Source: Lentinula raphanica | Taxonomy: Eukaryota > Basidiomycota > Agaricomycetes > Agaricales > Omphalotaceae | Assembly (NCBI GenBank): GCA_027919835.1 | Contig: JANVFP010000017.1 | Coordinates: forward strand, 310,001 to 374,000 | Reading direction: 5' to 3' | Length of the DNA: 64,000 nucleotides | In this document: positions 1 to 64,000 of the stretch, in pieces | Layout of the letters: the number at the start of each line of letters is the position of its first letter | How positions within the stretch are numbered: the stretch's first letter is position 1 | The notes under the pieces: model-generated | The model's database searches: none | Seen by the model: only the letters and a program-made list of their open reading frames with translations | What the model was told of the DNA's origin: nothing | Translations under genes and position numbers: made by a program

Positions 1-90
1 AACGTGCAAGCAGACGATGAGGAGGAGGAGGAGGAGGAGGAGGGGGAATTTGACGAAGATATCCCGGGGATTGACGACTTTGACGATTGA
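1..90 (+). CDS. C-terminal end of an acidic protein (partial)
   Basis: The first reading frame is open from base 1 to a TGA at 88-90. It encodes 29 residues with a run of eight glutamates, then an Asp/Ile/Pro-containing tail ending in FDD. The 5' part lies outside the window. Acidic tails of this kind are common at the end of transposon-associated proteins in Agaricomycetes, and the convergent neighbour at 280-1190 and the transposon terminus at 7637 make a transposase or cargo gene possible. The 29 residues alone cannot identify it. Confidence 0.5.
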   Translation, partial: NVQADDEEEEEEEEGEFDEDIPGIDDFDD

Positions 91-279
91 TGCAAGCTTC
101 GCGAAGTAAGTCGACGTATGTACGCTTTGCGAAGTAGTCCGTAAACTGTATGTACTCACTTTTGCCGGCTCTATACAATGCCGTTTGATGCCGATGTGAT
201 GCCAGAAAGTTGTGTGTGGGCCGAAAATCAGCCCCCGGGGCATCACCATATTTGGAAGTCTCTCGGAGCGCTGGCAGGG

Positions 280-1190
280 CTACAGAGAACAGTCATTTGA
301 ACCTCCGAAAGAGAGTCGCGTTACTTCGAGAAGCTTTCGTGGATATTTTTCGAAGTGCTTCGCGAAGGTTCTACAGCTACGGGTGGGTTGAGACCCAAGA
401 TAGTGAGAGGGCCCAGCAGCAGCCGCATGGGAAAAAGAAGCAGACGAAAGGGAAGACGGGCTAGAGATGGAGAAAGAAAGTGAAGTGAGCTTGGAAGGGG
501 AACTTTTGTGCTCTGGGATCCTTGAGTCGTTTGGCTTGGTAGGTGATTTGGAAACACGAGTCGACTTTTTGACAGGCGTAGTTACGCGAGAGAGAGGAGA
601 CTCCACCGCACTAACTGAACTCTCCCTCAGATATTTTTTGGGAGAGGGAACCACTGCAACGTTATGATTCGACTGACGGGGGATTGAGGAAGGAGGAGCC
701 GACACAGCACGAAGCTCGTACACAGTCCCGCTCACAAAATCCTCGGAATGTTGATGGTGAGCAAGACAATACTGTTTCCATCCCTCCATAGCATCCTTGT
801 ACGTTTTATACTTTTTGTGGTGGTTATTGGGATATCCAGAAACGCGGCTGCCCGCACTAGCCCTGGAGCACAGTGAGTGGCAATTAACTCTGGATTAGGG
901 AAGACATACCAATCCCGATAACACCCTGGCAGATCCCCTACGTATACGTTATAAAAACCTCCTGATTTCGTCGCGTCTCCGGGACCGTCATACATGGCTG
1001 GAGTACAGAATGGCTTCTCTGAGTCCATCAGGGTGATATAGGGATCCCAGTCAGACACACGAGACCAGACGCTTTCGGCGGAGAGAGCTGAAGATGAAGG
1101 AGAGACTTGCTGAAGAGGCGTTGCCGGTCGGGTTGATATCACGTTCCGGTTATCCTCTGTGTCTGATTCATAGAGCGGCTGGGTGCTCAT
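280..1190 (-). CDS. Viroplasmin/RNase H1 N-terminal-like domain protein
   Basis: Two exons join cleanly: 1190-910 and 862-280, with a 47-bp GTATGT...CAG intron, giving 287 residues. The start is the first ATG (MSTQPLYES); the open frame further upstream has no ATG. Residues about 75-135 show the pattern FYNVYVGDLPGCYRDW, then SAGSRVSGYPNNHHKKYKTY and DAMEGW. This resembles the small nucleic-acid-binding fold shared by caulimovirus viroplasmin and the RNase H1 N-terminus, and it is continuous only after the intron is removed, which supports the model. The N-terminal 60 and C-terminal 130 residues are Ser/Pro/Lys-rich and probably disordered. It probably binds RNA-DNA hybrid or dsRNA. It lies tail-to-tail with the partial gene at 1-90 and shares a strand with the dioxygenase gene upstream. 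Confidence 0.72.
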
Positions 1191-1496
1191 TGCATTCTGT
1201 AGGGCCGCAAAGATGACGGTTGAAGAACAAGAACAGCACGTGTCCACGTAAACCAAAAATCTCGAAGTCCACAACTTCGGGCGCCTAATTCTCCCATTCC
1301 GTCAACAACGTTAAGCGCTACAAAAATAGGGTCCTTGGATGTCCTCAGAATGATTTGAGACACATATCGACCAGTTGAGATGATCCGATTGAGCATAAGT
1401 GGAGTGAAAATGAGTTTACAGTGATAATAGAATGAAGGGGCATCTAGTCTTAGGAACTTACCGACTGATGATAATGATGATAAGGATACTCAGACT

Positions 1497-1728
1497 ACAT
1501 GAGGCTGAGAGTGCATGAGGTTCAGTACGTCCGATACTGTCATAGCTTAGTTGAAGGAGTCAAGGATTTCTGATTGATTTCATATCCACCAGTGCATATG
1601 CATGTACTAATGAGGCTCTCGAGTACACGAGGTTCAGTACGTTCGATGTCCTGATAGATAGATACATCAGATAGTATATCTTCAGTCATAGCTGAGTTGA
1701 AGGAGAGCTGGATTTCTGATTGATTTCA
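1497..1728. repeat. Imperfect direct repeat between two genes
   Basis: Two copies of about 100 bp (about 1497-1592 and 1611-1728) share GAGGTTCAGTACGT, then AGTTGAAGGAG and GATTTCTGATTGATTTCA. The stretch 1191-1965 between the two minus-strand genes otherwise shows nothing recognisable; it should contain the promoter of the 280-1190 gene. Confidence 0.55.
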
Positions 1729-1965
1729 AAACTGGGAGTGCAGATGTATGTGCTAACTCTTGTACATTCTCGAAGCGGCTTGCGATGTCCTTCCGCCTTG
1801 TCCACACCACATCGTCAAATCGGTATTCATTCCCTCGATTGTTCCTTTAATCATTCCAAGGATACTTCAGATTGAACTCAATGATAAGAAGTCGGGCAAT
1901 TTGATAGTCTTCCAGTTTATGCGATACAATATTTTATATAGATCAAAAAAACTTGCATTGCAGGA

Positions 1966-3715
1966 TTAAGTAGAAGTGTATCGAGAGCAAATATCATTCC
2001 AGAGAGAGAACATTTTCAACCCATTTCCCCACCTAGTCTTCTTGTCCTTCTCTCTCTTCTCTATCTCCTCCCGTTTTCGTGTAGCTAAAAAATCCTTATC
2101 GGACATAAAACCGTTATATACCCAACGAAAGAGTCCCGAAGAAGAATATTGTATGATAGAATAGCGCTCCTCCCCCTTTTGGATGGGAAGATTGGAGTGA
2201 GTGAGAAGTGCAGAAGGGATAAGGATGGTAGATCCAGGAGGGAAACGAATGATGAGACCCAAGTCCCAGAGTATGAGATGGCCACCCCTATCTGGATCAA
2301 ATTGACCCAGAGCGGTTATGGTGCACCAGCCAAACGCCAAGTTGTAGTTGTCGGTATGGGGCCAAGAAACACAGGCGGGACCTAAATTGAAGCTTACACT
2401 GCTGAACACGCTCTTCTTGAACCAGCGTATGAGTTTCGGGTCGGATTCGAAGAGAGATTGAAGAGTCGTGCCGTAGAGGTCGAAGATCTTTTCTGCAAAG
2501 CATTGAAAAACACCTAAGTTTGAGCAGTTAGAAAGGAAAGCTAAGGGAGCAGAGCGGGGCTTACTTACAGTTGGTGAACCCGATTAAGCGTTGAAAGCTA
2601 GGGGACGAAGTCATTTTGGTCAAGATTCGGCGGTTTGCAACTCCGTAGAAGGCCATGGTTCCGGGAGCCTTGGGCGGAACCTCAGTGCACTGGATCCCAC
2701 CGCACAAATGCAGAGGTGCCTACCTGACTTCCACCTCCAAACGAAGTGCCCATGGCGACTGAGGGACCGGAAGCTCTCCTGTTGTTCCTCTGTTTTTGAG
2801 AGAAGGTCATCTTCTTCCGCGCAGACCTAACCTGTTCTTCCAAGTCTTTCATAAGGGGATCCCATTTTCGGTCTCGAGGTTTTCCTGCGAGAACTCCAAT
2901 AACGCGCCCGGATTTATCTGCAAGAGCGTGGCTCTCCCTTGGAGAGATTCAGAAGAGAAAAAGAAGAAAGGCTCAGACAAACTTACTGGCCCGCCCACTC
3001 TACCAATTGCATCTCATAATCCTCACCCAGAAGCTCCTGAATCCCGGGATAGACTCTTTCAAACTCCTGTCGGATCCCAGACCAGCCTCCGGAATTCACC
3101 GGAAGATCTTCTGTCTGAAAGTCGTTCTCAGAGGAGAGAACTTGGGAGTCCGCAGCCCGACGACGCGCAATCTCTTTGAGCCCTGTCTGAAGTTGAGACC
3201 TGGCAGCTTCGCGGGCGATCCTTCGTTTCTTCCGGTTCGCCAGAGTCTTTCGCCTGCGTCGGGCTCTCTTGCCTTGGCTTGGGCCGACATCTTCGTGGGT
3301 CTCCTCCTCCGTCTCCGAGGGGTTCTTCTCTTCTTCGGGAACAAACGTTTGAAGTGCAGAAGGAAGGGGAAGCTCAGCTTCGAAACTCTCGTCGGAATCC
3401 CCGCCGTCGAGGTCTGAAAGATCGGAAAGTTCACCCTCTAAGTCAACCTCATAGTCGAGAGCGGTGGGAGTTTCCGGGTCCTCATAGGTATCCAAGGCGT
3501 TTTGAAGGTCGAATCGAGAAGAAATGACGGGTTGTCCAGAGGAAAGGCTGTAGGCTCGAAACTCCTTTCCAGAACGCACTAAGAAAAAGTCAGCGTTCAA
3601 TTCGGGAAGGGATCAGGACAGAGGGAAAGAGGGAGTGAACCGGAGACAAACCAGGCTGCGCAGGAATAATTTCACCAGACGCCAAGGTCGGGCCCTCGGA
3701 GACTATTCCGTGCAT
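1966..3715 (-). CDS. TET/JBP-like 2OG-Fe(II) dioxygenase domain protein
   Basis: The five-exon model 3715-3652, 3578-2987, 2937-2724, 2680-2569, 2513-1966 has GT-AG introns of about 43-73 bp and keeps frame throughout, giving 509 residues. The start is the ATG at 3715; the frame beginning at 3600 has only a TTG. Residues about 20-200 are acidic, then Arg/Lys-rich (nuclear-localisation-like). The C-terminal about 190 residues hold the double-stranded beta-helix signature: PHTD (metal-binding HxD), GWCTITALG, GGHLILWDL, FPPGSTILIPSALLTHSN (second metal His) and GLFRW. This pattern belongs to a large Agaricomycete family related to TET/JBP oxygenases, which act on 5-methylpyrimidines in DNA; the substrate here is inferred. 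Such genes are reported as expanded and transposon-linked in basidiomycetes. HxD and the distal His are present, so it may be active. Confidence 0.78.
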
Positions 3716-4048
3716 TACCTGGTTCTTCTCTGGTTCTACAGAAAGAGATATGAGAGAATGAATTGGAGAAACTTACAGCCTCGACCCATGGGAAGCTCAA
3801 GCCGCAGAAAGGATGAGGAAGAGCAAGAACGCAGTGTCTCGATGAAAGTTGAATGTGGTCGCTAAGAGAACGAGTAGCGCCGAGGATCAACAAAGTTGGT
3901 GACGAAGCGTGTGGTCACATCACATGATTAGCCCTTTGTAATCAAAAGTCTTAGTCACTCTTAACTCTGAGTCTTCCTCAACTTCGATTTTCTAAAAATT
4001 GTCGAGAAAAGTGACCTCCCATTTTTTTTTACAAAAATCATCAATATC
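3716..4048. promoter_or_regulatory. Divergent intergenic region
   Basis: These 333 bases separate the divergent starts at 3715 (-) and 4049 (+) and should hold both promoters. A T-run followed by ATCATCAATATC precedes the plus-strand ATG. No TATA box or operator can be named. Antisense open frames through here look like shadows or 5' UTR. Confidence 0.4.
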
Positions 4049-7000
4049 ATGCCTCGAAAGAGTACCGGCAGAAAACAGGGTAACCAAGGCCATTTCCACG
4101 GGGAGCCTTTAGAACTCCTTGAGTCCTTTGCCCAAGCTTACGTCGATGCGGGTATGAATAAATCTCTCTTTTGGAAGGATTTTTGGTTAGCGTGGTACAA
4201 GGAGTATCCTCTGCTCACTCATAACGCCTCTAATTCTGCCTCCTCTGCCAACGATGCTTCTGCCCATGATATCTCTGCTTCCTCTTCCGCTGCTAACGAT
4301 ACCTCCTCCGCTGCTAACGATGCCTCGCCCGTTGCTAACGATACCTCGCCCGTTGCTAACGATACCACGCCCGTTGCTAATGATACCACGCCCGTTGCTA
4401 ACAATACCATGCCCGTTGCTAACGATACCTCTACTAACACTGCTTCCGCTTCCGCTGAGGTGGCTTCTATTGAGGATCAGGACGTCCTTAATGCCAGGAC
4501 CGCTTCTGAGAAGGTGAGTACATGAATATCAGGGCTCTACCTGCCACCTATTTACCTGAGCCTGCTCAGAAAATCAAAAGCTGGTTCAGCAATAGGGCCA
4601 CAAAGTTTAAGAACAGGGAGAAAAACCCCTTCCTCCACTACTTGAGGCGCCTGGACAAAAAGCTTATTCCTCCTCGACTTACCCCCATCCATAAGTTCTT
4701 TATGCACCTCCCCCAATACTCTGGGGAAGTCGAAGCACGATATCGCGCGCAGTTCGTTAAGGAAGGCGTTGTCCAGGACCCTGAGGAAAACGAGGACAAA
4801 GAGGTGGATCAACTGGACGAGGATGAGGATTTGGGAGACAAGGAGAAGGAGAAGGACAACGGCGATGACGACGGCGGCGATGGAGACGAGGACTGCGAGC
4901 GGGAAAAAAAGCTAGCTTTGAGCCGACGAGTGAGAGTCGCCTCCCAGATCTTTGCCTCCAAGTCAAAGGAGGTCCAGGAAGAGGTAGCTCATCTTCGTCA
5001 GGCGGATTTTGAGGAACGTAAAAAAAAATACAACGCTTCACTATCTGGGGACGACCTTTTCGACGAAGCCCTAGTACCCGAGTAAGTTTCTCCATCCGGA
5101 TCCTGTAAATATATTCTAATTGACCTCCTAGGAGGAGAAACTACATCGCGCTTCTTACTCAACCTTTCCTGGATGCTCTTGCCAAAATGACGCAGACCAC
5201 AGTATCTCTCAGTGTTGCTGCTATTGAAGATACCCCTGAAAGGAAGGATAGTTTGTTCGCTCGCCAGTAAGTCCATTCTTTCACTCACTTTATATCTATT
5301 TTATATATCCTATTTTCAGCATCCAGTCTCACACCGTCCCCAAGAAGTTTTCTGACTGGAATCCCGAAATGTTTCGGGACCAGTACGTCAAGAGTTTCGT
5401 TACTTATGTTCAAGCTATGAAAGAGTTAGAGAAAGGTATAGCCTTTCCGCAGATTATGTTTCGCTAACTCACGATGTTGTCAGGAAACTCGATCTCTGAA
5501 ACAGCCGGTTCCGTCTCTGGAACAGCCACTCCCATCTCTACCGTTAACGCCCTCCTCCAAAACAACGATCTCTTGAAGCTTGATGACGAAGAGCAGAAGG
5601 CAGGCAAGAAAAGAGGAAGGGATGCCTCGGTCGTGACCTCTCAGAGGAAGTCCAAGAAGAGGAAGGGGAAAGGGAAGGGAAAAGCCAAGCAGCGTCGGGA
5701 GGAAACAGAGGAGTCCGCGTCTGAAAGTGGAGAGTCAGAGAAAGCAGAAAGTGAGGAAGACGAGCCGCCGATCGTTCTCAGGAGATCCACGAGAGGCCGG
5801 AAACAAACATCTCCCCTTCCTCAGCAGTCCGAGGTCCCTGACAAACCCTCCTCCACCGCCAAAAGTGCTACCACAACCGGTGCTTCTCAATCCCTGCCCC
5901 TGCTAAGCTTGGAAAACGATCTCGTCGGCTTATCTCCTGAAGAACGTGAGCGACATCTTGCGCGTTATGGGGAGTTCAATCCTCATTGGTACAACATCGT
6001 CCGGCGTAACGATCTGGAAAAAGAGAAGACTGATCGGAATAAGCGGGAGACACAAGAGGATGTGGTCACGGAAGCTGGCTCTGAGTCCAATGTCAACGCG
6101 GAGCATCCTGTGGTTCATCATGCGGCAGTTGCCGACTCTTCCTCTGGCGCTGAGAATCCTTCCAGCGCTAACGTATCTTCACCGGTTACTAATGCCGATA
6201 ACGTGAAGGTTACCACACCTCAGCCTGCTCCGAGTCCCGCCGCTCTTCCCACTACAACTGCCACTTCCCCCACTACTTCCACCATTGCTGTTCCCGCCAA
6301 TGCTGCATCTATCAAACCTTTTATTTCCTCAGCTACTCCTGCTTCTCCCACTGTTCCAGGTTCCGTTGCTCCAGTTCCCAATGTTTCAGGACCAACTCCC
6401 ATCGGTCTCGTTCAGGCTCCCTTTACTCCCTCTATACCTGTCCAGGCTTCCGTTACTTCTGCTACTTCTGTTCATGCTCCTGTTGCTCCCATTCTGGCTC
6501 CCGTTGCTTCTGTTCCGGCTCCTGTTGCTCCCGTCACCCCTGCTTCCGTTCCCGCTGCTTCCATGGCTGATGAAGAAATTCACAAAGAATCAGAAGATGT
6601 GAATGCCAGCATGCCCACTCTCGAAGGCAGTCCAAATCGTGATCCTCTCAATCCCAGAGGAGCAGCCTCATCCCAAGTTCCCGAGAGCGCCTCGGCTTCC
6701 ACTCAGTCTGCCACTCCACGCGTTTCGAAGCGATCCGCTCCTACTACCTCTTCCTCTTCCACTTCAGCTAGTAAATCAGAGGAAGAGTGGTTCGTCAGCA
6801 TCAAGGAGAAGCTCTTGGGGGCCAAAACTATGGATAGAGCCCCTGGCTGGAAAGACACCCTCAATCTCTGGATGAAACTCGAGTCCTTGTACGGTTTCTC
6901 CAAATGCGGAAAGGGTTTACCCACTGCGTCCCGTCCCGTCGCGGTAGGAAATTGGATCAAGTCTTACCGCATCGAACGAACGGAGAATATTCCCAAGGGT

Positions 7001-7321
7001 GTCGGGAAAGCTGAGCAGTTCGGGTCTGAGATACTCGCTTGGTGGCGCTCCATGAACCCCTCTTGGAGGGAGCATTCCCTTGACGGAACCTTCTATCGAT
7101 CTGGCCCTGTAGCGGGGGAGTGGGAGGCCCTGGAGGTACAGGGAGCCAATGGCTTTCTCAGCGTTCTTGGCTGTATGGTGTGGTGGCATCAAAGGGCCGA
7201 TGAGGAGAGGATCATTGACGACCGTTGGTTTATATTGAAGGAAGATTTGGACTGGGTTCTCAAGAACCAGATAGGACAGCTTGTAAAAGAAGGACCTACT
7301 AAGAAGCAGCGCACTGCTTAG
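4049..7321 (+). CDS. Large tryptophan-rich protein, transposon-associated family
   Basis: Five exons (4049-4513, 4570-5081, 5132-5266, 5320-5435, 5484-7321) join in frame with canonical introns to give 1021 residues. N-terminal residues 1-55 are globular; residues about 90-125 are tandem PVANDT[ST] heptapeptides. Next come IKSWFSNRATKF, an acidic stretch, and RNYIALLTQPFLDALAKMT. The middle is low-complexity Lys/Glu then Pro/Ala/Thr/Ser. The last 180 residues form a Trp-rich module (APGWKDTLNLWMKLE, VGNWIKSYR, ILAWWRSMNPSWR, NGFLSVLGCMVWWH). I recognise this module from many uncharacterised Agaricomycete proteins near DNA transposons; its function is unknown. It is divergently transcribed from the dioxygenase gene and followed by a transposon end at 7637. 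It could equally be a host gene. Confidence 0.72.
4325..4430 (+). repeat. 21-bp in-frame minisatellite (PVANDT repeats)
   Basis: About five tandem copies of a 21-base unit beginning GCCCGTTGCTAA encode the heptapeptide PVANDT[ST/M]. The repeat keeps frame and is preceded by weaker AANDT units, suggesting expansion inside the coding exon of the tryptophan-rich protein. Confidence 0.8.
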
Positions 7322-7526
7322 GACATACGTAGAATATCTAGTATCAGCTATTTTTGTAAATACATACATTATCCTGAGTTTTTATAAAAAGCTCGTTATC
7401 GTCTCTTTTTACAAATGGACCCCCCCAACGCAGTGTCACAAAGATATCAGAGTGCCGGTGGTGCCGAGATTCCTGCCATTTGATGGCCTGGGCGCTTCCG
7501 GGCCAGACGAGTGCTTAACTGAACCC
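7322..7526. other. 3' flank of the tryptophan-rich gene
   Basis: Short AT-rich stretch after the stop, with TTTTTGTAAATACATACATT as possible polyadenylation context, passing into the GC-rich subterminal region of the element end. No gene is seen. Confidence 0.3.
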
Positions 7527-7637
7527 TCCCCGGGGCCCCGTAACATTTCCGGAAGGTCTCCGAGTTATCGTAGATATTTGCAAACGTTCCCCGATAACTC
7601 ATCGGGTACTTTTACAAAGGCTTTACTGTATCCTGTG
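7527..7637. mobile_element. Right terminus of a CAGGATACTG-type element
   Basis: About 110 bases match the right end of the palindromic element ending at 44237: a CCCCGG-rich block, CATTTCCGGA, CCGAGTTAT, CAAACGTTCC, ACTCAT, TTTTACAAA and the final CTGTATCCTGTG. The outer 70 bases also match the ends at 12866 and 56008. No matching left end occurs in bases 1-7526, so the left end should lie upstream of the window. The sequence immediately outside is CCTACTA. The gene cluster at 1-7321 would then be internal to this element. Confidence 0.65.
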
Positions 7638-7644
7638 CCTACTA

Positions 7645-9140
7645 TCAGTACGAGTCCTGTTCGTCTTGCTCAAAAATCAACGAACGCCTCTGGACACCCA
7701 GCGAGAATCTGAATTCCTAATATCGACGCACATCCTTCGATCGAAGTCCTACTACGGCCGTCTCGTAATGGCAAATCTTGCAAGGGCCAATTGAGGGAAT
7801 GATCTGAGGAAGGAAGATACGGAGAGCGGAGAGGGTCATTATGACTATCTGGGTGTTGCTTCGAGGAAGAGATAAGATACGGAAAGGGAAGAGGGAACGA
7901 GAATGGAGGAGAAGGGATCAAATCGGTCAAATGGATGTCCTGCATGGGGATGACTCGTCAGCGGCGTGCTCGGGAGATATCACAGAGATAGTAAGAGGTT
8001 CTTTGGTCGGTCGCCGCCGACCCATATGCGTGAAAGGCAAAGATGGTAGTTTCAGACGAGGAAGACGGTGGAGTAACTGGATGACATTGGGCATGGGGAG
8101 TGAGAAGATCATCGGGATATGGGCGTGTTCCGCGGCGACGATGGAGTAGAATCGTGTCGAGTTTGTAAATTGCTCATAGACAGCTGGTGAACATATAGGG
8201 GGAATTTGAATCGCTCGAAGAGCAGCGTCTGAGATATTCCTGATGCTATCAGAGCGACGAGGGTTCGATTCGTCTTTCCTTCCCTCGACACCTTCCATGC
8301 TACCCACGACAGCTTGTTCACGACAGCTTGTTCGAACACGACTCCCTTCCCACCATACCCACGGCGCAGCACTATCATCCCACCATCCATATTGGGTATT
8401 GTGCTCGTCATTGGTTCCAGCTGTTTTGTTGGTTCGGAGAGAGCTGAATGATGTAACAGAGGGGGGTCAAGATACGGTTGGAGTTGGGATTGTGAATGCA
8501 GTTCCGAGAGGGGGTAGAGGTGCACGCAACTTTGACGAGATGGAATGGAGATTAAGAAAAGAGGAAAAGGGAGATTGTCTATTCCAAAATCTCGACTTTG
8601 TTTTCGCTATCGTTTGAGCCCAATGGAGTGCTTGAAAAGTATTTCGTTGATTGTCAAAGCAACAATCGAGACAACCTCTGTACGGCGTTGAGTCCTGCAT
8701 AATCTTGAATGAATAAGTCTCAAAGAATTGGTAGGATAGACGTACGGATATCAAAAACGCGGGTTTCCCTTTCCCTATCAGTATGAGTTCAGTTCACCTT
8801 GCCCAAGAAGTGACGAACGTCTCCACCCAGCGAGCATCTGAATTCCGACCATCGACGCGGATCCGTTGTTCGTCCTACTCCGGCGGTCTGGTAATTGTGG
8901 ACCTTGCGAGGGCTGATTGAGGTTAGGATCATGAACGCGACGAGGTGATGAAGATGAATTTATGTAAAACTTGACAGTTGGGCTTGAGGAGAGAGAGTGA
9001 GAGTGAAGCATGTACCTAGGCGGCAGAGGAGTCGTTCATAGACATCGCAAAGACTCAAAGTAGGAGGTATTAGTGGCTTTGCGTCTGCAGTTGTCGAACG
9101 AGCCAACCGTGTCTTCGGTTCGTGCTTCCTTCCGTCCTGC
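7645..9140 (-). pseudogene. Two tandem degenerate paralogous gene fragments
   Basis: The segment 7645-7800 recurs imperfectly at 8780-8925. On the minus strand both copies end in similar peptides (GCASILGIQILAGC versus GSASMVGIQMLAGW). Upstream of each are related fragments (VYEQFTN near 8170, VYERLLCR near 9040). The segments appear to be duplicated exons of an unrecognised gene about 1.1 kb apart; neither gives a long intact frame. I do not recognise the family. The rest of 7.6-9.8 kb shows no other convincing coding sequence. Confidence 0.35.
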
Positions 9141-9771
9141 ATCTATCTTCCTCGTCCCTCCCTCGGCCGTCGCCCATGTTTTTCAGAAACGATTCTCCGC
9201 GGAAATCTCGTATCTCCCCGATAAATTTGGGCGTGTCGTCTGGTGGAAGAGGTGAAGTATGGATGAAAAGCGGGAGTCGTGGGTCTGAACGCGTTCAAAA
9301 GAGAGGGGAATGGAGGTGGGAGAAGTGGGAGAAGCCTTGTAAGAAAGAACGATTGAGATGAGATGGGTAGATGGAGGGAGAAGAGCTTGGGGTGTACGCT
9401 ACCTTTTCAATTCGTATTCCCTACGCAAAAGCCCTGCAATTACTCGATTCGACTCCCGATACACTCAAGACTTCGAGCAGGAGAAAATCTTTGCTTCGTT
9501 GAGAGTCTGCGTTCTAGAAATTTCACATCTAGAAACATCAAAACGATGATGTAGATCAAGGCACTCTCACCCAAGCTTTTGCCTTGTAGTCCAAGTCTCC
9601 CTATCAGGCAGATGTCCAAGTTCTAGCTTCAATGTTGTCAACGCCAACCAGCATCTCCTTGAGATTTAGAATTCCCAATTCCTTGTTTCTCCTACGAGTC
9701 CAGTTCCTCCGAGCATCGTAAGACAAAAGGATCGTTTGAGAGAGTCGGCGTGCTCGAGAGGTGGAGAGACT
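9141..9771. other. Unassigned GC-moderate sequence
   Basis: Only short open frames are seen; none has a recognisable motif. It ends at the target duplication of the palindromic element at 9779. Confidence 0.3.
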
Positions 9772-10979
9772 TTTTCCTCAGCTGATACTGTAAAGCTTTT
9801 GTAAAAAGACCTGATGAGTTATCCAGGAGCTTTTGAAAATAGTTGTGACGACACAGAGGGGGCTCCGGAAATGGCTCCGGGGGGTGGGCATGCCTGTCAC
9901 CACCTGTCACATCTGACCTATATTTACTGTTTTGGGTAATTAATAATTATCCAGATATTAAATAAGCGGTACATTTGTAAAAAATCCTGATAAACTATAA
10001 AAATTCAAAAAAAACCCAAAAAAACCTAATTAGGTCAAATCGGGGTATGTAAACAAAATAGCCTTATATGGTAAAAATGCTGTAGGATCTATCTAGGTGC
10101 TAAAAATAGCCAAAAAAATCACTAAAAATGCTAAAAATATGTAGGGATGGTATATAGCCTATTGCAGATCCAGGCATCCGAAAATTACCAAAAAAGGAAA
10201 TTTTTGATGATGATGTCATCTTGTAGCAAAAAATCTGAAAAAAATCCTAAAAATAGTCAAAAAATTCAGGGGTGCCTTGTTGGCCCTGAAAATGCAAAAT
10301 AAAAAAAAATACGCGACAAGTGTAAAAATTTTTGTTACTCCAAATCATACCAAATCCACTATATAGTCAGTATATATAATGTATATGCTATATTTAGCAT
10401 CCTAGTACCCTCATTGGGCTAAAAATAGAACTTAATCTCATCTGGTAGCAAAAAATCTGAAAAAATCATAAAAAATACTCAAAAAATTTAGGGGTGCCTC
10501 ATTGGCCCTGAAAATGCAAAATAAAAAAATTTACACGACACAATTGAAAAACAACATCATTCCAAATCTTATCAATAGTTAGTATATATTATGTATATAC
10601 TATTTATAGCATCCCTAGTACCCTCAATCACTTATATCACTCAAGAATCCTACCAAACTGACAACATTGAGTAAATGTAATGTACATGGTATTTTTAGCA
10701 CACCTAGTACCCTTAAAAACTCAGAACAATTTATATCACTCAATATGTTCAGTATACTTAGTACTCATCACATTTAACACACTAAAACTCGGAACAGTAC
10801 TTATATGTATCATACTTAACACAGTTGGCAATGAAAATACTCAAAACAGTGTTATCAGTCACTATACTTAACACACTTAACAGTCAAAAAGTCGGAATAA
10901 TGTTACTTGATATACATAACACACTCATTGTTATACTACAACACACTTATAACAATGAGTTTTGGGCGCTTATGGGTGC

Positions 10980-11183
10980 TTATTTGGTATTTTTGGGTCG
11001 AAATTCTTTAATAGCACACTCAATAATTTTTGTGTGGGGTTTATACTGTGTAAGGATGTTGTTTATATCATACTACACTTGATACAATTTGGAGAACTCA
11101 AGATTACAGCCTGTGGGGCTGGCTATATTGTGATCTTTTGTGATATAACAGTGTTTTATGTAAATGTCAATGCATACACCCAT
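10980..11183 (-). pseudogene. 67-codon core frame, left arm (one stop)
   Basis: Reading outward from the loop, ATG at 11183 gives MGVCIDIYIKHCYITKDH..., one TAG about two thirds through, then INNILTQYKPHTKIIECAIK and a final TAA. It aligns without gaps to the intact 67-codon frames at 33618-33821, 34100-34303, 41874-42077 and 42356-42559. No known family is recognised. Confidence 0.5.
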
Positions 11184-11461
11184 GTTATGAAGTCAAACTG
11201 CGACTGGGTCATGGAAAGAGTCATCCTACAACCTATTCCATGCTAACTCTATGTGATACAGCCAAGAGATCTGTAATGGGGGTCATTGAATATGACATCT
11301 ATTGTTACATATAGGTGTAGACATCTATAGTGTACATGAAACATGTACATATATATCACAGAGTCCAATAGTCATAGTGAGTATCTGAACCATGTCCAGA
11401 CACTTCTAGTAGACTGTAGGAGTCATTCCTTCATGAACCACTATCAGTATACTTGCATTAC

Positions 11462-11665
11462 ATGGACATATGCATTGACATTTACATAAAACACTATTAT
11501 ATTACAAAAGATCACAATATAGCCAGCCCCACAGGCTGTAATCTTGAGTTCTCCAAATTGTATCAAGTGTAGTATGATATAAACAACATCCTTACACAGT
11601 ATAAACCCCACACAAAAATTATTGAGTGTGCTATTAAAGAATTTCGACCCAAAAATACCAAATAA
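11462..11665 (+). pseudogene. 67-codon core frame, right arm (one stop)
   Basis: Mirror copy of the left-arm frame, diverging from the central loop, beginning MDICIDIYIKHYYITKDH and carrying the same TAG. It ends at the TAA preceding the GCACCCATAAGCGCCC boundary. Confidence 0.5.
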
Positions 11666-12873
11666 GCACCCATAAGCGCCCAAAACTCATTGTTATAAGT
11701 GTGTTGTAGTATAACAATGAGTGTGTTATGTATATCAAGTAACATTATTCCGACTTTTTGACTGTTAAGTGTGTTAAGTATAGTGACTGATAACACTGTT
11801 TTGAGTATTTTCATTGCCAACTGTGTTAAGTATGATACATATAAGTACTGTTCCGAGTTTTAGTGTGTTAAATGTGATGAGTACTAAGTATACTGAACAT
11901 ATTGAGTGATATAAATTGTTCTGAGTTTTTAAGGGTACTAGGTGTGCTAAAAATACCATGTACATTACATTTACTCAATGTTGTCAGTTTGGTAGGATTC
12001 TTGAGTGATATAAGTGATTGAGGGTACTAGGGATGCTATAAATAGTATATACATAATATATACTAACTATTGATAAGATTTGGAATGATGTTGTTTTTCA
12101 ATTGTGTCGTGTAAATTTTTTTATTTTGCATTTTCAGGGCCAATGAGGCACCCCTAAATTTTTTGAGTATTTTTTATGATTTTTTCAGATTTTTTGCTAC
12201 CAGATGAGATTAAGTTCTATTTTTAGCCCAATGAGGGTACTAGGATGCTAAATATAGCATATACATTATATATACTGACTATATAGTGGATTTGGTATGA
12301 TTTGGAGTAACAAAAATTTTTACACTTGTCGCGTATTTTTTTTTATTTTGCATTTTCAGGGCCAACAAGGCACCCCTGAATTTTTTGACTATTTTTAGGA
12401 TTTTTTTCAGATTTTTTGCTACAAGATGACATCATCATCAAAAATTTCCTTTTTTGGTAATTTTCGGATGCCTGGATCTGCAATAGGCTATATACCATCC
12501 CTACATATTTTTAGCATTTTTAGTGATTTTTTTGGCTATTTTTAGCACCTAGATAGATCCTACAGCATTTTTTACCATATAAGGCTATTTTGTTTACATA
12601 CCCCGATTTGACCTAATTAGGTTTTTTTGGGTTTTTTTGAATTTTTATAGTTTATCAGGATTTTTTACAAATGTACCGCTTATTTAATATCTGGATAATT
12701 ATTAATTACCCAAAACAGTAAATATAGGTCAGATGTGACAGGTGGTGACAGGCATGCCCACCCCCCGGAGCCATTTCCGGAGCCCCCTCTGTGTCGTCAC
12801 AACTATTTTCAAAAGCTCCTGGATAACTCATCAGGTCTTTTTACAAAAGCTTCACAGTATCCTGTGTTTTCCT

Positions 12874-14215
12874 TCGTCTGTTCGACGTTCAACCATGCAG
12901 AAGGTCTAATCGGCACGAAAAGCCGAACTCGCGATCAAAGACGCGATCACGTTGTCACCGGTCCGCTTTTTCCAGTTTCTCTTCGTTCTCAACGACGAAC
13001 AACGAACGAGACTCCTTCACGCATTCTCACTTCGAACTCTCAAACACAACTCCCTATAAAACTGCTGCCATACACTCTGTACAGTATCAGTGGCCGAATG
13101 AGTTCTTCTATCAGGACAAACGAAGGAAGGTTATGGAACAAGAAGCTGGATACTATCCTGAGGAAGTTTGGGAGGGAAGGACGTGGCCAGGGAAGGACAT
13201 TATCGCTTCTCGAGGTATGATACTACTACTATCTATACTCAGACTCTATGAAGACAATGATTCCTCTTAGAGTTTGTAATAGAGACTCGTCGTTCTTGCA
13301 ACTTCCTTGCGTTCTTATTACCGGACAAGGGAGACTCAGATTTCGTTCATTCGTTCAACAGGGACTAGATTCTATTGGAACAGGTGAGATATGCATCGAG
13401 ACTTTCTTGCCTTCTAATGCTCTCATCTTCCTTTCTTGTCCACCAGAACTTTCCCTCGTCATTCGCATCCTTCCCTCACAATCCATCCATCGTCTTTCCC
13501 ATAGACACGTTTCATGGCAATCTCAACTCCGCCCACCCACCACATCGATCCCCTTATCCCGCCAGCCTTCCCTCCAGCTCTCTATCTGAATGAATGTCCG
13601 GATATAGATGTTGCTTCTCTCGTGGGAACGACACTGAGGCGTTTGAAGGGTGACAAGGGGTGAACGGGTGGGATAGAGTAGGTGGATTATACGAAGAACG
13701 GTGTGAATGAAGCACGAAGAAAGGAATTCGATGGCACCCTACAGTCGTCACGCACAATCATTTGCTCAGCGTGTTCCACCGCGGTCGTCACCTGCGCCAA
13801 GGAATTCCCGACGTTCAACTCCACCACATAAACTCGAATTGCAGTCACAATGGGAAAACACGTTTTGCCTACCTGTGAGTGCGAGCGAAGTAGGGCTTGT
13901 TTTCGCCTTTCAATGGTGAGTGATATCAATTTCTGACCTTCTGGATTCGCAGGGCTCATTCGAGTTATCAGGGGTTTTCTCAAGTTTTCATTGATCTCAT
14001 GCATGTTCTACATATCCGCGGACGAATGTCTAGGAGGCTCATAGGGATTCGAAGAAGGCTTAGTTAGCGTGGACAATTATCCCACTGATAGGAAGATTGA
14101 TAGGTAACTGTCGTAAGTGTCTTGATCTACATTCTTGTGTTCCTTTGTGACGAGTTTCACAGTCTACGGCACAACTGCCCTATGACCAATCAGTGCCTTT
14201 GCGGTTCCAAAGGTA
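12874..14215 (+). pseudogene. Degenerate gene-like region
   Basis: Moderate GC with short open frames on both strands and apparent splice sites but no recognisable domain. A block near 14073-14110 (GACAATTATCCCACTGATA) recurs at 16709-16745 (GACAATTATCCCGCTGATA) and more weakly near 17900, suggesting tandem copies of an unknown gene; the copies are now split by the element at 14216-16584. Confidence 0.3.
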
Positions 14216-16584
14216 GCGTGAACGAGTGTGAGCAAATTACCTTACCTTTGCTACCTTCGCTACCTTGACTCACCAAAAATTATGTGATACCTACCTTGAC
14301 TACCTTTTCCCACACCCTGGCAAATTACCTTGTAGCTTGATATTCCTTGGGTGCAGTAACACACATTCAGGACAAGACTCATACTGGTTCTACTGCATGT
14401 AACATTGCTCATTACTCAGTCAAATTCATACCTGCTCTGATGTCAGACTTTTCAGTGGCCAATCTCACAATTGTGAACAAATATATTGATAATTATGAGA
14501 TCACAAGAGGTAACCTAAGTACAGTACAACTACAGCTACTGGTTATATATATACTAATCAATAAATCTATCACTGCTTCTGCTATCCATTGACTGCTTCT
14601 TCCAGCAATTTATTGGTCCTTTTGGTTCTCTTCATTATATCAGCACTAAATTTTGTTGTTTCTCTTGATGTTGTTGGAGTAAACATTAGATTCTGGTCTG
14701 TTAGCTAAGAGCCTGAGCAACCAGCATCAGCAAAACCTGGGTTTTGCCTTCCAGCATTCCCAGCAGTATATTGTGCTTGACAGTGCTGGACAGCATTGAA
14801 TAGGTTTACCTATACAATTTTCCATGATCATGGAACTGTGAGAATCTGCATTACTGTTGTGAATGACTCATCAGATATGAATGTCCATAATGATATATCA
14901 TATCTCTATTAGGTCTAAGACCAGTCTATTGTTGTTCAAGCCTTTGGACCAAACCAGGGATGCCATACTAAATTGAGTCCTCACTTTCAGCTCCAATTAC
15001 TTCATGAGTTTTGATGTTCATTTGCTGAGCCTTCAGTGTCTTTCTGGGCATTCTTCTGAAATTATATCTCTTTAAAATTGGAGTACATAAGTATCTTGCA
15101 CAGTATTTTTTTTTGCAGGCACATATAGTGATATTAGATTTGGACAGATATATGGACATATCTTGTGTATTGGAATATCTAAACATTTGGTATTCTGGCT
15201 GTATACAGACTAGAGGAAGTGGTAGCTGATTTGCTTCTGTCTGGATAGCCCAGTGAAGGTATCAGGCCCCAGAGTGGTTTGGAACTTGAGTTATATAGTA
15301 CCAGTGATGAATTTTTCCATATATGTATTCAAGCTCCAGCTATTGTAGAATTCCCCTCAGAATGCTTCATTGTTCTGAGGGTACATCTATGTCTTCCTCT
15401 ACTTATTTTATATATTCATACTTACATCTACCGGTAGTTATTGTGTACTCACTTAGGCTACATATAACAGAATGCCACAGTAGGTCCAGCTGAATGTAAT
15501 GTGGACACGAATAATAATTGCAAAGTGGTTACTTAGCTCAGGGATTCCCTCAAGTGACATGAGAAGTCATAGATTCGAAGGAAAAAGTTACTTTACATCA
15601 GACATGATCACTAGCAAAATGAAGTCATCTGCAGACAATCTAAGAGTAAGTATGATATATCAATAGCATATAATGTTGAGCAGGAACATCAGGAAAAATG
15701 TTTCTGGCTCTGAAGTCTTCTGAGACACCCCCCAAAGCCTGGAGACACCAGAGATTTTGAAAGCACTTTGAGTTTCTCTAGGCATCCTCAAAGTGCTTTC
15801 AGATTCTCTGGAGCACTTCAAAGATCTCAGGGCTTTTGGGGGGTGTCTCTAGAGTCTTTGGAGCTGAGGTATTTTTCCTGATGAAGGGATCAAAGACAAG
15901 TGTCAGTTGACAATGAGTGCTCTGCTGCACAAAAGAATTCTTCATCATTCTAAGGTTGTTGTGCATTCATGTACTAATGAAAATAACAAAACATATTCTT
16001 TATATGAATATGTATAAGAATTATGAATATATTCTCAAGCATAATGATTCTAAAGACTCCTATTATAACTACTTACCTTTGTGACTTTTGTCTATTCCTG
16101 AATATAATATAAACATTAATTTCAGATAGACTTTCATAATGCTTATTTTTGTCTACATTTCTGCAATTATCACAGACATTCTCTTCAGATATTCTCAAAG
16201 ACTTTTATCATAATTGTTTTTGTCTACATGCTTTATAATCATCATAGGCTGGAATTATTATAGTAGGTTCTGTGGTGTAATTTGAGTAAAATGTGGTGCT
16301 GGAATAGTATAATAGCAGAGAAGATGTAAAATATAGTGGAACATGACTGAGAAGATAAGATAGTGGCAGTTGGAAAGAAACAGGAGTAATGCAAATTGCA
16401 AAATAATAGTGCTAATATTGTTTCGAGCTCCACTACCTTGGCCTAACCTTAGCTGGACCTTGGCTGAAACTCCGCTACCTTGGCCGGACCTTGGCCAAAC
16501 CTTGGAAGTACACACCCAAGGTAATTTAGTAAGGCCAAGGTAAGGCCAGGTACGGTAAGGTAATTTGGTAGCCACCGTTCACAC
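14216..16584. mobile_element. Non-autonomous TIR element with 3-bp duplication (2369 bp)
   Basis: Left end GCGTGAACGAGTGTGAGCAA and right end (inward) GTGTGAACGGTGGCTACCAA both continue ATTACCTTACC. The flanks are GTA at 14213-14215 and GTA at 16585-16587, consistent with a 3-bp target duplication. Subterminal regions are rich in TACCTTG/CAAGGTA motifs. The AT-rich interior has no convincing coding frame and contains a nested MITE at 15687-15883. The superfamily is uncertain. Confidence 0.7.
15687..15883. mobile_element. CATCAGGAAAAA MITE (197 bp)
   Basis: Starts CATCAGGAAAAAT, ends ATTTTTCCTGATG, flanked by AA on both sides. The interior is an imperfect palindrome with GAGACACCCCCCAAA and its complement, plus AAAGCACTTTGAG. 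Same subfamily as 59478-59684 in inverted orientation. Confidence 0.85.
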
Positions 16585-16587
16585 GTA

Positions 16588-18289
16588 AGCCTCTTTCGTA
16601 CTACTTCAACATTGTCAAGTTGTAGATCCTTCGTACACGGTCCGAACACGGTCTGTCTTTGAAACTTGAGTCAGGGATTTTTGGTAGACAGCAAAGAGGG
16701 ATTGGTTAGCATGGACAATTATCCCGCTGATAAGAAGATTGAGCTGAGTAAGTGTCTTGATTTACACAGTTGTGGTCGTCGTGACCACCTTTTCAGTTTA
16801 CACCTCGAATCCCTCCCTATCACTTTGGTTCCATCATGCGGAATGGTCAAATGCAATTGGGATAAATGAAAGATTCTTGTGGAGGGGATCATGGAAAGGG
16901 ATTGTGTTGAGAGGAGAGCGGGTGTGGTAATGGGTAGCGGGAAAGATGTTGAGAGAGGGTCAGGGGAGGACAAATTACAGACGCATTGGCTAGCCTCTCA
17001 ACTGCCCTGCTCCTTGAAGCTGCATGGGTCTCGACCATGTGTGAATGGCCACAGGCTCAGACTGAACCTGGGACCGGAGTTGTTATCAAAATTCTGAATG
17101 ATGTCAATGAGGCAGAGGACCAGATCCCTCGTAGAAAAACGGAAAGGATCAGTAAAAAGGTAACGTCAAAAGCTCTTGCCCCTCGATCAACCGTTCTCAC
17201 ATCTTTCTTCAATTTCTTTGCCATGACCTTCTCCCTTCCCTTCGTTCTCCCCTTCCAAGTTCCCACCCCTCTGTTCCCTCAGCCTTCTTCCCACTCCTCA
17301 ATGCATCCTGGAGTCCCCTTCATCACCTCTCATCAACTCATGCATCATCACCCACACTTCGCCCCTCCCCACCAGACAACATACCGAACCTCTGAGTAAG
17401 TTATAGAGAGATCATTGATTGGTATCATGTGCAATGGCAGGAGGAGGGGTGTTGAGGGAAGGAGGGACAAAAATTGAGGCAGGAAGACAAAAGGAGGGAG
17501 CGAAGAAGACATCAGCCGATTTCACTCAGTACTCTCATGCAGTACTCTCACGCACATACTACCAGTGCCCGAGTCCACCACGTCCACCATCCGGCCATTT
17601 ATGAATGAACATCTGCTCACCTCAAAGCATTTACCACATCATCGCAAGTTGGACTTTGGTAACTGGTCATACCTTCACCTTGATTCTTGAACCCAACGAA
17701 CGATATCGCCGAAACTTTGTCTGCGTGTACTGGTCCATGACTGGCCCCAGTCAGATCTCAACACTTTCAACACCCAAGCACACCTTGAAGGTGCTTTTGT
17801 GAACCTTGATGATTGGATGGACTGTTTTTGCAGGAAAAACGAAAGGATTCAAGATTCACAGGAATCCTAGATATTCATAAAGAGTATGATACACCTGATA
17901 GGGTCAAATTCTAAGCTGAGTAAGTATCTTATACCAGTCTTACTTTTCAGAACGCAGACTCTTCTGTGACAGATAGGTTTTGCATCTTGCTCAATGGGAT
18001 TGGGATATGATATTTGAAGTGTGGGGTGGAAGAGCAGATTCTTCAATGATTTGGAAAATGGAGTGCAACGTGCACTCTAGGATTCTGCCTCCACATCTCA
18101 CCTCCTCACCTCTATCCTTTATCTTTCCGCAACAGGCTTCCCCCTTCTCCCTACTCCCTTCTCTCTCCCTTCACCTTGTCCTCGCTCTTGAACACATTCA
18201 GGCCATGACTTCTTTCTTTCACACCTACTATTCCTCTTCCTCCTCTTCCCACCAGAACGAAAACATGAATATATCAAGGCAATACGATA
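16588..18289 (+). pseudogene. Second and third degenerate duplicated copies
   Basis: Contains the repeat of the 14.07-kb block at 16709 and a weaker copy near 17900 (CTGAGTAAGT context). An exon-like stretch at about 17020-17160 is followed by a GTAACG donor-like site. Proline-rich tracts occur near 17230-17390 and 18090-18180. No domain is recognised and no long frame is intact. Confidence 0.25.
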
Positions 18290-18293
18290 ACAC

Positions 18294-18501
18294 TTGTAGA
18301 ACAGTGCTTTTGAGAAATATGGGCAATCAGTGGAATTTCTGGTTCAACAGGGTGCAGAGATCAATATTTAGAGTGGGCATTATGGCACTGCACTTCAAGC
18401 AGCAGCAGATAATGGCTACAAAGATATTGCCAAACTTCTGCTTCAACAGGGTGCAGAGATTGATACTTAGAGTGGAAATTATGCCAGCAGTGTACCTTAT
18501 G
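18294..18501 (+). pseudogene. Ankyrin-repeat relic with TAG stops
   Basis: One frame reads KYGQSVEFLVQQGAEINI, stop, SGHYGTALQAAADNGYKDIA, KLLLQQGAEIDT, stop, SGNYASS. Both stops are TAG where the repeat predicts Gln (CAG), consistent with C-to-T change. The register matches the 33-residue repeats of the NACHT-ankyrin genes at 23.0 and 47.7 kb. It is cut by a MITE at 18502; after the MITE the frame continues briefly (VVAA, then stop). Confidence 0.7.
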
Positions 18502-18726
18502 CATCAGCAAAACTGACCTGGTGCCTAGGCTGCCCAGAGATACCCCCCAAAACTTCAGCAGCTTAAAAACTTTGAATTTGCCTGAAAAAGCCTGAGCAAG
18601 CCTGAGTTTGCCTGGAAAAGCCTGGGCAAGCCTGAGTTTGCCTCAGATTTCTTTGGGTGCTTTGGGAGAGCCTAGGTTTTGGGGGGTATCTCTGGGTTAC
18701 CTGGGCCAAGGGTACTTTTCCTGATG
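18502..18726. mobile_element. CATCAGCAAAA-type MITE (225 bp)
   Basis: Starts CATCAGCAAAACTGACCTGG, ends TACTTTTCCTGATG, flanked by TG/TG. The interior has GATACCCCCCAAAA and its complement plus tandem GCCTGA/GCCTGG units. Nearly identical to 35904-36127. Inserted in the ankyrin relic. Confidence 0.85.
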
Positions 18727-18947
18727 TGTAGTGGCAGCATAGATTCACTTGAGTTGCAACTCAAGTTGCTTACTAAGTTGACTCAACTTGAACCATCTTG
18801 AGTTTGACTGTTTTTTAATATCAAATTATAGGAAGAGCATTATCAAGCAGAGTCTGCATGTAAGCTATTGTAAATATTAGTAGCTAAGCAACTTGTGTAA
18901 TGAATCCAGATATTTTCATTTACTCTCTATGATTGACTCTATATTAG
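18727..18947. repeat. CTTGAGT/ACTCAAG inverted-motif stretch
   Basis: Short inverted motifs (CACTTGAGTTGCAACTCAAG, GTTGACTCAAC) cluster at 18747-18810, as they do at 36935-37045. The remainder is AT-rich with no gene. Confidence 0.45.
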
Positions 18948-19522
18948 CACTTCAGGCAACCCCCCCCCTTCCCCCCTCCCCCCCCCCCAACCAGGTCTTC
19001 TTAGGATAATTATTAAATGTCAGTATTCATACCTAAGAGCCCCCTAAGTATCATGTGTTACACTCTTGAACACACTTATACACTTAACAACCAGAAACTT
19101 GCATATAACATTCTTTAACATACTCAACACACTACATCATTACATGCAATACTTAAATGTCTACTTAACATCGATTCAAATAGTTAGAGCAGTATTATCA
19201 CTGATTACACTTGTTACACTCAAAATATTTCATCAATCAGTATAACACACCTTCAATACAACATTGTTATACAATGATAGGCATATAGTAATGATTTTTG
19301 GGCACTTATGGGCACTCATTTTAGGTCTTCAACTCAAAATTCTTGAATATCACATCCTATAATTTTTGTATAGATTTTATACTGTGTCAGGATGGTGTTC
19401 ATATCATGCTCCTCAGGATTTGAATCCAAGAACACAGAAATATATTTTCTAGGGTAGGCTATATAGTGATCTTTTGTGATGTGACAATTAGTATTTGGAT
19501 AAATTACACTGCATATATCCAT
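18948..19522. mobile_element. Half of a CACTTC-type palindromic element (A3)
   Basis: Begins CACTTCAGGCA followed by a C-rich run (about 18958-18992) and ACCAGGTCTTCTTAGG. The body resembles the inner arm of the 32.5- and 59.9-kb elements and includes the TTTTGGGCACTTATGGGCAC boundary. It stops at the loop side of the 67-codon frame; the second arm is missing. No GGTAGCTACC motifs remain, so the outer-arm type differs from A1 and A2. Confidence 0.65.
19334..19522 (-). CDS. 67-codon core frame homologue (A3)
   Basis: Reads MDICSVIYPNTNCHITKDHY, then NTILTQYKIYTKIIGCDIQE and a stop five codons earlier than homologues. It aligns without gaps to the other core frames. No domain is recognised. 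It is conserved among elements with different termini, but whether it is expressed is unknown. Confidence 0.35.
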   Translation of the reverse strand: MDICSVIYPNTNCHITKDHYIAYPRKYISVFLDSNPEEHDMNTILTQYKIYTKIIGCDIQEF

Positions 19523-19829
19523 GTTTTGCTGCTTTTTCCTTTTCTCTTCATACCACTACTAACATCCTCAGAACATCCTCATTATGGTTGATGAACCACC
19601 CCACCTTACCCACATATATCCATGATATCAGGAACTCAATTCACAACTTGAATTTGATCCTTCTTATTGCTGTTTCTTGCTGCTCACTAGGCCATATCAA
19701 AGATGTATGTTTTCTAGTTTTCAGCTTGTAGTCATTTCTGTCTCACATTTTTCTTAAACAGGTTTGGAAGGGAAGTGTAAAAGGAAGAGAGGGAGGACAT
19801 TACTAAGGAGAGATAGAAGGGGTTTTTAC

Positions 19830-22668
19830 ATACAGACAGTGGACAAGTGGGCTTTGTCAGAAGGGTCTTATGCCAAAAGATTGCCTAGGGTACATGAGTT
19901 GGAAACTGTTCACCAATAAGCTTACCTTGAATTTCTTCATCACAAGAATGAGGCCTTCCGAGCATACCTAGCTTATGAGGCCTGGGTCATGATTCAGCAT
20001 GATGCCGATATCAAAACTTTACACTCTGATAATGGCGGGGAGTACACTGGTAAAGAATTCATTGTACATTTCAAAGATCATGGGACACAACAAAAACTTA
20101 CCATGCATGATACACCTGAACACAATGGTGTAGTGGAGCGGTACAACCATATGGTCCTTGAAAAAGTCCGTGTAATGCTCCATGCCAGTGGCCTCCCTAG
20201 AGCCCTTTTGGCTGAAGCTGTTTGTCATGCTGTATGGGTCTTGAAATGCACCCCTACCAGAGCCTTGAACAGAATGACTCCATTGGAAGCAGCGACCAGG
20301 AAGAAGCCCGACTTGCGAGGTCTTTGTGAGTGGGGTGATAAGGTGTAGGTACAGGTAGAAGGAGGTGATAAGTTCGGTGGAAGGGTGAAGGAAGGCTGTT
20401 GGATTGGGGTTAGCAATGCGAGCGAGGGTGACAAATCTTATCAAATTTACTGGCTGGATACACACAGGGTTAGTCCAGAGCATAGTGTCTACAGCAATAA
20501 GACGTCAGTGGAAATTGTTCGCATCGAGGGGGAGAATTGGGATATTGACTTACCAATTCCCTCTGCAACCTCAAATACCTCTGAAAATCCATCTGCTTCT
20601 CTGCCACTTGTTCCTACTGCTGAGCCTCAGCGTGATCCCTTGCCACCTCCTACTCGTCATGTTTGTAAGCCTAGCCAATGAGTTCTTGATATACTTGAAG
20701 GCCATGGTCGTTCCTCAGCTCATTCACTTGATCCCAATGTCCCTCTGGGTGTTCAGTTGCCAAATGTACCCAATGTTCCTAATGAGGGGGAGAATGAGGC
20801 TGCTTGGGCAATGGTACTCAAAGATGAAACCTTTCTTACTAAGTATGCCATGGTAGCTGAAACAAGTGAGTTTGAGTCACTCAAACCTCATTCACTTGCA
20901 GAGGCAAAACACCGTCCTGATTGGCCGTTGTGGGAGAAAGCAATTGAAGAAGAGCTGAGGATGTTGAAGAATATGGATACTTGGGAAGTGGTTGAGAAGC
21001 CAAGTGGTGTAAATGTCATTGGTTCCAAGTGGGTCTTTAAAGCAAAGAAGGATGCCACGGGTAACATTGTCTGTTACAAAGCCTGCCTAGTCGCCCAGGG
21101 ATTTTCACAAGTTCTGGGAGTCGATTATTTTGATACATATGCGCCTGTTGCACGTATGGCATCCATTCAAGTGATCCTAGCCATGGCTGCTTACTACGAC
21201 ATGGAGCTCCATCAGATAGATATCAAAGGTGCATATCTGAATGGGAAACTCACCAATGAGGAACAAATTTTTATGTCTCAACCCCCCTGGCTTTCCTGAA
21301 CTTGGCACTTCCTCTGCACATGTTCTTCATCTCAAAAAGACTCTCTATGGCCTGAAGCAAAGTGGTCGCCATTGGTACCAGCAGTTGGTGGAAATTTTGG
21401 TAGAAAAAATGAGATTTATTCAATGTGAGGTGGACCAAGCTGTATTTTTTAGAGGTGAGGGAAAGGAGAAGGTGGTTGTTGCGATTCATGTTGATGATTG
21501 CACCATTGCATCATTGTCATTGACAGCAATCAAACATGTGAAAGAAGAAATAAAGAAGTACATAAAAGTTTCTGACCTGGGAGAATTACACGGGATGTTT
21601 GGCATTGAGGTCCGCCATGACTGAGAACGCTGAATTGTAGCTCTTTCACAGCACTCTTACCTTGACTCCATCATCCAATGCTATAGTCTCAAAGATTTGA
21701 AGCCAGTCTCCATCCTAATCGACCCAAACTTTCACTTTTCATTGGCACACTCTCCTTCATTCACTACTGACATTGCAATGATGCAAAATATCCCTTACCA
21801 TGAAGCAATTGGCTCACTTACATCAGGAAAAATCTATCTAGGCTCAGGTTGCCTGGAGACACCCCCAGAATTCCAGGCAGTTTAAAGTCTTTGAAATAAT
21901 TTTAAGTCAACCTTATGTCTTCAGGCTTACCTGAGTTGCTTTGAAAATCTTTGGAAATCTTTGAGAATCTCTGAGAAGCCTGAGAAGCCTGGGCTTTTGG
22001 GGGGTGTCTCTAGGCTCTCTGGGCTTAAGGTATTTTTCCTAATGTATGTGGGCCATGCTTGGTACTTGTCCAGACATTTCCTTTGCTGTCACCTCTCTTT
22101 CTCGATACACCAAAAATCCAGGAATGGACCATTGGAATGCAGTAAAGAGTGTTTTTTGTTACCGGAAGGGAACAAAGGAATTGTGGTTAACTTATAGTGG
22201 GCAAGACAAGGAACTGATTGGGTATGCTGATGCTGATTGGAATATGGCTGAGGATTGTCATGCCATCTTCAGGTATACATTCATTCTCAATGGCGGCGCT
22301 GTTTTGTGGGCTTCCAAACACCAGGAAATCATCAGTCTATCGACTACTGAATCCAAATACATCACCACTACCCACGCTACCAAAGAAGCACTTTGGCTTT
22401 GTTCCCTCATCACTCAAGTCTTTCATCCTCTTTCTGACCCCATGACAGTCTGCCATTGCACTCACTAAGGATTACCAATACCATGCTTGTACAAAACATA
22501 TCAATATACATTACCATTTCATCTGCTGGGCTATCAATGATGGTTCTATCTGACTTATTTTTTGCCCTACCAACAATATGGTTGCCAATACTATGACCAA
22601 GGCACTCCCCTCTGTCAAGGTCAAACATTTTGCTACTGAGCTCGGACTAAGCTTGCTTTGAGGGGGAG
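19830..22668 (+). pseudogene. Copia (Pseudoviridae-type) retrotransposon pol relic
   Basis: Integrase: LHSDNGGEYTGKEF (catalytic Asp), PEHNGVVERYNHMV (Glu), then the integrase tail. Reverse transcriptase: WEVVEKPSGVNVIGSKWVFK, QIDIKGAYLNG, LYGLKQSGRHW and HVDD in place of the usual YVDD. RNase H: YADADW and ISLSTTESKY. The order integrase-RT-RNase H defines Copia. It is dead: stops interrupt the frame near 19917 (TAA), 20346 (TAG), 20680 (TGA), 21622 (TGA) and 21631 (TGA), with a frameshift at a C-run near 21288. A 224-bp MITE splits the RT/RNase H junction at 21821. Gag, protease and the 5' LTR are absent. Several stops sit where Arg (CGA) or Trp is expected. Confidence 0.88.
21821..22044. 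mobile_element. CATCAGGAAAAA MITE inside Copia pol (224 bp)
   Basis: CATCAGGAAAAAT...TTTTTCCTAATG flanked by TA/TA. Removing it with one TA joins IGSL to MWAMLGTCPDISFAV, the expected Copia motif, so both borders and the 2-bp duplication are secure. Confidence 0.92.
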
Positions 22669-23025
22669 TGTAGAATTTATGGACGACGATACAGACAAAG
22701 TGCTGTTAGTTGCATCATCACTTGCTATGGACACTTACATTCTGGCATCCGATGTACTTGTCGCCGCAGTCTGCTTGATATATTATCCCTTACCAGTCTC
22801 CTATGTACTGGGTGTAGATGGAAGCATTTCATTTGCTTATATTTTGTTCGGACTACATTCTTAGCCCCCAGAGATTGTTCTCCTTTCTGGGGTGAGTTAC
22901 ATTACTTCATTTGTATCCTACATTGTACTGACTATTTGTAGTTACTGAAGTACATTGTTAGGTAGCATGTTCAATGAGAGATTGTTCTCCTCTCTGAGCT
23001 ACTGAAGTACATTGTTAGCTTCTAC
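22669..23025 (+). mobile_element. Copia 3' LTR (357 bp)
   Basis: Starts TGTAGA right after the polypurine tract GAGGGGGAG and ends TCTACA, giving inverted TG...CA ends. It holds a tandem duplication of AGAGATTGTTCTCCT...CTGAAGTACATTGTTAG. No 5' partner lies in the window. Its outer edge supplies the TAG that terminates the adjacent ankyrin frame. Confidence 0.85.
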
Positions 23026-26000
23026 ATTTTCAAGGATTTAAGATATTTGAGAAATTTTTTGATTTTCTCAAAGTACCTTAGCATAAAGCTTCCTGCTCCA
23101 CACTCAATCAAATATTGAATTACATCTTTGTGGCCATTGACTGCTGCAGCTCTAATGGCTGTTCCGTATTGTCCTCCTCTAGCATTTACATTGGCACCAC
23201 ATTTGATTAAATATTCAATTATATCTTTGGGGCCATTGTATGCTGCGGCTCCAATAGCTGATCCAAAATTTTTCCCTTGAGCATTCACATTGGCACCATG
23301 CTCTATCAAATATTTGATAATATCAATATGACCACTGAATGCTGCTGCTTCCAAAGCTGTTCCCAACTGTCCTGGTTGAGCATTCACATTTGCACCACAT
23401 GTAATCAAATATTCAACAACATTCTTTTCACCACCATATGCAGCAGCTGCCAATGCTGTACCATAATGTGAGGATGGGGCATTCACATCTGCACCACACT
23501 CAAGCAAATATTCAATAACATCCTTGTGACCATTGAATGCTGCAGCTGCCAATGCTATTCCCAATATTCCTGCTTCAGCCTGAATACCACACTCAATTAA
23601 ATATTCAATAACATCTTTATGACCATTGAATGCTGCAACAATTATTCCTAATTTTGAATTTACAGTAGCACCACACTCAATCAGATATACAATAATGTCT
23701 TTGTGACCATTTAATGCTGCAGCATCAATGGCAGAATATCCTGATTTAGGATTGACATCTGCACCACACTTGATCAAATATTCAACAATATCTTTTTGGC
23801 CATTGACTGCTGCAGCAGATATGGGTGTTCCAAAGTTTCCCCCTTGAGCATTGACATCTGCACCAAGCTTAATCAAATATTCAATGACATCTTTGTAGCC
23901 ACTGTATGCTGCAGCTTCAATGGCTGCTCCAAAATATCCCCCTGGAGCATTGACATCTGCACCACACTCAATCAAATATTCAACACAGTCTTTGTGACCA
24001 TTGAATGCTGCAGCTCCCATGGCTACTTCTAAACATCCTGTTTGGGTCTTTACATTGGCACCACATGCAATCAAGTATTTAATAATATCTTTGCGACCAT
24101 GAATTGCTGCAGCTGCAATAGCTGTTCCATAATCTCCTGCTTGGGCATTGATGTCTGCACCACACTCAATTAAATATTTTATGATATCTTTGCAACCACT
24201 GTATGCTGCTGCTCCAATGGCTGTTCCCAAAGATCCCCCTTTGGCATTTACATCTGCACCACACTCAACCAAATATTTAATAACATCTTTGTGACCACTG
24301 AATGCTGCAGCTTCAATGGCTGTTCCCAAATATCCTGCTTGAGCATTGACATCTGCACCATACCGAATTAAATATTTGATGACATCATTGTGACCATTAC
24401 ATGCTGCAGCTGCAATAGCAGTTCCCAAATCTCCTGCCTGTGCATTGACATCTGCACTACACCCAATTAAATATTCAATAATATCTTTATGGCCATTGTA
24501 TGCAGCAGCTTCAATTGCTGTTCCATAGCATCCTCCTTTTGCATTGATATTTGCCCCATGAGCTATCAGAAGCTTTATCATCTTACAGTTACCTTGAACT
24601 GCTGCTCCTTGTATTGCTGGTCCGACATTTCCTCCTCGAGCATTTATGTCTATAAAATTAATTAGCTTCTCTTTTTTTTAATATATTATGTTGCCTACCA
24701 ATATTGTATATATTGTTTGTAGCAGTTGACCAATCTATTCCAAGATTGTTCAATAATCTTCCCATAGTTGTTTCTAGACCACAAAATGCTGCAACTTGTA
24801 GTGGATTGCAGTTTCTAAACATTATAACTCTGACCAAGTTCTTATAAAAGATATGTCTGTAATTCTGTTTCCAGTTTTGGAACACCATAGAATCATTGAT
24901 CATAAAATCCCAGGTAAGTTTCAATGTATGCTCACATGGAATTTGAACCTGTTCATTATATTGGCTATGTTGTGTCCAGTATTGGGTAGCATACTGTCCA
25001 AATGTTGTAATACTGAAAGTGCCAAATCCAGGATCAAACCAGATTGTCTCGAAATCATGCTGCTGTAAAAGATAGACTAGACACATCTGAGCTATTATAT
25101 TGTGTGCTAAGTGAGCATTGATCTCAAGTAATGTTTTTGAGTAGATATCATCCTGACTTTCAAGTAAGAATTCCTTTACAGATGCATGTGCAAGCTGAAC
25201 AATTTGCTGATCATCAATAATGACCAATGTACTATCAACAATCTCTTCTAGCTCAGCTAATATCTCAGTATCTGATGTAATTGTTGATAAGCCAGGATCA
25301 ATTGAAAGAATGATTGCAATTTGGCTCAAATATATAGGTTGAAATGAATATAATAGCCACAAGAGAAGATAGTGTGCATCCTGAGAATGAGAGCTTTTTT
25401 GGCATTTCTTGATAGCTTCAATATATATTTCATTCAAATCTGAGGGTAATTTTGCCAATGCCTGGTATATACCCTTGGCATTAATACATCTCTTGAGTGA
25501 CTGGACATGACAGTCAATGTAACGGAATCTGAAGTTGCAACATTGAATTTCAAGAGGATTATAAAGTAGGAGCAAACTTACCCTCCATCTGCTTTTGTCA
25601 TTAGTGTTTCCTTGACCTCAGCTTCCAGGTTCGTATTTCTGAATGTCATTTGCATGTCCAGAAAAGTAGCAATATCTCTATGAACCATATTATTATTATT
25701 CAAAGAGACCTTGAAATATTTCAAATTCCCAGTTTGGTGATTGCGGCTTGAAATTATAAACTTGACAAGGGAAAAGTGGGTAATACCAGCAATGAATTGG
25801 ATCACTGAAGATGCATCTTTACATTCATCTAGAGCATCAATCATGATACAAATTGGGTGCCTCTTCTGATCTAGATTTCCTATGATATCTGTCAGAGTTT
25901 CCACCAGCTGAATATCTGTAGGTTTAGATTGAAAAAGCCCATATTTTGAAGTTTTATACAGTTTTTGCAATGCAGGATGAATCATTTGATCTTGGACACC

Positions 26001-26596
26001 CAATTGCATGAGAAGTGATGACAGCAGTCCTTGAAAGCTTGACTTGGTCCCAATATTATCACGTATATCAAAATAGTGATATATCACCAGACATGAGCAA
26101 TCTGTTTGTTTGAGATTGTTAATAATGCTTGTGCTAAAGTTGGTGATCAATATCTATAAATAGGCATTCACTCTAGGGCATTACTGAGCTTACATGAGGA
26201 TTGTTTTGCCTGATCCAGCTGTAAAGAAAATATCAATATCCTGGACATTATTTATAGACTATAGTATTCACTGCACATTACCTTTGCCTTGAATCCACAG
26301 TCTACTTCCTTCCTCCTTCCACTTCAGATATGTTGGATCTTCAAAAATCCATTGGTTTGTACCAGCTGCTTGTTTATTGAGAGCTGCAGTGAAGTTGGTA
26401 GAACAGTTTGGAGCAGCAAGCCAATCTTGGAGTTTCTTTTCTATTTCTTCAGTTGAAGAAGAATCTTTTTACTATAATTTTAAAACCCAGTAACAATGAT
26501 TGTTGTATTACACTTACAATAGTGGCTTATTACATCTCTTCCAGCAGTATTGAATATTGAATCTGTGATCATGAAATCATGTGTATGATTGAACAT
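23022..26596 (-). CDS. NACHT-winged-helix-ankyrin NLR-like receptor 1
   Basis: Multi-exon. It starts at 26596 with MFNHTHDFMITDSIFNTAGR, the start style of Agaricomycete NACHT proteins (exon 1 26596-26518, exon 2 26464-26282). Walker A GKAGSGKT is formed across the splice at about 26218. NACHT at 26150-25578 has Walker B ICIMIDALDE. Next come FRYIDCHVQSLKRC and a GPI-inositol-deacylase-type winged helix (LPSDLNEIYIEAI, LLWLLYSFQPIYLSQIAIIL, VQLAHASVKEFL). About 16 ankyrin repeats of 33 residues follow (24.65-23.08 kb). Fungal NLR-like proteins of this layout are thought to act as STAND signalling switches in recognition of non-self or mutualists; the ligand is unknown. The last 20 or so residues are not ankyrin, and the stop lies in the flanking Copia LTR, so the 3' end may be truncated. 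Confidence 0.82.
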
Positions 26597-26932
26597 GCCA
26601 CTGTAATCACAAGTTGAAACTTGAAACAGTATCTGCATAAACAACAAAATTTATTACCTTGCAGTGTTCTGATTGCTATAGCTGTGAGATAGTATCGGAT
26701 ACTCATAGTATATTATAATATAGACACTTGCCTTAAGTTTCCTGTTTTGTTGTTCATTTGAAAGAGTATAGTGCACTTTTGATGGGAAGAACTTGAATAC
26801 GCATGAAGCAGGAGGCTTTATATATGCTGGAGATGCAATTGAATGAGTGCAGTGTCGTCATTTGATATTTTGTTGGTCAAAGATAGCCCAAGACACTATT
26901 AATTGATGATTCAATTCAATCCATGTCAGCTA
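26597..26932. promoter_or_regulatory. Upstream region of NACHT-ankyrin gene 1
   Basis: Similar to the sequence upstream of the second receptor (50937-51260): both contain an ACCTTGCAG block and a conserved TTTCCTGTTT segment, so the duplication included the promoter. No specific sites can be named. Confidence 0.4.
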
Positions 26933-27238
26933 CTGTACCATTTTGACCACATGTTCAGTCACAGGTCACACAGGCCCAAAATGAACAGTTCACAAGGGGG
27001 TGTCACCAGTCACCTAGGCCTGTGAACACTGTGACGACCAAAATTAAACAAAATTTTCTCAGTTGGAAAGGTGTCTGAAAGGCTATTTTCTTTGCCAATA
27101 CAATTAAATAATGCAAGTGATGTTATTTTTTGCTAGAGGTACTGAATATGAGCTATGTAACCCCCAGTGAACAACCAAAATACTGAACAGGGGGTGTCGC
27201 CTGTCACATGCCGTGAACAAGTGGTCAAAATGGTACAG
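26933..27238. mobile_element. TA-flanked MITE, CTGTACCATTTTGACCAC ends (306 bp)
   Basis: Inverted ends CTGTACCATTTTGACCACAT / CTGTACCATTTTGACCACTT, flanked by TA on each side, as for Tc1/mariner-derived MITEs. Inner inverted blocks contain GGGGGTGTC and GTCACAGG. Non-coding. Confidence 0.75.
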
Positions 27239-27335
27239 TACTATCAAGCACTGGTGGAATGATTGATGGAAATCAATAAGAAATCGAGCCTATTACCTTT
27301 AAACATCCGATGGCTTGTTCAACTAGTAATTAAAT

Positions 27336-27815
27336 ATGTTTAAACAAGTGAATGATTAAATATGACATGCTCTATAAGAGGAGCTCATCTGTTGTATGTT
27401 TAAACACATCCAGACTGAGAGTAGTGATTAATCACATATTTAAACATGACTTTCGAGCACTATGTTTAAACACAATGTATTCAAGATTAAACATTCAATA
27501 TAATTAAACGAGTGTATTTAAACAAGGAGTGGTATGGGTATGTGTTTAAACAGCAATGTGTTTAAACAAGCGATGTGTTTAAATGAGTCCAGTGAAGAAA
27601 GACAAAACAAGATTGGTATGGGTATGTGTTTAAACAAGCGATGTATTTAAACGAGTCCAGCGAAGAAAGACGAAACAAGAGTGATGGAAGGGTATGTGTT
27701 TAAACAAGCGATGTGTTTAAACAAGCGATGTGTTTAAATGAGCGATGTATTTAAATGAGCGATGTGTTTAAATGAGCGATGTGTTTAAACGAGCGATGTG
27801 TTTAAACGAGCGATA
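27336..27815. repeat. Array of GTTTAAAC palindromes
   Basis: More than fifteen copies of TGTTTAAAC or one-base variants, many spaced 15-17 bp as GAGCGATGTGTTTAAAC. Longer units (GTATGGGTATGTGTTTAAAC) recur about 100 bp apart. Non-coding. Confidence 0.85.
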
Positions 27816-27942
27816 GCGATGTCCAATGAAGAAAGGATGGTATGGGTATGTCTTTAAAACCAACTGATAGAATAGAAAAAAAGGAGCGCGGGTGGATGAG
27901 CAGGACATGTTCAAAGCAAGAGAAGAGAGAGAAGAGAGAGAT

Positions 27943-28472
27943 TTACTTCGCATGTTGATGAAGCATTTCAACAAACTGACCGTTCTCATCAACCACAATT
28001 TCATTCCCTTCGGAATCCTCAGCAATGTAAACATATCCTTTGGGTTGCCGTTTTGCTCTCTTTGCAGGGCGCTGACCCGGGTCAGAAACGGGGTTCCCGC
28101 GTTTCCCTCCCTTCGCACGAGAGCTTCTGCGTAAGTCTGTCGCTACCGCGGTGACATTTACAGGATTCGAAGATCCTGCATTGACTCCTCCTGAACCCAC
28201 AGTTTTCTTTCGACCACCCCTGCGACTTTGACGTGTAGGCTGTGATTCCGATGAGCTGTTCACTGCAACTGGTACAGCAACCGGAGACGAGGATGAGTCT
28301 GGAATGACCGTAGGTGCTGGGTTTGGAATCCCAGTATCTGGCAAAGTACTAGCACCCGAAGATGGCGAATTTGGCGAGTTGGGGGAATGTGGGTCTACGG
28401 GTGCATCTGGAGGTGGAGTATTCTGTAGAGTAATCGGGGTGACATCTGAAGATGGCGAAAATTGTTGCCCGG
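27943..28472 (-). pseudogene. C-terminal fragment of a basic nuclear-type protein
   Basis: Open on the minus strand from the border of the CACTTC element at 28473 to a stop at 27943, about 175 codons with no in-frame ATG near the upstream edge. It has Pro/Ser-rich repeats, then TRQSRRGGRKK, DLRRSSRAKGGKR and KRAKRQPKGYVYIAEDSEG. The Arg/Lys clusters suggest nuclear localisation or DNA contact. The 5' part is missing at the element border. It may be the displaced 3' part of the gene at 30108-32497 (same strand, across the element), but that gene already ends in two stops, so this is only a possibility. Confidence 0.45.
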
Positions 28473-30040
28473 CACTTCAAGCACCCTTAAATCCTGCCGA
28501 CTTAGGGGGGATTACCGTCCAAATACCCTCCCCTAATAGGGGGGCAATACCGGGCAATTACCCAATGGGTATTACCCAAACTGGGTAATACCCTTCCTCT
28601 AGTGTCAGGGGTCCTTGTCAGGTATTACCCCTGTGGGTAATACCATCCTCCCTATATACATTGTTATTAAATGAACACATAGCTTCCCATCAATATTACT
28701 GCTATTATACTATTATGACTCAGTCTCCTGACAACACTAACTTACTTACTGAGACTATATACTCAGATTGTCTGTACAGTACACTCTTATAGATTTATAA
28801 TACATACTGGTAGGACATCAACATATCCTTTCCTCAGGGACCCATACTAGTACTTCCTATACACATTATTATCAAATGAACAGTAAGCTTCCCATCAATA
28901 TTTGGCTATTATACTATTTCTCCTGACAACGATAACTTACTTACTGGAACCCATACTAGTACTTTCTATACACATTGTTATCAAATGAACACTAAGCTTC
29001 CCATCAATATTACAGCTATTATACTATTACAACTCAGTCTCCTGACAATAATAATATACTTACTGATACTAAATATAAATACTTAGACTGTCCTGTGCAG
29101 TACACTCTTATAGATTTATAATACATACTGGTAGGATATCACACATCACATCACATGTATTAATAATTACCAAACACATCCTTTCCTCGGGAACATATGA
29201 GCTGGTACTAATACTAATCAGTGTTCTGATATCAATGGCAGATTCATACTGTTACAATGAGTAGTATGTTCATTCTCACAGATGCTAATACATTGAGTTA
29301 GTTAGATCTATAACACATCTATATGGGATATCATATATGATTTATTATGTGGTCAAATAAGCTGGGTCTTGCAAGGTCTTGGAATAAGTCTTGCTAGTAT
29401 TCACTTATATAACCAGTATTGGTAGTACCAATGACCTACGCCACCAGGTATTACCCATAATATATACCTGCACTGGGCATTACCCTTACTAGGTAATACC
29501 CTTACTACACTGGGTATTACCCTCACTGGGTATTACCTTCACTGGGTATTACCTGCACTGGGCATTACCCTTACTAGGTAATACCCTTACTACACTGGGT
29601 ATTACCTTCACTGGGTATTACCTGCACTGGGTATTACCCTCAGTGGTCTTACTGGGTATTACCCTCAGTGGTCTTACTGGGTATTACCCTTACTAGGTAT
29701 TACCTGCACTGGGTATTGCCTAGTCAGGGTATTACCTAGTCAGGGTATTACCTTCAGTGGGTATTGCCTAGTCAGGGTATTACCTGCACTGGGTATTACC
29801 CTCACTGGTCTTACTGGGTATTACCTTCAGTGGGTATTACCCTTACTAGGTATTACCCTTACTAGGTATTACCCTTACTAGGTATTACCTGCACTGGGTA
29901 TTACCTTTACTAGGTATTACCTGCACTGGGTATTACCCTTACTAGGTATTACTGGGTATTACCCTTACTAGGTATTACCTACACTGGGTATTACCCTCAC
30001 TGATCTTACTGGGTATTACCCTTACTGGGATAGTTACTCA
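28473..30040. mobile_element. CACTTCAAGCACCC element with GGGTATTACC array (family C)
   Basis: Begins CACTTCAAGCACCC, the same terminus type as the elements at 32498 and 59891. It then carries GGGTAATACC/GGTATTACC motifs at 28505-28650, direct repeats at 28655-29160 (TTATCAAATGAACA...AAGCTTCCCATCAATATT three times) and a dense array of more than thirty GGGTATTACC units at 29440-30020, often as CACTGGGTATTACC or CTTACTAGGTATTACC. No right terminus is visible. No coding capacity. Confidence 0.7.
29440..30020. repeat. GGGTATTACC/GGTAATACCC array
   Basis: Degenerate tandem array, unit about 14-20 bp, built on the near-palindrome GGTAATACC/GGTATTACC. Confidence 0.9.
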
Positions 30041-30107
30041 CTTTGAACATTAACCTGGGCTTTACACTAAAACAAGATGATCACCTAGTCTTTGTACAGA
30101 ATACTTA

Positions 30108-32497
30108 TTATGTTGGCCTGGTTTTTCGGTTGATGGGAGGGGGACGTTTCTTTACCTTTACCCAAGAAGCAGATGGACCAGGCGAAGGCGATCGAGAAAC
30201 GTCCTTGGTGACAGGGGGACGCTTCTTTGCCCGAGGAGCAGATGGGCCAGGTGATGAAGATGCCCAAAGATCCGATGGTGTTGTTGATTTATGGTGGCTA
30301 TTGTCTTCCTCTTCCTCATCTGTATCTGACAGCCCACCTTTCCTCGCATGAAGATAGCTCTTTGAGTGAGCCACAGCAGCAACAATGCTACCATTCTCAT
30401 CCAATACAGTCCCAAGCTTTGCTTGATCCTTGAGAGAAAGTTTCCGTTCATCTAAGTATGCATTAGAAATAAGTTTCATGACCTTGAGCAATAACTTACC
30501 TTCACTCCATCGAACAACCTCAAAATATGTTCCCTCATCATGGTCTGCAACCTCTTGTCCCTGTGCCTTTGCCATTTCTTGCTCAATATGTTCCCTTCGG
30601 GGATCACAGATCCTTTTAAGGTCCTTGTTCTTGACCTGGTTTATATTCTCGTATCCCTCCATGAACCCATTTCTTGTCGAGATACCACATCCGAAGAACG
30701 GTAGTCCAACAGGCCAATTGATGATGCGGATTTTTGCTTTCCAAGCATATTCGACGAAGTTAGTCATCTGAATTTTGAAACGATCCGCGGCTTCTTTTCC
30801 CAAAATGCGATCTAGGTGTTCCCATAAGTCCAAAGCATGATTGGAATTAGAGACCACTTACTGATGTCGTATGCAATTATAATTGGCATGATATGTCTAT
30901 TGCGTGCCCGAATATCTGAGGTCACTATACAGTGCCCATACAAAGCAGCTAGGGCAGCATCAACCTGGCGTGAGACCATGTTTGCGACACTATGATGTAT
31001 GGTTAGTAAAACCAAAATCTCAAAATCCAACCCACTTACGCGAGCTGAGCTGCGATATCTTTCGCCTGCGTCAACATTTGAGTTCCGTTCCTTGCTTTGA
31101 CTTCCTGTAAGGGTTGAGTTGATACCCAGATTGACGGTTGAGCGTCGGGGTGAATGATATATCCTCCAATATGAAATCCAGTCTCTTGGTATACTCGGTT
31201 TGCCTTAGGTGACAGTTAGTACACAAAACCTTGCACTCCATAAACAAAAGCATACCATGTTGATGATTGGCCGAATGACCTTCCACACCATGCCCTCAGA
31301 CTTTCCTTTCGCAACAGACTGTTGGACAAAACTATCATAGTGAGCCCAATACCAGTCAATTTGCTGTTGCAGTGCTCGCTCCCGGGCATCGGGGTCGTTA
31401 AACTCTTCGTCGGACAATCTTTCGTGCAAGAAGTCGTCCATTGCTTTACTGACGATTTTCGAGTATTCACCGATTGGCACTGAGGGTTTAAATTTGTGAA
31501 CGAGCAGCCAGATTGAGTGAGAAGCAGATACATACTTTCCTTGGGACGCTTCTGGTCTCCATGGTACTTGTACCATTTCTGCCATATGTTCCACGTTGTC
31601 ATTTCGCGCGTAGGCCCTGCCTCGGCATTGACATACTTGAAGCAGGTTTCAACCGGCTTGCCAAACTCCCTTGCGATCTTTTCGATTTCTGCGTTCTTTT
31701 CAGCGATTATGGCATCTAATCGATCTTTCGCTGCTTGAGGAAGAGCACCCCTGCCCCCTTCGACCGGTGGACTGTTTGGTCGGGAGCATGGTTCAGTTTG
31801 GGGCATTTCCGGAGGAACTCGACGTTTGCCTGTGGATTTTTTGGACTTGCTCAGTTTGGCAGGCGGCTGTCTGGACTGAGCCAATGCTTGACCACGACGT
31901 TTAGCCCGTTTAGTAAGAAGGGTGGAGGGTTTTGGTTTGCGTGAACCGCGAGAACGACGTTGAGGACTTTTGGGGTCTTCTTCATCCTCGTAATCCTCTT
32001 CCTCCTCTTCTTCTTCCTCCTCCTCCTCCTCCTCACTGGCGTACTTGTCTGAGTCATCCTCATCATCCTCCCCTTCCGCCTTTGACTTGGACAAGTTCCG
32101 ACCGTCGTCGTATTCTTCATCCCTCAGTCCGGAAAAGGTCGAGGCCCGCGATCTGCTCAAACGGTTGGACCTGCGGGGTTTGGGGAGTGATCGCTGCTGT
32201 TTGGGCTCGTCCTTGTCCTTGTCCTTGTCCTTGTCCTTGTCCTTGTCCTTGTCCTTGTCCTTGTCCTCGTCCTCGTTCTCTTCTTCGTTTTCATCAACAA
32301 CTTCTTTTGCTTTACCCTTGGAATTTTTCCTTGCCTTCTCGAGAACATCCTCGTCGGGTTCCGAAGGTGGTGATTGAGCAGAGCTGGCATAACTAACAAG
32401 TTGAACAGGGGAAGATGGGTGTTCCGGAGAAGGTGGGCGTTTCAGAGAAGGTTCGCGTTCCGGAGAAGATTGTGGTTCAAAGGAAGGCTGATGTTGA
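30108..32497 (-). pseudogene. Agaricomycete-type uncharacterised protein gene, 5' truncated
   Basis: At least five exons. Exon 1 is open from the element border at 32497 to about 31536: Ser/Pro-rich, then a (Lys-Asp)n tract, poly-Glu, a basic region (SRGSRKPK, LTKRAKRRGQ) and ETCFKYVNAEAG with NIWQKWYKYH. The following exons read PIGEYSKIVSKAMDDFL, ALQQQIDWYWAHYDSFV, VYQETGFHIGGYIIHPD, then VSRQVDAALAALYGHCIV. The last region (30857-30108) contains LGKEAADRFKIQMTNFVEY, IRIINWPVGLPF and a Ser/Pro/Lys tail. I recognise the layout from uncharacterised Agaricomycete proteins; the function is unknown. The N-terminus is cut by the CACTTC element at 32498, so it is probably inactive. Confidence 0.6.
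32206..32271. repeat. Hexamer repeat encoding (Lys-Asp)n
   Basis: About ten to eleven tandem copies of TTGTCC (plus strand), in frame as Lys-Asp on the minus strand. A GAG-rich poly-Glu tract follows at about 31985-32035. Confidence 0.9.
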
Positions 32498-33617
32498 CAC
32501 TTCAGGCACCCACCAAACAGGCCTTCTTAGGCCAAAAAAATGATGACATGGAATAGGCCTAAGAGGCCCATAATAGGGGTAGGCTACCCTAGGGTCCTTA
32601 AGGTAGGTAGCTACCACAGGCTGGGTAGCTACCCTACTTAGGGTGCCAGGGGTCCTTTTGAGGTAGCTACCCTATGTTTTTGAAAAATTGTTAGGTTTAG
32701 TTTACTAATACTCTGGTAACATTAATCATCTCATATCTCATAAAACAGGCTAGAGCCTTTGATGTACTTGATCACAATTACTAAACTTTAACAAAGTAAA
32801 TTCAGGTAGCTACCCTCTGTAAAAGGTGAATCAGGGTAGCTACCCATTCTGAGAAGTCAATCAGGGTAGCTACCCACTCTGGAAAGTTGATCAGGGTAGC
32901 TACCCATTCTAAAAGTTAATTTGGGTAGCTACCCACTCTAAAAAATCAATTAGGGTAGCTACCCCACACTCCTGAGTGGCTACCTACTTACAAGGTAAAT
33001 CATGGTACCTACTTAACACACTCATTATAATATCTGAAAATTTAACACAGCAGTACTGTATATTATCCTCAACACAATTGATACACCTAACAATTTACAA
33101 AATTGGGACAGTGATACTATGTGTTATACTTGATGAACTTAACACTTTTAACAGTGGAGAACTTAGATCTGCATGACTGCATGTCATATTTGATGTTTAG
33201 GTGGGTAGCTACCCATGGAGGAGTTTGAATTGGGTAGCTACCCATGGGAGAATTTAAGTTGGGTAGCTACCCAAGATATTTTACATGAGGGGTAGCTACC
33301 CACCATAATGCTTTAGTTGGATCAACTTGGATGATGGATCACTCAATTTCATTCTTAGTATATTAATTTCCTTATACACATTAGACTGAGCAACTAAAAA
33401 CTTACATATAATATACTTTAACATACTCAATACTTGCACTTCATTATTCAATATAATACTCACATGTACACTGAACAATCAAATAATCAGAGCAGTATTA
33501 TCACTAATTACACTTGTTACACTCAAATATCTCATCAATAAATATAACACACCTTCAATACAACATTGTTATACAATGATAGGCATATAGCAACGATTTT
33601 TGGGCGCTTATGGGCGC

Positions 33618-33821
33618 TTATTTTGGGTTTTCAACTCGAAATTCTTGAATAGCACATCCTATAATTTTTGTATAGGTCTTATATTGTGTCAGAATGTTGT
33701 TCATATCATACTTCTTAGGATTTAAATCCGAGAACACAGAAATCAATTTTCTAGGGCAGGATATATAGTGATCTTTTGTAATGTAACAGCAATTTGGATA
33801 AATTACACTGCATATATCCAT
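33618..33821 (-). CDS. 67-codon core frame, A1 left arm
   Basis: Intact ATG-to-TAA frame reading outward from the loop: MDICSVIYPNCCYITKDHY..., then NNILTQYKTYTKIIGCAIQE and FRVENPK. The stop overlaps TAAGCGCCCATAAGCGCCC, the most conserved block between element families. It resembles no family I know. Coding potential is suggested only by gap-free alignment with diverged copies. Confidence 0.4.
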   Translation of the reverse strand: MDICSVIYPNCCYITKDHYISCPRKLISVFSDLNPKKYDMNNILTQYKTYTKIIGCAIQEFRVENPK

Positions 33822-34099
33822 GTTTTGCTGGGAGACTGATGTTATCTCATGTGAAATTCACTGCAACAGTCTACTGACAGTGTCTGTACATGCTTTCAAT
33901 GGTCATTATGATGATTGGACTCTGCATCCTACATTTACATATTTCATGTACACTTGAAATATGGATAGGTGCATGTAACTGCAGATGTCATAATCAATGA
34001 CCCCCATGGTAAATCTCTTAGCTGTATCACATGGAGGTATCCTAGAATGGGTCATAGAGTGTTGCTTTTTATGCCCCAGTAGCAATTTGGCTGCATGAC

Positions 34100-34303
34100 A
34101 TGGATATATGCAGTATGATTTACACAAATTGCTGTTACATCACAAAAGATCACTATATATCCTGCCCTAGAAAATTGATTTCTGTGTTCTCGGATTTAAA
34201 TCCTAAGGAGTATGATATGAACAACATCCTGACACAATATAAGACCTATACAAAAATTATAGGATGTGCTATTCAAGAATTTCGAGTTGAAAACCCAAAA
34301 TAA
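34100..34303 (+). CDS. 67-codon core frame, A1 right arm
   Basis: Mirror copy, divergent from 33618-33821 across the loop; MDICSMIYTNCCYITKDHY and the same C-terminus FRVENPK. Differences from the left arm are few. Confidence 0.4.
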   Translation: MDICSMIYTNCCYITKDHYISCPRKLISVFSDLNPKEYDMNNILTQYKTYTKIIGCAIQEFRVENPK

Positions 34304-35254
34304 GCGCCCATAAGCGCCCAAAAATCGTTGCTATATGCCTATCATTGTATAACAATGTTGTATTGAAGGTGTGTTATATTTATTGATGAGATATTTGAGT
34401 GTAACAAGTGTAATTAGTGATAATACTGCTCTAATTATTTGATTGTGCAGTGTACATGTGAGTATTATATTGAATAATGAAGTGCAAGTATTGAGTATGT
34501 TAAAGTATATTATATGTAAGTTTTTAGTTGCTCAGTCTAATGTGTATAAGGAAATTAATATACTAAGAATGAAATTGAGTGATCCATCATCCAAGTTGAT
34601 CCAACTAAAGCATTATGGTGGGTAGCTACCCTCATGTAAAATATCTTGGGTAGCTACCCAATTCAAATTCTCCCATGGGTAGCTACCCAATTCAAACTCC
34701 TCCATGGGTAGCTACCCAAACAAAAATCAGCATTGATGGGGAACACATATTATCACTGTTCCAATTTTGTAAATTGTTAGGTGTATCAATTGTGTTGAGG
34801 ATAATATACAGTACTGCTGTGTTAAATTTTCAGATATTATAATGAGTGTGTTAAGTAGGTACCATGATTTACCTTGTAAGTAGGTAGCCACTCAGGAATG
34901 TGGGGTAGCTACCCTAATTGATTATTTAGAGTGGGTAGCTACCCAAATTAACTTTTAGAATGGGTAGCTACCCTGATCAACTTTCTCTAAAAGGGTAGCT
35001 ACCCTGATTCACCTTTTACAGAGGGTAGCTACCTGAATTTACTTTGTTAAAGTTTAGTAATTGTGATCAAGTACATCAAAGGCTCTAGCCTGTTTTATAA
35101 GATATGAGATGACTAATGTTACCAGAGTATTAGTAAACTAAACCTAACAATTTTTCAAAAACATAGGGTAGCTACCTCAAAAGGACCCCTGGCACCAGTG
35201 CTTTCTAGCTCTCCTAGGCTTGTAGACACTCTAAAGTAAGGGTCTTCAGCAAGT

Positions 35255-35560
35255 CAGGTGACCTGTGGGTACTTGCAGGTAAGATCCATGGGAATACCTG
35301 CAGGTTTTGTGACCCGCAGGTCCAGGAACCTGTATGCACAGGTCATGACAGGTCACAGATCAGACTTAGGAAATTATTTTATAGGGACAGGTCCAGGTAA
35401 TCTGCAGGTATACTTGGACCTGCAGGTCAGGTACCTGTGAGCACAGGTCAGCAACAGGTCACAGATCAGGATGTTGGAGACAAAATACCTGCAGGTCAGG
35501 TCACAGGTATGACCCATCTGGAAGCATTGCCGTGTTGGCAGATGCATTGTTGCAGGTAAC
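35255..35560. repeat. ACCTGCAGGT-rich subterminal region
   Basis: Multiple ACCTG/CAGGT motifs, several as full ACCTGCAGGT palindromes, with two larger units of CACAGGTCA...CAGGTCACAGATCAG about 110 bp apart. Non-coding. It lies between the putative hAT terminus and the hAT coding relic, so it is probably the subterminal region of that element. Confidence 0.65.
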
Positions 35561-35903
35561 GGTAAAGAGCTAGGGTGAGTGAGCATAATATTTGACTATA
35601 AACCAATGCTAGAAACTGACCTTGTCTTGAACTCCATACTCATCTAGAGTTTCTATGAGTGCCTTGGCCATGTTTTCCGCTGAATGGGAGCATGGGAGCT
35701 TGACAAAATTTAATAGAATTTCAGAAAGCTCTTCAGTCTCGTTGTTCCTGCGTTTGCAGAGTATTTTGGCAATAATACTCATGAATGCCTTGTGATTAGG
35801 TGACGTCCAGCAATCTAGCTCAATGGGCAGCAAATATTCATATTTCTGAAGCGCTCGGTGAGTCGTTCAGTTTCATCTTGGGTTGTCTGAGTGCTCACCT
35901 GTA

Positions 35904-36127
35904 CATCAGCAAAACTGACCTGGTGCCTAGGCTGCCTAGAGATACCCCCCAAAACCTCAGCAGTCTGAAAACTTTGAATTTGCCTGAAAAAGCCTGAGCA
36001 AGCCTGAGTTTGCCTGGAAAAGCCTGGGCAAGCCTAAGTTTGCCTCAGATTTCTTTGGGTGCTTTGGGAGAGCCTAGGTTTTGGGGGTATCTCTGGGTTA
36101 CCTGGGCCAAGGGTACTTTTCCTGATG
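35904..36127. mobile_element. CATCAGCAAAA-type MITE in hAT relic (224 bp)
   Basis: CATCAGCAAAACTGACCTGG...TACTTTTCCTGATG flanked by TA/TA. Its removal with one TA restores AAGGAGTTACAG followed by the donor GTGAGC of the hAT gene. Nearly identical to 18502-18726. Confidence 0.9.
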
Positions 36128-36873
36128 TAACTCCTTGGCCAGACTTTCTTTTGCAGCCACATATAATTTCCTCACATCTCTTGCAATGGTCTTCTCACTT
36201 GGCACATACTGGCTTGGGTGTCCTTCTTCTGGCAGCAGCTTGTGCTTGATCCAGGGTACTCTCTTTGATTGCTGCAAGAGCATCTTCACCATGACATCTC
36301 TTTACATGGTTGCACATGTTCCCTATATTAATTGTGAGTTCTACATGTTTGCTCAACTCAACAAGGCTGACCTACCTGTAGATCCCTGGTCTCCTGTCTG
36401 CACACCAAGTTGTTGTATCTTCTTGCTGCATTGTATACATTGATACACGAGGTATCTTGGCTTGTTGTTCTTTGCAAATTCAACCTCTGGCTCTTCGTGG
36501 AAGAATGCGTATACGGGGGATTTTCGTTTCTTCAAGTCTTTTTCTACCAGATTAGGTGAGTGCAGTGCCTCTGTTGTGTATGGGACCACTGACTTATTTG
36601 AGCTACAGCTGCCTCCTTCGCCTCTTTCACTTGCTTGGTCATGTCCACAACATCATTGTTGTCATTGTTGTTGTCATTCTGCCAACCCATACTTGCTGCT
36701 GATTCATGTTGTTCCTCCTCAGTGTTTGACCATACGGTCCTTGTCCTTTTCGTTCACTTTTTTGGCTTTTTGTTGCATTTGTGTCAGATGCTGGCTTGCT
36801 TCATTTGGGCATGTTCTGTAGCCCTCGTAGTCACTGTAGCTGAGTTGTACAAATTTTTTAATGATTTTCAACA

Positions 36874-37050
36874 CATCAGGAAAAAGTCTTTCACCTCAAA
36901 GTAACCTGAAGTTAACTGGGGTATAGGCTTTTACTTGGGTTACCCAAGTCACTCAAGTAGACTTGAGTCAACCTGAGTGACGTAGAGTAACTTGAAGATT
37001 GAGCTTATACTTAAGTTGATTCAGTTTGATTCAGCATACTTGAGTTGTAC
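36874..37050. repeat. CATCAGGAAAAA start followed by ACTTGAGT inverted motifs
   Basis: Begins CATCAGGAAAAAG like the MITEs but has a different interior: TTACTTGGGTTACCCAAGT, CACTCAAGTAGACTTGAGT and GTTGATTCAGTTTGATTCAG. No matching right end is found. Possibly a truncated relative. Confidence 0.4.
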
Positions 37051-37069
37051 AGAAGAAGTCCAATAATTA

Positions 37070-40000
37070 TTACTCTCTGTATAATGTCTTGTAAGTATAT
37101 AAACTACTCCAATTATTAACTAGAAAATGTGTCGCATGATCAAGAACATTAGAGGAAGTCCATATAGTATGTTTGGAACTATTTCTATCATGCCTAGGGA
37201 TAAGCATACAGCTTTGGCATATATTGGACAAAGGAATAATAGACCAAGGAACAATACCATCTATCAAAGGTAATTTATGGACACAGGCCATGTTGTGAGT
37301 ACTTTGGTCCACAAGAGTTTGTGTAGGAGGACTATACCATTCTATATATGCTAAAACAGTAGAAGGCCACCACGTAGGTGATGGACCTTTGTGGGAGCCT
37401 ATAAGGCTAAGTTGAGAAGGTAAACGAAAAAGAATTTTGACTCTACCAATTCTGGTACCAGAGAAGCTTGTAGCTTCAGCTGAATCTCCTGTAAGAACTA
37501 CCACAGTATCAAACCTACCACCTTTCAATGGGCTAGCCTTGACTACATCCATAAGAGTACTGTCTTCATCCAAAGTTTCTGGGGAGAACTTGAAAGAGTA
37601 GTAGACGTCCAAATGATTGAAAGGCAATTGCTTGTATAGACTATCTTCCACATCTCTTCGATTAGAACCTGGCTTCAGCATAGCCAAGTAACGCTTGAGA
37701 TTAGAAGAGAAAAAAGGAACCCGATGGCCCTCCTCTATGGAAGATAGTGTTTTATTTGGAGCAGTGGGTTCTTTAGGTAGGAAGAGACGCAGATTTGAAG
37801 CCTCAGATGAGTCCATAGGGAGAGAAGAAGTAGTAGAGTCCAAAGAGGAATTCTGGAAGCGTTGGCGCTCCAATATCCAGGATAATTCCTTGTTAAAGGA
37901 CTGGACATTCTCATGTCGAGCCAACCATTTCGTCATTTGAGGAAATTCATCCCTTTTGTTGGATGCCCTCCATCCTTTTTTAGCAAAATCAATGTGAAGA
38001 CGCTCAAACATCTCCATATTGTAGTTATCTGTACAACCAAAAAAGCGTATCATCTCAACATAATGTTGAAGGGAATGGAATTTGGGAATATTGAGATCAT
38101 CGTGAACAGAAAGATTGATAAATGATGCTTTCTTGGTGTGCCAGAAATTGAGAGAGTCTGTCATGTAGGATAGAGTATCCTCGTCGTGGGTAGTGTATTG
38201 AGCTAAGTAGATAAAATCTAGAATAGCTCTCACAGCAGTAAGAGCGTTCCTTGGCATATCTGATCCCACTAGGCATCCTAAAAGGATCTTTCCCATGTTT
38301 TTACGCTCAGATCCAGATATTTGGGAAAGAGCTGATATGCCATTTTTGAAATGACGAACGCCGTAAGAAGGAGGAAAGCAACGTATTCGGTGATTTAACT
38401 CGTGGTTTCCTAGAATATCCTGACACCAAGAGATAAGGTGTTTGAGAACCCCTTGGTATAGTTGATGTAGAACGTCTGGTGTTATACTGAAGTGTATATC
38501 TGTAAAGGGAAGATCATCCCAAAAAGGACGGTAAACGTAGCCAGATACCTCCTTTTCCATACAGAAGGCAAAATACTGGGAGGAAGAAGAAGTTGAGCTA
38601 CGAGCTTCAGCCATGACTTCCAGGGTCCACTCCTTTGTTCTCTTGGAAAAGCGATCTGGACTACTCAGGTCTGCAGCAGTTACCTGACACTTGGGACAGG
38701 TTCCGTACTTTGAACAAGTCACTAGACATTGTTCTGGAAAGTCTGCCACGTAGCTGGCAAGGATAGGATGCACTAGCCTAACTGTTCCATCTCCACTCGC
38801 CAGCTCAACACCTAGTCTTCCAGCTTTCTGCAAAGGAGAAAAGATAATTCTCATAGCTTCGTGGAAAAGACGTTGATAACGTGAGCTGAGTTCTCTTTTG
38901 GGTAGAACGTCCTTGGCCATTTTGTCTACAGGCAGATAAGTGAGAAGAATACAAGCTTGCTGTGAAGGTTTTCTACGTAGAGCTTTTGGTATATTGCCTA
39001 GAGTGAGATATACGGGATAGGCCTGCTTGCTACCGGAAAATTGAGTAAGCTGAGTTTTATCCGTCGCGATTATAAGAGGAGCTATTGTGGCACCCTCAGG
39101 CAGGAGTTTCTGCAGTTCCAGTCAAATGAAGTTAAGAGAGAAGAGATTCCTAGATCAACTCACCTGGGTAAACTGCCACCATTTTCCCTCCCACATTTTG
39201 GAATAAACCCTCTTCTTCTTCTCTTTATCCTGAAAAATCTTCTTCGGCTTATATACCAGATGGTCTGCAAGGGCAGGATCTCCCCACAAGCTTTGAACAC
39301 ACTCCAGGATATCCCTATGGCGAAGAATGAAGTCATCGTCAGGTTGATCCTTGAATCGCAGCTTCTTCACTTTCCACTCTCCTGCTCTTGGCCTGAGGGC
39401 GTCTATTTTCTTGTGAAGTCCTGCGATATTGGTATAGGATAGACCTAGTTTATCTGTAACCTAGACAAATATTTTCAGGGTAAGAGAGAGAGCGAATAGA
39501 GAGGTTTTCCTTTGACTTACACCAGGAATAGACAACAGGCGATCCAGAGATTTGTGGCCTATACCATCTTTTACAACCCATTCAGCAACTCTCCAGTCCA
39601 TTTCAGAGGCAAAGGGGGCAAAAGCAGTGTCTGGAAGAGGAGAAGAACCATCCATAGGGTGATCGACATCCAGATTATGGGCCAGTCTCCAGCGTGTTTC
39701 TAAAGAAGAATCTATACGAATAACCTTTCCTGCTTGTGGGTCTTCCTCTACAACTGTATCCAATTAATCTTCATCATCATCCAATGTTCTGAGCTTGGCA
39801 CCTAGTTGTCTTTCTAGAAGGGAGTGGCGAGAGGCCAAAGTGTTGGGTCCAAGTCCTGCTTCTCCTATGTCCAGCTGGTGATCTACTGCCACAAAGTGGA
39901 AAAGATCGTTCTCCTCCTCTAACTCCTGTAATAGATCAGCAGTCTCCTCTGGGAGAAGCAGATCCTCCTCTTCCCTTGCCATAGCCTCCTTTTCTAGCCA

Positions 40001-40138
40001 TTCTGTCTGAAGAACATTATCTAGAGCAGCAGTCTTCTCATAGTTTCTGAACCAATGGCAGCTTTTAGCTTGAGAGAGATGCATGTTGAGAGATTCTTGA
40101 GTGTTGAACACTCTGCCACAGTTCGCAGGACACTCCAT
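37070..40138 (-). pseudogene. Plavaka (EnSpm/CACTA) transposase, one in-frame stop
   Basis: Exons 40138-39521, 39460-39164 and 39109-37070. N-terminal finger CPANCGRVFNTQESLNMH. Then a single in-frame TAA at 39766-39764 between DDDED and LDTVVEEDPQ. Exon 2 has WKVKKLRF and MWEGKWWQ. Exon 3 has KLLPEGATIAPLIIATDKTQ (first catalytic Asp), KTQLTQFSGSKQAYPVYLT, CPKC, TPDVLHQLYQGVLKHLI (second Asp region) and NYNMEMFERLHIDFAKKGWR (Glu region), then a C-terminal domain to RE-stop. These are hallmarks of basidiomycete Plavaka transposases. Apart from the TAA, about 980 codons look complete, so the inactivation is recent. Terminal repeats were not found nearby. Confidence 0.88.
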
Positions 40139-40377
40139 GAAAAATCAGATAAAGAGAAGATACGAAGAAGATATGCTTAGTAAGCTACTGGGCTCAGTAG
40201 TTTAATGCCCGTCTAACGCCCATCTTATGGCTCTTTTACTTCTCCCTCTTTTAGTCCACCCTCACTTAAGTCTTAAGGTGTTTGGTTTATCTAGATCAAG
40301 TGAAGGAAGTAAGCAGCAGCTGTGGAGCAGTGAATACAGAACCTACCGTCGAGGCCAATCGATTGTCAACGCTTCTT

Positions 40378-41016
40378 TCAAATACATAAGACCTCACCGG
40401 TCAATGTAGCTAAGGCCACAACAGCAACTGCTGTAAAGGTACCAGCAACAGAAGAAACAGCGGCAGTTTCTTCAGGAGAGGCTGTGGTAGGGAGAAACAC
40501 CGCACGGAAGTTGATGTTCCATGGGCAATAGCGATGCTGGTTGTCGTCGCAGGCACAACTGGGGAGGCCAACGGGGATGAAACAGATAGCGTTGTTTGCA
40601 GCGTTGTTCATCAGGAAAAATATTCTCATCTCTAGAGTCCCCAGAGATTCCCCTCAATTCCTAGGTAGTCTCAGAGAGCCTAGAGTATCTGAGTTCTTTG
40701 AGGCTTCTAAAAATTCTCTGGGTGCTTTCTGGTGCTTTCTGGTGCTTTCAGATGCTTTCAGGATCTTTCAGGATCTCTAGGATGTTTTTTGATCTTTCAA
40801 AGCTCACAAAAATCTCTGAGCAGCCTAGGAATTGGGGGGTATCTCTGGGGACTCTAGAGATCAGAATATTTTTCCTAATGTTTACAGCAATGTCCGCGAA
40901 ACATGAAGAGGGTAATGAACATGTGATTGTGGAGGAAGAGGGGAAAGTAGAGAACCCAGGCATCATTGAGGAAGGTACAATTGTGAACGGCGGCTGGGCT
41001 GACCGAGGAAGTTTGT
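40378..41016 (-). pseudogene. Cys-rich membrane or secreted-type protein fragment
   Basis: Excising the MITE 40609-40880 with one AA (minus strand) joins CSLPSSCFADIAV to NNAANNAICFIPVGLPSCAC in one frame, followed by DDNQHRYCPWNINFR and a hydrophobic Ala/Val/Thr stretch (VAGTFTAVAVVALATLTG) compatible with a GPI-anchor or membrane segment. A donor-like GTGAGG follows. The 5' side is cut at 41016 by the palindromic element. Cys spacing resembles small fungal surface proteins, but no family is asserted. Confidence 0.5.
40609..40880. mobile_element. CATCAGGAAAAA MITE (272 bp)
   Basis: CATCAGGAAAAATATTCTCA...AATATTTTTCCTAATG flanked by TT/TT. The interior includes tandem TGGTGCTTTC units. Related to the half copy at 62473-62595. 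Confidence 0.9.
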
Positions 41017-41873
41017 CAGCTGATACTGTAAAACTTTTGTAAAAAATACTGATAAGTTATCGGGTACCTATTGCAAATAGTTGTGATAACCCGGAGGGGG
41101 TCCCGGAAATGGCCCCGGGGGTGGTCATGCCTGTCACCACTTGTCACATATGGCTTATATTTACTGTTTTGGGTAATTAATAATCATCCAGATATTAAAT
41201 AAGCAGTACATTTTCAAAAAAGCCCAAAAATTCATAAAAATTCATAAAAAACCTAAAATGGCCTGATTAGGTCAGATCAGGATATGTAAGCAAATGACCT
41301 CATATGATAAAAAATGATGTAGGGCCAATCTAGGTACTAAAAATAGCCCAAAAAATCACTAAAAATACAAAAAATATTTAGGGATGGTATAGAGCCTATT
41401 GCAGGCCCAGGCACATCAAAATTACCAAAAAGGAAAAATTGATCATGATCTTATCTCGTAGCAAAGAATCTGAAAAAAATCCTAAAAATAGTCAAAAAAT
41501 TCAGGGGTGCCTTGTTGGCCCTGAAAATGCAAAATAAAAAAAATACGCAACAAGTGTAAAAATTTTCATCACTCCAAATTATTCCAAATCCACTATACAG
41601 TCAGTATATATGATGTATATGCTATATTTAGCATCCTAGTACCTTTATTGGGCTAAAAATAGAACTTGATTCATCTGATAGCAAAAAATCTGAAAAAATC
41701 ATTCAAAATACTCAAAAATTCAGGGGTGCCTTATTGGCCCTGAAAATCAGTTGACAATGAAAATACTCAAAACAGTATTATCAGTCACTATACTTAACAC
41801 ACTTAACAGTTAAAAAGTCGGAACAATGTTACTCTATATACATAACACACTTATAACAATGAGTTTTGGGCGC

Positions 41874-42077
41874 TTATTTGGTGTTTTTGAGTCGAAATTC
41901 ATTGATAGCACACTCAATAATTTTTGTGTGGGCTCTATATTGTGTCAGGATGTTGTCTATATCATATTCATCTAGATATAATTCAGAAAACTCGAAATTA
42001 CAACCTGTGTGGCTAGCTATACTACGATCTTTTGTGATATAACACTGTTTTATATGAATGACAGTGCATACACCCAT
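41874..42077 (-). CDS. 67-codon core frame, B2 left arm (intact)
   Basis: MGVCTVIHIKQCYITKDRS..., then DIDNILTQYRAHTKIIECAI and NEFRLKNTK, stop. Same length and register as the family A frames, which differ at roughly 40 percent of residues by eye, with no insertions or deletions. No domain is recognised. Confidence 0.4.
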   Translation of the reverse strand: MGVCTVIHIKQCYITKDRSIASHTGCNFEFSELYLDEYDIDNILTQYRAHTKIIECAINEFRLKNTK

Positions 42078-42355
42078 GTTATGAAGTCAAATTGCTGCTA
42101 GGTCATGAAAAGAGTCATCCTACAACCTATTCTATGCTAACTCTATGTGATACAGCCAAGAGATCTGTAATGGGGGTCATTGAATATGACATCTATTCTT
42201 ACATGTAAGTGTAGACATCTATGGTGTACATGAAACATGTACATGTGTATCGCAGTGTCCAACCTTTATGATAGCTATTTGAATCATGTACAGACACTGC
42301 CAGTAGATTGTAGGAGTGCTTTCCTCATGAACTAGCATCAGTATACTTACACTAC

Positions 42356-42559
42356 ATGGACATATGCATTGGCATTTACATAAAACACGATTATATCACA
42401 CAAGATCACAGTATAGCTAGCCACACAGGTTGTAATTTCGAGTTCTCTGAATTATATCTAGAGGAATCTGATATAGACAACATCCTGACACAATATAGAG
42501 CCCACACAAAAATTATTGAGTGTGCTATTAATGAATTTCGACTCAAAAACACCAAATAA
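42356..42559 (+). CDS. 67-codon core frame, B2 right arm (intact)
   Basis: MDICIGIYIKHDYITQDHS..., ending INEFRLKNTK, stop; divergent from 41874-42077 across the loop. Confidence 0.4.
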   Translation: MDICIGIYIKHDYITQDHSIASHTGCNFEFSELYLEESDIDNILTQYRAHTKIIECAINEFRLKNTK

Positions 42560-42733
42560 GCGCCCATAAGCGCCCAAAACTCGTTGTTATAAGTGTGTTA
42601 TAGTATAACAATGAGTGTGTTATGTATATCAAGTAATATTGTTCCGACTTTTTGACTGTTAAGTGTGTTAAGTATAGTAACTGATAACACTGTTTTGAGT
42701 ATTTATTGTCAACTGTGTTAGACATAATACATA

Positions 42734-43289
42734 CTATGGTTGTTAGGGATCATTCCCTACTTTGAAAATCACCAATAACACTTGAGCTACTCACCTGTTC
42801 TAAAATCTAAGTACACAGTCCAATTCATAGGGTAAATAAACCTATAAAGCATGATCATTGTCTTTTTTGTGGCACTTGTTCAAATGTCAGACAACATTTG
42901 AGAAAAAACAGGGATCATGGACTCCCACGTTTTGCCAACAATTATTCACTTGTGCAAGATGCAAAACACCACAGATTGATTTGGAAATTTTTATAGTCAT
43001 TCTTGAAGACCATCTGAGCATGCCCATGTAACTTTTTCCTGGGTCGGTACCTAATTTGCACTGTTCTTGGCATGTTACTACCAAATCACAGTGAGATCAT
43101 ACGGAAATATGAAGTTTTATATCTATTCTGTAAGAAATTCCTTCCTAATGGTTAAATACATCGAAAGCACACTACATCAGTGAGATATACTGCAATTTGC
43201 AAAGGCTCTGAGTTACTTGAACGCTCAAAATTGAGCATTTTTCAGGGACGGAATGATCCCTGTGTGGGAATGATTCCTAACAACCATAG
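42734..43289. mobile_element. TA-flanked element nested in B2 (556 bp)
   Basis: Perfect inverted ends CTATGGTTGTTAGG...CCTAACAACCATAG with TA on both sides; GGATCATTCC and its complement lie just inside. Non-coding; Tc1/mariner-type MITE by target site. Confidence 0.85.
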
Positions 43290-43551
43290 TATCACTACTG
43301 TTCTGAGTTTTAGTATGTTAGGTGTGATAAGTACCAAGTGTACTGAACATATTGAGCAATAAAAATTGTTCTGAGTGTTCAAGGGTACTAGGTGTGCTAA
43401 AAATATCATGTACATCATATTTACTCAATGTTGTCAGTTTGGTGTGATTCTTGAGTGATATAAGCTATTCTGAGTGATTGAGGGTGCTAGAGGTGCTAGA
43501 AATAGCATATACATCATATATTCTAACTGTATAGTGGATTTGGTATGATTT

Positions 43552-43677
43552 GGTGTCAGGAATTGAACCACTTATATAGTGCTGGGAACAATACCAGAGT
43601 GACCTGGTATTGTGGTCTTTTGGCCCAGTTGGATTATTGGCACTCATTCCCAGCATGTCAGTTCTTCACATTTGGAG
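43552..43677. mobile_element. Short insertion in the B2 right arm
   Basis: About 120 bp (TGTCAGGAATTGAACCACTT...) interrupt the sequence ATTTGGAGT(A/G)A that is continuous in other family B copies. ATTTGG occurs on both sides. No clear inverted repeat. Confidence 0.5.
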
Positions 43678-44237
43678 TGATAAAATTTTTTACACTTGTC
43701 GCGTATTTTTTTATATTTTGCATTTTCAGGGCCAATGAGGCACCCCTGAATTTTTTGACTATTTTTATGATTTTTTCAGATTTTTTGCTACTAGATGACA
43801 TCATGATCCAATTTTTCCTTTTTTCGGTAATTTTGATGTGCCTGGACCTGCAATAGGCTCTCTACCATCCCTAAATATTTTTAGCATTTTGAGTGATTCT
43901 TTGGCTATTTTTTAGTACCTAGATTCACTCTACATCATTTTTGATCATATGAGGTCATTTGCTTACATACCCTGATCTGACCTAAATCTGGCTTTTTTAG
44001 GATTTTTTAGATTTGTTATGAATTTTCGGGTTTTTTTGAAAATGTACTGCTTATTTAATATCTGGATAATTATTAATTACCCAGAACAGTAAATGTAGGC
44101 CCCATGTGACAGGTGGTGACAGGCATGACCACCCCCCGGAGCCATTTCCGGAGCCCCCTCCGAGTTATTGCAGGTTTTTTCAAACGTTCCTTGAAAACTC
44201 ATTGGTACTTTTTACAAAAGCTTCACAGTATCCTGTG

Positions 44238-44502
44238 CTTTTTAGTAAGAATACTGCTGCTGCTGGTTCTTACCAAAATACTGAAGATTGGATCAGAGAT
44301 GATGTTGCTCAGTGCCTTTTGCAGCTTGATGATCCTTTCCTTTGATTATCAAGCATGACCACCTTCATTTACATTTATACCTTATTATCTGTTTAATTCT
44401 GTCGGTCTTTTTCTTTAGTTATCATTGATCATTCATCAAGTATGATCACAACTACATTCATTAAATACCCATACTATATCATCTGTTTAATTACCGTTGT
44501 TG
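44238..44502. other. Gap between element end and Harbinger relic
   Basis: Contains repeated T-rich phrases (TTATC.TCTGTTTAAT twice) and no supported gene. Confidence 0.3.
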
Positions 44503-46077
44503 TTAATCAAGAGCTTCTGCTTGAATAGCTTCACCACTATCATCAACATCAATATCCATTCGCTCTTCCAGTACCAGCAAGTAATGCCTCCACATTGCAT
44601 CTGCAATCTGATCCTGCAAACTCTCAGCTCTACGTTTCTCTGCAACTGAAATTCTTTCACTAGTCACCAGCCGTCCAAAGTCAATCTCCTGATCACGTCG
44701 CATTCCTGGCTGCAAATCGGTGCAAGGAGCTAATATTTGCCTTTCTTCATCATATTCATAAGTACTGATATCATTGACATCATGCTGTACTATGAAATTG
44801 TGAAGTGCAGCAAGAGTTGGTGGAATCCGAGCTTGGACCGACATTTTGAAATGAGGTGGACGAACCAAGATTGCCCATCACTTCTTCAGTACACCAAAGA
44901 CACACTCAACAATATTTCGGGCTGAAGCATGGCGAAGGGTATACAACTCTTTTGCATTGGCTGGTCTATCAATGAATAAATAAAATCAGTATCAAACTGT
45001 GAATTTTGTTTACTTACTGCATATGAGATCGACCCCATTCTGCAAGATGGTAGTGAACATTCCTATAAGAAACAAGGAGTGCATCACAGATACCAAACCC
45101 TGCATCTACTAAATAATGGCGTCCATCAGGAATCAGAAAGTCCTTCATACGTGCTTTGCTGTACAATGTAGCATCAGCAGCACATCCATCCCATCCACTA
45201 ATAAAATACTGGAAACACATATCCATAGATACCACAGCCAGACAGTTCTGGGAAATACCTCCTTTGCGATTGTGAGCCAAATGTATATCAGTCGCAGAGG
45301 GAATGCAATTGATGTGAGTGCCATCAATAGCACCAAGAACACTATCAAAGAAAGGGGACCACTTTGGCTCATCCTGAATCCTATCGCGCACAGGAGACTC
45401 CACTGTTGGTGGTTTCACCCAGCGGTTATAGAATTCAGGTGAAGAAAGGGTGAATAGAATGACCCGGAAGTGGCTTGCAAACTTGATTAATTACTCATGA
45501 AATTCAAAGCAATTGATGAACATACATGGATATTGTGGTTCCTGTATGCTGAAAGCATTCTCCAACATAGTGTACACTCAATCCTGTCCAGATGAGATAA
45601 AGAAAGATAGCAAAAGATTCTTCAAGAGTGATAGCTTGAGTATCATCACATCCTAGAAGACGAAGTTTGAGACATAGAGCCCAAAATACATGATGACGGA
45701 CACCCAGTTCCATGTGGATGCAGTCAGGATGTCCCTTGAGCAGCTCCTGCAGCCAAGCATGACCTGAGAGTGCTGAATTGTGGTATTCAACTTTGGCATA
45801 GTAAGGTGATGTGTACACAGCTATACCATAATTGATATAGCATAGGACAGTCACTACTATAGCAGCCACAGTCTGTTTCTTCTTTTCGGGGGTCATTTGA
45901 GGGGTCATTTGAGGGGGCATTGTTGATGTAGAGCTCAAAAACACTTATTTCATTCACTATCACTAAGATCAAAGCGCTCAGCACTGTTGCCGGATTAGGA
46001 TCACATGGCATGTCATTGGTAACATCGCGCTTTACTCTATATAGTAATTTGGAGAAATCTCGGGTGAAAAAATCCAT
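44503..46077 (-). pseudogene. PIF/Harbinger-type DDE transposase, one stop
   Basis: Exons join as follows. The first, about 45944-45488, has LSGHAWLQELLKGHPDCIHM, ELGVRHHVF and ITLEESFAIFLYLIWTGLS. A 52-bp intron follows. The second has LSSPEFYNRWVKPP, VLGAIDGTHINCIP (first Asp), HNRKGGISQNCLAVV, and GWDGCAADATLYSKA (second Asp). After a second intron come ARNIVECVFGVLKK (Glu), then TGA in place of Arg, and WAILVRPPHF to a stop at 44503. The DDE order and GAIDGTHI are typical of DDE_Tnp_4. The single TGA fits CGA-to-TGA deamination. An N-terminal frame from 46077 (MDFFTRDFSKLLYRV) may be an earlier exon or shared repeat. No MADF/Myb partner is seen. Confidence 0.83.
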
Positions 46078-46100
46078 GCGAGAATTTCTCTAGGACTAAG
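46032..46100. repeat. 69-bp block repeated at 62988-63056 (inverted)
   Basis: A nearly exact inverted match, with internal hairpin GAGAAATTCTCGC...CCGAGATTTCTC. Probably part of a shared dispersed element. Confidence 0.7.
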
Positions 46101-46865
46101 CCTAAAGGCAATAAGGACTGTGGCTGTGCCTCCGAATTGGATCAGAGTCATACACTAATAAACAAGCAAACATCAAGTACAAGCTTCGGAGTTGGAGTCA
46201 TCAGAGCCATCAGAGCTATAGAAGCCATTGGAGCAGAAATAACAAATATAAAATGAGTGTGAGGGAATTAGGGAGGGGTCTGGACCGGAATCAGATCAGA
46301 ATCAGATTGGAGTTGGAGGCATGAATATAACAGATTTTTGCCATATATAGACATCAATCATTTATTTGTATTTGGGCACATCAAAAAGGAAAAGGGTTGG
46401 CACTGGCCGACTATACTATTTGTGGACACTGTCAGAGTCTCAGAGACAGCTTTGGAAAGCATTACAACTTGGCACTTACAGGTGCTTACTCAGCCTTATA
46501 TTTCCACTGTTTACTAGCAGAACTACTAAGAGCATCATATAAAAAACTCTGGGCATCCAAACTGGCCCTTAATATAGTATTAAATCATGAAAACATTATC
46601 CAAATAGGAAATTATATAAGCACATTGCAGAACTTTCTTAATCTAGAAGATACATGCGTCACAAACTCATATTATCATAATTCTTTGAAGGTCTTTATAT
46701 ATATGACATTTATAAATTCAATTCTTTATATAATTTGGTAATTCTTGTAATTATATATGTCTTATATAATATAATATAATTAGAAATTTTATAATACTAG
46801 AATATAGAATAGAATGAAATGTAGTATAGAAATAAGAAGAATCAATTGATTTTTATTCATATTGT
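46101..46865. other. AT-rich intergenic stretch
   Basis: No gene is recognised. Contains short imperfect repeats of GGAGTTGGAG/CAGAGCCATCAGAG and a strongly AT-rich tail. Confidence 0.3.
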
Positions 46866-47056
46866 TTGCTTTTGAAAGCATCTCAAAGCACCTCAAAGCA
46901 CCTCAAAGAATACACCAGAACTTTCAATTGGATGAGAGTGCCTAGAATTTGGGGGGGGGTATCTTTGCAGGCTTTGGGGGCTCCAAAGCCTTGAAAGGCT
47001 CTAGGAGCCTAAAAGCAGCTTTTGGAGGCTGAGAGCTCAGTACATTTTTCCTGATG
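46866..47056. mobile_element. Partial CATCAGGAAAAA-family MITE
   Basis: The right end GTACATTTTTCCTGATG and interior GGGGGGGGGTATCTTTG match the family. The left end does not show CATCAGG and is probably deleted. Confidence 0.6.
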
Positions 47057-47654
47057 ATTCCTACTTATCTATTATTACCTACAGGTCATTCATGTACTCA
47101 CTTAGGCTATTAGGTAACTACTGAGAACTTGACTCTGTTCTGAGGGTTGTCTGTGTACTCACTTAAGCTTTTAGATATTGTGAATCTGTTAGAATAAACA
47201 AAAAGCTTGTTGCTTTACTGTTGGAAAAGTGAATCATGAGAGAATAGTATGAACTCATATGCATATTATATATTGAATCACAGAGGAAATTCAAGTTCAC
47301 TGTAAAGAATCCAATTATCCTTTTTCTGATTTTGTATGAAAATAAGGAATAACATTACCACTAATCATGAATAGAAAAATCTTAAGCTATTGTTGATATG
47401 TCAGAGATATATTCTTTAGCTCAAAAACCATCTACTAAAACTGTATTTGAATCACACTGCTGCTTTTTTATGATAATTCCATGAAAACTAACTTTCCTCT
47501 GTCCCAGTGCTGTGCGCAATAAAATATTCAACATTATCTTTATGACTGTTCCATGCTGGATGGCTGTTGCATGTTCTCCTCCTGGCCATGGAGCATTGCC
47601 ATCTATGCCATGCTCAATGGCAATTCAATCACCTTCGGAGTCCTTGTTACTATT
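47057..47654. other. 3' flank of NACHT-ankyrin gene 2
   Basis: On the minus strand, weak further ankyrin-like remnants occur near 47500-47640 (GAACATGCAACAGCC context) beyond the stop at 47655, suggesting a longer ancestral array now out of frame. Nothing else is seen. Confidence 0.35.
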
Positions 47655-50600
47655 TCACATTGCAGTTTCAGGTGTCATGCAGGCACATTTATTCCCCTGA
47701 TTAGTATTTGCACCATGATCAATCAGATATTCAACAATATCTTTGTGACCATTCAATGCTGCTGCTTCAATGGCTGTTCCTAATTTTCCTGCTTGAGCAT
47801 TCACATTTGCACCATGCTCAACTAAATATTCAACAATATCTTTGTAACCATTCAACGCAGCTGCTTCGATTGCTGTTCCATATTTTCCTGCTTGAGCATT
47901 CACATCTGCACCATGCTCAATCAGATATCCAACAATATCTTTTTGACCATTCAATGCAGCTGCTTCGATTGCTGTTCCATATTTTCCCACTTGAGCATTC
48001 ACATCTGCACCATGCTCAATCAGATATCTAACAATATCTTTGTGACCATTCAATGCTGCTGCTTGAATGGCTGTTCCATATTTTCCTCCTTGAGCATTCA
48101 CATATGCACCATGCTCAGTTAAATATTCAACAATATCTTCCTTACCATTAAAGGCTGCTGTTTCAATGGCTGTTCCATATTCTCCTGCTTGCATATTCAT
48201 ATCTGCACCATGCTGAATGAGATATTCAACAACATCTTTGTTGCCACACAATGCTGCTGCTTCAATAGCTGTTCCATATTTTCCTGCTTGAGCATTCACA
48301 TCTGCACCATGCTCAGTCAAATATTGAACAATATCTTCAAAACCATTCAATGCTGCTGCCTCAATTGCTGTTCCATATTTTCCTGCTTGAGCATTGACAT
48401 CTGCACCATGCTCAGTCAGATATTCAACAATATCTTTGTGACCATTCAATGCTGCTGCCTCAATTGCTGTTCCATATTTTCCTGCTTGAGCATTGACATC
48501 TACACCATGCTCAGTCAAAAATTCAACAATATTATAATAACCATCCCATGAGGCTACTTGGATTGCTGTTCCATATTTTTCTGCTTGAGCATTTTTATCT
48601 GCACCATGCTCAATCAAATATTCAACAATATCTTCCTTACCATTAAATGCTGCTGCTTCAATGGCTGCTCCATATTTTCCTGCTTGCACATTCATATCTG
48701 CACCATGCTGAATGAGATATTCAACAACATCTTTGTTACCACACAATGCTGCTGCTTCAATGGCTGTTCCATATTCTCCTGCCTCAGCATTTACATCTGC
48801 ACCATGCTCAATCAGATATTCAATAATATCTCTATGACCATTCACTGCTGCAGCTTGGATTGCTGTTCCATGAAATCCTCCTTCTACATTAATATCTGCT
48901 CCATGATCTATCAAGAGTTTTATTGTTCTATAATTACCATGAACAGCTGCTCCTTGTAATGCTGGTCCAATAACTCCTTCTTGAGCATTGATATCTATTT
49001 ATATTCATCAGACCTTTCTCACCTATAATATATAATGCTGCATACCTGTTTTTAATTTATTATTGGAAATTGTTGATGAATTTGTTTTCAGGTTTGTGAG
49101 TAATCTTTCCATGGTTGTTTCTAAATTACAGAATGCAACAACTTGTAATACATTACATCTTCTGAATGTTGCGCCATATAATGGCCCTTTATCAACTTTA
49201 TATATATATCTCTGTTTCCAGTTTTCAAATGGTATTGGATTATTCATTAAAAACTCCCAAATAAGCTTTAGTGTTTTTTCACATGGAATCTCAGCCTCTT
49301 CATTATGCTGACTATGCTGTATCCAGTACCGTATGGCATACCGTCCAAAGGTAGTCTTCTTCCAAGTATATTGAAAATCAAACCTTCTTGTTTCAATATC
49401 ATTCTCATTTAAGAGATAGATGAGACACATCTGAGCTATAGCATTGTGTGCTAACTGAGCATTGAGGTCAATCAACATCCTTGTATGAAGGTCATTTTGA
49501 TTCTTCAATAAAAACTCCTTTACAGATGCATGTGCAAGCTGAACAATATTCTTATTATCAATAGTAATCAATGTAGTATCAACAATCTCCTCTATTCCAA
49601 TCAACATCTCAGTATCTGGCTCAATTGTCAGAAGATTTAAATCAATTGAAAGAATAATTGCAATTTGGTCCAGATACAAAGGCTCAAAAGAATATAAAAG
49701 CCACAGGAGAACATAATGTGCATCTTCAGAATGAGGACTCATTTGACATTTCTTAATTGCTTCTCTGTATATTTCATCCAAATCTAAAGGTAATTGAGCT
49801 AGTGCCTGATGCACACCCTTGATATTAGTACACCTTTTGAGTGACTGCACTTGACAGTCAATATAACGAAATCTGTTACATCATTAATATGGTATGCAGA
49901 TCAATCAATAGAATAGTACTTGCCCTCCATCTGCTTTTGATGATAACAATTCTTTGACTTCAGCTTTCAGTTTTGTATTCTTGAATGTTATCTGCTTTTC
50001 CATGAAGGTAACAATATCTTCATCAACCATCTTGTTACTACTCAATGAAATAGTAAAATATTTATGATTTTCTGGGGAATAATTGCGACTTGAAACAATA
50101 ATCTTAACCAAGGGAAAGCTGGTTATCTCATCCATAAATTCCATAACTGAGGATGCATCTTTGCATTCATCCAAAGCATCAATCATGATATAGATTTGAA
50201 TTTTCTTCTGAACTAAGTCTTTTATAATTTCTGTTACAGTTTCCATTAACTTGAAATCAGTGGATTTAACTTGTGAAAGGCCATGTTTTGATGATCTATG
50301 CAAGTTCTGCAATGCAGAATGGATTTTTTGATCTTGAGCACCCAACTGCATGAGAAGTGATGATAGCAATCCTTGAAAGCTCAATTTGGTCCCGATATTG
50401 TCACGGGTATCAAAATAGTGATAGACCACCAAACTTGAGCAACTTAAGCAATCCACTTTTTCAAGATTGTCAATAATGCTTGTGCTGAAATATATAATGT
50501 TGACATCAATGAAAACCTAATATATGGAGGTACATGAACTTACATCAGGAATGTTTTACCTGACCCAGCTGCAATGCAAGTATAAATACCTGGACATGAT

Positions 50601-50936
50601 CTATTGATAATAGATATACATTACCTTTACCATGAATCCACAGTATCCTTCCTACAAAATACTTCCATATATGGTATGTTGGATCTTCAAAGATCCATTG
50701 GCCTGTACCAGCAACTCTTTTATTAAGAGCTGCAGTATAGTTGGTAGAACAGTCTGGAGCAGCAAGCCATTCCTTGAGTTTACTTTCTTCCTCAGTGGAA
50801 AGATCTTGGTACTTGCATGTCATCAACTAGAATTAATATTTCTTATGTTTTACTCACAGTATTGGGTAATGATATCTCGTCCTGCTGCATTGAACACAGA
50901 ATCTGTGACTGGGAAATTATGTGCATTATTGAACAT
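47655..50936 (-). CDS. NACHT-winged-helix-ankyrin NLR-like receptor 2
   Basis: Starts at 50936 with MFNNAHNFPVTDSVFNAAGR. A 31-bp intron follows, then an exon with EEESKLKEWLAAPDCSTNY and QWIFEDPTY. Walker A GxAGSGKTF lies near 50560, split by an intron. NACHT (50456-49905) has IYIMIDALDECKDASSV (Walker B) and KIIVSSRN. The winged-helix region (49850-49023) has LPLDLDEIYREAIKKCQ, LLWLLYSFEPLYLDQIAIIL and VQLAHASVKEFLL. About 13 ankyrin repeats follow (48.99-47.68 kb), many nearly identical (NAQAGKYGTAIEAAALNG). Same architecture and strand as receptor 1, so they are paralogues from duplication. Near-identity of repeats is typical of recombining recognition arrays. The frame ends NQGNKCACMTPETAM. 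The exact intron set is inferred; no stop falls within the recognised domains. Confidence 0.84.
47680..48960. repeat. 99-bp ankyrin repeat array
   Basis: About 13 units of 99 bp; neighbouring units share long identical runs such as GCTGTTCCATATTTTCCTGC (plus strand), much more alike than the repeats of gene 1. Confidence 0.85.
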
Positions 50937-51260
50937 GCCACTGTAGGTGCAAGTTGACACAAAATCTGTGTAAACAATAAGACAATCTATGGATCTCACC
51001 TTGCAGTAGCCTGCATGTCATAACTATGGGCATTCAACATGCCACTGCAATTACAAGTTTGTCAATCAATTGTTTACAACTTATGCGTCCAAAGGACCCA
51101 TAGATCTTACCTTCTTTCAACCTGTTTGTTGTAGCTGTTGATGCAAGGATAATCAATAACAACAAGATATGATAAAATAGTTATCCACCTTGGGTTTCCT
51201 GTTTGATAGCTCATTGAGATGATTGTAGTGCACTATTGATGGGGGAAAATCAAAAAGTGT
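50937..51260. promoter_or_regulatory. Upstream region of NACHT-ankyrin gene 2
   Basis: Contains a locally duplicated block (GGACCCATAGATCTTACCTT / TATGGATCTCACCTTGCAG and CATGCCACTG twice) and shares segments with the region upstream of gene 1. No named site. Confidence 0.35.
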
Positions 51261-52665
51261 TTGAACAGAAGGCCTTATATGAAATTGAATTCAATACTGA
51301 TTTTAATATGTGTCAAAGATAGCACCGATTTGATCCTTTATCATCCTACAGTCATTCTCACGTCCTTTGAACATCCAACCTCCACTGAACACTTGCCTCA
51401 GAACACCTCAAAAAGAATGTAATTGGCCTCGGAGTTGATTCATTTAGCTGTCTTTACTACTATACTACAATTTCCAATGCTTAAGCAGAACAAGTTCCTC
51501 AGTCTGAGAGTTATATTCATTGTACAAGGCAAACACCGCTGGTTTCTGGATTTTAAACACCTCTTTATGTGCTATATATGTAAGAAATAATCACAAAAGA
51601 CATATTATAGGTAGCAAATATCCAAACCATTCTCAATGCAGTACTTAAACCAAGAGGATAGCATTGGTATGAGCAGATAACAAGCATTGACTAGGAAGAC
51701 AGGATATTTGGGTGTCAATTGACGAATTGGAATTATTTTTTCGGTTACCCGGCCAATTCAAAATGCACCTAATTTGGATAATCACACGAGTGTTCAGAGC
51801 AGTCTAATTCTGCAGATAACAAACATTTTCACTGATAACATTAATGGGATACATATCCCTCACTAGATTGCAAAAAAAAACTAGCTAGGGTTTTTCAGGA
51901 AGGCTAGATGCAAGTTTCTATCTACTCAGTTTATGAACAAATGAAACAGTAGCTGATTCCGGGGGCAACTATATTTCGCTGTTCAATGGACGTGGGAATG
52001 ACTGTATCTTGCTATCAGCGGCTTGATGGTGAACAACTCCACTGATATCAATAGCTGCCAGTTTGGAATCCAATGTATCACAAGCATGGCATCTCACTGA
52101 ATGCCTTTTCAATCTTGATGTGGTCAAATGATCAGACTATACATAAAATTAAATTCCCACTACCCTTTAGGGTAAGGGTTTTATACTGGTTATTGAATAC
52201 TGGGTGACCTTCCGTGGGCCAAATTTTCTAAATATTTTCTCTAAATCTCTCTAAGCGAGCAAAGCCAACAGCTCGCATCAGGGTGGAACGAATTTTGATG
52301 GGAAAACGGCCTTTCTAAACCTCAATCTGGAAGGGGGGTCAGATCCCCCCCCTTCTAGAGCTCCCATCATGTTTTATTTTTTGCAACAATTCAAAATTCA
52401 AACTCTGACTTGATGTCCATCATCATGTCGACGCGCAATCTCTTGCCAAGTTGCAACATTCATCATTCTTCATTGTTGTTCATCATCGCACATTGTACAG
52501 ACACAGGTAGTTATCTTGGATCCCTAGACCTATTGGTGTAACTCATGAATGACATTCTTTTCTGCTGTCATCAGTCTCGTTGAATTGCACACATCACATT
52601 TCTGATACTCTCCACCAACCAGCGTTGCTATTTGGATGCCAGGCCGCTGTTAGTTCATTGGATCT
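51261..52665. other. Unassigned intergenic sequence
   Basis: No coding frame of note and no recognisable terminal repeats. Around 52255-52380 is a TCTAGAGCTCCCATCAT-like segment with C-rich runs. Confidence 0.3.
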
Positions 52666-52675
52666 TTGTGTTATG

Positions 52676-52945
52676 GACAGGGTCGATGGCTTGCATTGCA
52701 GGGTTTTCAGTTGTTGAACAGGTATGAATCTATATACTTGTTTTGTGGTTGCTTAGCTGAAAAATCACAAATGTCCATTGAGCAGCGCTCTTATACAGTG
52801 GGCATCAGGATTTGTGAGGGTCCATGGCTTACATTGCAGGGTTTCAGGCTGTACTACAGGTACGTGGCCATATACTTCTCCTGTGGTTGCTTAGCTGAGA
52901 TATTGCGACGTCTTCTTGAGCAGCACTCGGAGCAGCACTCTGATA
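52676..52945. repeat. Tandem duplication, unit about 135 bp
   Basis: Two imperfect copies beginning AGGGTCGATGGCTTGCATTG and AGGGTCCATGGCTTACATTG, each followed by GTGGTTGCTTAGCTGA and GAGCAGC. Each contains a possible donor (CAGGTA). Possibly duplicated exons of an unknown gene. Confidence 0.6.
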
Positions 52946-53187
52946 CATAAACACTTGAAAGCACCATACCTATAAGTACCATCCTTTGACCTCAAGCATT
53001 GGTATCACTTGACCCCTCAGTCAAAATCCTCATTCGTGTCGCATCCTTATTTGTGTTGCATTCTCATTTGTGTCGCATTTTGTTGCCTTCGATATGGACC
53101 ATATCACACCATTCAACTCAATGTTTAGCCAATCGTTTCATGCTGCAGATGGCCGTGATTGGATCCGTAACCCAAATGGTACATGGG

Positions 53188-56008
53188 CACAGGATACTGT
53201 GAAGCTTTTGTAAAAAGACCTGATGAGTTATCCAGGAACATTTGAAAATAGTTGTGACGACATGTATGGGGGTCCGTATTGGACAAAAATAAATGAAAAA
53301 AAAGTAGCATAGAAATGAAAAAATATTGTCGTGATCACAGTAAATACCAAAAATATTGTCGTGATCATGACAATTTCTGAAAAATACTGTTGTGGTCACG
53401 ATTGCCGCGAAAAATATATGATGATCACGACAAAAAATTTTCTTTGAAATTGTGTAACTTAAATTAATTTTGTTTGCATCATGATTGCGTCTTTTTTCTC
53501 CAATCAGCAAAATATTTTTTGAAAGCACGGTCACGATCCAAATCACGATCACTGTTTTGGCACAGAACATAATTTTTTTCTGTAATCATGATCTTCAATT
53601 TCAGTTTTTTACTTTTTGCCAATTTGATAGGGGAATCACAATCATGCAGATACATAAACAAAGGAGCAAACACTCAGTTTCTGAGGTTGATAAGGGAGAG
53701 GAGGGGGGAAAGGGAGGAAAGTATGAGAAGTGGTCAGAATCAATAGAGGAGTTTACAGAGCTTATCTGGATAGATGTGATCAAATGGAAGCTTGCTGAGT
53801 CTCAAGTAGACTATCATATATCGTACCTTATCTAACAGCCTAAGTACCGGTACTCTTGAGTCTTCGGAGTCTACACCAAGTCTACACCCTCATTCAGGTA
53901 TATCACGTGATCTTGACGCTTATGTAGACTCACTGAGCTAGGTACTTTAACGCCCAGTCACGATTGCTGGCCGGCCGAATTTTTTTTGTTGCCGGGAATT
54001 TTTTTTTGGGGGGGGACAAAATTTTTTAACTCAATCACACCGCCAATCACGATCACGATCGTGATCATTAATTCACGAAAAATCTTAGAATTCCTATAGA
54101 ATCGAAAATGTTTCGGCCGGTCATTGTGACTGGCATTTCTTTTTTTGCCAAACATTGTGATCACGACAATATTTTTCGATCAAGCAGTGATCATCACAAA
54201 ATTTTTTTCATTCCAAGAAATATTTTTGATTTATTTTTGTCCAATGCAGACCACTATAGACATGGAGGGGGCTCCGGAAATGGCTCCGGGGGGTGGGCAT
54301 GCCTGTCACCACCTGTCACATCTGACCTATATTTACTGTTTTGGGTAATTAATAATTACCCAGATATTAAATAAGCAGTATATTTGTAAAAAATCCTGAT
54401 AAACTATAAAAATTCAAAAAAAACCAAAAAAACCTAATTAGGTCAAATCGGGGTATGTAAACAAAATAGCCTTATATGGTAAAACATGCTGTAGGATCTA
54501 TCTAGGTGCTAAAAATAGCCAAAAAATCACTAAAAATGCTCAAAATATGTAGGAATGGTATATAGCCTATTGCAGATCCAGGCATCCAAAAATTACCAAA
54601 AAAAGGAAACTTTCGATGATGATGTCATCTCGTAGCAAAAAATCTGAAAAAAATCCTAAAAATAGTCAAAAAATTCAGGGGTGCCTTGTTGGCCCTGAAA
54701 ATGGAAAATAAAAAAAAATACGCGACAAGTGTAAAAATTTTTGTCACTCCAAATCATACCAAATCCACTATATAGTCAGTATATATGATGTATATGCTAT
54801 ATTTAGCATCCTAGTACCCTCATTGGGCTAAAAATAGAACTTGATCTCATCTGGTAGCAAAAAATCTGAAAAAATCATTAAAAATACTCAAAAAATTCAG
54901 GGGTGCCTCATTGGCCCTGGAAATGCAAAATAAAAAAATTTACACAACATAATTGAAAACCAACATCACTCCAAATCTTATCAAATTTACTATATAGTCA
55001 GTATATATCATGTATATACTATTTATAGTATCCCTAGTACCCTCAATCACTTATATCACTCAAGAATCCTACCAAACTGACAACATTGAGTAAATGTAAT
55101 GTACATGGTATTTTTAGCACACCTAGTACCCTTAAAAACTCAGAACAATTTATATCACTCAATATGTTCAGTATACTTAGTACTCATCACATTTAACCCA
55201 CTAAAACTCGGAACAGTACTTATATGTATCATACTTAACACAGTTGGCAATGAAAATACTCAAAACAGTGTTATCAGTCACTATACTTAATACACTTAAC
55301 AGTCAAAAAGTCGGAACAATGTTACTTGATATACATAACACACTCATTGTTATACTACAACACACTTCTAACAACGAGTTTTGGGCACTTATGGGCACTT
55401 ATTTGGTATTTTTGAGTCGAAATTCTTTAATAGCACACTCAATAATTTTGTGTGGGGTTTATACTGTGTAAGGATGTTGTTTATATCATACTACACTTGA
55501 TACAATTTGGAGAACTCAAGATTACAGCCTGTGGGGCTGGCTATATTATGATCTTTTGTAATATAACAGTGTTTTATGTAAATTTCCTTTTTTTGGTAAT
55601 TTTTGGATGCCTGGATCTGCAATAGGCTATATACCATTCCTACATATTTTGAGCATTTTTAGTGATTTTTTGGCTATTTTTAGCACCTAGATAGATCCTA
55701 CAGCATTTTTTACCATATAAGGCTATTTTGTTTATATACCCCGATTTGACCTAATTAGGTTTTTTTTGGTTTTTTTTTGAATTTTTATAGTTTATCAGGA
55801 TTTTTTACAAATGTACCGCTTATTTAATATCTGGGTAATTATTAATTACCCAAAACAGTAAATATAGGTCAGATGTGACAGGTGGTGACAGGCATGCCCA
55901 CCCCCGGAGCCATTGAGTCCGGAGCCCCCTCCATGCCGTCACAACTATTTTCAAATGTTCCTGGATAACTCATCAGGTCTTTTTACAAAAGCTTTACAGT
56001 ATCAGCTG
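53188..56008. mobile_element. Palindromic foldback element, family B copy 3 (2821 bp)
   Basis: Left end CACAGGATACTGTGAAG, right end (inward) CAGCTGATACTGTAAAG; exact 7-bp duplication ACATGGG at 53181-53187 and 56009-56015. The left arm is near full length (to about 55580); the loop and inner right arm are deleted at the junction TGTAAATTTCC, leaving about 425 bp of right arm. A 994-bp element is nested at 53265-54258. Confidence 0.92.
53265..54258. mobile_element. Nested element with CGTGATCACG motifs (994 bp)
   Basis: Inverted ends TATGGGGGTCCGTATTGGAC / TATAGTGGTCTGCATTGGAC, both continuing AAAAATAAAT, flanked by 6-bp GACATG on each side. The interior carries many TCGTGATCACGA-like motifs near both ends (53325-53560 and 54040-54200). 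No transposase. Short frames inside are not convincing. Confidence 0.8.
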
Positions 56009-56573
56009 ACATGGGTTCTGAAGTACCCTACACTTGTGGTATGGACTTCATTTTTGTTCATGTTCTCCAATAACGGACCATATACGAAGAACACAAATCC
56101 TCCCTTGTCTGGCAGCTTCACCGCAAACTCCAATGTGAATGTTACTGGCAGTGGTGTAAGTTGCAAGTACCTTTGACATGTGTCTCACACTCATTAAATC
56201 CTTCTAGGTACTTCAATTGCCACCAATTACCAGTATTGGTGTTGGTATGGGTCCAATGTCAGCCCCCGGACCATCCACTTCGAGGGCCATCAATCCGGCA
56301 GATATACCTCTACCTCAAGATGGCGAGAATGATTTTCCACCTGCAAACAAAATCCTTCCGAAGGTTGTGTGCCCAGCCTTAAAAGTAGCCGGGGCTCGTC
56401 GTGTGGACACCAAAGGTAAAGGCAAAGCAAAGGCCCTCGAAGACGATGAAGGCAGCAACCGCAAGCGGAAGCGGGGCTGAAGTAGCGGTGCATCAAACTA
56501 TACAGACGAGGACCACACTATCTTGTCCCAATGTCTATGCGAACATTTGCCTCTGGGTCAACGTGGTTGGACT

Positions 56574-57253
56574 CAGGTGACAGACATCACCAAAACTACC
56601 CAACCAAAATATAACGTAGCTCAACCTGAGCATCCGGCGTAAACATTCGTCATTGAGACGAGTGATGAGAGCAAATGATAACTGATGATACCGTTGGTTC
56701 CCCCCAATGATCATTTCTTCATCACTTGGCATCATCGCTCGTCACCTTAGGTCACACTATACCACAATGAGAGTCAGTTTTCATGGATTTCAAAGGTTAT
56801 CTCAGTGATCTCATGGTTAAGGATGGAAATCATCACTCATCGTTGGTGGGGAGGTAATTCACACATGAGAATGGGTATAACACTTCATTGATAGCAGACT
56901 ATACACGATGACAATAGGATCTAAGTGAGCATTGAGAAACAAAATGAGTACTGAGCACGACAATGTGCATCAAGACGTGAGCATTGAGCAATGGGATATA
57001 TGGAACAGTGGACCAATGATTACTGATTCTTGCATTTTGAAGCTTGCCCATTGATGGAATTGATTTTGTTATCTTCGCACGCGCGCGCGCCCAACGGGCT
57101 TTTAATGAGAACGATCTTCGTGTTCGTCATCCGAGTTTTCCAATCCACTTGGAATGTTCATACTATATTTTTGCGAGGAGGGATACCTTCCGCAGATGGT
57201 ACCAGACTGGAGCTTCTTCCTCTTCATCTTGAGCTGGGAAGTCAGAATTGTGA
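56574..57253. other. Degenerate sequence after the SANT-like gene
   Basis: Contains repeated phrases (GAGCATTGAG, GATGAGAGCAAATGATAACTG-like) and a short CGCGCG run at 57080. No gene supported. Confidence 0.3.
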
Positions 57254-58398
57254 TCAAATAGTCATCAAATACTCACCATTACCAACAGGATCTTCATAGA
57301 AATTGTCCTCGTCCTGAATATTAGCAGAAGGTGTGTTCATTGCACCTGGGGGCGGTTCCGAAAGCAAACTTCTGTTGGTTGTGGGGATAGCAGAGGAGCT
57401 TTCGGAGGCAGAGGAGTTTGAAGTAGGTGGTAGATCTTGTTCGTCGTCCGAGTTGACATATTTCTTCATGTGTTGTTGGAGAAGCATGAGATCCAAGTCA
57501 AAAGAGGGTTCATCATCGTCCTCGTCATTCTCTGCATCAAATATATCCCTAGAGAAGGCTGTCAGAGTGTTAACAATGAATGATCAACACATACAGTTTC
57601 TTGATCTTCGTGTAACTTGAATCTTTGGTTCAAGTGCAGAGCTGGGGCTAGTCATGCTGTCTTGGTACGCCTTTCAATGGCAAGGTCAAGACAATGATAT
57701 TTCAGAGTGTAGAACCATACCTCATTAATCCTGGAAATACGTATTGGGTCAGATCCTTGCTCAATGCTTGGAGAGCTTTTTCGACAACGACTGGAATTAT
57801 GTTTGGGACTTCCTTCCTCAAGGTCTTGCGGTCATTGTGCGCGCACTCACTGGCACCTTTGTGGATCTACATGCAATATATCACTAGTAAGGAGAGCGGA
57901 GAATGGAGGAAAGGACACTTACAATTGTACAAGGATCCCATTCTTGAAGGTGTTGTTTGACGGATGGATAAAGTTGGCTTATATGCTTTGACATTCTTCA
58001 ATTTTTGAACCTTTTCCCTGAAACCAAGCGGGGTGAAATGTAAGGTAGTATCTGAATATAGATATATGCATACTATTCAGTCAGCTGTTCGCCTTTACTG
58101 TCTCCACTCTCGTCATGTTCAATCTGTACTTGCTTTGAGAATTCTTTCAGCTTCTTACATCAAAATTCTGCTCGCTGTTCTTTGGAAGCTTCCGTGTGAT
58201 CTTGAATGGTGTGTCTTTGACTGGTAGCTTTTGAACGTGGAGGATGAGAACGTGAGTTGGCAGTAGCTGAGGAATTATTCATAGAATGGCCATTTTGAGT
58301 GAAGATTTCTGTGCCGTGGATAGAGCAGATTCACGAGCTGAGGTAGAAAGTGTGGCAGGTGTTGGCTTTGGCCGATTTACAACTGGTGGATTGGCCAT
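57254..58398 (-). pseudogene. Unrecognised Agaricomycete-type protein gene, degraded
   Basis: The minus strand starts about 58398 (MANPPVVNRPKPTPATLSTS), with Ser/Thr/Arg-rich segments, then KHISQLYPSVKQHLQEWDPC, a GTAAGT...GTAG intron, IHKGASECAHNDRKTLRKEV, PNIIPVVVEKALQALSKDLT, YVFPGLM, and an acidic C-terminal exon MDLMLLQQHMKKYVNSDDEQ ending at 57254. At least one in-frame TGA lies before KHISQ. I recognise the GxDRKTLRKEVPxxIP pattern from uncharacterised Agaricomycete proteins but know no function. Confidence 0.5.
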
Positions 58399-58675
58399 GG
58401 ACCTGAGGGTTGGTGAGGGTTACAGTTAAAGATAAATAGGCGCTGGGCGCTTACACACACTGCACATTTGAGCACGTGCGTTTCATTTTCAAGCTTGCTC
58501 TATGCCACTACGGTTGAAGCCTGCGTAGAGCAGGCCTCGTGCGACCAGACCACTGCGATCTACTGCGATGCTCATAGCTATACTTACTCAGTATGTACGT
58601 GCTCTAACTAACATCTATTGCTAATTATCCTGATTTTCTAAAACTTTAGCGCACCCTACCTCCATTGGCCAAGGA

Positions 58676-59144
58676 CAAAGAACAAACAGTTGCAGCTGGT
58701 ACAAGCGTCGACGGCAGGCACTACAACCTCTTCCACATCCTACTCAGGTTTTGCTCTCTGGAACTGCCAACCGCTTCAACGCCCTATTTGCCAGCTTGAC
58801 TGCAGACTCTGTGAGTATGGTGTTGCAATATGAATTTTGTTCCAGTCGTTGTTGCCTTGAGTATGTAGACCCGACCTTGGGGCAGCAGAAATAGGCAATG
58901 ACTGACCAATTTCTCTTTCACACCCAGTTCTCCATGCATACGACCCTGACTCCATTGTTCTTAAGAACAACCGAGATTTCAATGTTGTCAACGTTCACAC
59001 AATGCATGACGCATGGACTGTCTCGTCTTTCCTCTTGCACCCTCAGCCTATCCTATTGCCTTCCATTTCCCGCACAAGGTGGACGTGGGGTGGAGGGCTT
59101 GAAGATCTAGAGGATGAAGAGCAGGATGGCGAATTTAACAGGGA
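58676..59144 (+). pseudogene. Possible two-exon gene fragment
   Basis: The plus strand is open as WYKRRRQALQPLPHPTQVLL then ANRFNALFASLTADS, a donor GTGAGT, and an acceptor CACCCAG near 58927. The second exon reads HAYDPDSIVLKNNRDFNVVN, VHTMHDAWTVSSFLLHPQP and an acidic end. No family is recognised and no start or stop context is clear. Confidence 0.3.
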
Positions 59145-59477
59145 GGTTCATCATCTTTCTCTTTTCTCTTGTTCTCTCGCTGATTTTCCTCCAGCTAAGA
59201 CCAATTGCTGCTAGTCATTCACCACACGGTATGCACAATGTTAAATTTGTCATTCTTGACCAATCATCGCACCAATAGTGCCATCTACTTCTGCTATAGT
59301 GAGCTATTCATGATAATCGTCCAGCACTACACTTGAGTAGCCATTTGACTCCGACACCGAACCCACTTTTGAGAACGTTCTGCCCAATGATTAACCCAGA
59401 GTCCTCACGTCGAGCACGAGTCAGATCTTTTCATCGACGGCCATAGCCAACTTTATCACATCTCAAGCTCAAGAGCT

Positions 59478-59684
59478 CATCAGGAAAAATACCTCAGCTC
59501 CAAAGACTCTAGAGACACCCCCCAAAAGCCCTGAGATCTTTGAAGTGCTCCAGAGAATCTGAAAGCACTTTGAGGATGCCTGGAGAAACTCAAAGTGCTT
59601 TCAAAATCTCTGATGTCTCCAGGCTTTGGGGGGGGGGGGGGGGTGTCTCAGAAGACTTCAGAGCCAGGAACATTTTTCCTGATG
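59478..59684. mobile_element. CATCAGGAAAAA MITE (207 bp)
   Basis: CATCAGGAAAAATACCTCAG...AACATTTTTCCTGATG flanked by CT/CT; contains a 13-G run. Inverted relative of 15687-15883. Confidence 0.88.
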
Positions 59685-59890
59685 CTGCAGGGTATGTGTT
59701 TTTTCTTCTCCCAGATGGATGTTTTTGACATTTATTATTACACTTACTATTTTGTCAATATTACTTCAACACCTATCCACTGTCAAAGACTATACATCCT
59801 AGAACGCATTGTATCAGCGCATCGGTGGGAGTCTGGTTTGGCTCATTATGTGTTGGGTATCACGTCCAAAAGTGTGACGGTGTTTACGGC

Positions 59891-62472
59891 CACTTCAGGC
59901 ACCCACCAAATAGGCCTTCTTAGGCCAAAAAAATGGTGTACCTAAATAGGCCTAAGAGGCCCAAAATATGGGTAGGCTACCCTGGGGTCCTTAAGGTAGG
60001 TAGCTACCACAGGATGGGTAGCTACCCCCATAGTGTGAGGTTTTGAGATGGGTAGCTACCCTACTTAGGGTGCCAGGGGTCCTTCTGAGGTAGCTACCCT
60101 ATGTTTTTGAAAAATTGTTAGGTGTAGTTTACTAATACTCTGGTAACATTAGTTATCTCATACCTTATGTAACAGGATAGAGCCTTTCAAGATGTACTTG
60201 ATCACAATTACTAAACTTTAACAAAGTAAATTCAGGTAGCTACCCACTCTGAGAAGTCAATCAGGGGTAGCTACCCACTCTAAAAATTAATTAGGGTAGC
60301 TACCCCACACTCCTGGGTGGCTACCTACTTACAACTTACAAGGTAAATCATGGTACCTACTTAATACACTCATTGCCCATAACATCAAAAAATATAATAC
60401 AGTAGTGTGTATTGAACCCATACTTAATACAATTGATACACCTAACAATTAAAAAAATTGCAAGAGTAATAATATATGTTATACTTGATACACTTAAACA
60501 CTGGTAACAGTGTAAGAACTCAGATCTGCATTACTGCATCACTTCATGCACCCCCCAACCAGCCTTCTTAAATTACTATATGTCAGTATTCATACCTAAG
60601 AGGCCCCCCAAATGGGTAGGCCACCCAGTGTTTGTTTAGGTGGGTAGCTACCTGACCAGCAGGTAGCTACCCCATGAATGCTGATTTTTGTTTGGGTAGC
60701 TACCCACAAAGAACTCCTATCAGGGTAGCTACCTATGGAGGAGTTTGAATTGGGTAGCTACCCATGGGAGAATTTAAGTTGGGTAGCTACCCAAGATATT
60801 TTACATGAGGGGTAGCTACCCACCATAATGCTTTAGTTGGATCAACTTGGATGATGGATCACTCAATTTCATTCTTAGTATATTAATTTCCTTATACACA
60901 TTAGACTGAGCAACTAAAAACTTACATATAATATACTTTAACATACTCAATACTTGCACTTCATTATTCAATATAATACTCACATGTACACTGAACAATC
61001 AAATAATCAGAGCAGTATTATCACTAATTACACTTGTTACACTCAACATATCTCATCAATAAATATAGCACACCTTCAATACAATATTGTTATACAATAA
61101 TAGGCATATAGCAACGATTTTTGGGCGCTTATGGGCGCTTATTTTGGGTTTTCAACTCGAAATTCTTGAATAGCACATCCTATAATTTTTGTATAGGTCT
61201 TATATTGTGTTAGGATGTTGTTCATATCATACTTCTTAGGATTTAAATCCGAGAACACAGAAATCCATTTTCTAGAGCAGAATATATAGTGATCTTTTGA
61301 TTTATTGATGAGATATGTTGAGTGTAACAAGTGTAATTAGTGATAATACTGCTCTGATTATTTGATTGTTCAGTGTACATGTGAGTATTATATTGAATAA
61401 TGAAGTGCAAGTATTGAGTATGTTAAAGTATATTATATGTAAGTTTTTAGTTGCTCAGTCTAATGTGTATAAGGAAATTAATATACTAAGAATGAAATTG
61501 AGTGATCCATCATCCAAGTTGATCCAACTAAAGCATTATGGTGGGTAGCTACCCCTCATGTAAAATATCTTGGGTAGCTACCCAACTTAAATTCTCCCAT
61601 GGGTAGCTACCCAATTCAAACTCCTCCATAGGTAGCTACCCTGATAGGAGTTCTTTGTGGGTAGCTACCCAAACAAAAATCAGCATTCATGGGGTAGCTA
61701 CCTGCTGGTCAGGTAGCTACCCACCTAAACAAACACTGGGTGGCCTACCCATTTGGGGGCCTCTTAGGTATGAATACTGACATATAGTAATTTAAGAAGG
61801 CTGGTTGGGGGGTGCATGAAGTGATGCAGTAATGCAGATCTGAGTTCTTACACTGTTACCAGTGTTTAAGTGTATCAAGTATAACATATATTATTACTCT
61901 TGCAATTTTTTTAATTGTTAGGTGTATCAATTGTATTAAGTATGGGTTCAATACACACTACTGTATTATATTTTTTGATGTTATGGGCAATGAGTGTATT
62001 AAGTAGGTACCATGATTTACCTTGTAAGTTGTAAGTAGGTAGCCACCCAGGAGTGTGGGGTAGCTACCCTAATTAATTTTTAGAGTGGGTAGCTACCCCT
62101 GATTGACTTCTCAGAGTGGGTAGCTACCTGAATTTACTTTGTTAAAGTTTAGTAATTGTGATCAAGTACATCTTGAAAGGCTCTATCCTGTTACATAAGG
62201 TATGAGATAACTAATGTTACCAGAGTATTAGTAAACTACACCTAACAATTTTTCAAAAACATAGGGTAGCTACCTCAGAAGGACCCCTGGCACCCTAAGT
62301 AGGGTAGCTACCCATCTCAAAACCTCACACTATGGGGGTAGCTACCCATCCTGTGGTAGCTACCTACCTTAAGGACCCCAGGGTAGCCTACCCATATTTT
62401 GGGCCTCTTAGGCCTATTTAGGTACACCATTTTTTTGGCCTAAGAAGGCCTGTTTGGTGGGTGCCTGAAGTG
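59891..62472. mobile_element. Palindromic element with GGGTAGCTACCC motifs (A2, 2582 bp)
   Basis: Both termini are present: CACTTCAGGCACCCACCAAA and its inverted copy. Arms mirror each other over about 1.25 kb with GGGTAGCTACC clusters. The central loop and the inner right arm are deleted (junction near 61300), so only one core frame remains (61139-61330). Inside each arm is a second terminus-like sequence, CACTTCATGCACCCCCCAAC (60540 and, inverted, to 61823). The left flank is unrelated and the right flank is half of a MITE. Confidence 0.9.
61139..61330 (-). pseudogene. 67-codon core frame, A2 (start lost)
   Basis: C-terminal part identical in pattern to A1 (NNILTQYKTYTKIIGCAIQE, FRVENPK); the normal N-terminus is replaced at the deletion junction. 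Confidence 0.4.
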
Positions 62473-62595
62473 CAGAAAGCACCCAGAGAATTTTTAGAAG
62501 CCTCAAAGAACTCAGATCCTCTAGGCTCTCTGAGACTACCTAGGAATTGGGGGGTATCTCTGGGGACTTTAGAGATGAGAATATTTTTCCTGATG
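62473..62595. mobile_element. Half of a CATCAGGAAAAA MITE
   Basis: Matches the inverted left half of the 40609-40880 MITE, beginning mid-element at CAGAAAGCACCCAGAG and ending AATATTTTTCCTGATG. The missing half is not on the other side of A2. Confidence 0.8.
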
Positions 62596-62663
62596 CAGGA
62601 CTTGGTGCTGTTATTGACCAACACCTTCTACTTGCTGCGTGTCCCTGGGGGTAGGTGACAAAT

Positions 62664-63202
62664 GTAAGGATCCAATAGGACCGTCGGACCGTGGGAAAGT
62701 CAGAGTCCAAGTCCGAGTTGGACTAAATAGAGAGTTGAACAGACTAGTCGTGAAGGCAGAGGTTGTACTAGATAGGACTGAAACTAGTATCAGAAGTAAC
62801 TAGGTCATACCCAAGTCAATTTTGAGGTTAAGCCTACAGTACAAACTACTAAGGCTTATATACCAGTCTTGGAGTAATCAAGTTTCAAGGCTGTCAAGTA
62901 ATTAACAATAACTATTGTAAAATCATAACAAAAGAATGAATGTACTTATTGTAAAATAAAAGACAATAAGAGTGATAAGCATAAGGCTTAGTCCTAGAGA
63001 AATTCTCGCGTGGATTTTTTCACCCGAGATTTCTCCAAATTACTATATAGAGTTAAAAATTGATGTCATATGATTCTATATTGCTGTTAGGGTGCTCGTT
63101 GCTTTAACCCTTGACGGCACCACAGACGAAGGCTACAAGCGATTCGTCCCAACGAACGTCGTAGACAACTGCTAAGCAGGGATGTTCTACACCGAACGTC
63201 TG
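62664..63202. other. Possible LTR-like or dispersed repeat sequence
   Basis: TGTAAGGATCC opens a stretch with no coding capacity that includes the 69-bp block shared with 46032-46100. It could be part of an LTR, but no matching pair or TSD is visible. Confidence 0.3.
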
Positions 63203-64000
63203 CACAGGATACTGTGAAGCTTTTGTAAAAAGACCTGATGAGTTATCCAGGAGCTTTTGAAAATAGTTGTGACGACACAGAGGGGGCTCCGGAAATGGCT
63301 CCGGGGGGTGGGCATGCCTGTCACCACCTGTCACATCTGACCTATATTTACTGTTTTGGGTAATTAATAATTATCCAGATATTAAATAAATGGTACATAT
63401 GTAAAAAATCCTGATAAACTATAAAAATTCAAAAAAACCCAAAAAAACCTAATTAGGTCAAATCGGGGTATGTAAACAAAATAGCCTTATATGGTAAAAA
63501 ATGCTGTAGGATCTATCTAGGTGCTAAAAATAGCCAAAAGAAATCACTAAAAATGCTAAAAATATGTAGGAATGGTATATAGCCTATTGCAGATCCAGGC
63601 ATCCAAAAATTACCAAAAAGGAAATTTTTGATGATGATGTCATCTTGTAGCAAAAAATCTGAAAAAAATCCTAAAAATAGTCAAAAAATTCAGGGGTGCC
63701 TTGTTGGCCCTGGAAATGCAAAATAAAAAAAAACACGCGACAAGTGTAAAAATTTTTGTCACTCCAAATCATACCAAATCCACTATATAGTCAGTATATA
63801 TAATGTATATGCTATATTTAGCATTCTAGTACCCTCATTGGGCTAAAAATAGAACTTGATCTCATCTGGTAGCAAAAAATCTGAAAAATCATAAAAAATA
63901 CTCAAAAAATTCAGGGGTCCCTCATTGGCCCTGAAAATGCAAAATAAAAAAATTTACACGACACAATTGAAAAACAACATCATTCCAAATCTTATCAAAT
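63203..64000. mobile_element. Palindromic foldback element, family B copy 4 (left part)
   Basis: Starts CACAGGATACTGTGAAGC and follows the left arm of 9779-12866 closely to the window end. Confidence 0.9.

Follow-up and report, generated by a model that had tools for sequence, protein, structure and literature searches.

The DNA analysed here (the window) is a stretch of 64,000 nucleotides at positions 310,001 to 374,000 of a Lentinula raphanica contig (G000:C17:310001-374000), from an assembly of 49.06 Mb in 75 contigs. It contains two elements that are large palindromes. The family A foldback element (32498..35196) has a KDZ-type left end, CACTTCAGGCACCCACC, that matches an element with a KDZ domain hit. 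Pieces of its arms are 94-98% complementary, the inverted-repeat arms 33290-33828/34093-34631 extending over 539 nt at 98%, and the outer ~144 bp are missing from its right end. Its core, taken from edge motif to edge motif (33602..34319, spacing 698), carries a left 67-codon frame on the minus strand (33618..33821) and a right one on the plus strand (34100..34303), stops included. Between their divergent ATGs lies a loop of 278 bp (33822..34099) whose centre is directional. The family B foldback element (41017..44237) has hAT-type ends, inverted-repeat arms of 266 nt at 87% (41864-42129/42304-42569) and a core at 41864..42575 whose left edge has one copy of the edge motif rather than two. Its frames, stops included, occupy 41874..42077 (minus strand) and 42356..42559 (plus strand) on either side of a 278-bp loop (42078..42355). 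A preliminary description of this DNA had proposed that two families with unrelated ends share one homologous core, and this is what we find at 33602-34319 (A) and 41864-42575 (B), the outer arms being unrelated. All four frames are intact as described, with the ATGs diverging from the loop and the stops inside the edge motif. The B end is indeed distinct from that of A, but family B has two different ends, CAGCTGATACTG at 41017 and CAGTATCCTGTG at 44237, and not one.

The window holds further cores beyond those described earlier, one full (10964-11681) and three half cores starting at 19300, 55383 and 61123. The full core (10964..11681, spacing 698, 93.8% to the family E consensus) belongs to another complete hAT-type element, of family E, at 9779..12866, flanked by the 7-bp duplication TTTTCCT. 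The half core at 55383-55587 lies in a hAT-type element (53188..56008) with the 7-bp duplication ACATGGG, and that at 61123-61300 in a KDZ-type element (59891..62472) for which no target duplication was seen. The half core at 19300..19532 is of A type (86-88%). As in foldback transposons, most of each element consists of long inverted repeats around a short middle, and target duplications are present, though some copies lack them. The arms of element 59891-62472 contain, at 60540 and 61823, another pair of KDZ-like ends (CACTTCATGCACC) farther in. No duplication adjoins them, and the pattern is as if the arms had grown in layers. The right arm of the B element contains, at 42731-43292, a small nested element with 27-bp terminal inverted repeats (96%).

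Between the A and B elements lies a Plavaka transposon remnant (37070-40144, minus strand; transposase PF18759, E=1.5e-83), adjoined by a frame with a weak C2H2 zinc finger. A Copia-like retrotransposon remnant is present at 19920-22468 (plus strand; RVT_2, E=3.1e-32, with a weak integrase match below the cut-off), and a DDE_Tnp_4 transposase fragment at 45014-45490 (minus strand; E=5.2e-6). Two similar genes on the minus strand (23022-26153 and 47655-50516) combine a nephrocystin-3 N-terminal-like NTPase domain with long ankyrin arrays and resemble fungal NLR-type genes. Plavaka, KDZ and hAT matches together with such NTPase/ankyrin genes would fit a basidiomycete-like host. Beside the A element, a frame at 31205-31648 (minus strand) is weakly similar to the second gene of a KDZ element, L079 (L079:4721-5188), with 22% identity over 67 aa (E=2e-7 for the single pair).

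The homology of the cores is apparent at the level of family consensuses. When the consensus of 15 A copies was aligned with that of 43 B-like copies (families B, C, D and E pooled) using MAFFT, 185 differences were found in 712 columns and no gap, which bears out the gapless alignment reported previously. In some individual core pairs, blastn places 2-4 compensating gaps. The outer ~210 bp of each side of the core are symmetrical; the central ~230 bp are not, and there A and B match in a single orientation. Central 30-bp windows of A are 57-83% identical to B in one direction and 17-47% to its reverse complement. Absence of loop homology had been named as the observation that would speak against a shared module; the loops can be aligned. 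Moreover, 12 loops of 305 bases drawn from families A, B, C, D, E and G gave an alignment of 305 columns without gaps, all 12 having the same length. By eye, the loop of L078 is a mosaic of family G-like and family D-like sequence, which suggests recombination within the core.

Allowing up to 2 mismatches, the window contains 7 occurrences of the edge motif, and 100 shuffles contain none. Genome-wide, its 20 bases have 557 exact occurrences, 275 on one strand and 282 on the other; the reversed control has none. The first 100 of these 557 places comprise 40 convergent pairs less than 3 kb apart and 20 unpaired motifs. The spacing is 698 in 22 of these 40 pairs and 696-701 in 36, the others being 379, 677, 693 and 1802. 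No exact match to the motif was found in viral or prokaryotic contig collections. A protein search gave 966 candidates, 150 of which were scored.

Both end types could be related to elements with a transposase domain. In L081, a 1.6-kb sequence around a B-type end, 261 bp are 96% identical to the B-type arm of the element L040, and the outer 262 bp of the right end of the window B element are 94% identical to the L081 end. At a distance of about 0.55-0.85 kb from this end, L081 has a hAT dimerisation domain (PF05699, E=3.9e-9) encoded on the other strand; the hAT link of the B ends is thus read from a C-terminal domain and one element end. The family E ends match the L081 end at 85%. The A end is found on an element at C33:164389-172548 (left end 92% over 209 bp, right end 97% over 137 bp) in which the KDZ gene is known as a domain hit (PF18758, 165973-166668); by its paired ends, a family C element is nested in the same interval. 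The 7.4-kb element L079 (KDZ PF18758, E=2.1e-19) has the A end in common over about the first 22 bp only. A-type ends thus appear to be shared with a KDZ-encoding element, and B-type ends with a hAT-encoding one. At four more places (C14:1044136, C24:515870, C2:108428 and C11:275686), a hAT domain hit is found 1-3 kb beyond a B-type element.

Target duplications were counted, each repeated site once, wherever a locus or window element has paired ends flanked by an exact duplication of 5 bp or more. The hAT-type sites have a duplication of exactly 7 bp in 27 of 27 cases, the hAT label of the C and G ends among them (L024, L056 and L075) being based on the likeness of the terminal hexamer and on the 7 bp themselves. 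The KDZ-type sites have 8 bp in 11 of 15 cases and 7 bp in the other four (L026, L078, L079 and L080); the KDZ label of L026, L032, L059, L077 and L078 (family D, with L032 and L059) comes from the terminal CACTTYAGGCA and, where present, from the duplication length. Among records with paired ends, 7 of the 33 of hAT type and 5 of the 24 of KDZ type have no duplication of at least 5 bp; none was seen either for two elements of the window, 41017-44237 and 59891-62472. Duplication length, where a duplication is present, tracks end type. The hAT-type sites have 7 bp and not the canonical hAT length of 8 bp. A fungal group described from rust fungi, hAT7, has a hAT transposase and 7-bp duplications in the available part of its description (PMC12730594); it shares these with the present elements, for which the likeness is based on the C-terminal domain and the duplication length. 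Duplications of 8 bp are given for Zisupton (PMC12730594, in part) and, with 241-bp inverted repeats, for KDZ1 of Cryptococcus (PMC12810828, in part). The elements described here resemble these KDZ transposons in their 8-bp duplications; unlike them, they are non-autonomous and have the core in place of a transposase. From the shared ends and the duplication lengths we infer that A-type arms are moved by KDZ transposases and B-type arms by hAT-like transposases.

The A element of the window has no transposase of its own, no frame of at least 120 aa being found in 32527-36443, and is therefore non-autonomous. Two longer loci were considered as autonomous partners and rejected. L073 has about 1.4 kb of extra sequence in the loop region, whose frames, read by eye, gave no support for a transposase. 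L074 (C1:307650-313420), a KDZ-ended foldback with an intact 8-bp duplication, contains ~2.5 kb of additional DNA (about 2209-4719) with a piece of a DUF2828 gene (E=7.4e-12), possibly a gene capture; two of its frames were compared with Pfam and no transposase was found.

Near-identical cores occur between the two kinds of ends. L048 has an 8-bp duplication and KDZ-type ends that match the C33 end at 82% over 93 bp, L040 hAT ends and a 7-bp duplication; they have in common a block of 804 bp that is 96.9% identical without a gap. The cores of two other KDZ-ended elements, L032 and L059, match the L040 core at 99% and 96%. For 34 loops, picked by hand among loci of known end type, the tree implies 5 end-type changes (5-5 over bootstraps), 3 of which are forced by supported branches. 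If only A, B, E and L048 are kept, the ends of which are sequence-matched to coding elements, two changes would remain. The preliminary description had suggested an exchangeable core: shared cores with duplications matching their hAT-type or KDZ-type ends, together with the end-type switches on the loop tree, make this well supported. By eye, the block shared between families B and E and L048 ends right after TTGTTATA-N12-TATAACAA, and its limit in the left arm of L032 and of L059 lies inside this motif. Families A, C, D and G are partly alignable farther out than the core edge, again by eye. It is speculation that the palindromic edge TTGTTATA-N12-TATAACAA might serve as a recombination site.

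The arms of a given copy resemble each other more than they resemble those of other copies. Among 17 B copies, the arms within a copy diverge by a median of 0.31% (mean 1.27%, one copy reaching 11.7%), as compared with a median of 1.77% (mean 2.55%) between copies. Arms therefore seem to be alike when a copy is born and to diverge slowly afterwards. Of 195 copy-private arm substitutions, only 33 are present in both arms, a point against the probable reading given below.

The length of the core was examined by comparing changes fixed between families with those private to single rows, using 54 distinct rows from 60 loci; identical rows were collapsed, and L016 and L017 (partial) and L026 (other family) were excluded. 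Private changes in the core comprise 309 substitutions and 20 indels, of which the loop accounts for 123 and 5. Between A and B the fixed changes are 185 substitutions and no indel, a significant difference from the private ones (Fisher p=1.6e-4), although some private indels may be assembly errors, which would weaken the test. Fixed counts for A-C and A-E are similar and are not independent of A-B; the same test gave p=0.055 for B-E and p=0.033 for C-E, and no indel is fixed among the A, B, C and E consensuses. Comparison of cores with their own arms varied among families. In four B-E pairs the arms have 2-6 gaps per 58-68 substitutions and the cores 0-1 per 70-78. Three A pairs count against a length constraint (arms, 4-14 gaps per 18-91 substitutions; cores, 1-2 per 16-30), and in two C pairs gaps are no fewer in the core (2 per 21-22) than in the arms (6-8 per 51-95). 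A constraint on core length is supported by these data, and a function for the core would be a candidate explanation.

In the reading that we consider probable, the elements are non-autonomous foldback DNA transposons with a cassette core, whose arms set the transposase and whose core is held at fixed length through a role in cis. The outer arms would choose the transposase, ends of the CACTTYAGGC type being recognised by KDZ and arms ending in CAGCTG/CACAGG, probably also CAGCTG/CACCCG, by hAT-like transposases. The inner block would act as the cassette, with homologous recombination or template switching in the core or at its edge joining it to new arms. As the two arms of an element resemble each other, an exchange in one arm is probably carried over to its partner, leaving the element symmetrical. 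Copies bearing indels would leave fewer descendants, and the likeliest role of the core would be a cis-acting function, as DNA or transcript, that aids amplification. Some masters may have had a gene in the 67-codon frame, which would be dispensable in cis.

A different interpretation gives the frame the leading part: the core would be a gene module encoding a 67-residue accessory or regulatory protein that intact masters supply in trans, and the loop would be a putative bidirectional promoter. We regard this as rather unlikely. In its favour, 68 of the 117 arms examined have an ATG, 67 codons and a stop at precisely the right offset, the intact arms numbering 17 of 32 for A, 38 of 57 for B and 13 of 16 for C; none is intact among 10 arms of E and 2 of D, which speaks against it. 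A 67-aa relative without stops (P0001) was also found outside the genome, the only one, on a 1498-bp contig. Values of ω in the frame (right, left) are 0.44 and 0.35 for A-B, 0.43 and 0.33 for A-C, 0.28 and 0.21 for B-E, 0.30 and 0.13 for C-E and 0.60 and 0.45 for B-C, while A-E gives 0.75 and 0.34; in 16 other frame or window tests of A-B, ω ranges over 0.47-1.04. The test by dN/dS and frame-breaking indels suggested earlier thus gave a mixed outcome: no indels are fixed among A, B, C and E and ω between A and B or C is 0.33-0.44, but the right frame of A-E stands at 0.75. Permutations preserving the kinds of substitution, in which the two arms of a core are not independent, gave p values for residue changes (left, right) of 0.15 and 0.18 for A-B, 0.035 and 0.27 for A-C, 0.10 and 0.21 for A-E, 0.058 and 0.10 for B-E, 0.002 and 0.15 for C-E and 0.64 and 0.76 for B-C. 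Residue changes observed and expected are 32 and 35.2, and 31 and 33.8, for A-B; for the left frame they are 29 and 34.1 in A-C and 6 and 11.0 in C-E. When absence of stops is added, the p values become 0.020 and 0.025 for A-B and 0.003 and 0.034 for A-C. The left-frame deficits of A-C and C-E therefore favour a protein, and the A-B values, the right frame of A-C and the ω of the right frame of A-E do not.

Private changes in the frame have an N:S of 123:51, with 14 changes to stops. The fixed A-C changes (36:18 and 36:16) do not differ from these (p=0.61 and 0.86), which counts against a gene module; a difference in its favour is seen for C-E on the left (p=0.011), with p=0.25 on the right and p=0.13 and 0.17 for B-E. 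The consensus of family E contains stops, and the copies read of families D (L026, L077, L078) and G (L075, L076) have stops or shifts. L057 and L058 have the same stop in both arms at different insertion sites with their own duplications, and from this shared stop it follows that a master with a broken frame has moved. The 67-residue protein matches no Pfam family, and its fold model is of low confidence (mean pLDDT 46.3, pTM 0.25). Finally, the loop is likewise gapless and shows no codon-position skew between A and B; as stops were seen in its frames, the loop as a protein was rejected. The 67-codon frame as a gene is weakly supported, and the sequence comparisons suggest a gene that is at most weakly constrained.

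The core could instead be a structured non-coding RNA or a DNA hairpin of conserved fold, which we hold to be very improbable. On both strands, the predicted folds of the L040 and L001 loops are more stable than those of shuffled sequences (z of -3.1 to -4.3), and loop length is equal in 12 of 12. We infer that these z-scores are what palindrome tails would give. The consensus fold energy is -31.7, as compared with -89 to -99 kcal/mol for the sequences singly, covariation is weak (term of -2.3) and compensatory change is found in 7 of 64 pairs of the consensus fold. An Rfam search gave nothing at gathering score; its four hits (E of 0.65 to 8.1) are far below the cut-offs and at chance level. 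The loop as a structured RNA was set aside as not supported, and no conserved RNA fold was found that would correspond to the conserved structure offered as an option in the preliminary description. An explanation of another kind, which we find improbable, dispenses with exchange between superfamilies: one old foldback core would have had its ends diverge or be overgrown by nested insertion. The flanks of L002 match core sequence, second KDZ-like ends lie inside arms at 60540/61823 and L032 retains a B arm on one side only, all of which agree with such a history. Against it, L048 is symmetrical, with an identical junction in both arms just past TATAACAA and an 8-bp duplication, its core is 96.9% identical to that of L040, and at least 3 end-type changes fall on supported branches of the loop tree.

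The non-autonomous foldback elements with a cassette core have partial parallels in known systems. Galileo, a foldback-like transposon of the P superfamily in Drosophila, has very long, internally repetitive inverted repeats and 7-bp duplications, and chimeric copies that in some cases have both ends from one subfamily and the central region from another (PMC3573991, in the part available). Long inverted repeats, 7-bp duplications and chimeras are thus common to both; as far as that text goes, Galileo swaps occur within one superfamily, whereas the core described here lies between the ends of two superfamilies and has a fixed length. The available text of another source places the highly conserved domain of V-SINEs also in MER6, a Mariner-derived MITE (PMC6887750). 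There too a conserved inner domain is present in two kinds of element, but that case, so far as described there, is a move between a retroelement and a DNA transposon, and the present one involves two DNA-transposon superfamilies in one genome and palindromic elements. TET/JBP dioxygenase genes are passengers across fungal superfamilies including hAT7, Dileera (KDZ) and EnSpm, according to the accessible part of PMC12730594. They likewise provide a passenger found in several DNA-transposon superfamilies; in that account the passenger is an enzyme gene, while the core has weak coding evidence and a fixed length across non-coding sequence too. Foldbacks with swapped centres are known from Galileo and a shared inner domain from V-SINEs and MER6; a fixed-length core common to hAT and KDZ elements was not found among the titles and abstract openings listed in searches of the open-licence literature.

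A bolder proposal is that the core is itself a parasite of transposons, a fixed-length cassette with its own lineage that switches between hAT and KDZ vehicles and enters at the TTGTTATA-N12-TATAACAA edge. We put this forward tentatively, as possible but doubtful. If it were true, evolution of the core would be decoupled from that of any single transposase. Non-autonomous elements are usually viewed as derived from one transposase family. A core found between the ends of two superfamilies, with its length kept over 26% divergence and 557 motifs in the genome, makes it possible to test for selection on a passenger module as opposed to a transposon. It also suggests that such elements should be classified by their ends and duplication length, and not by internal sequence.
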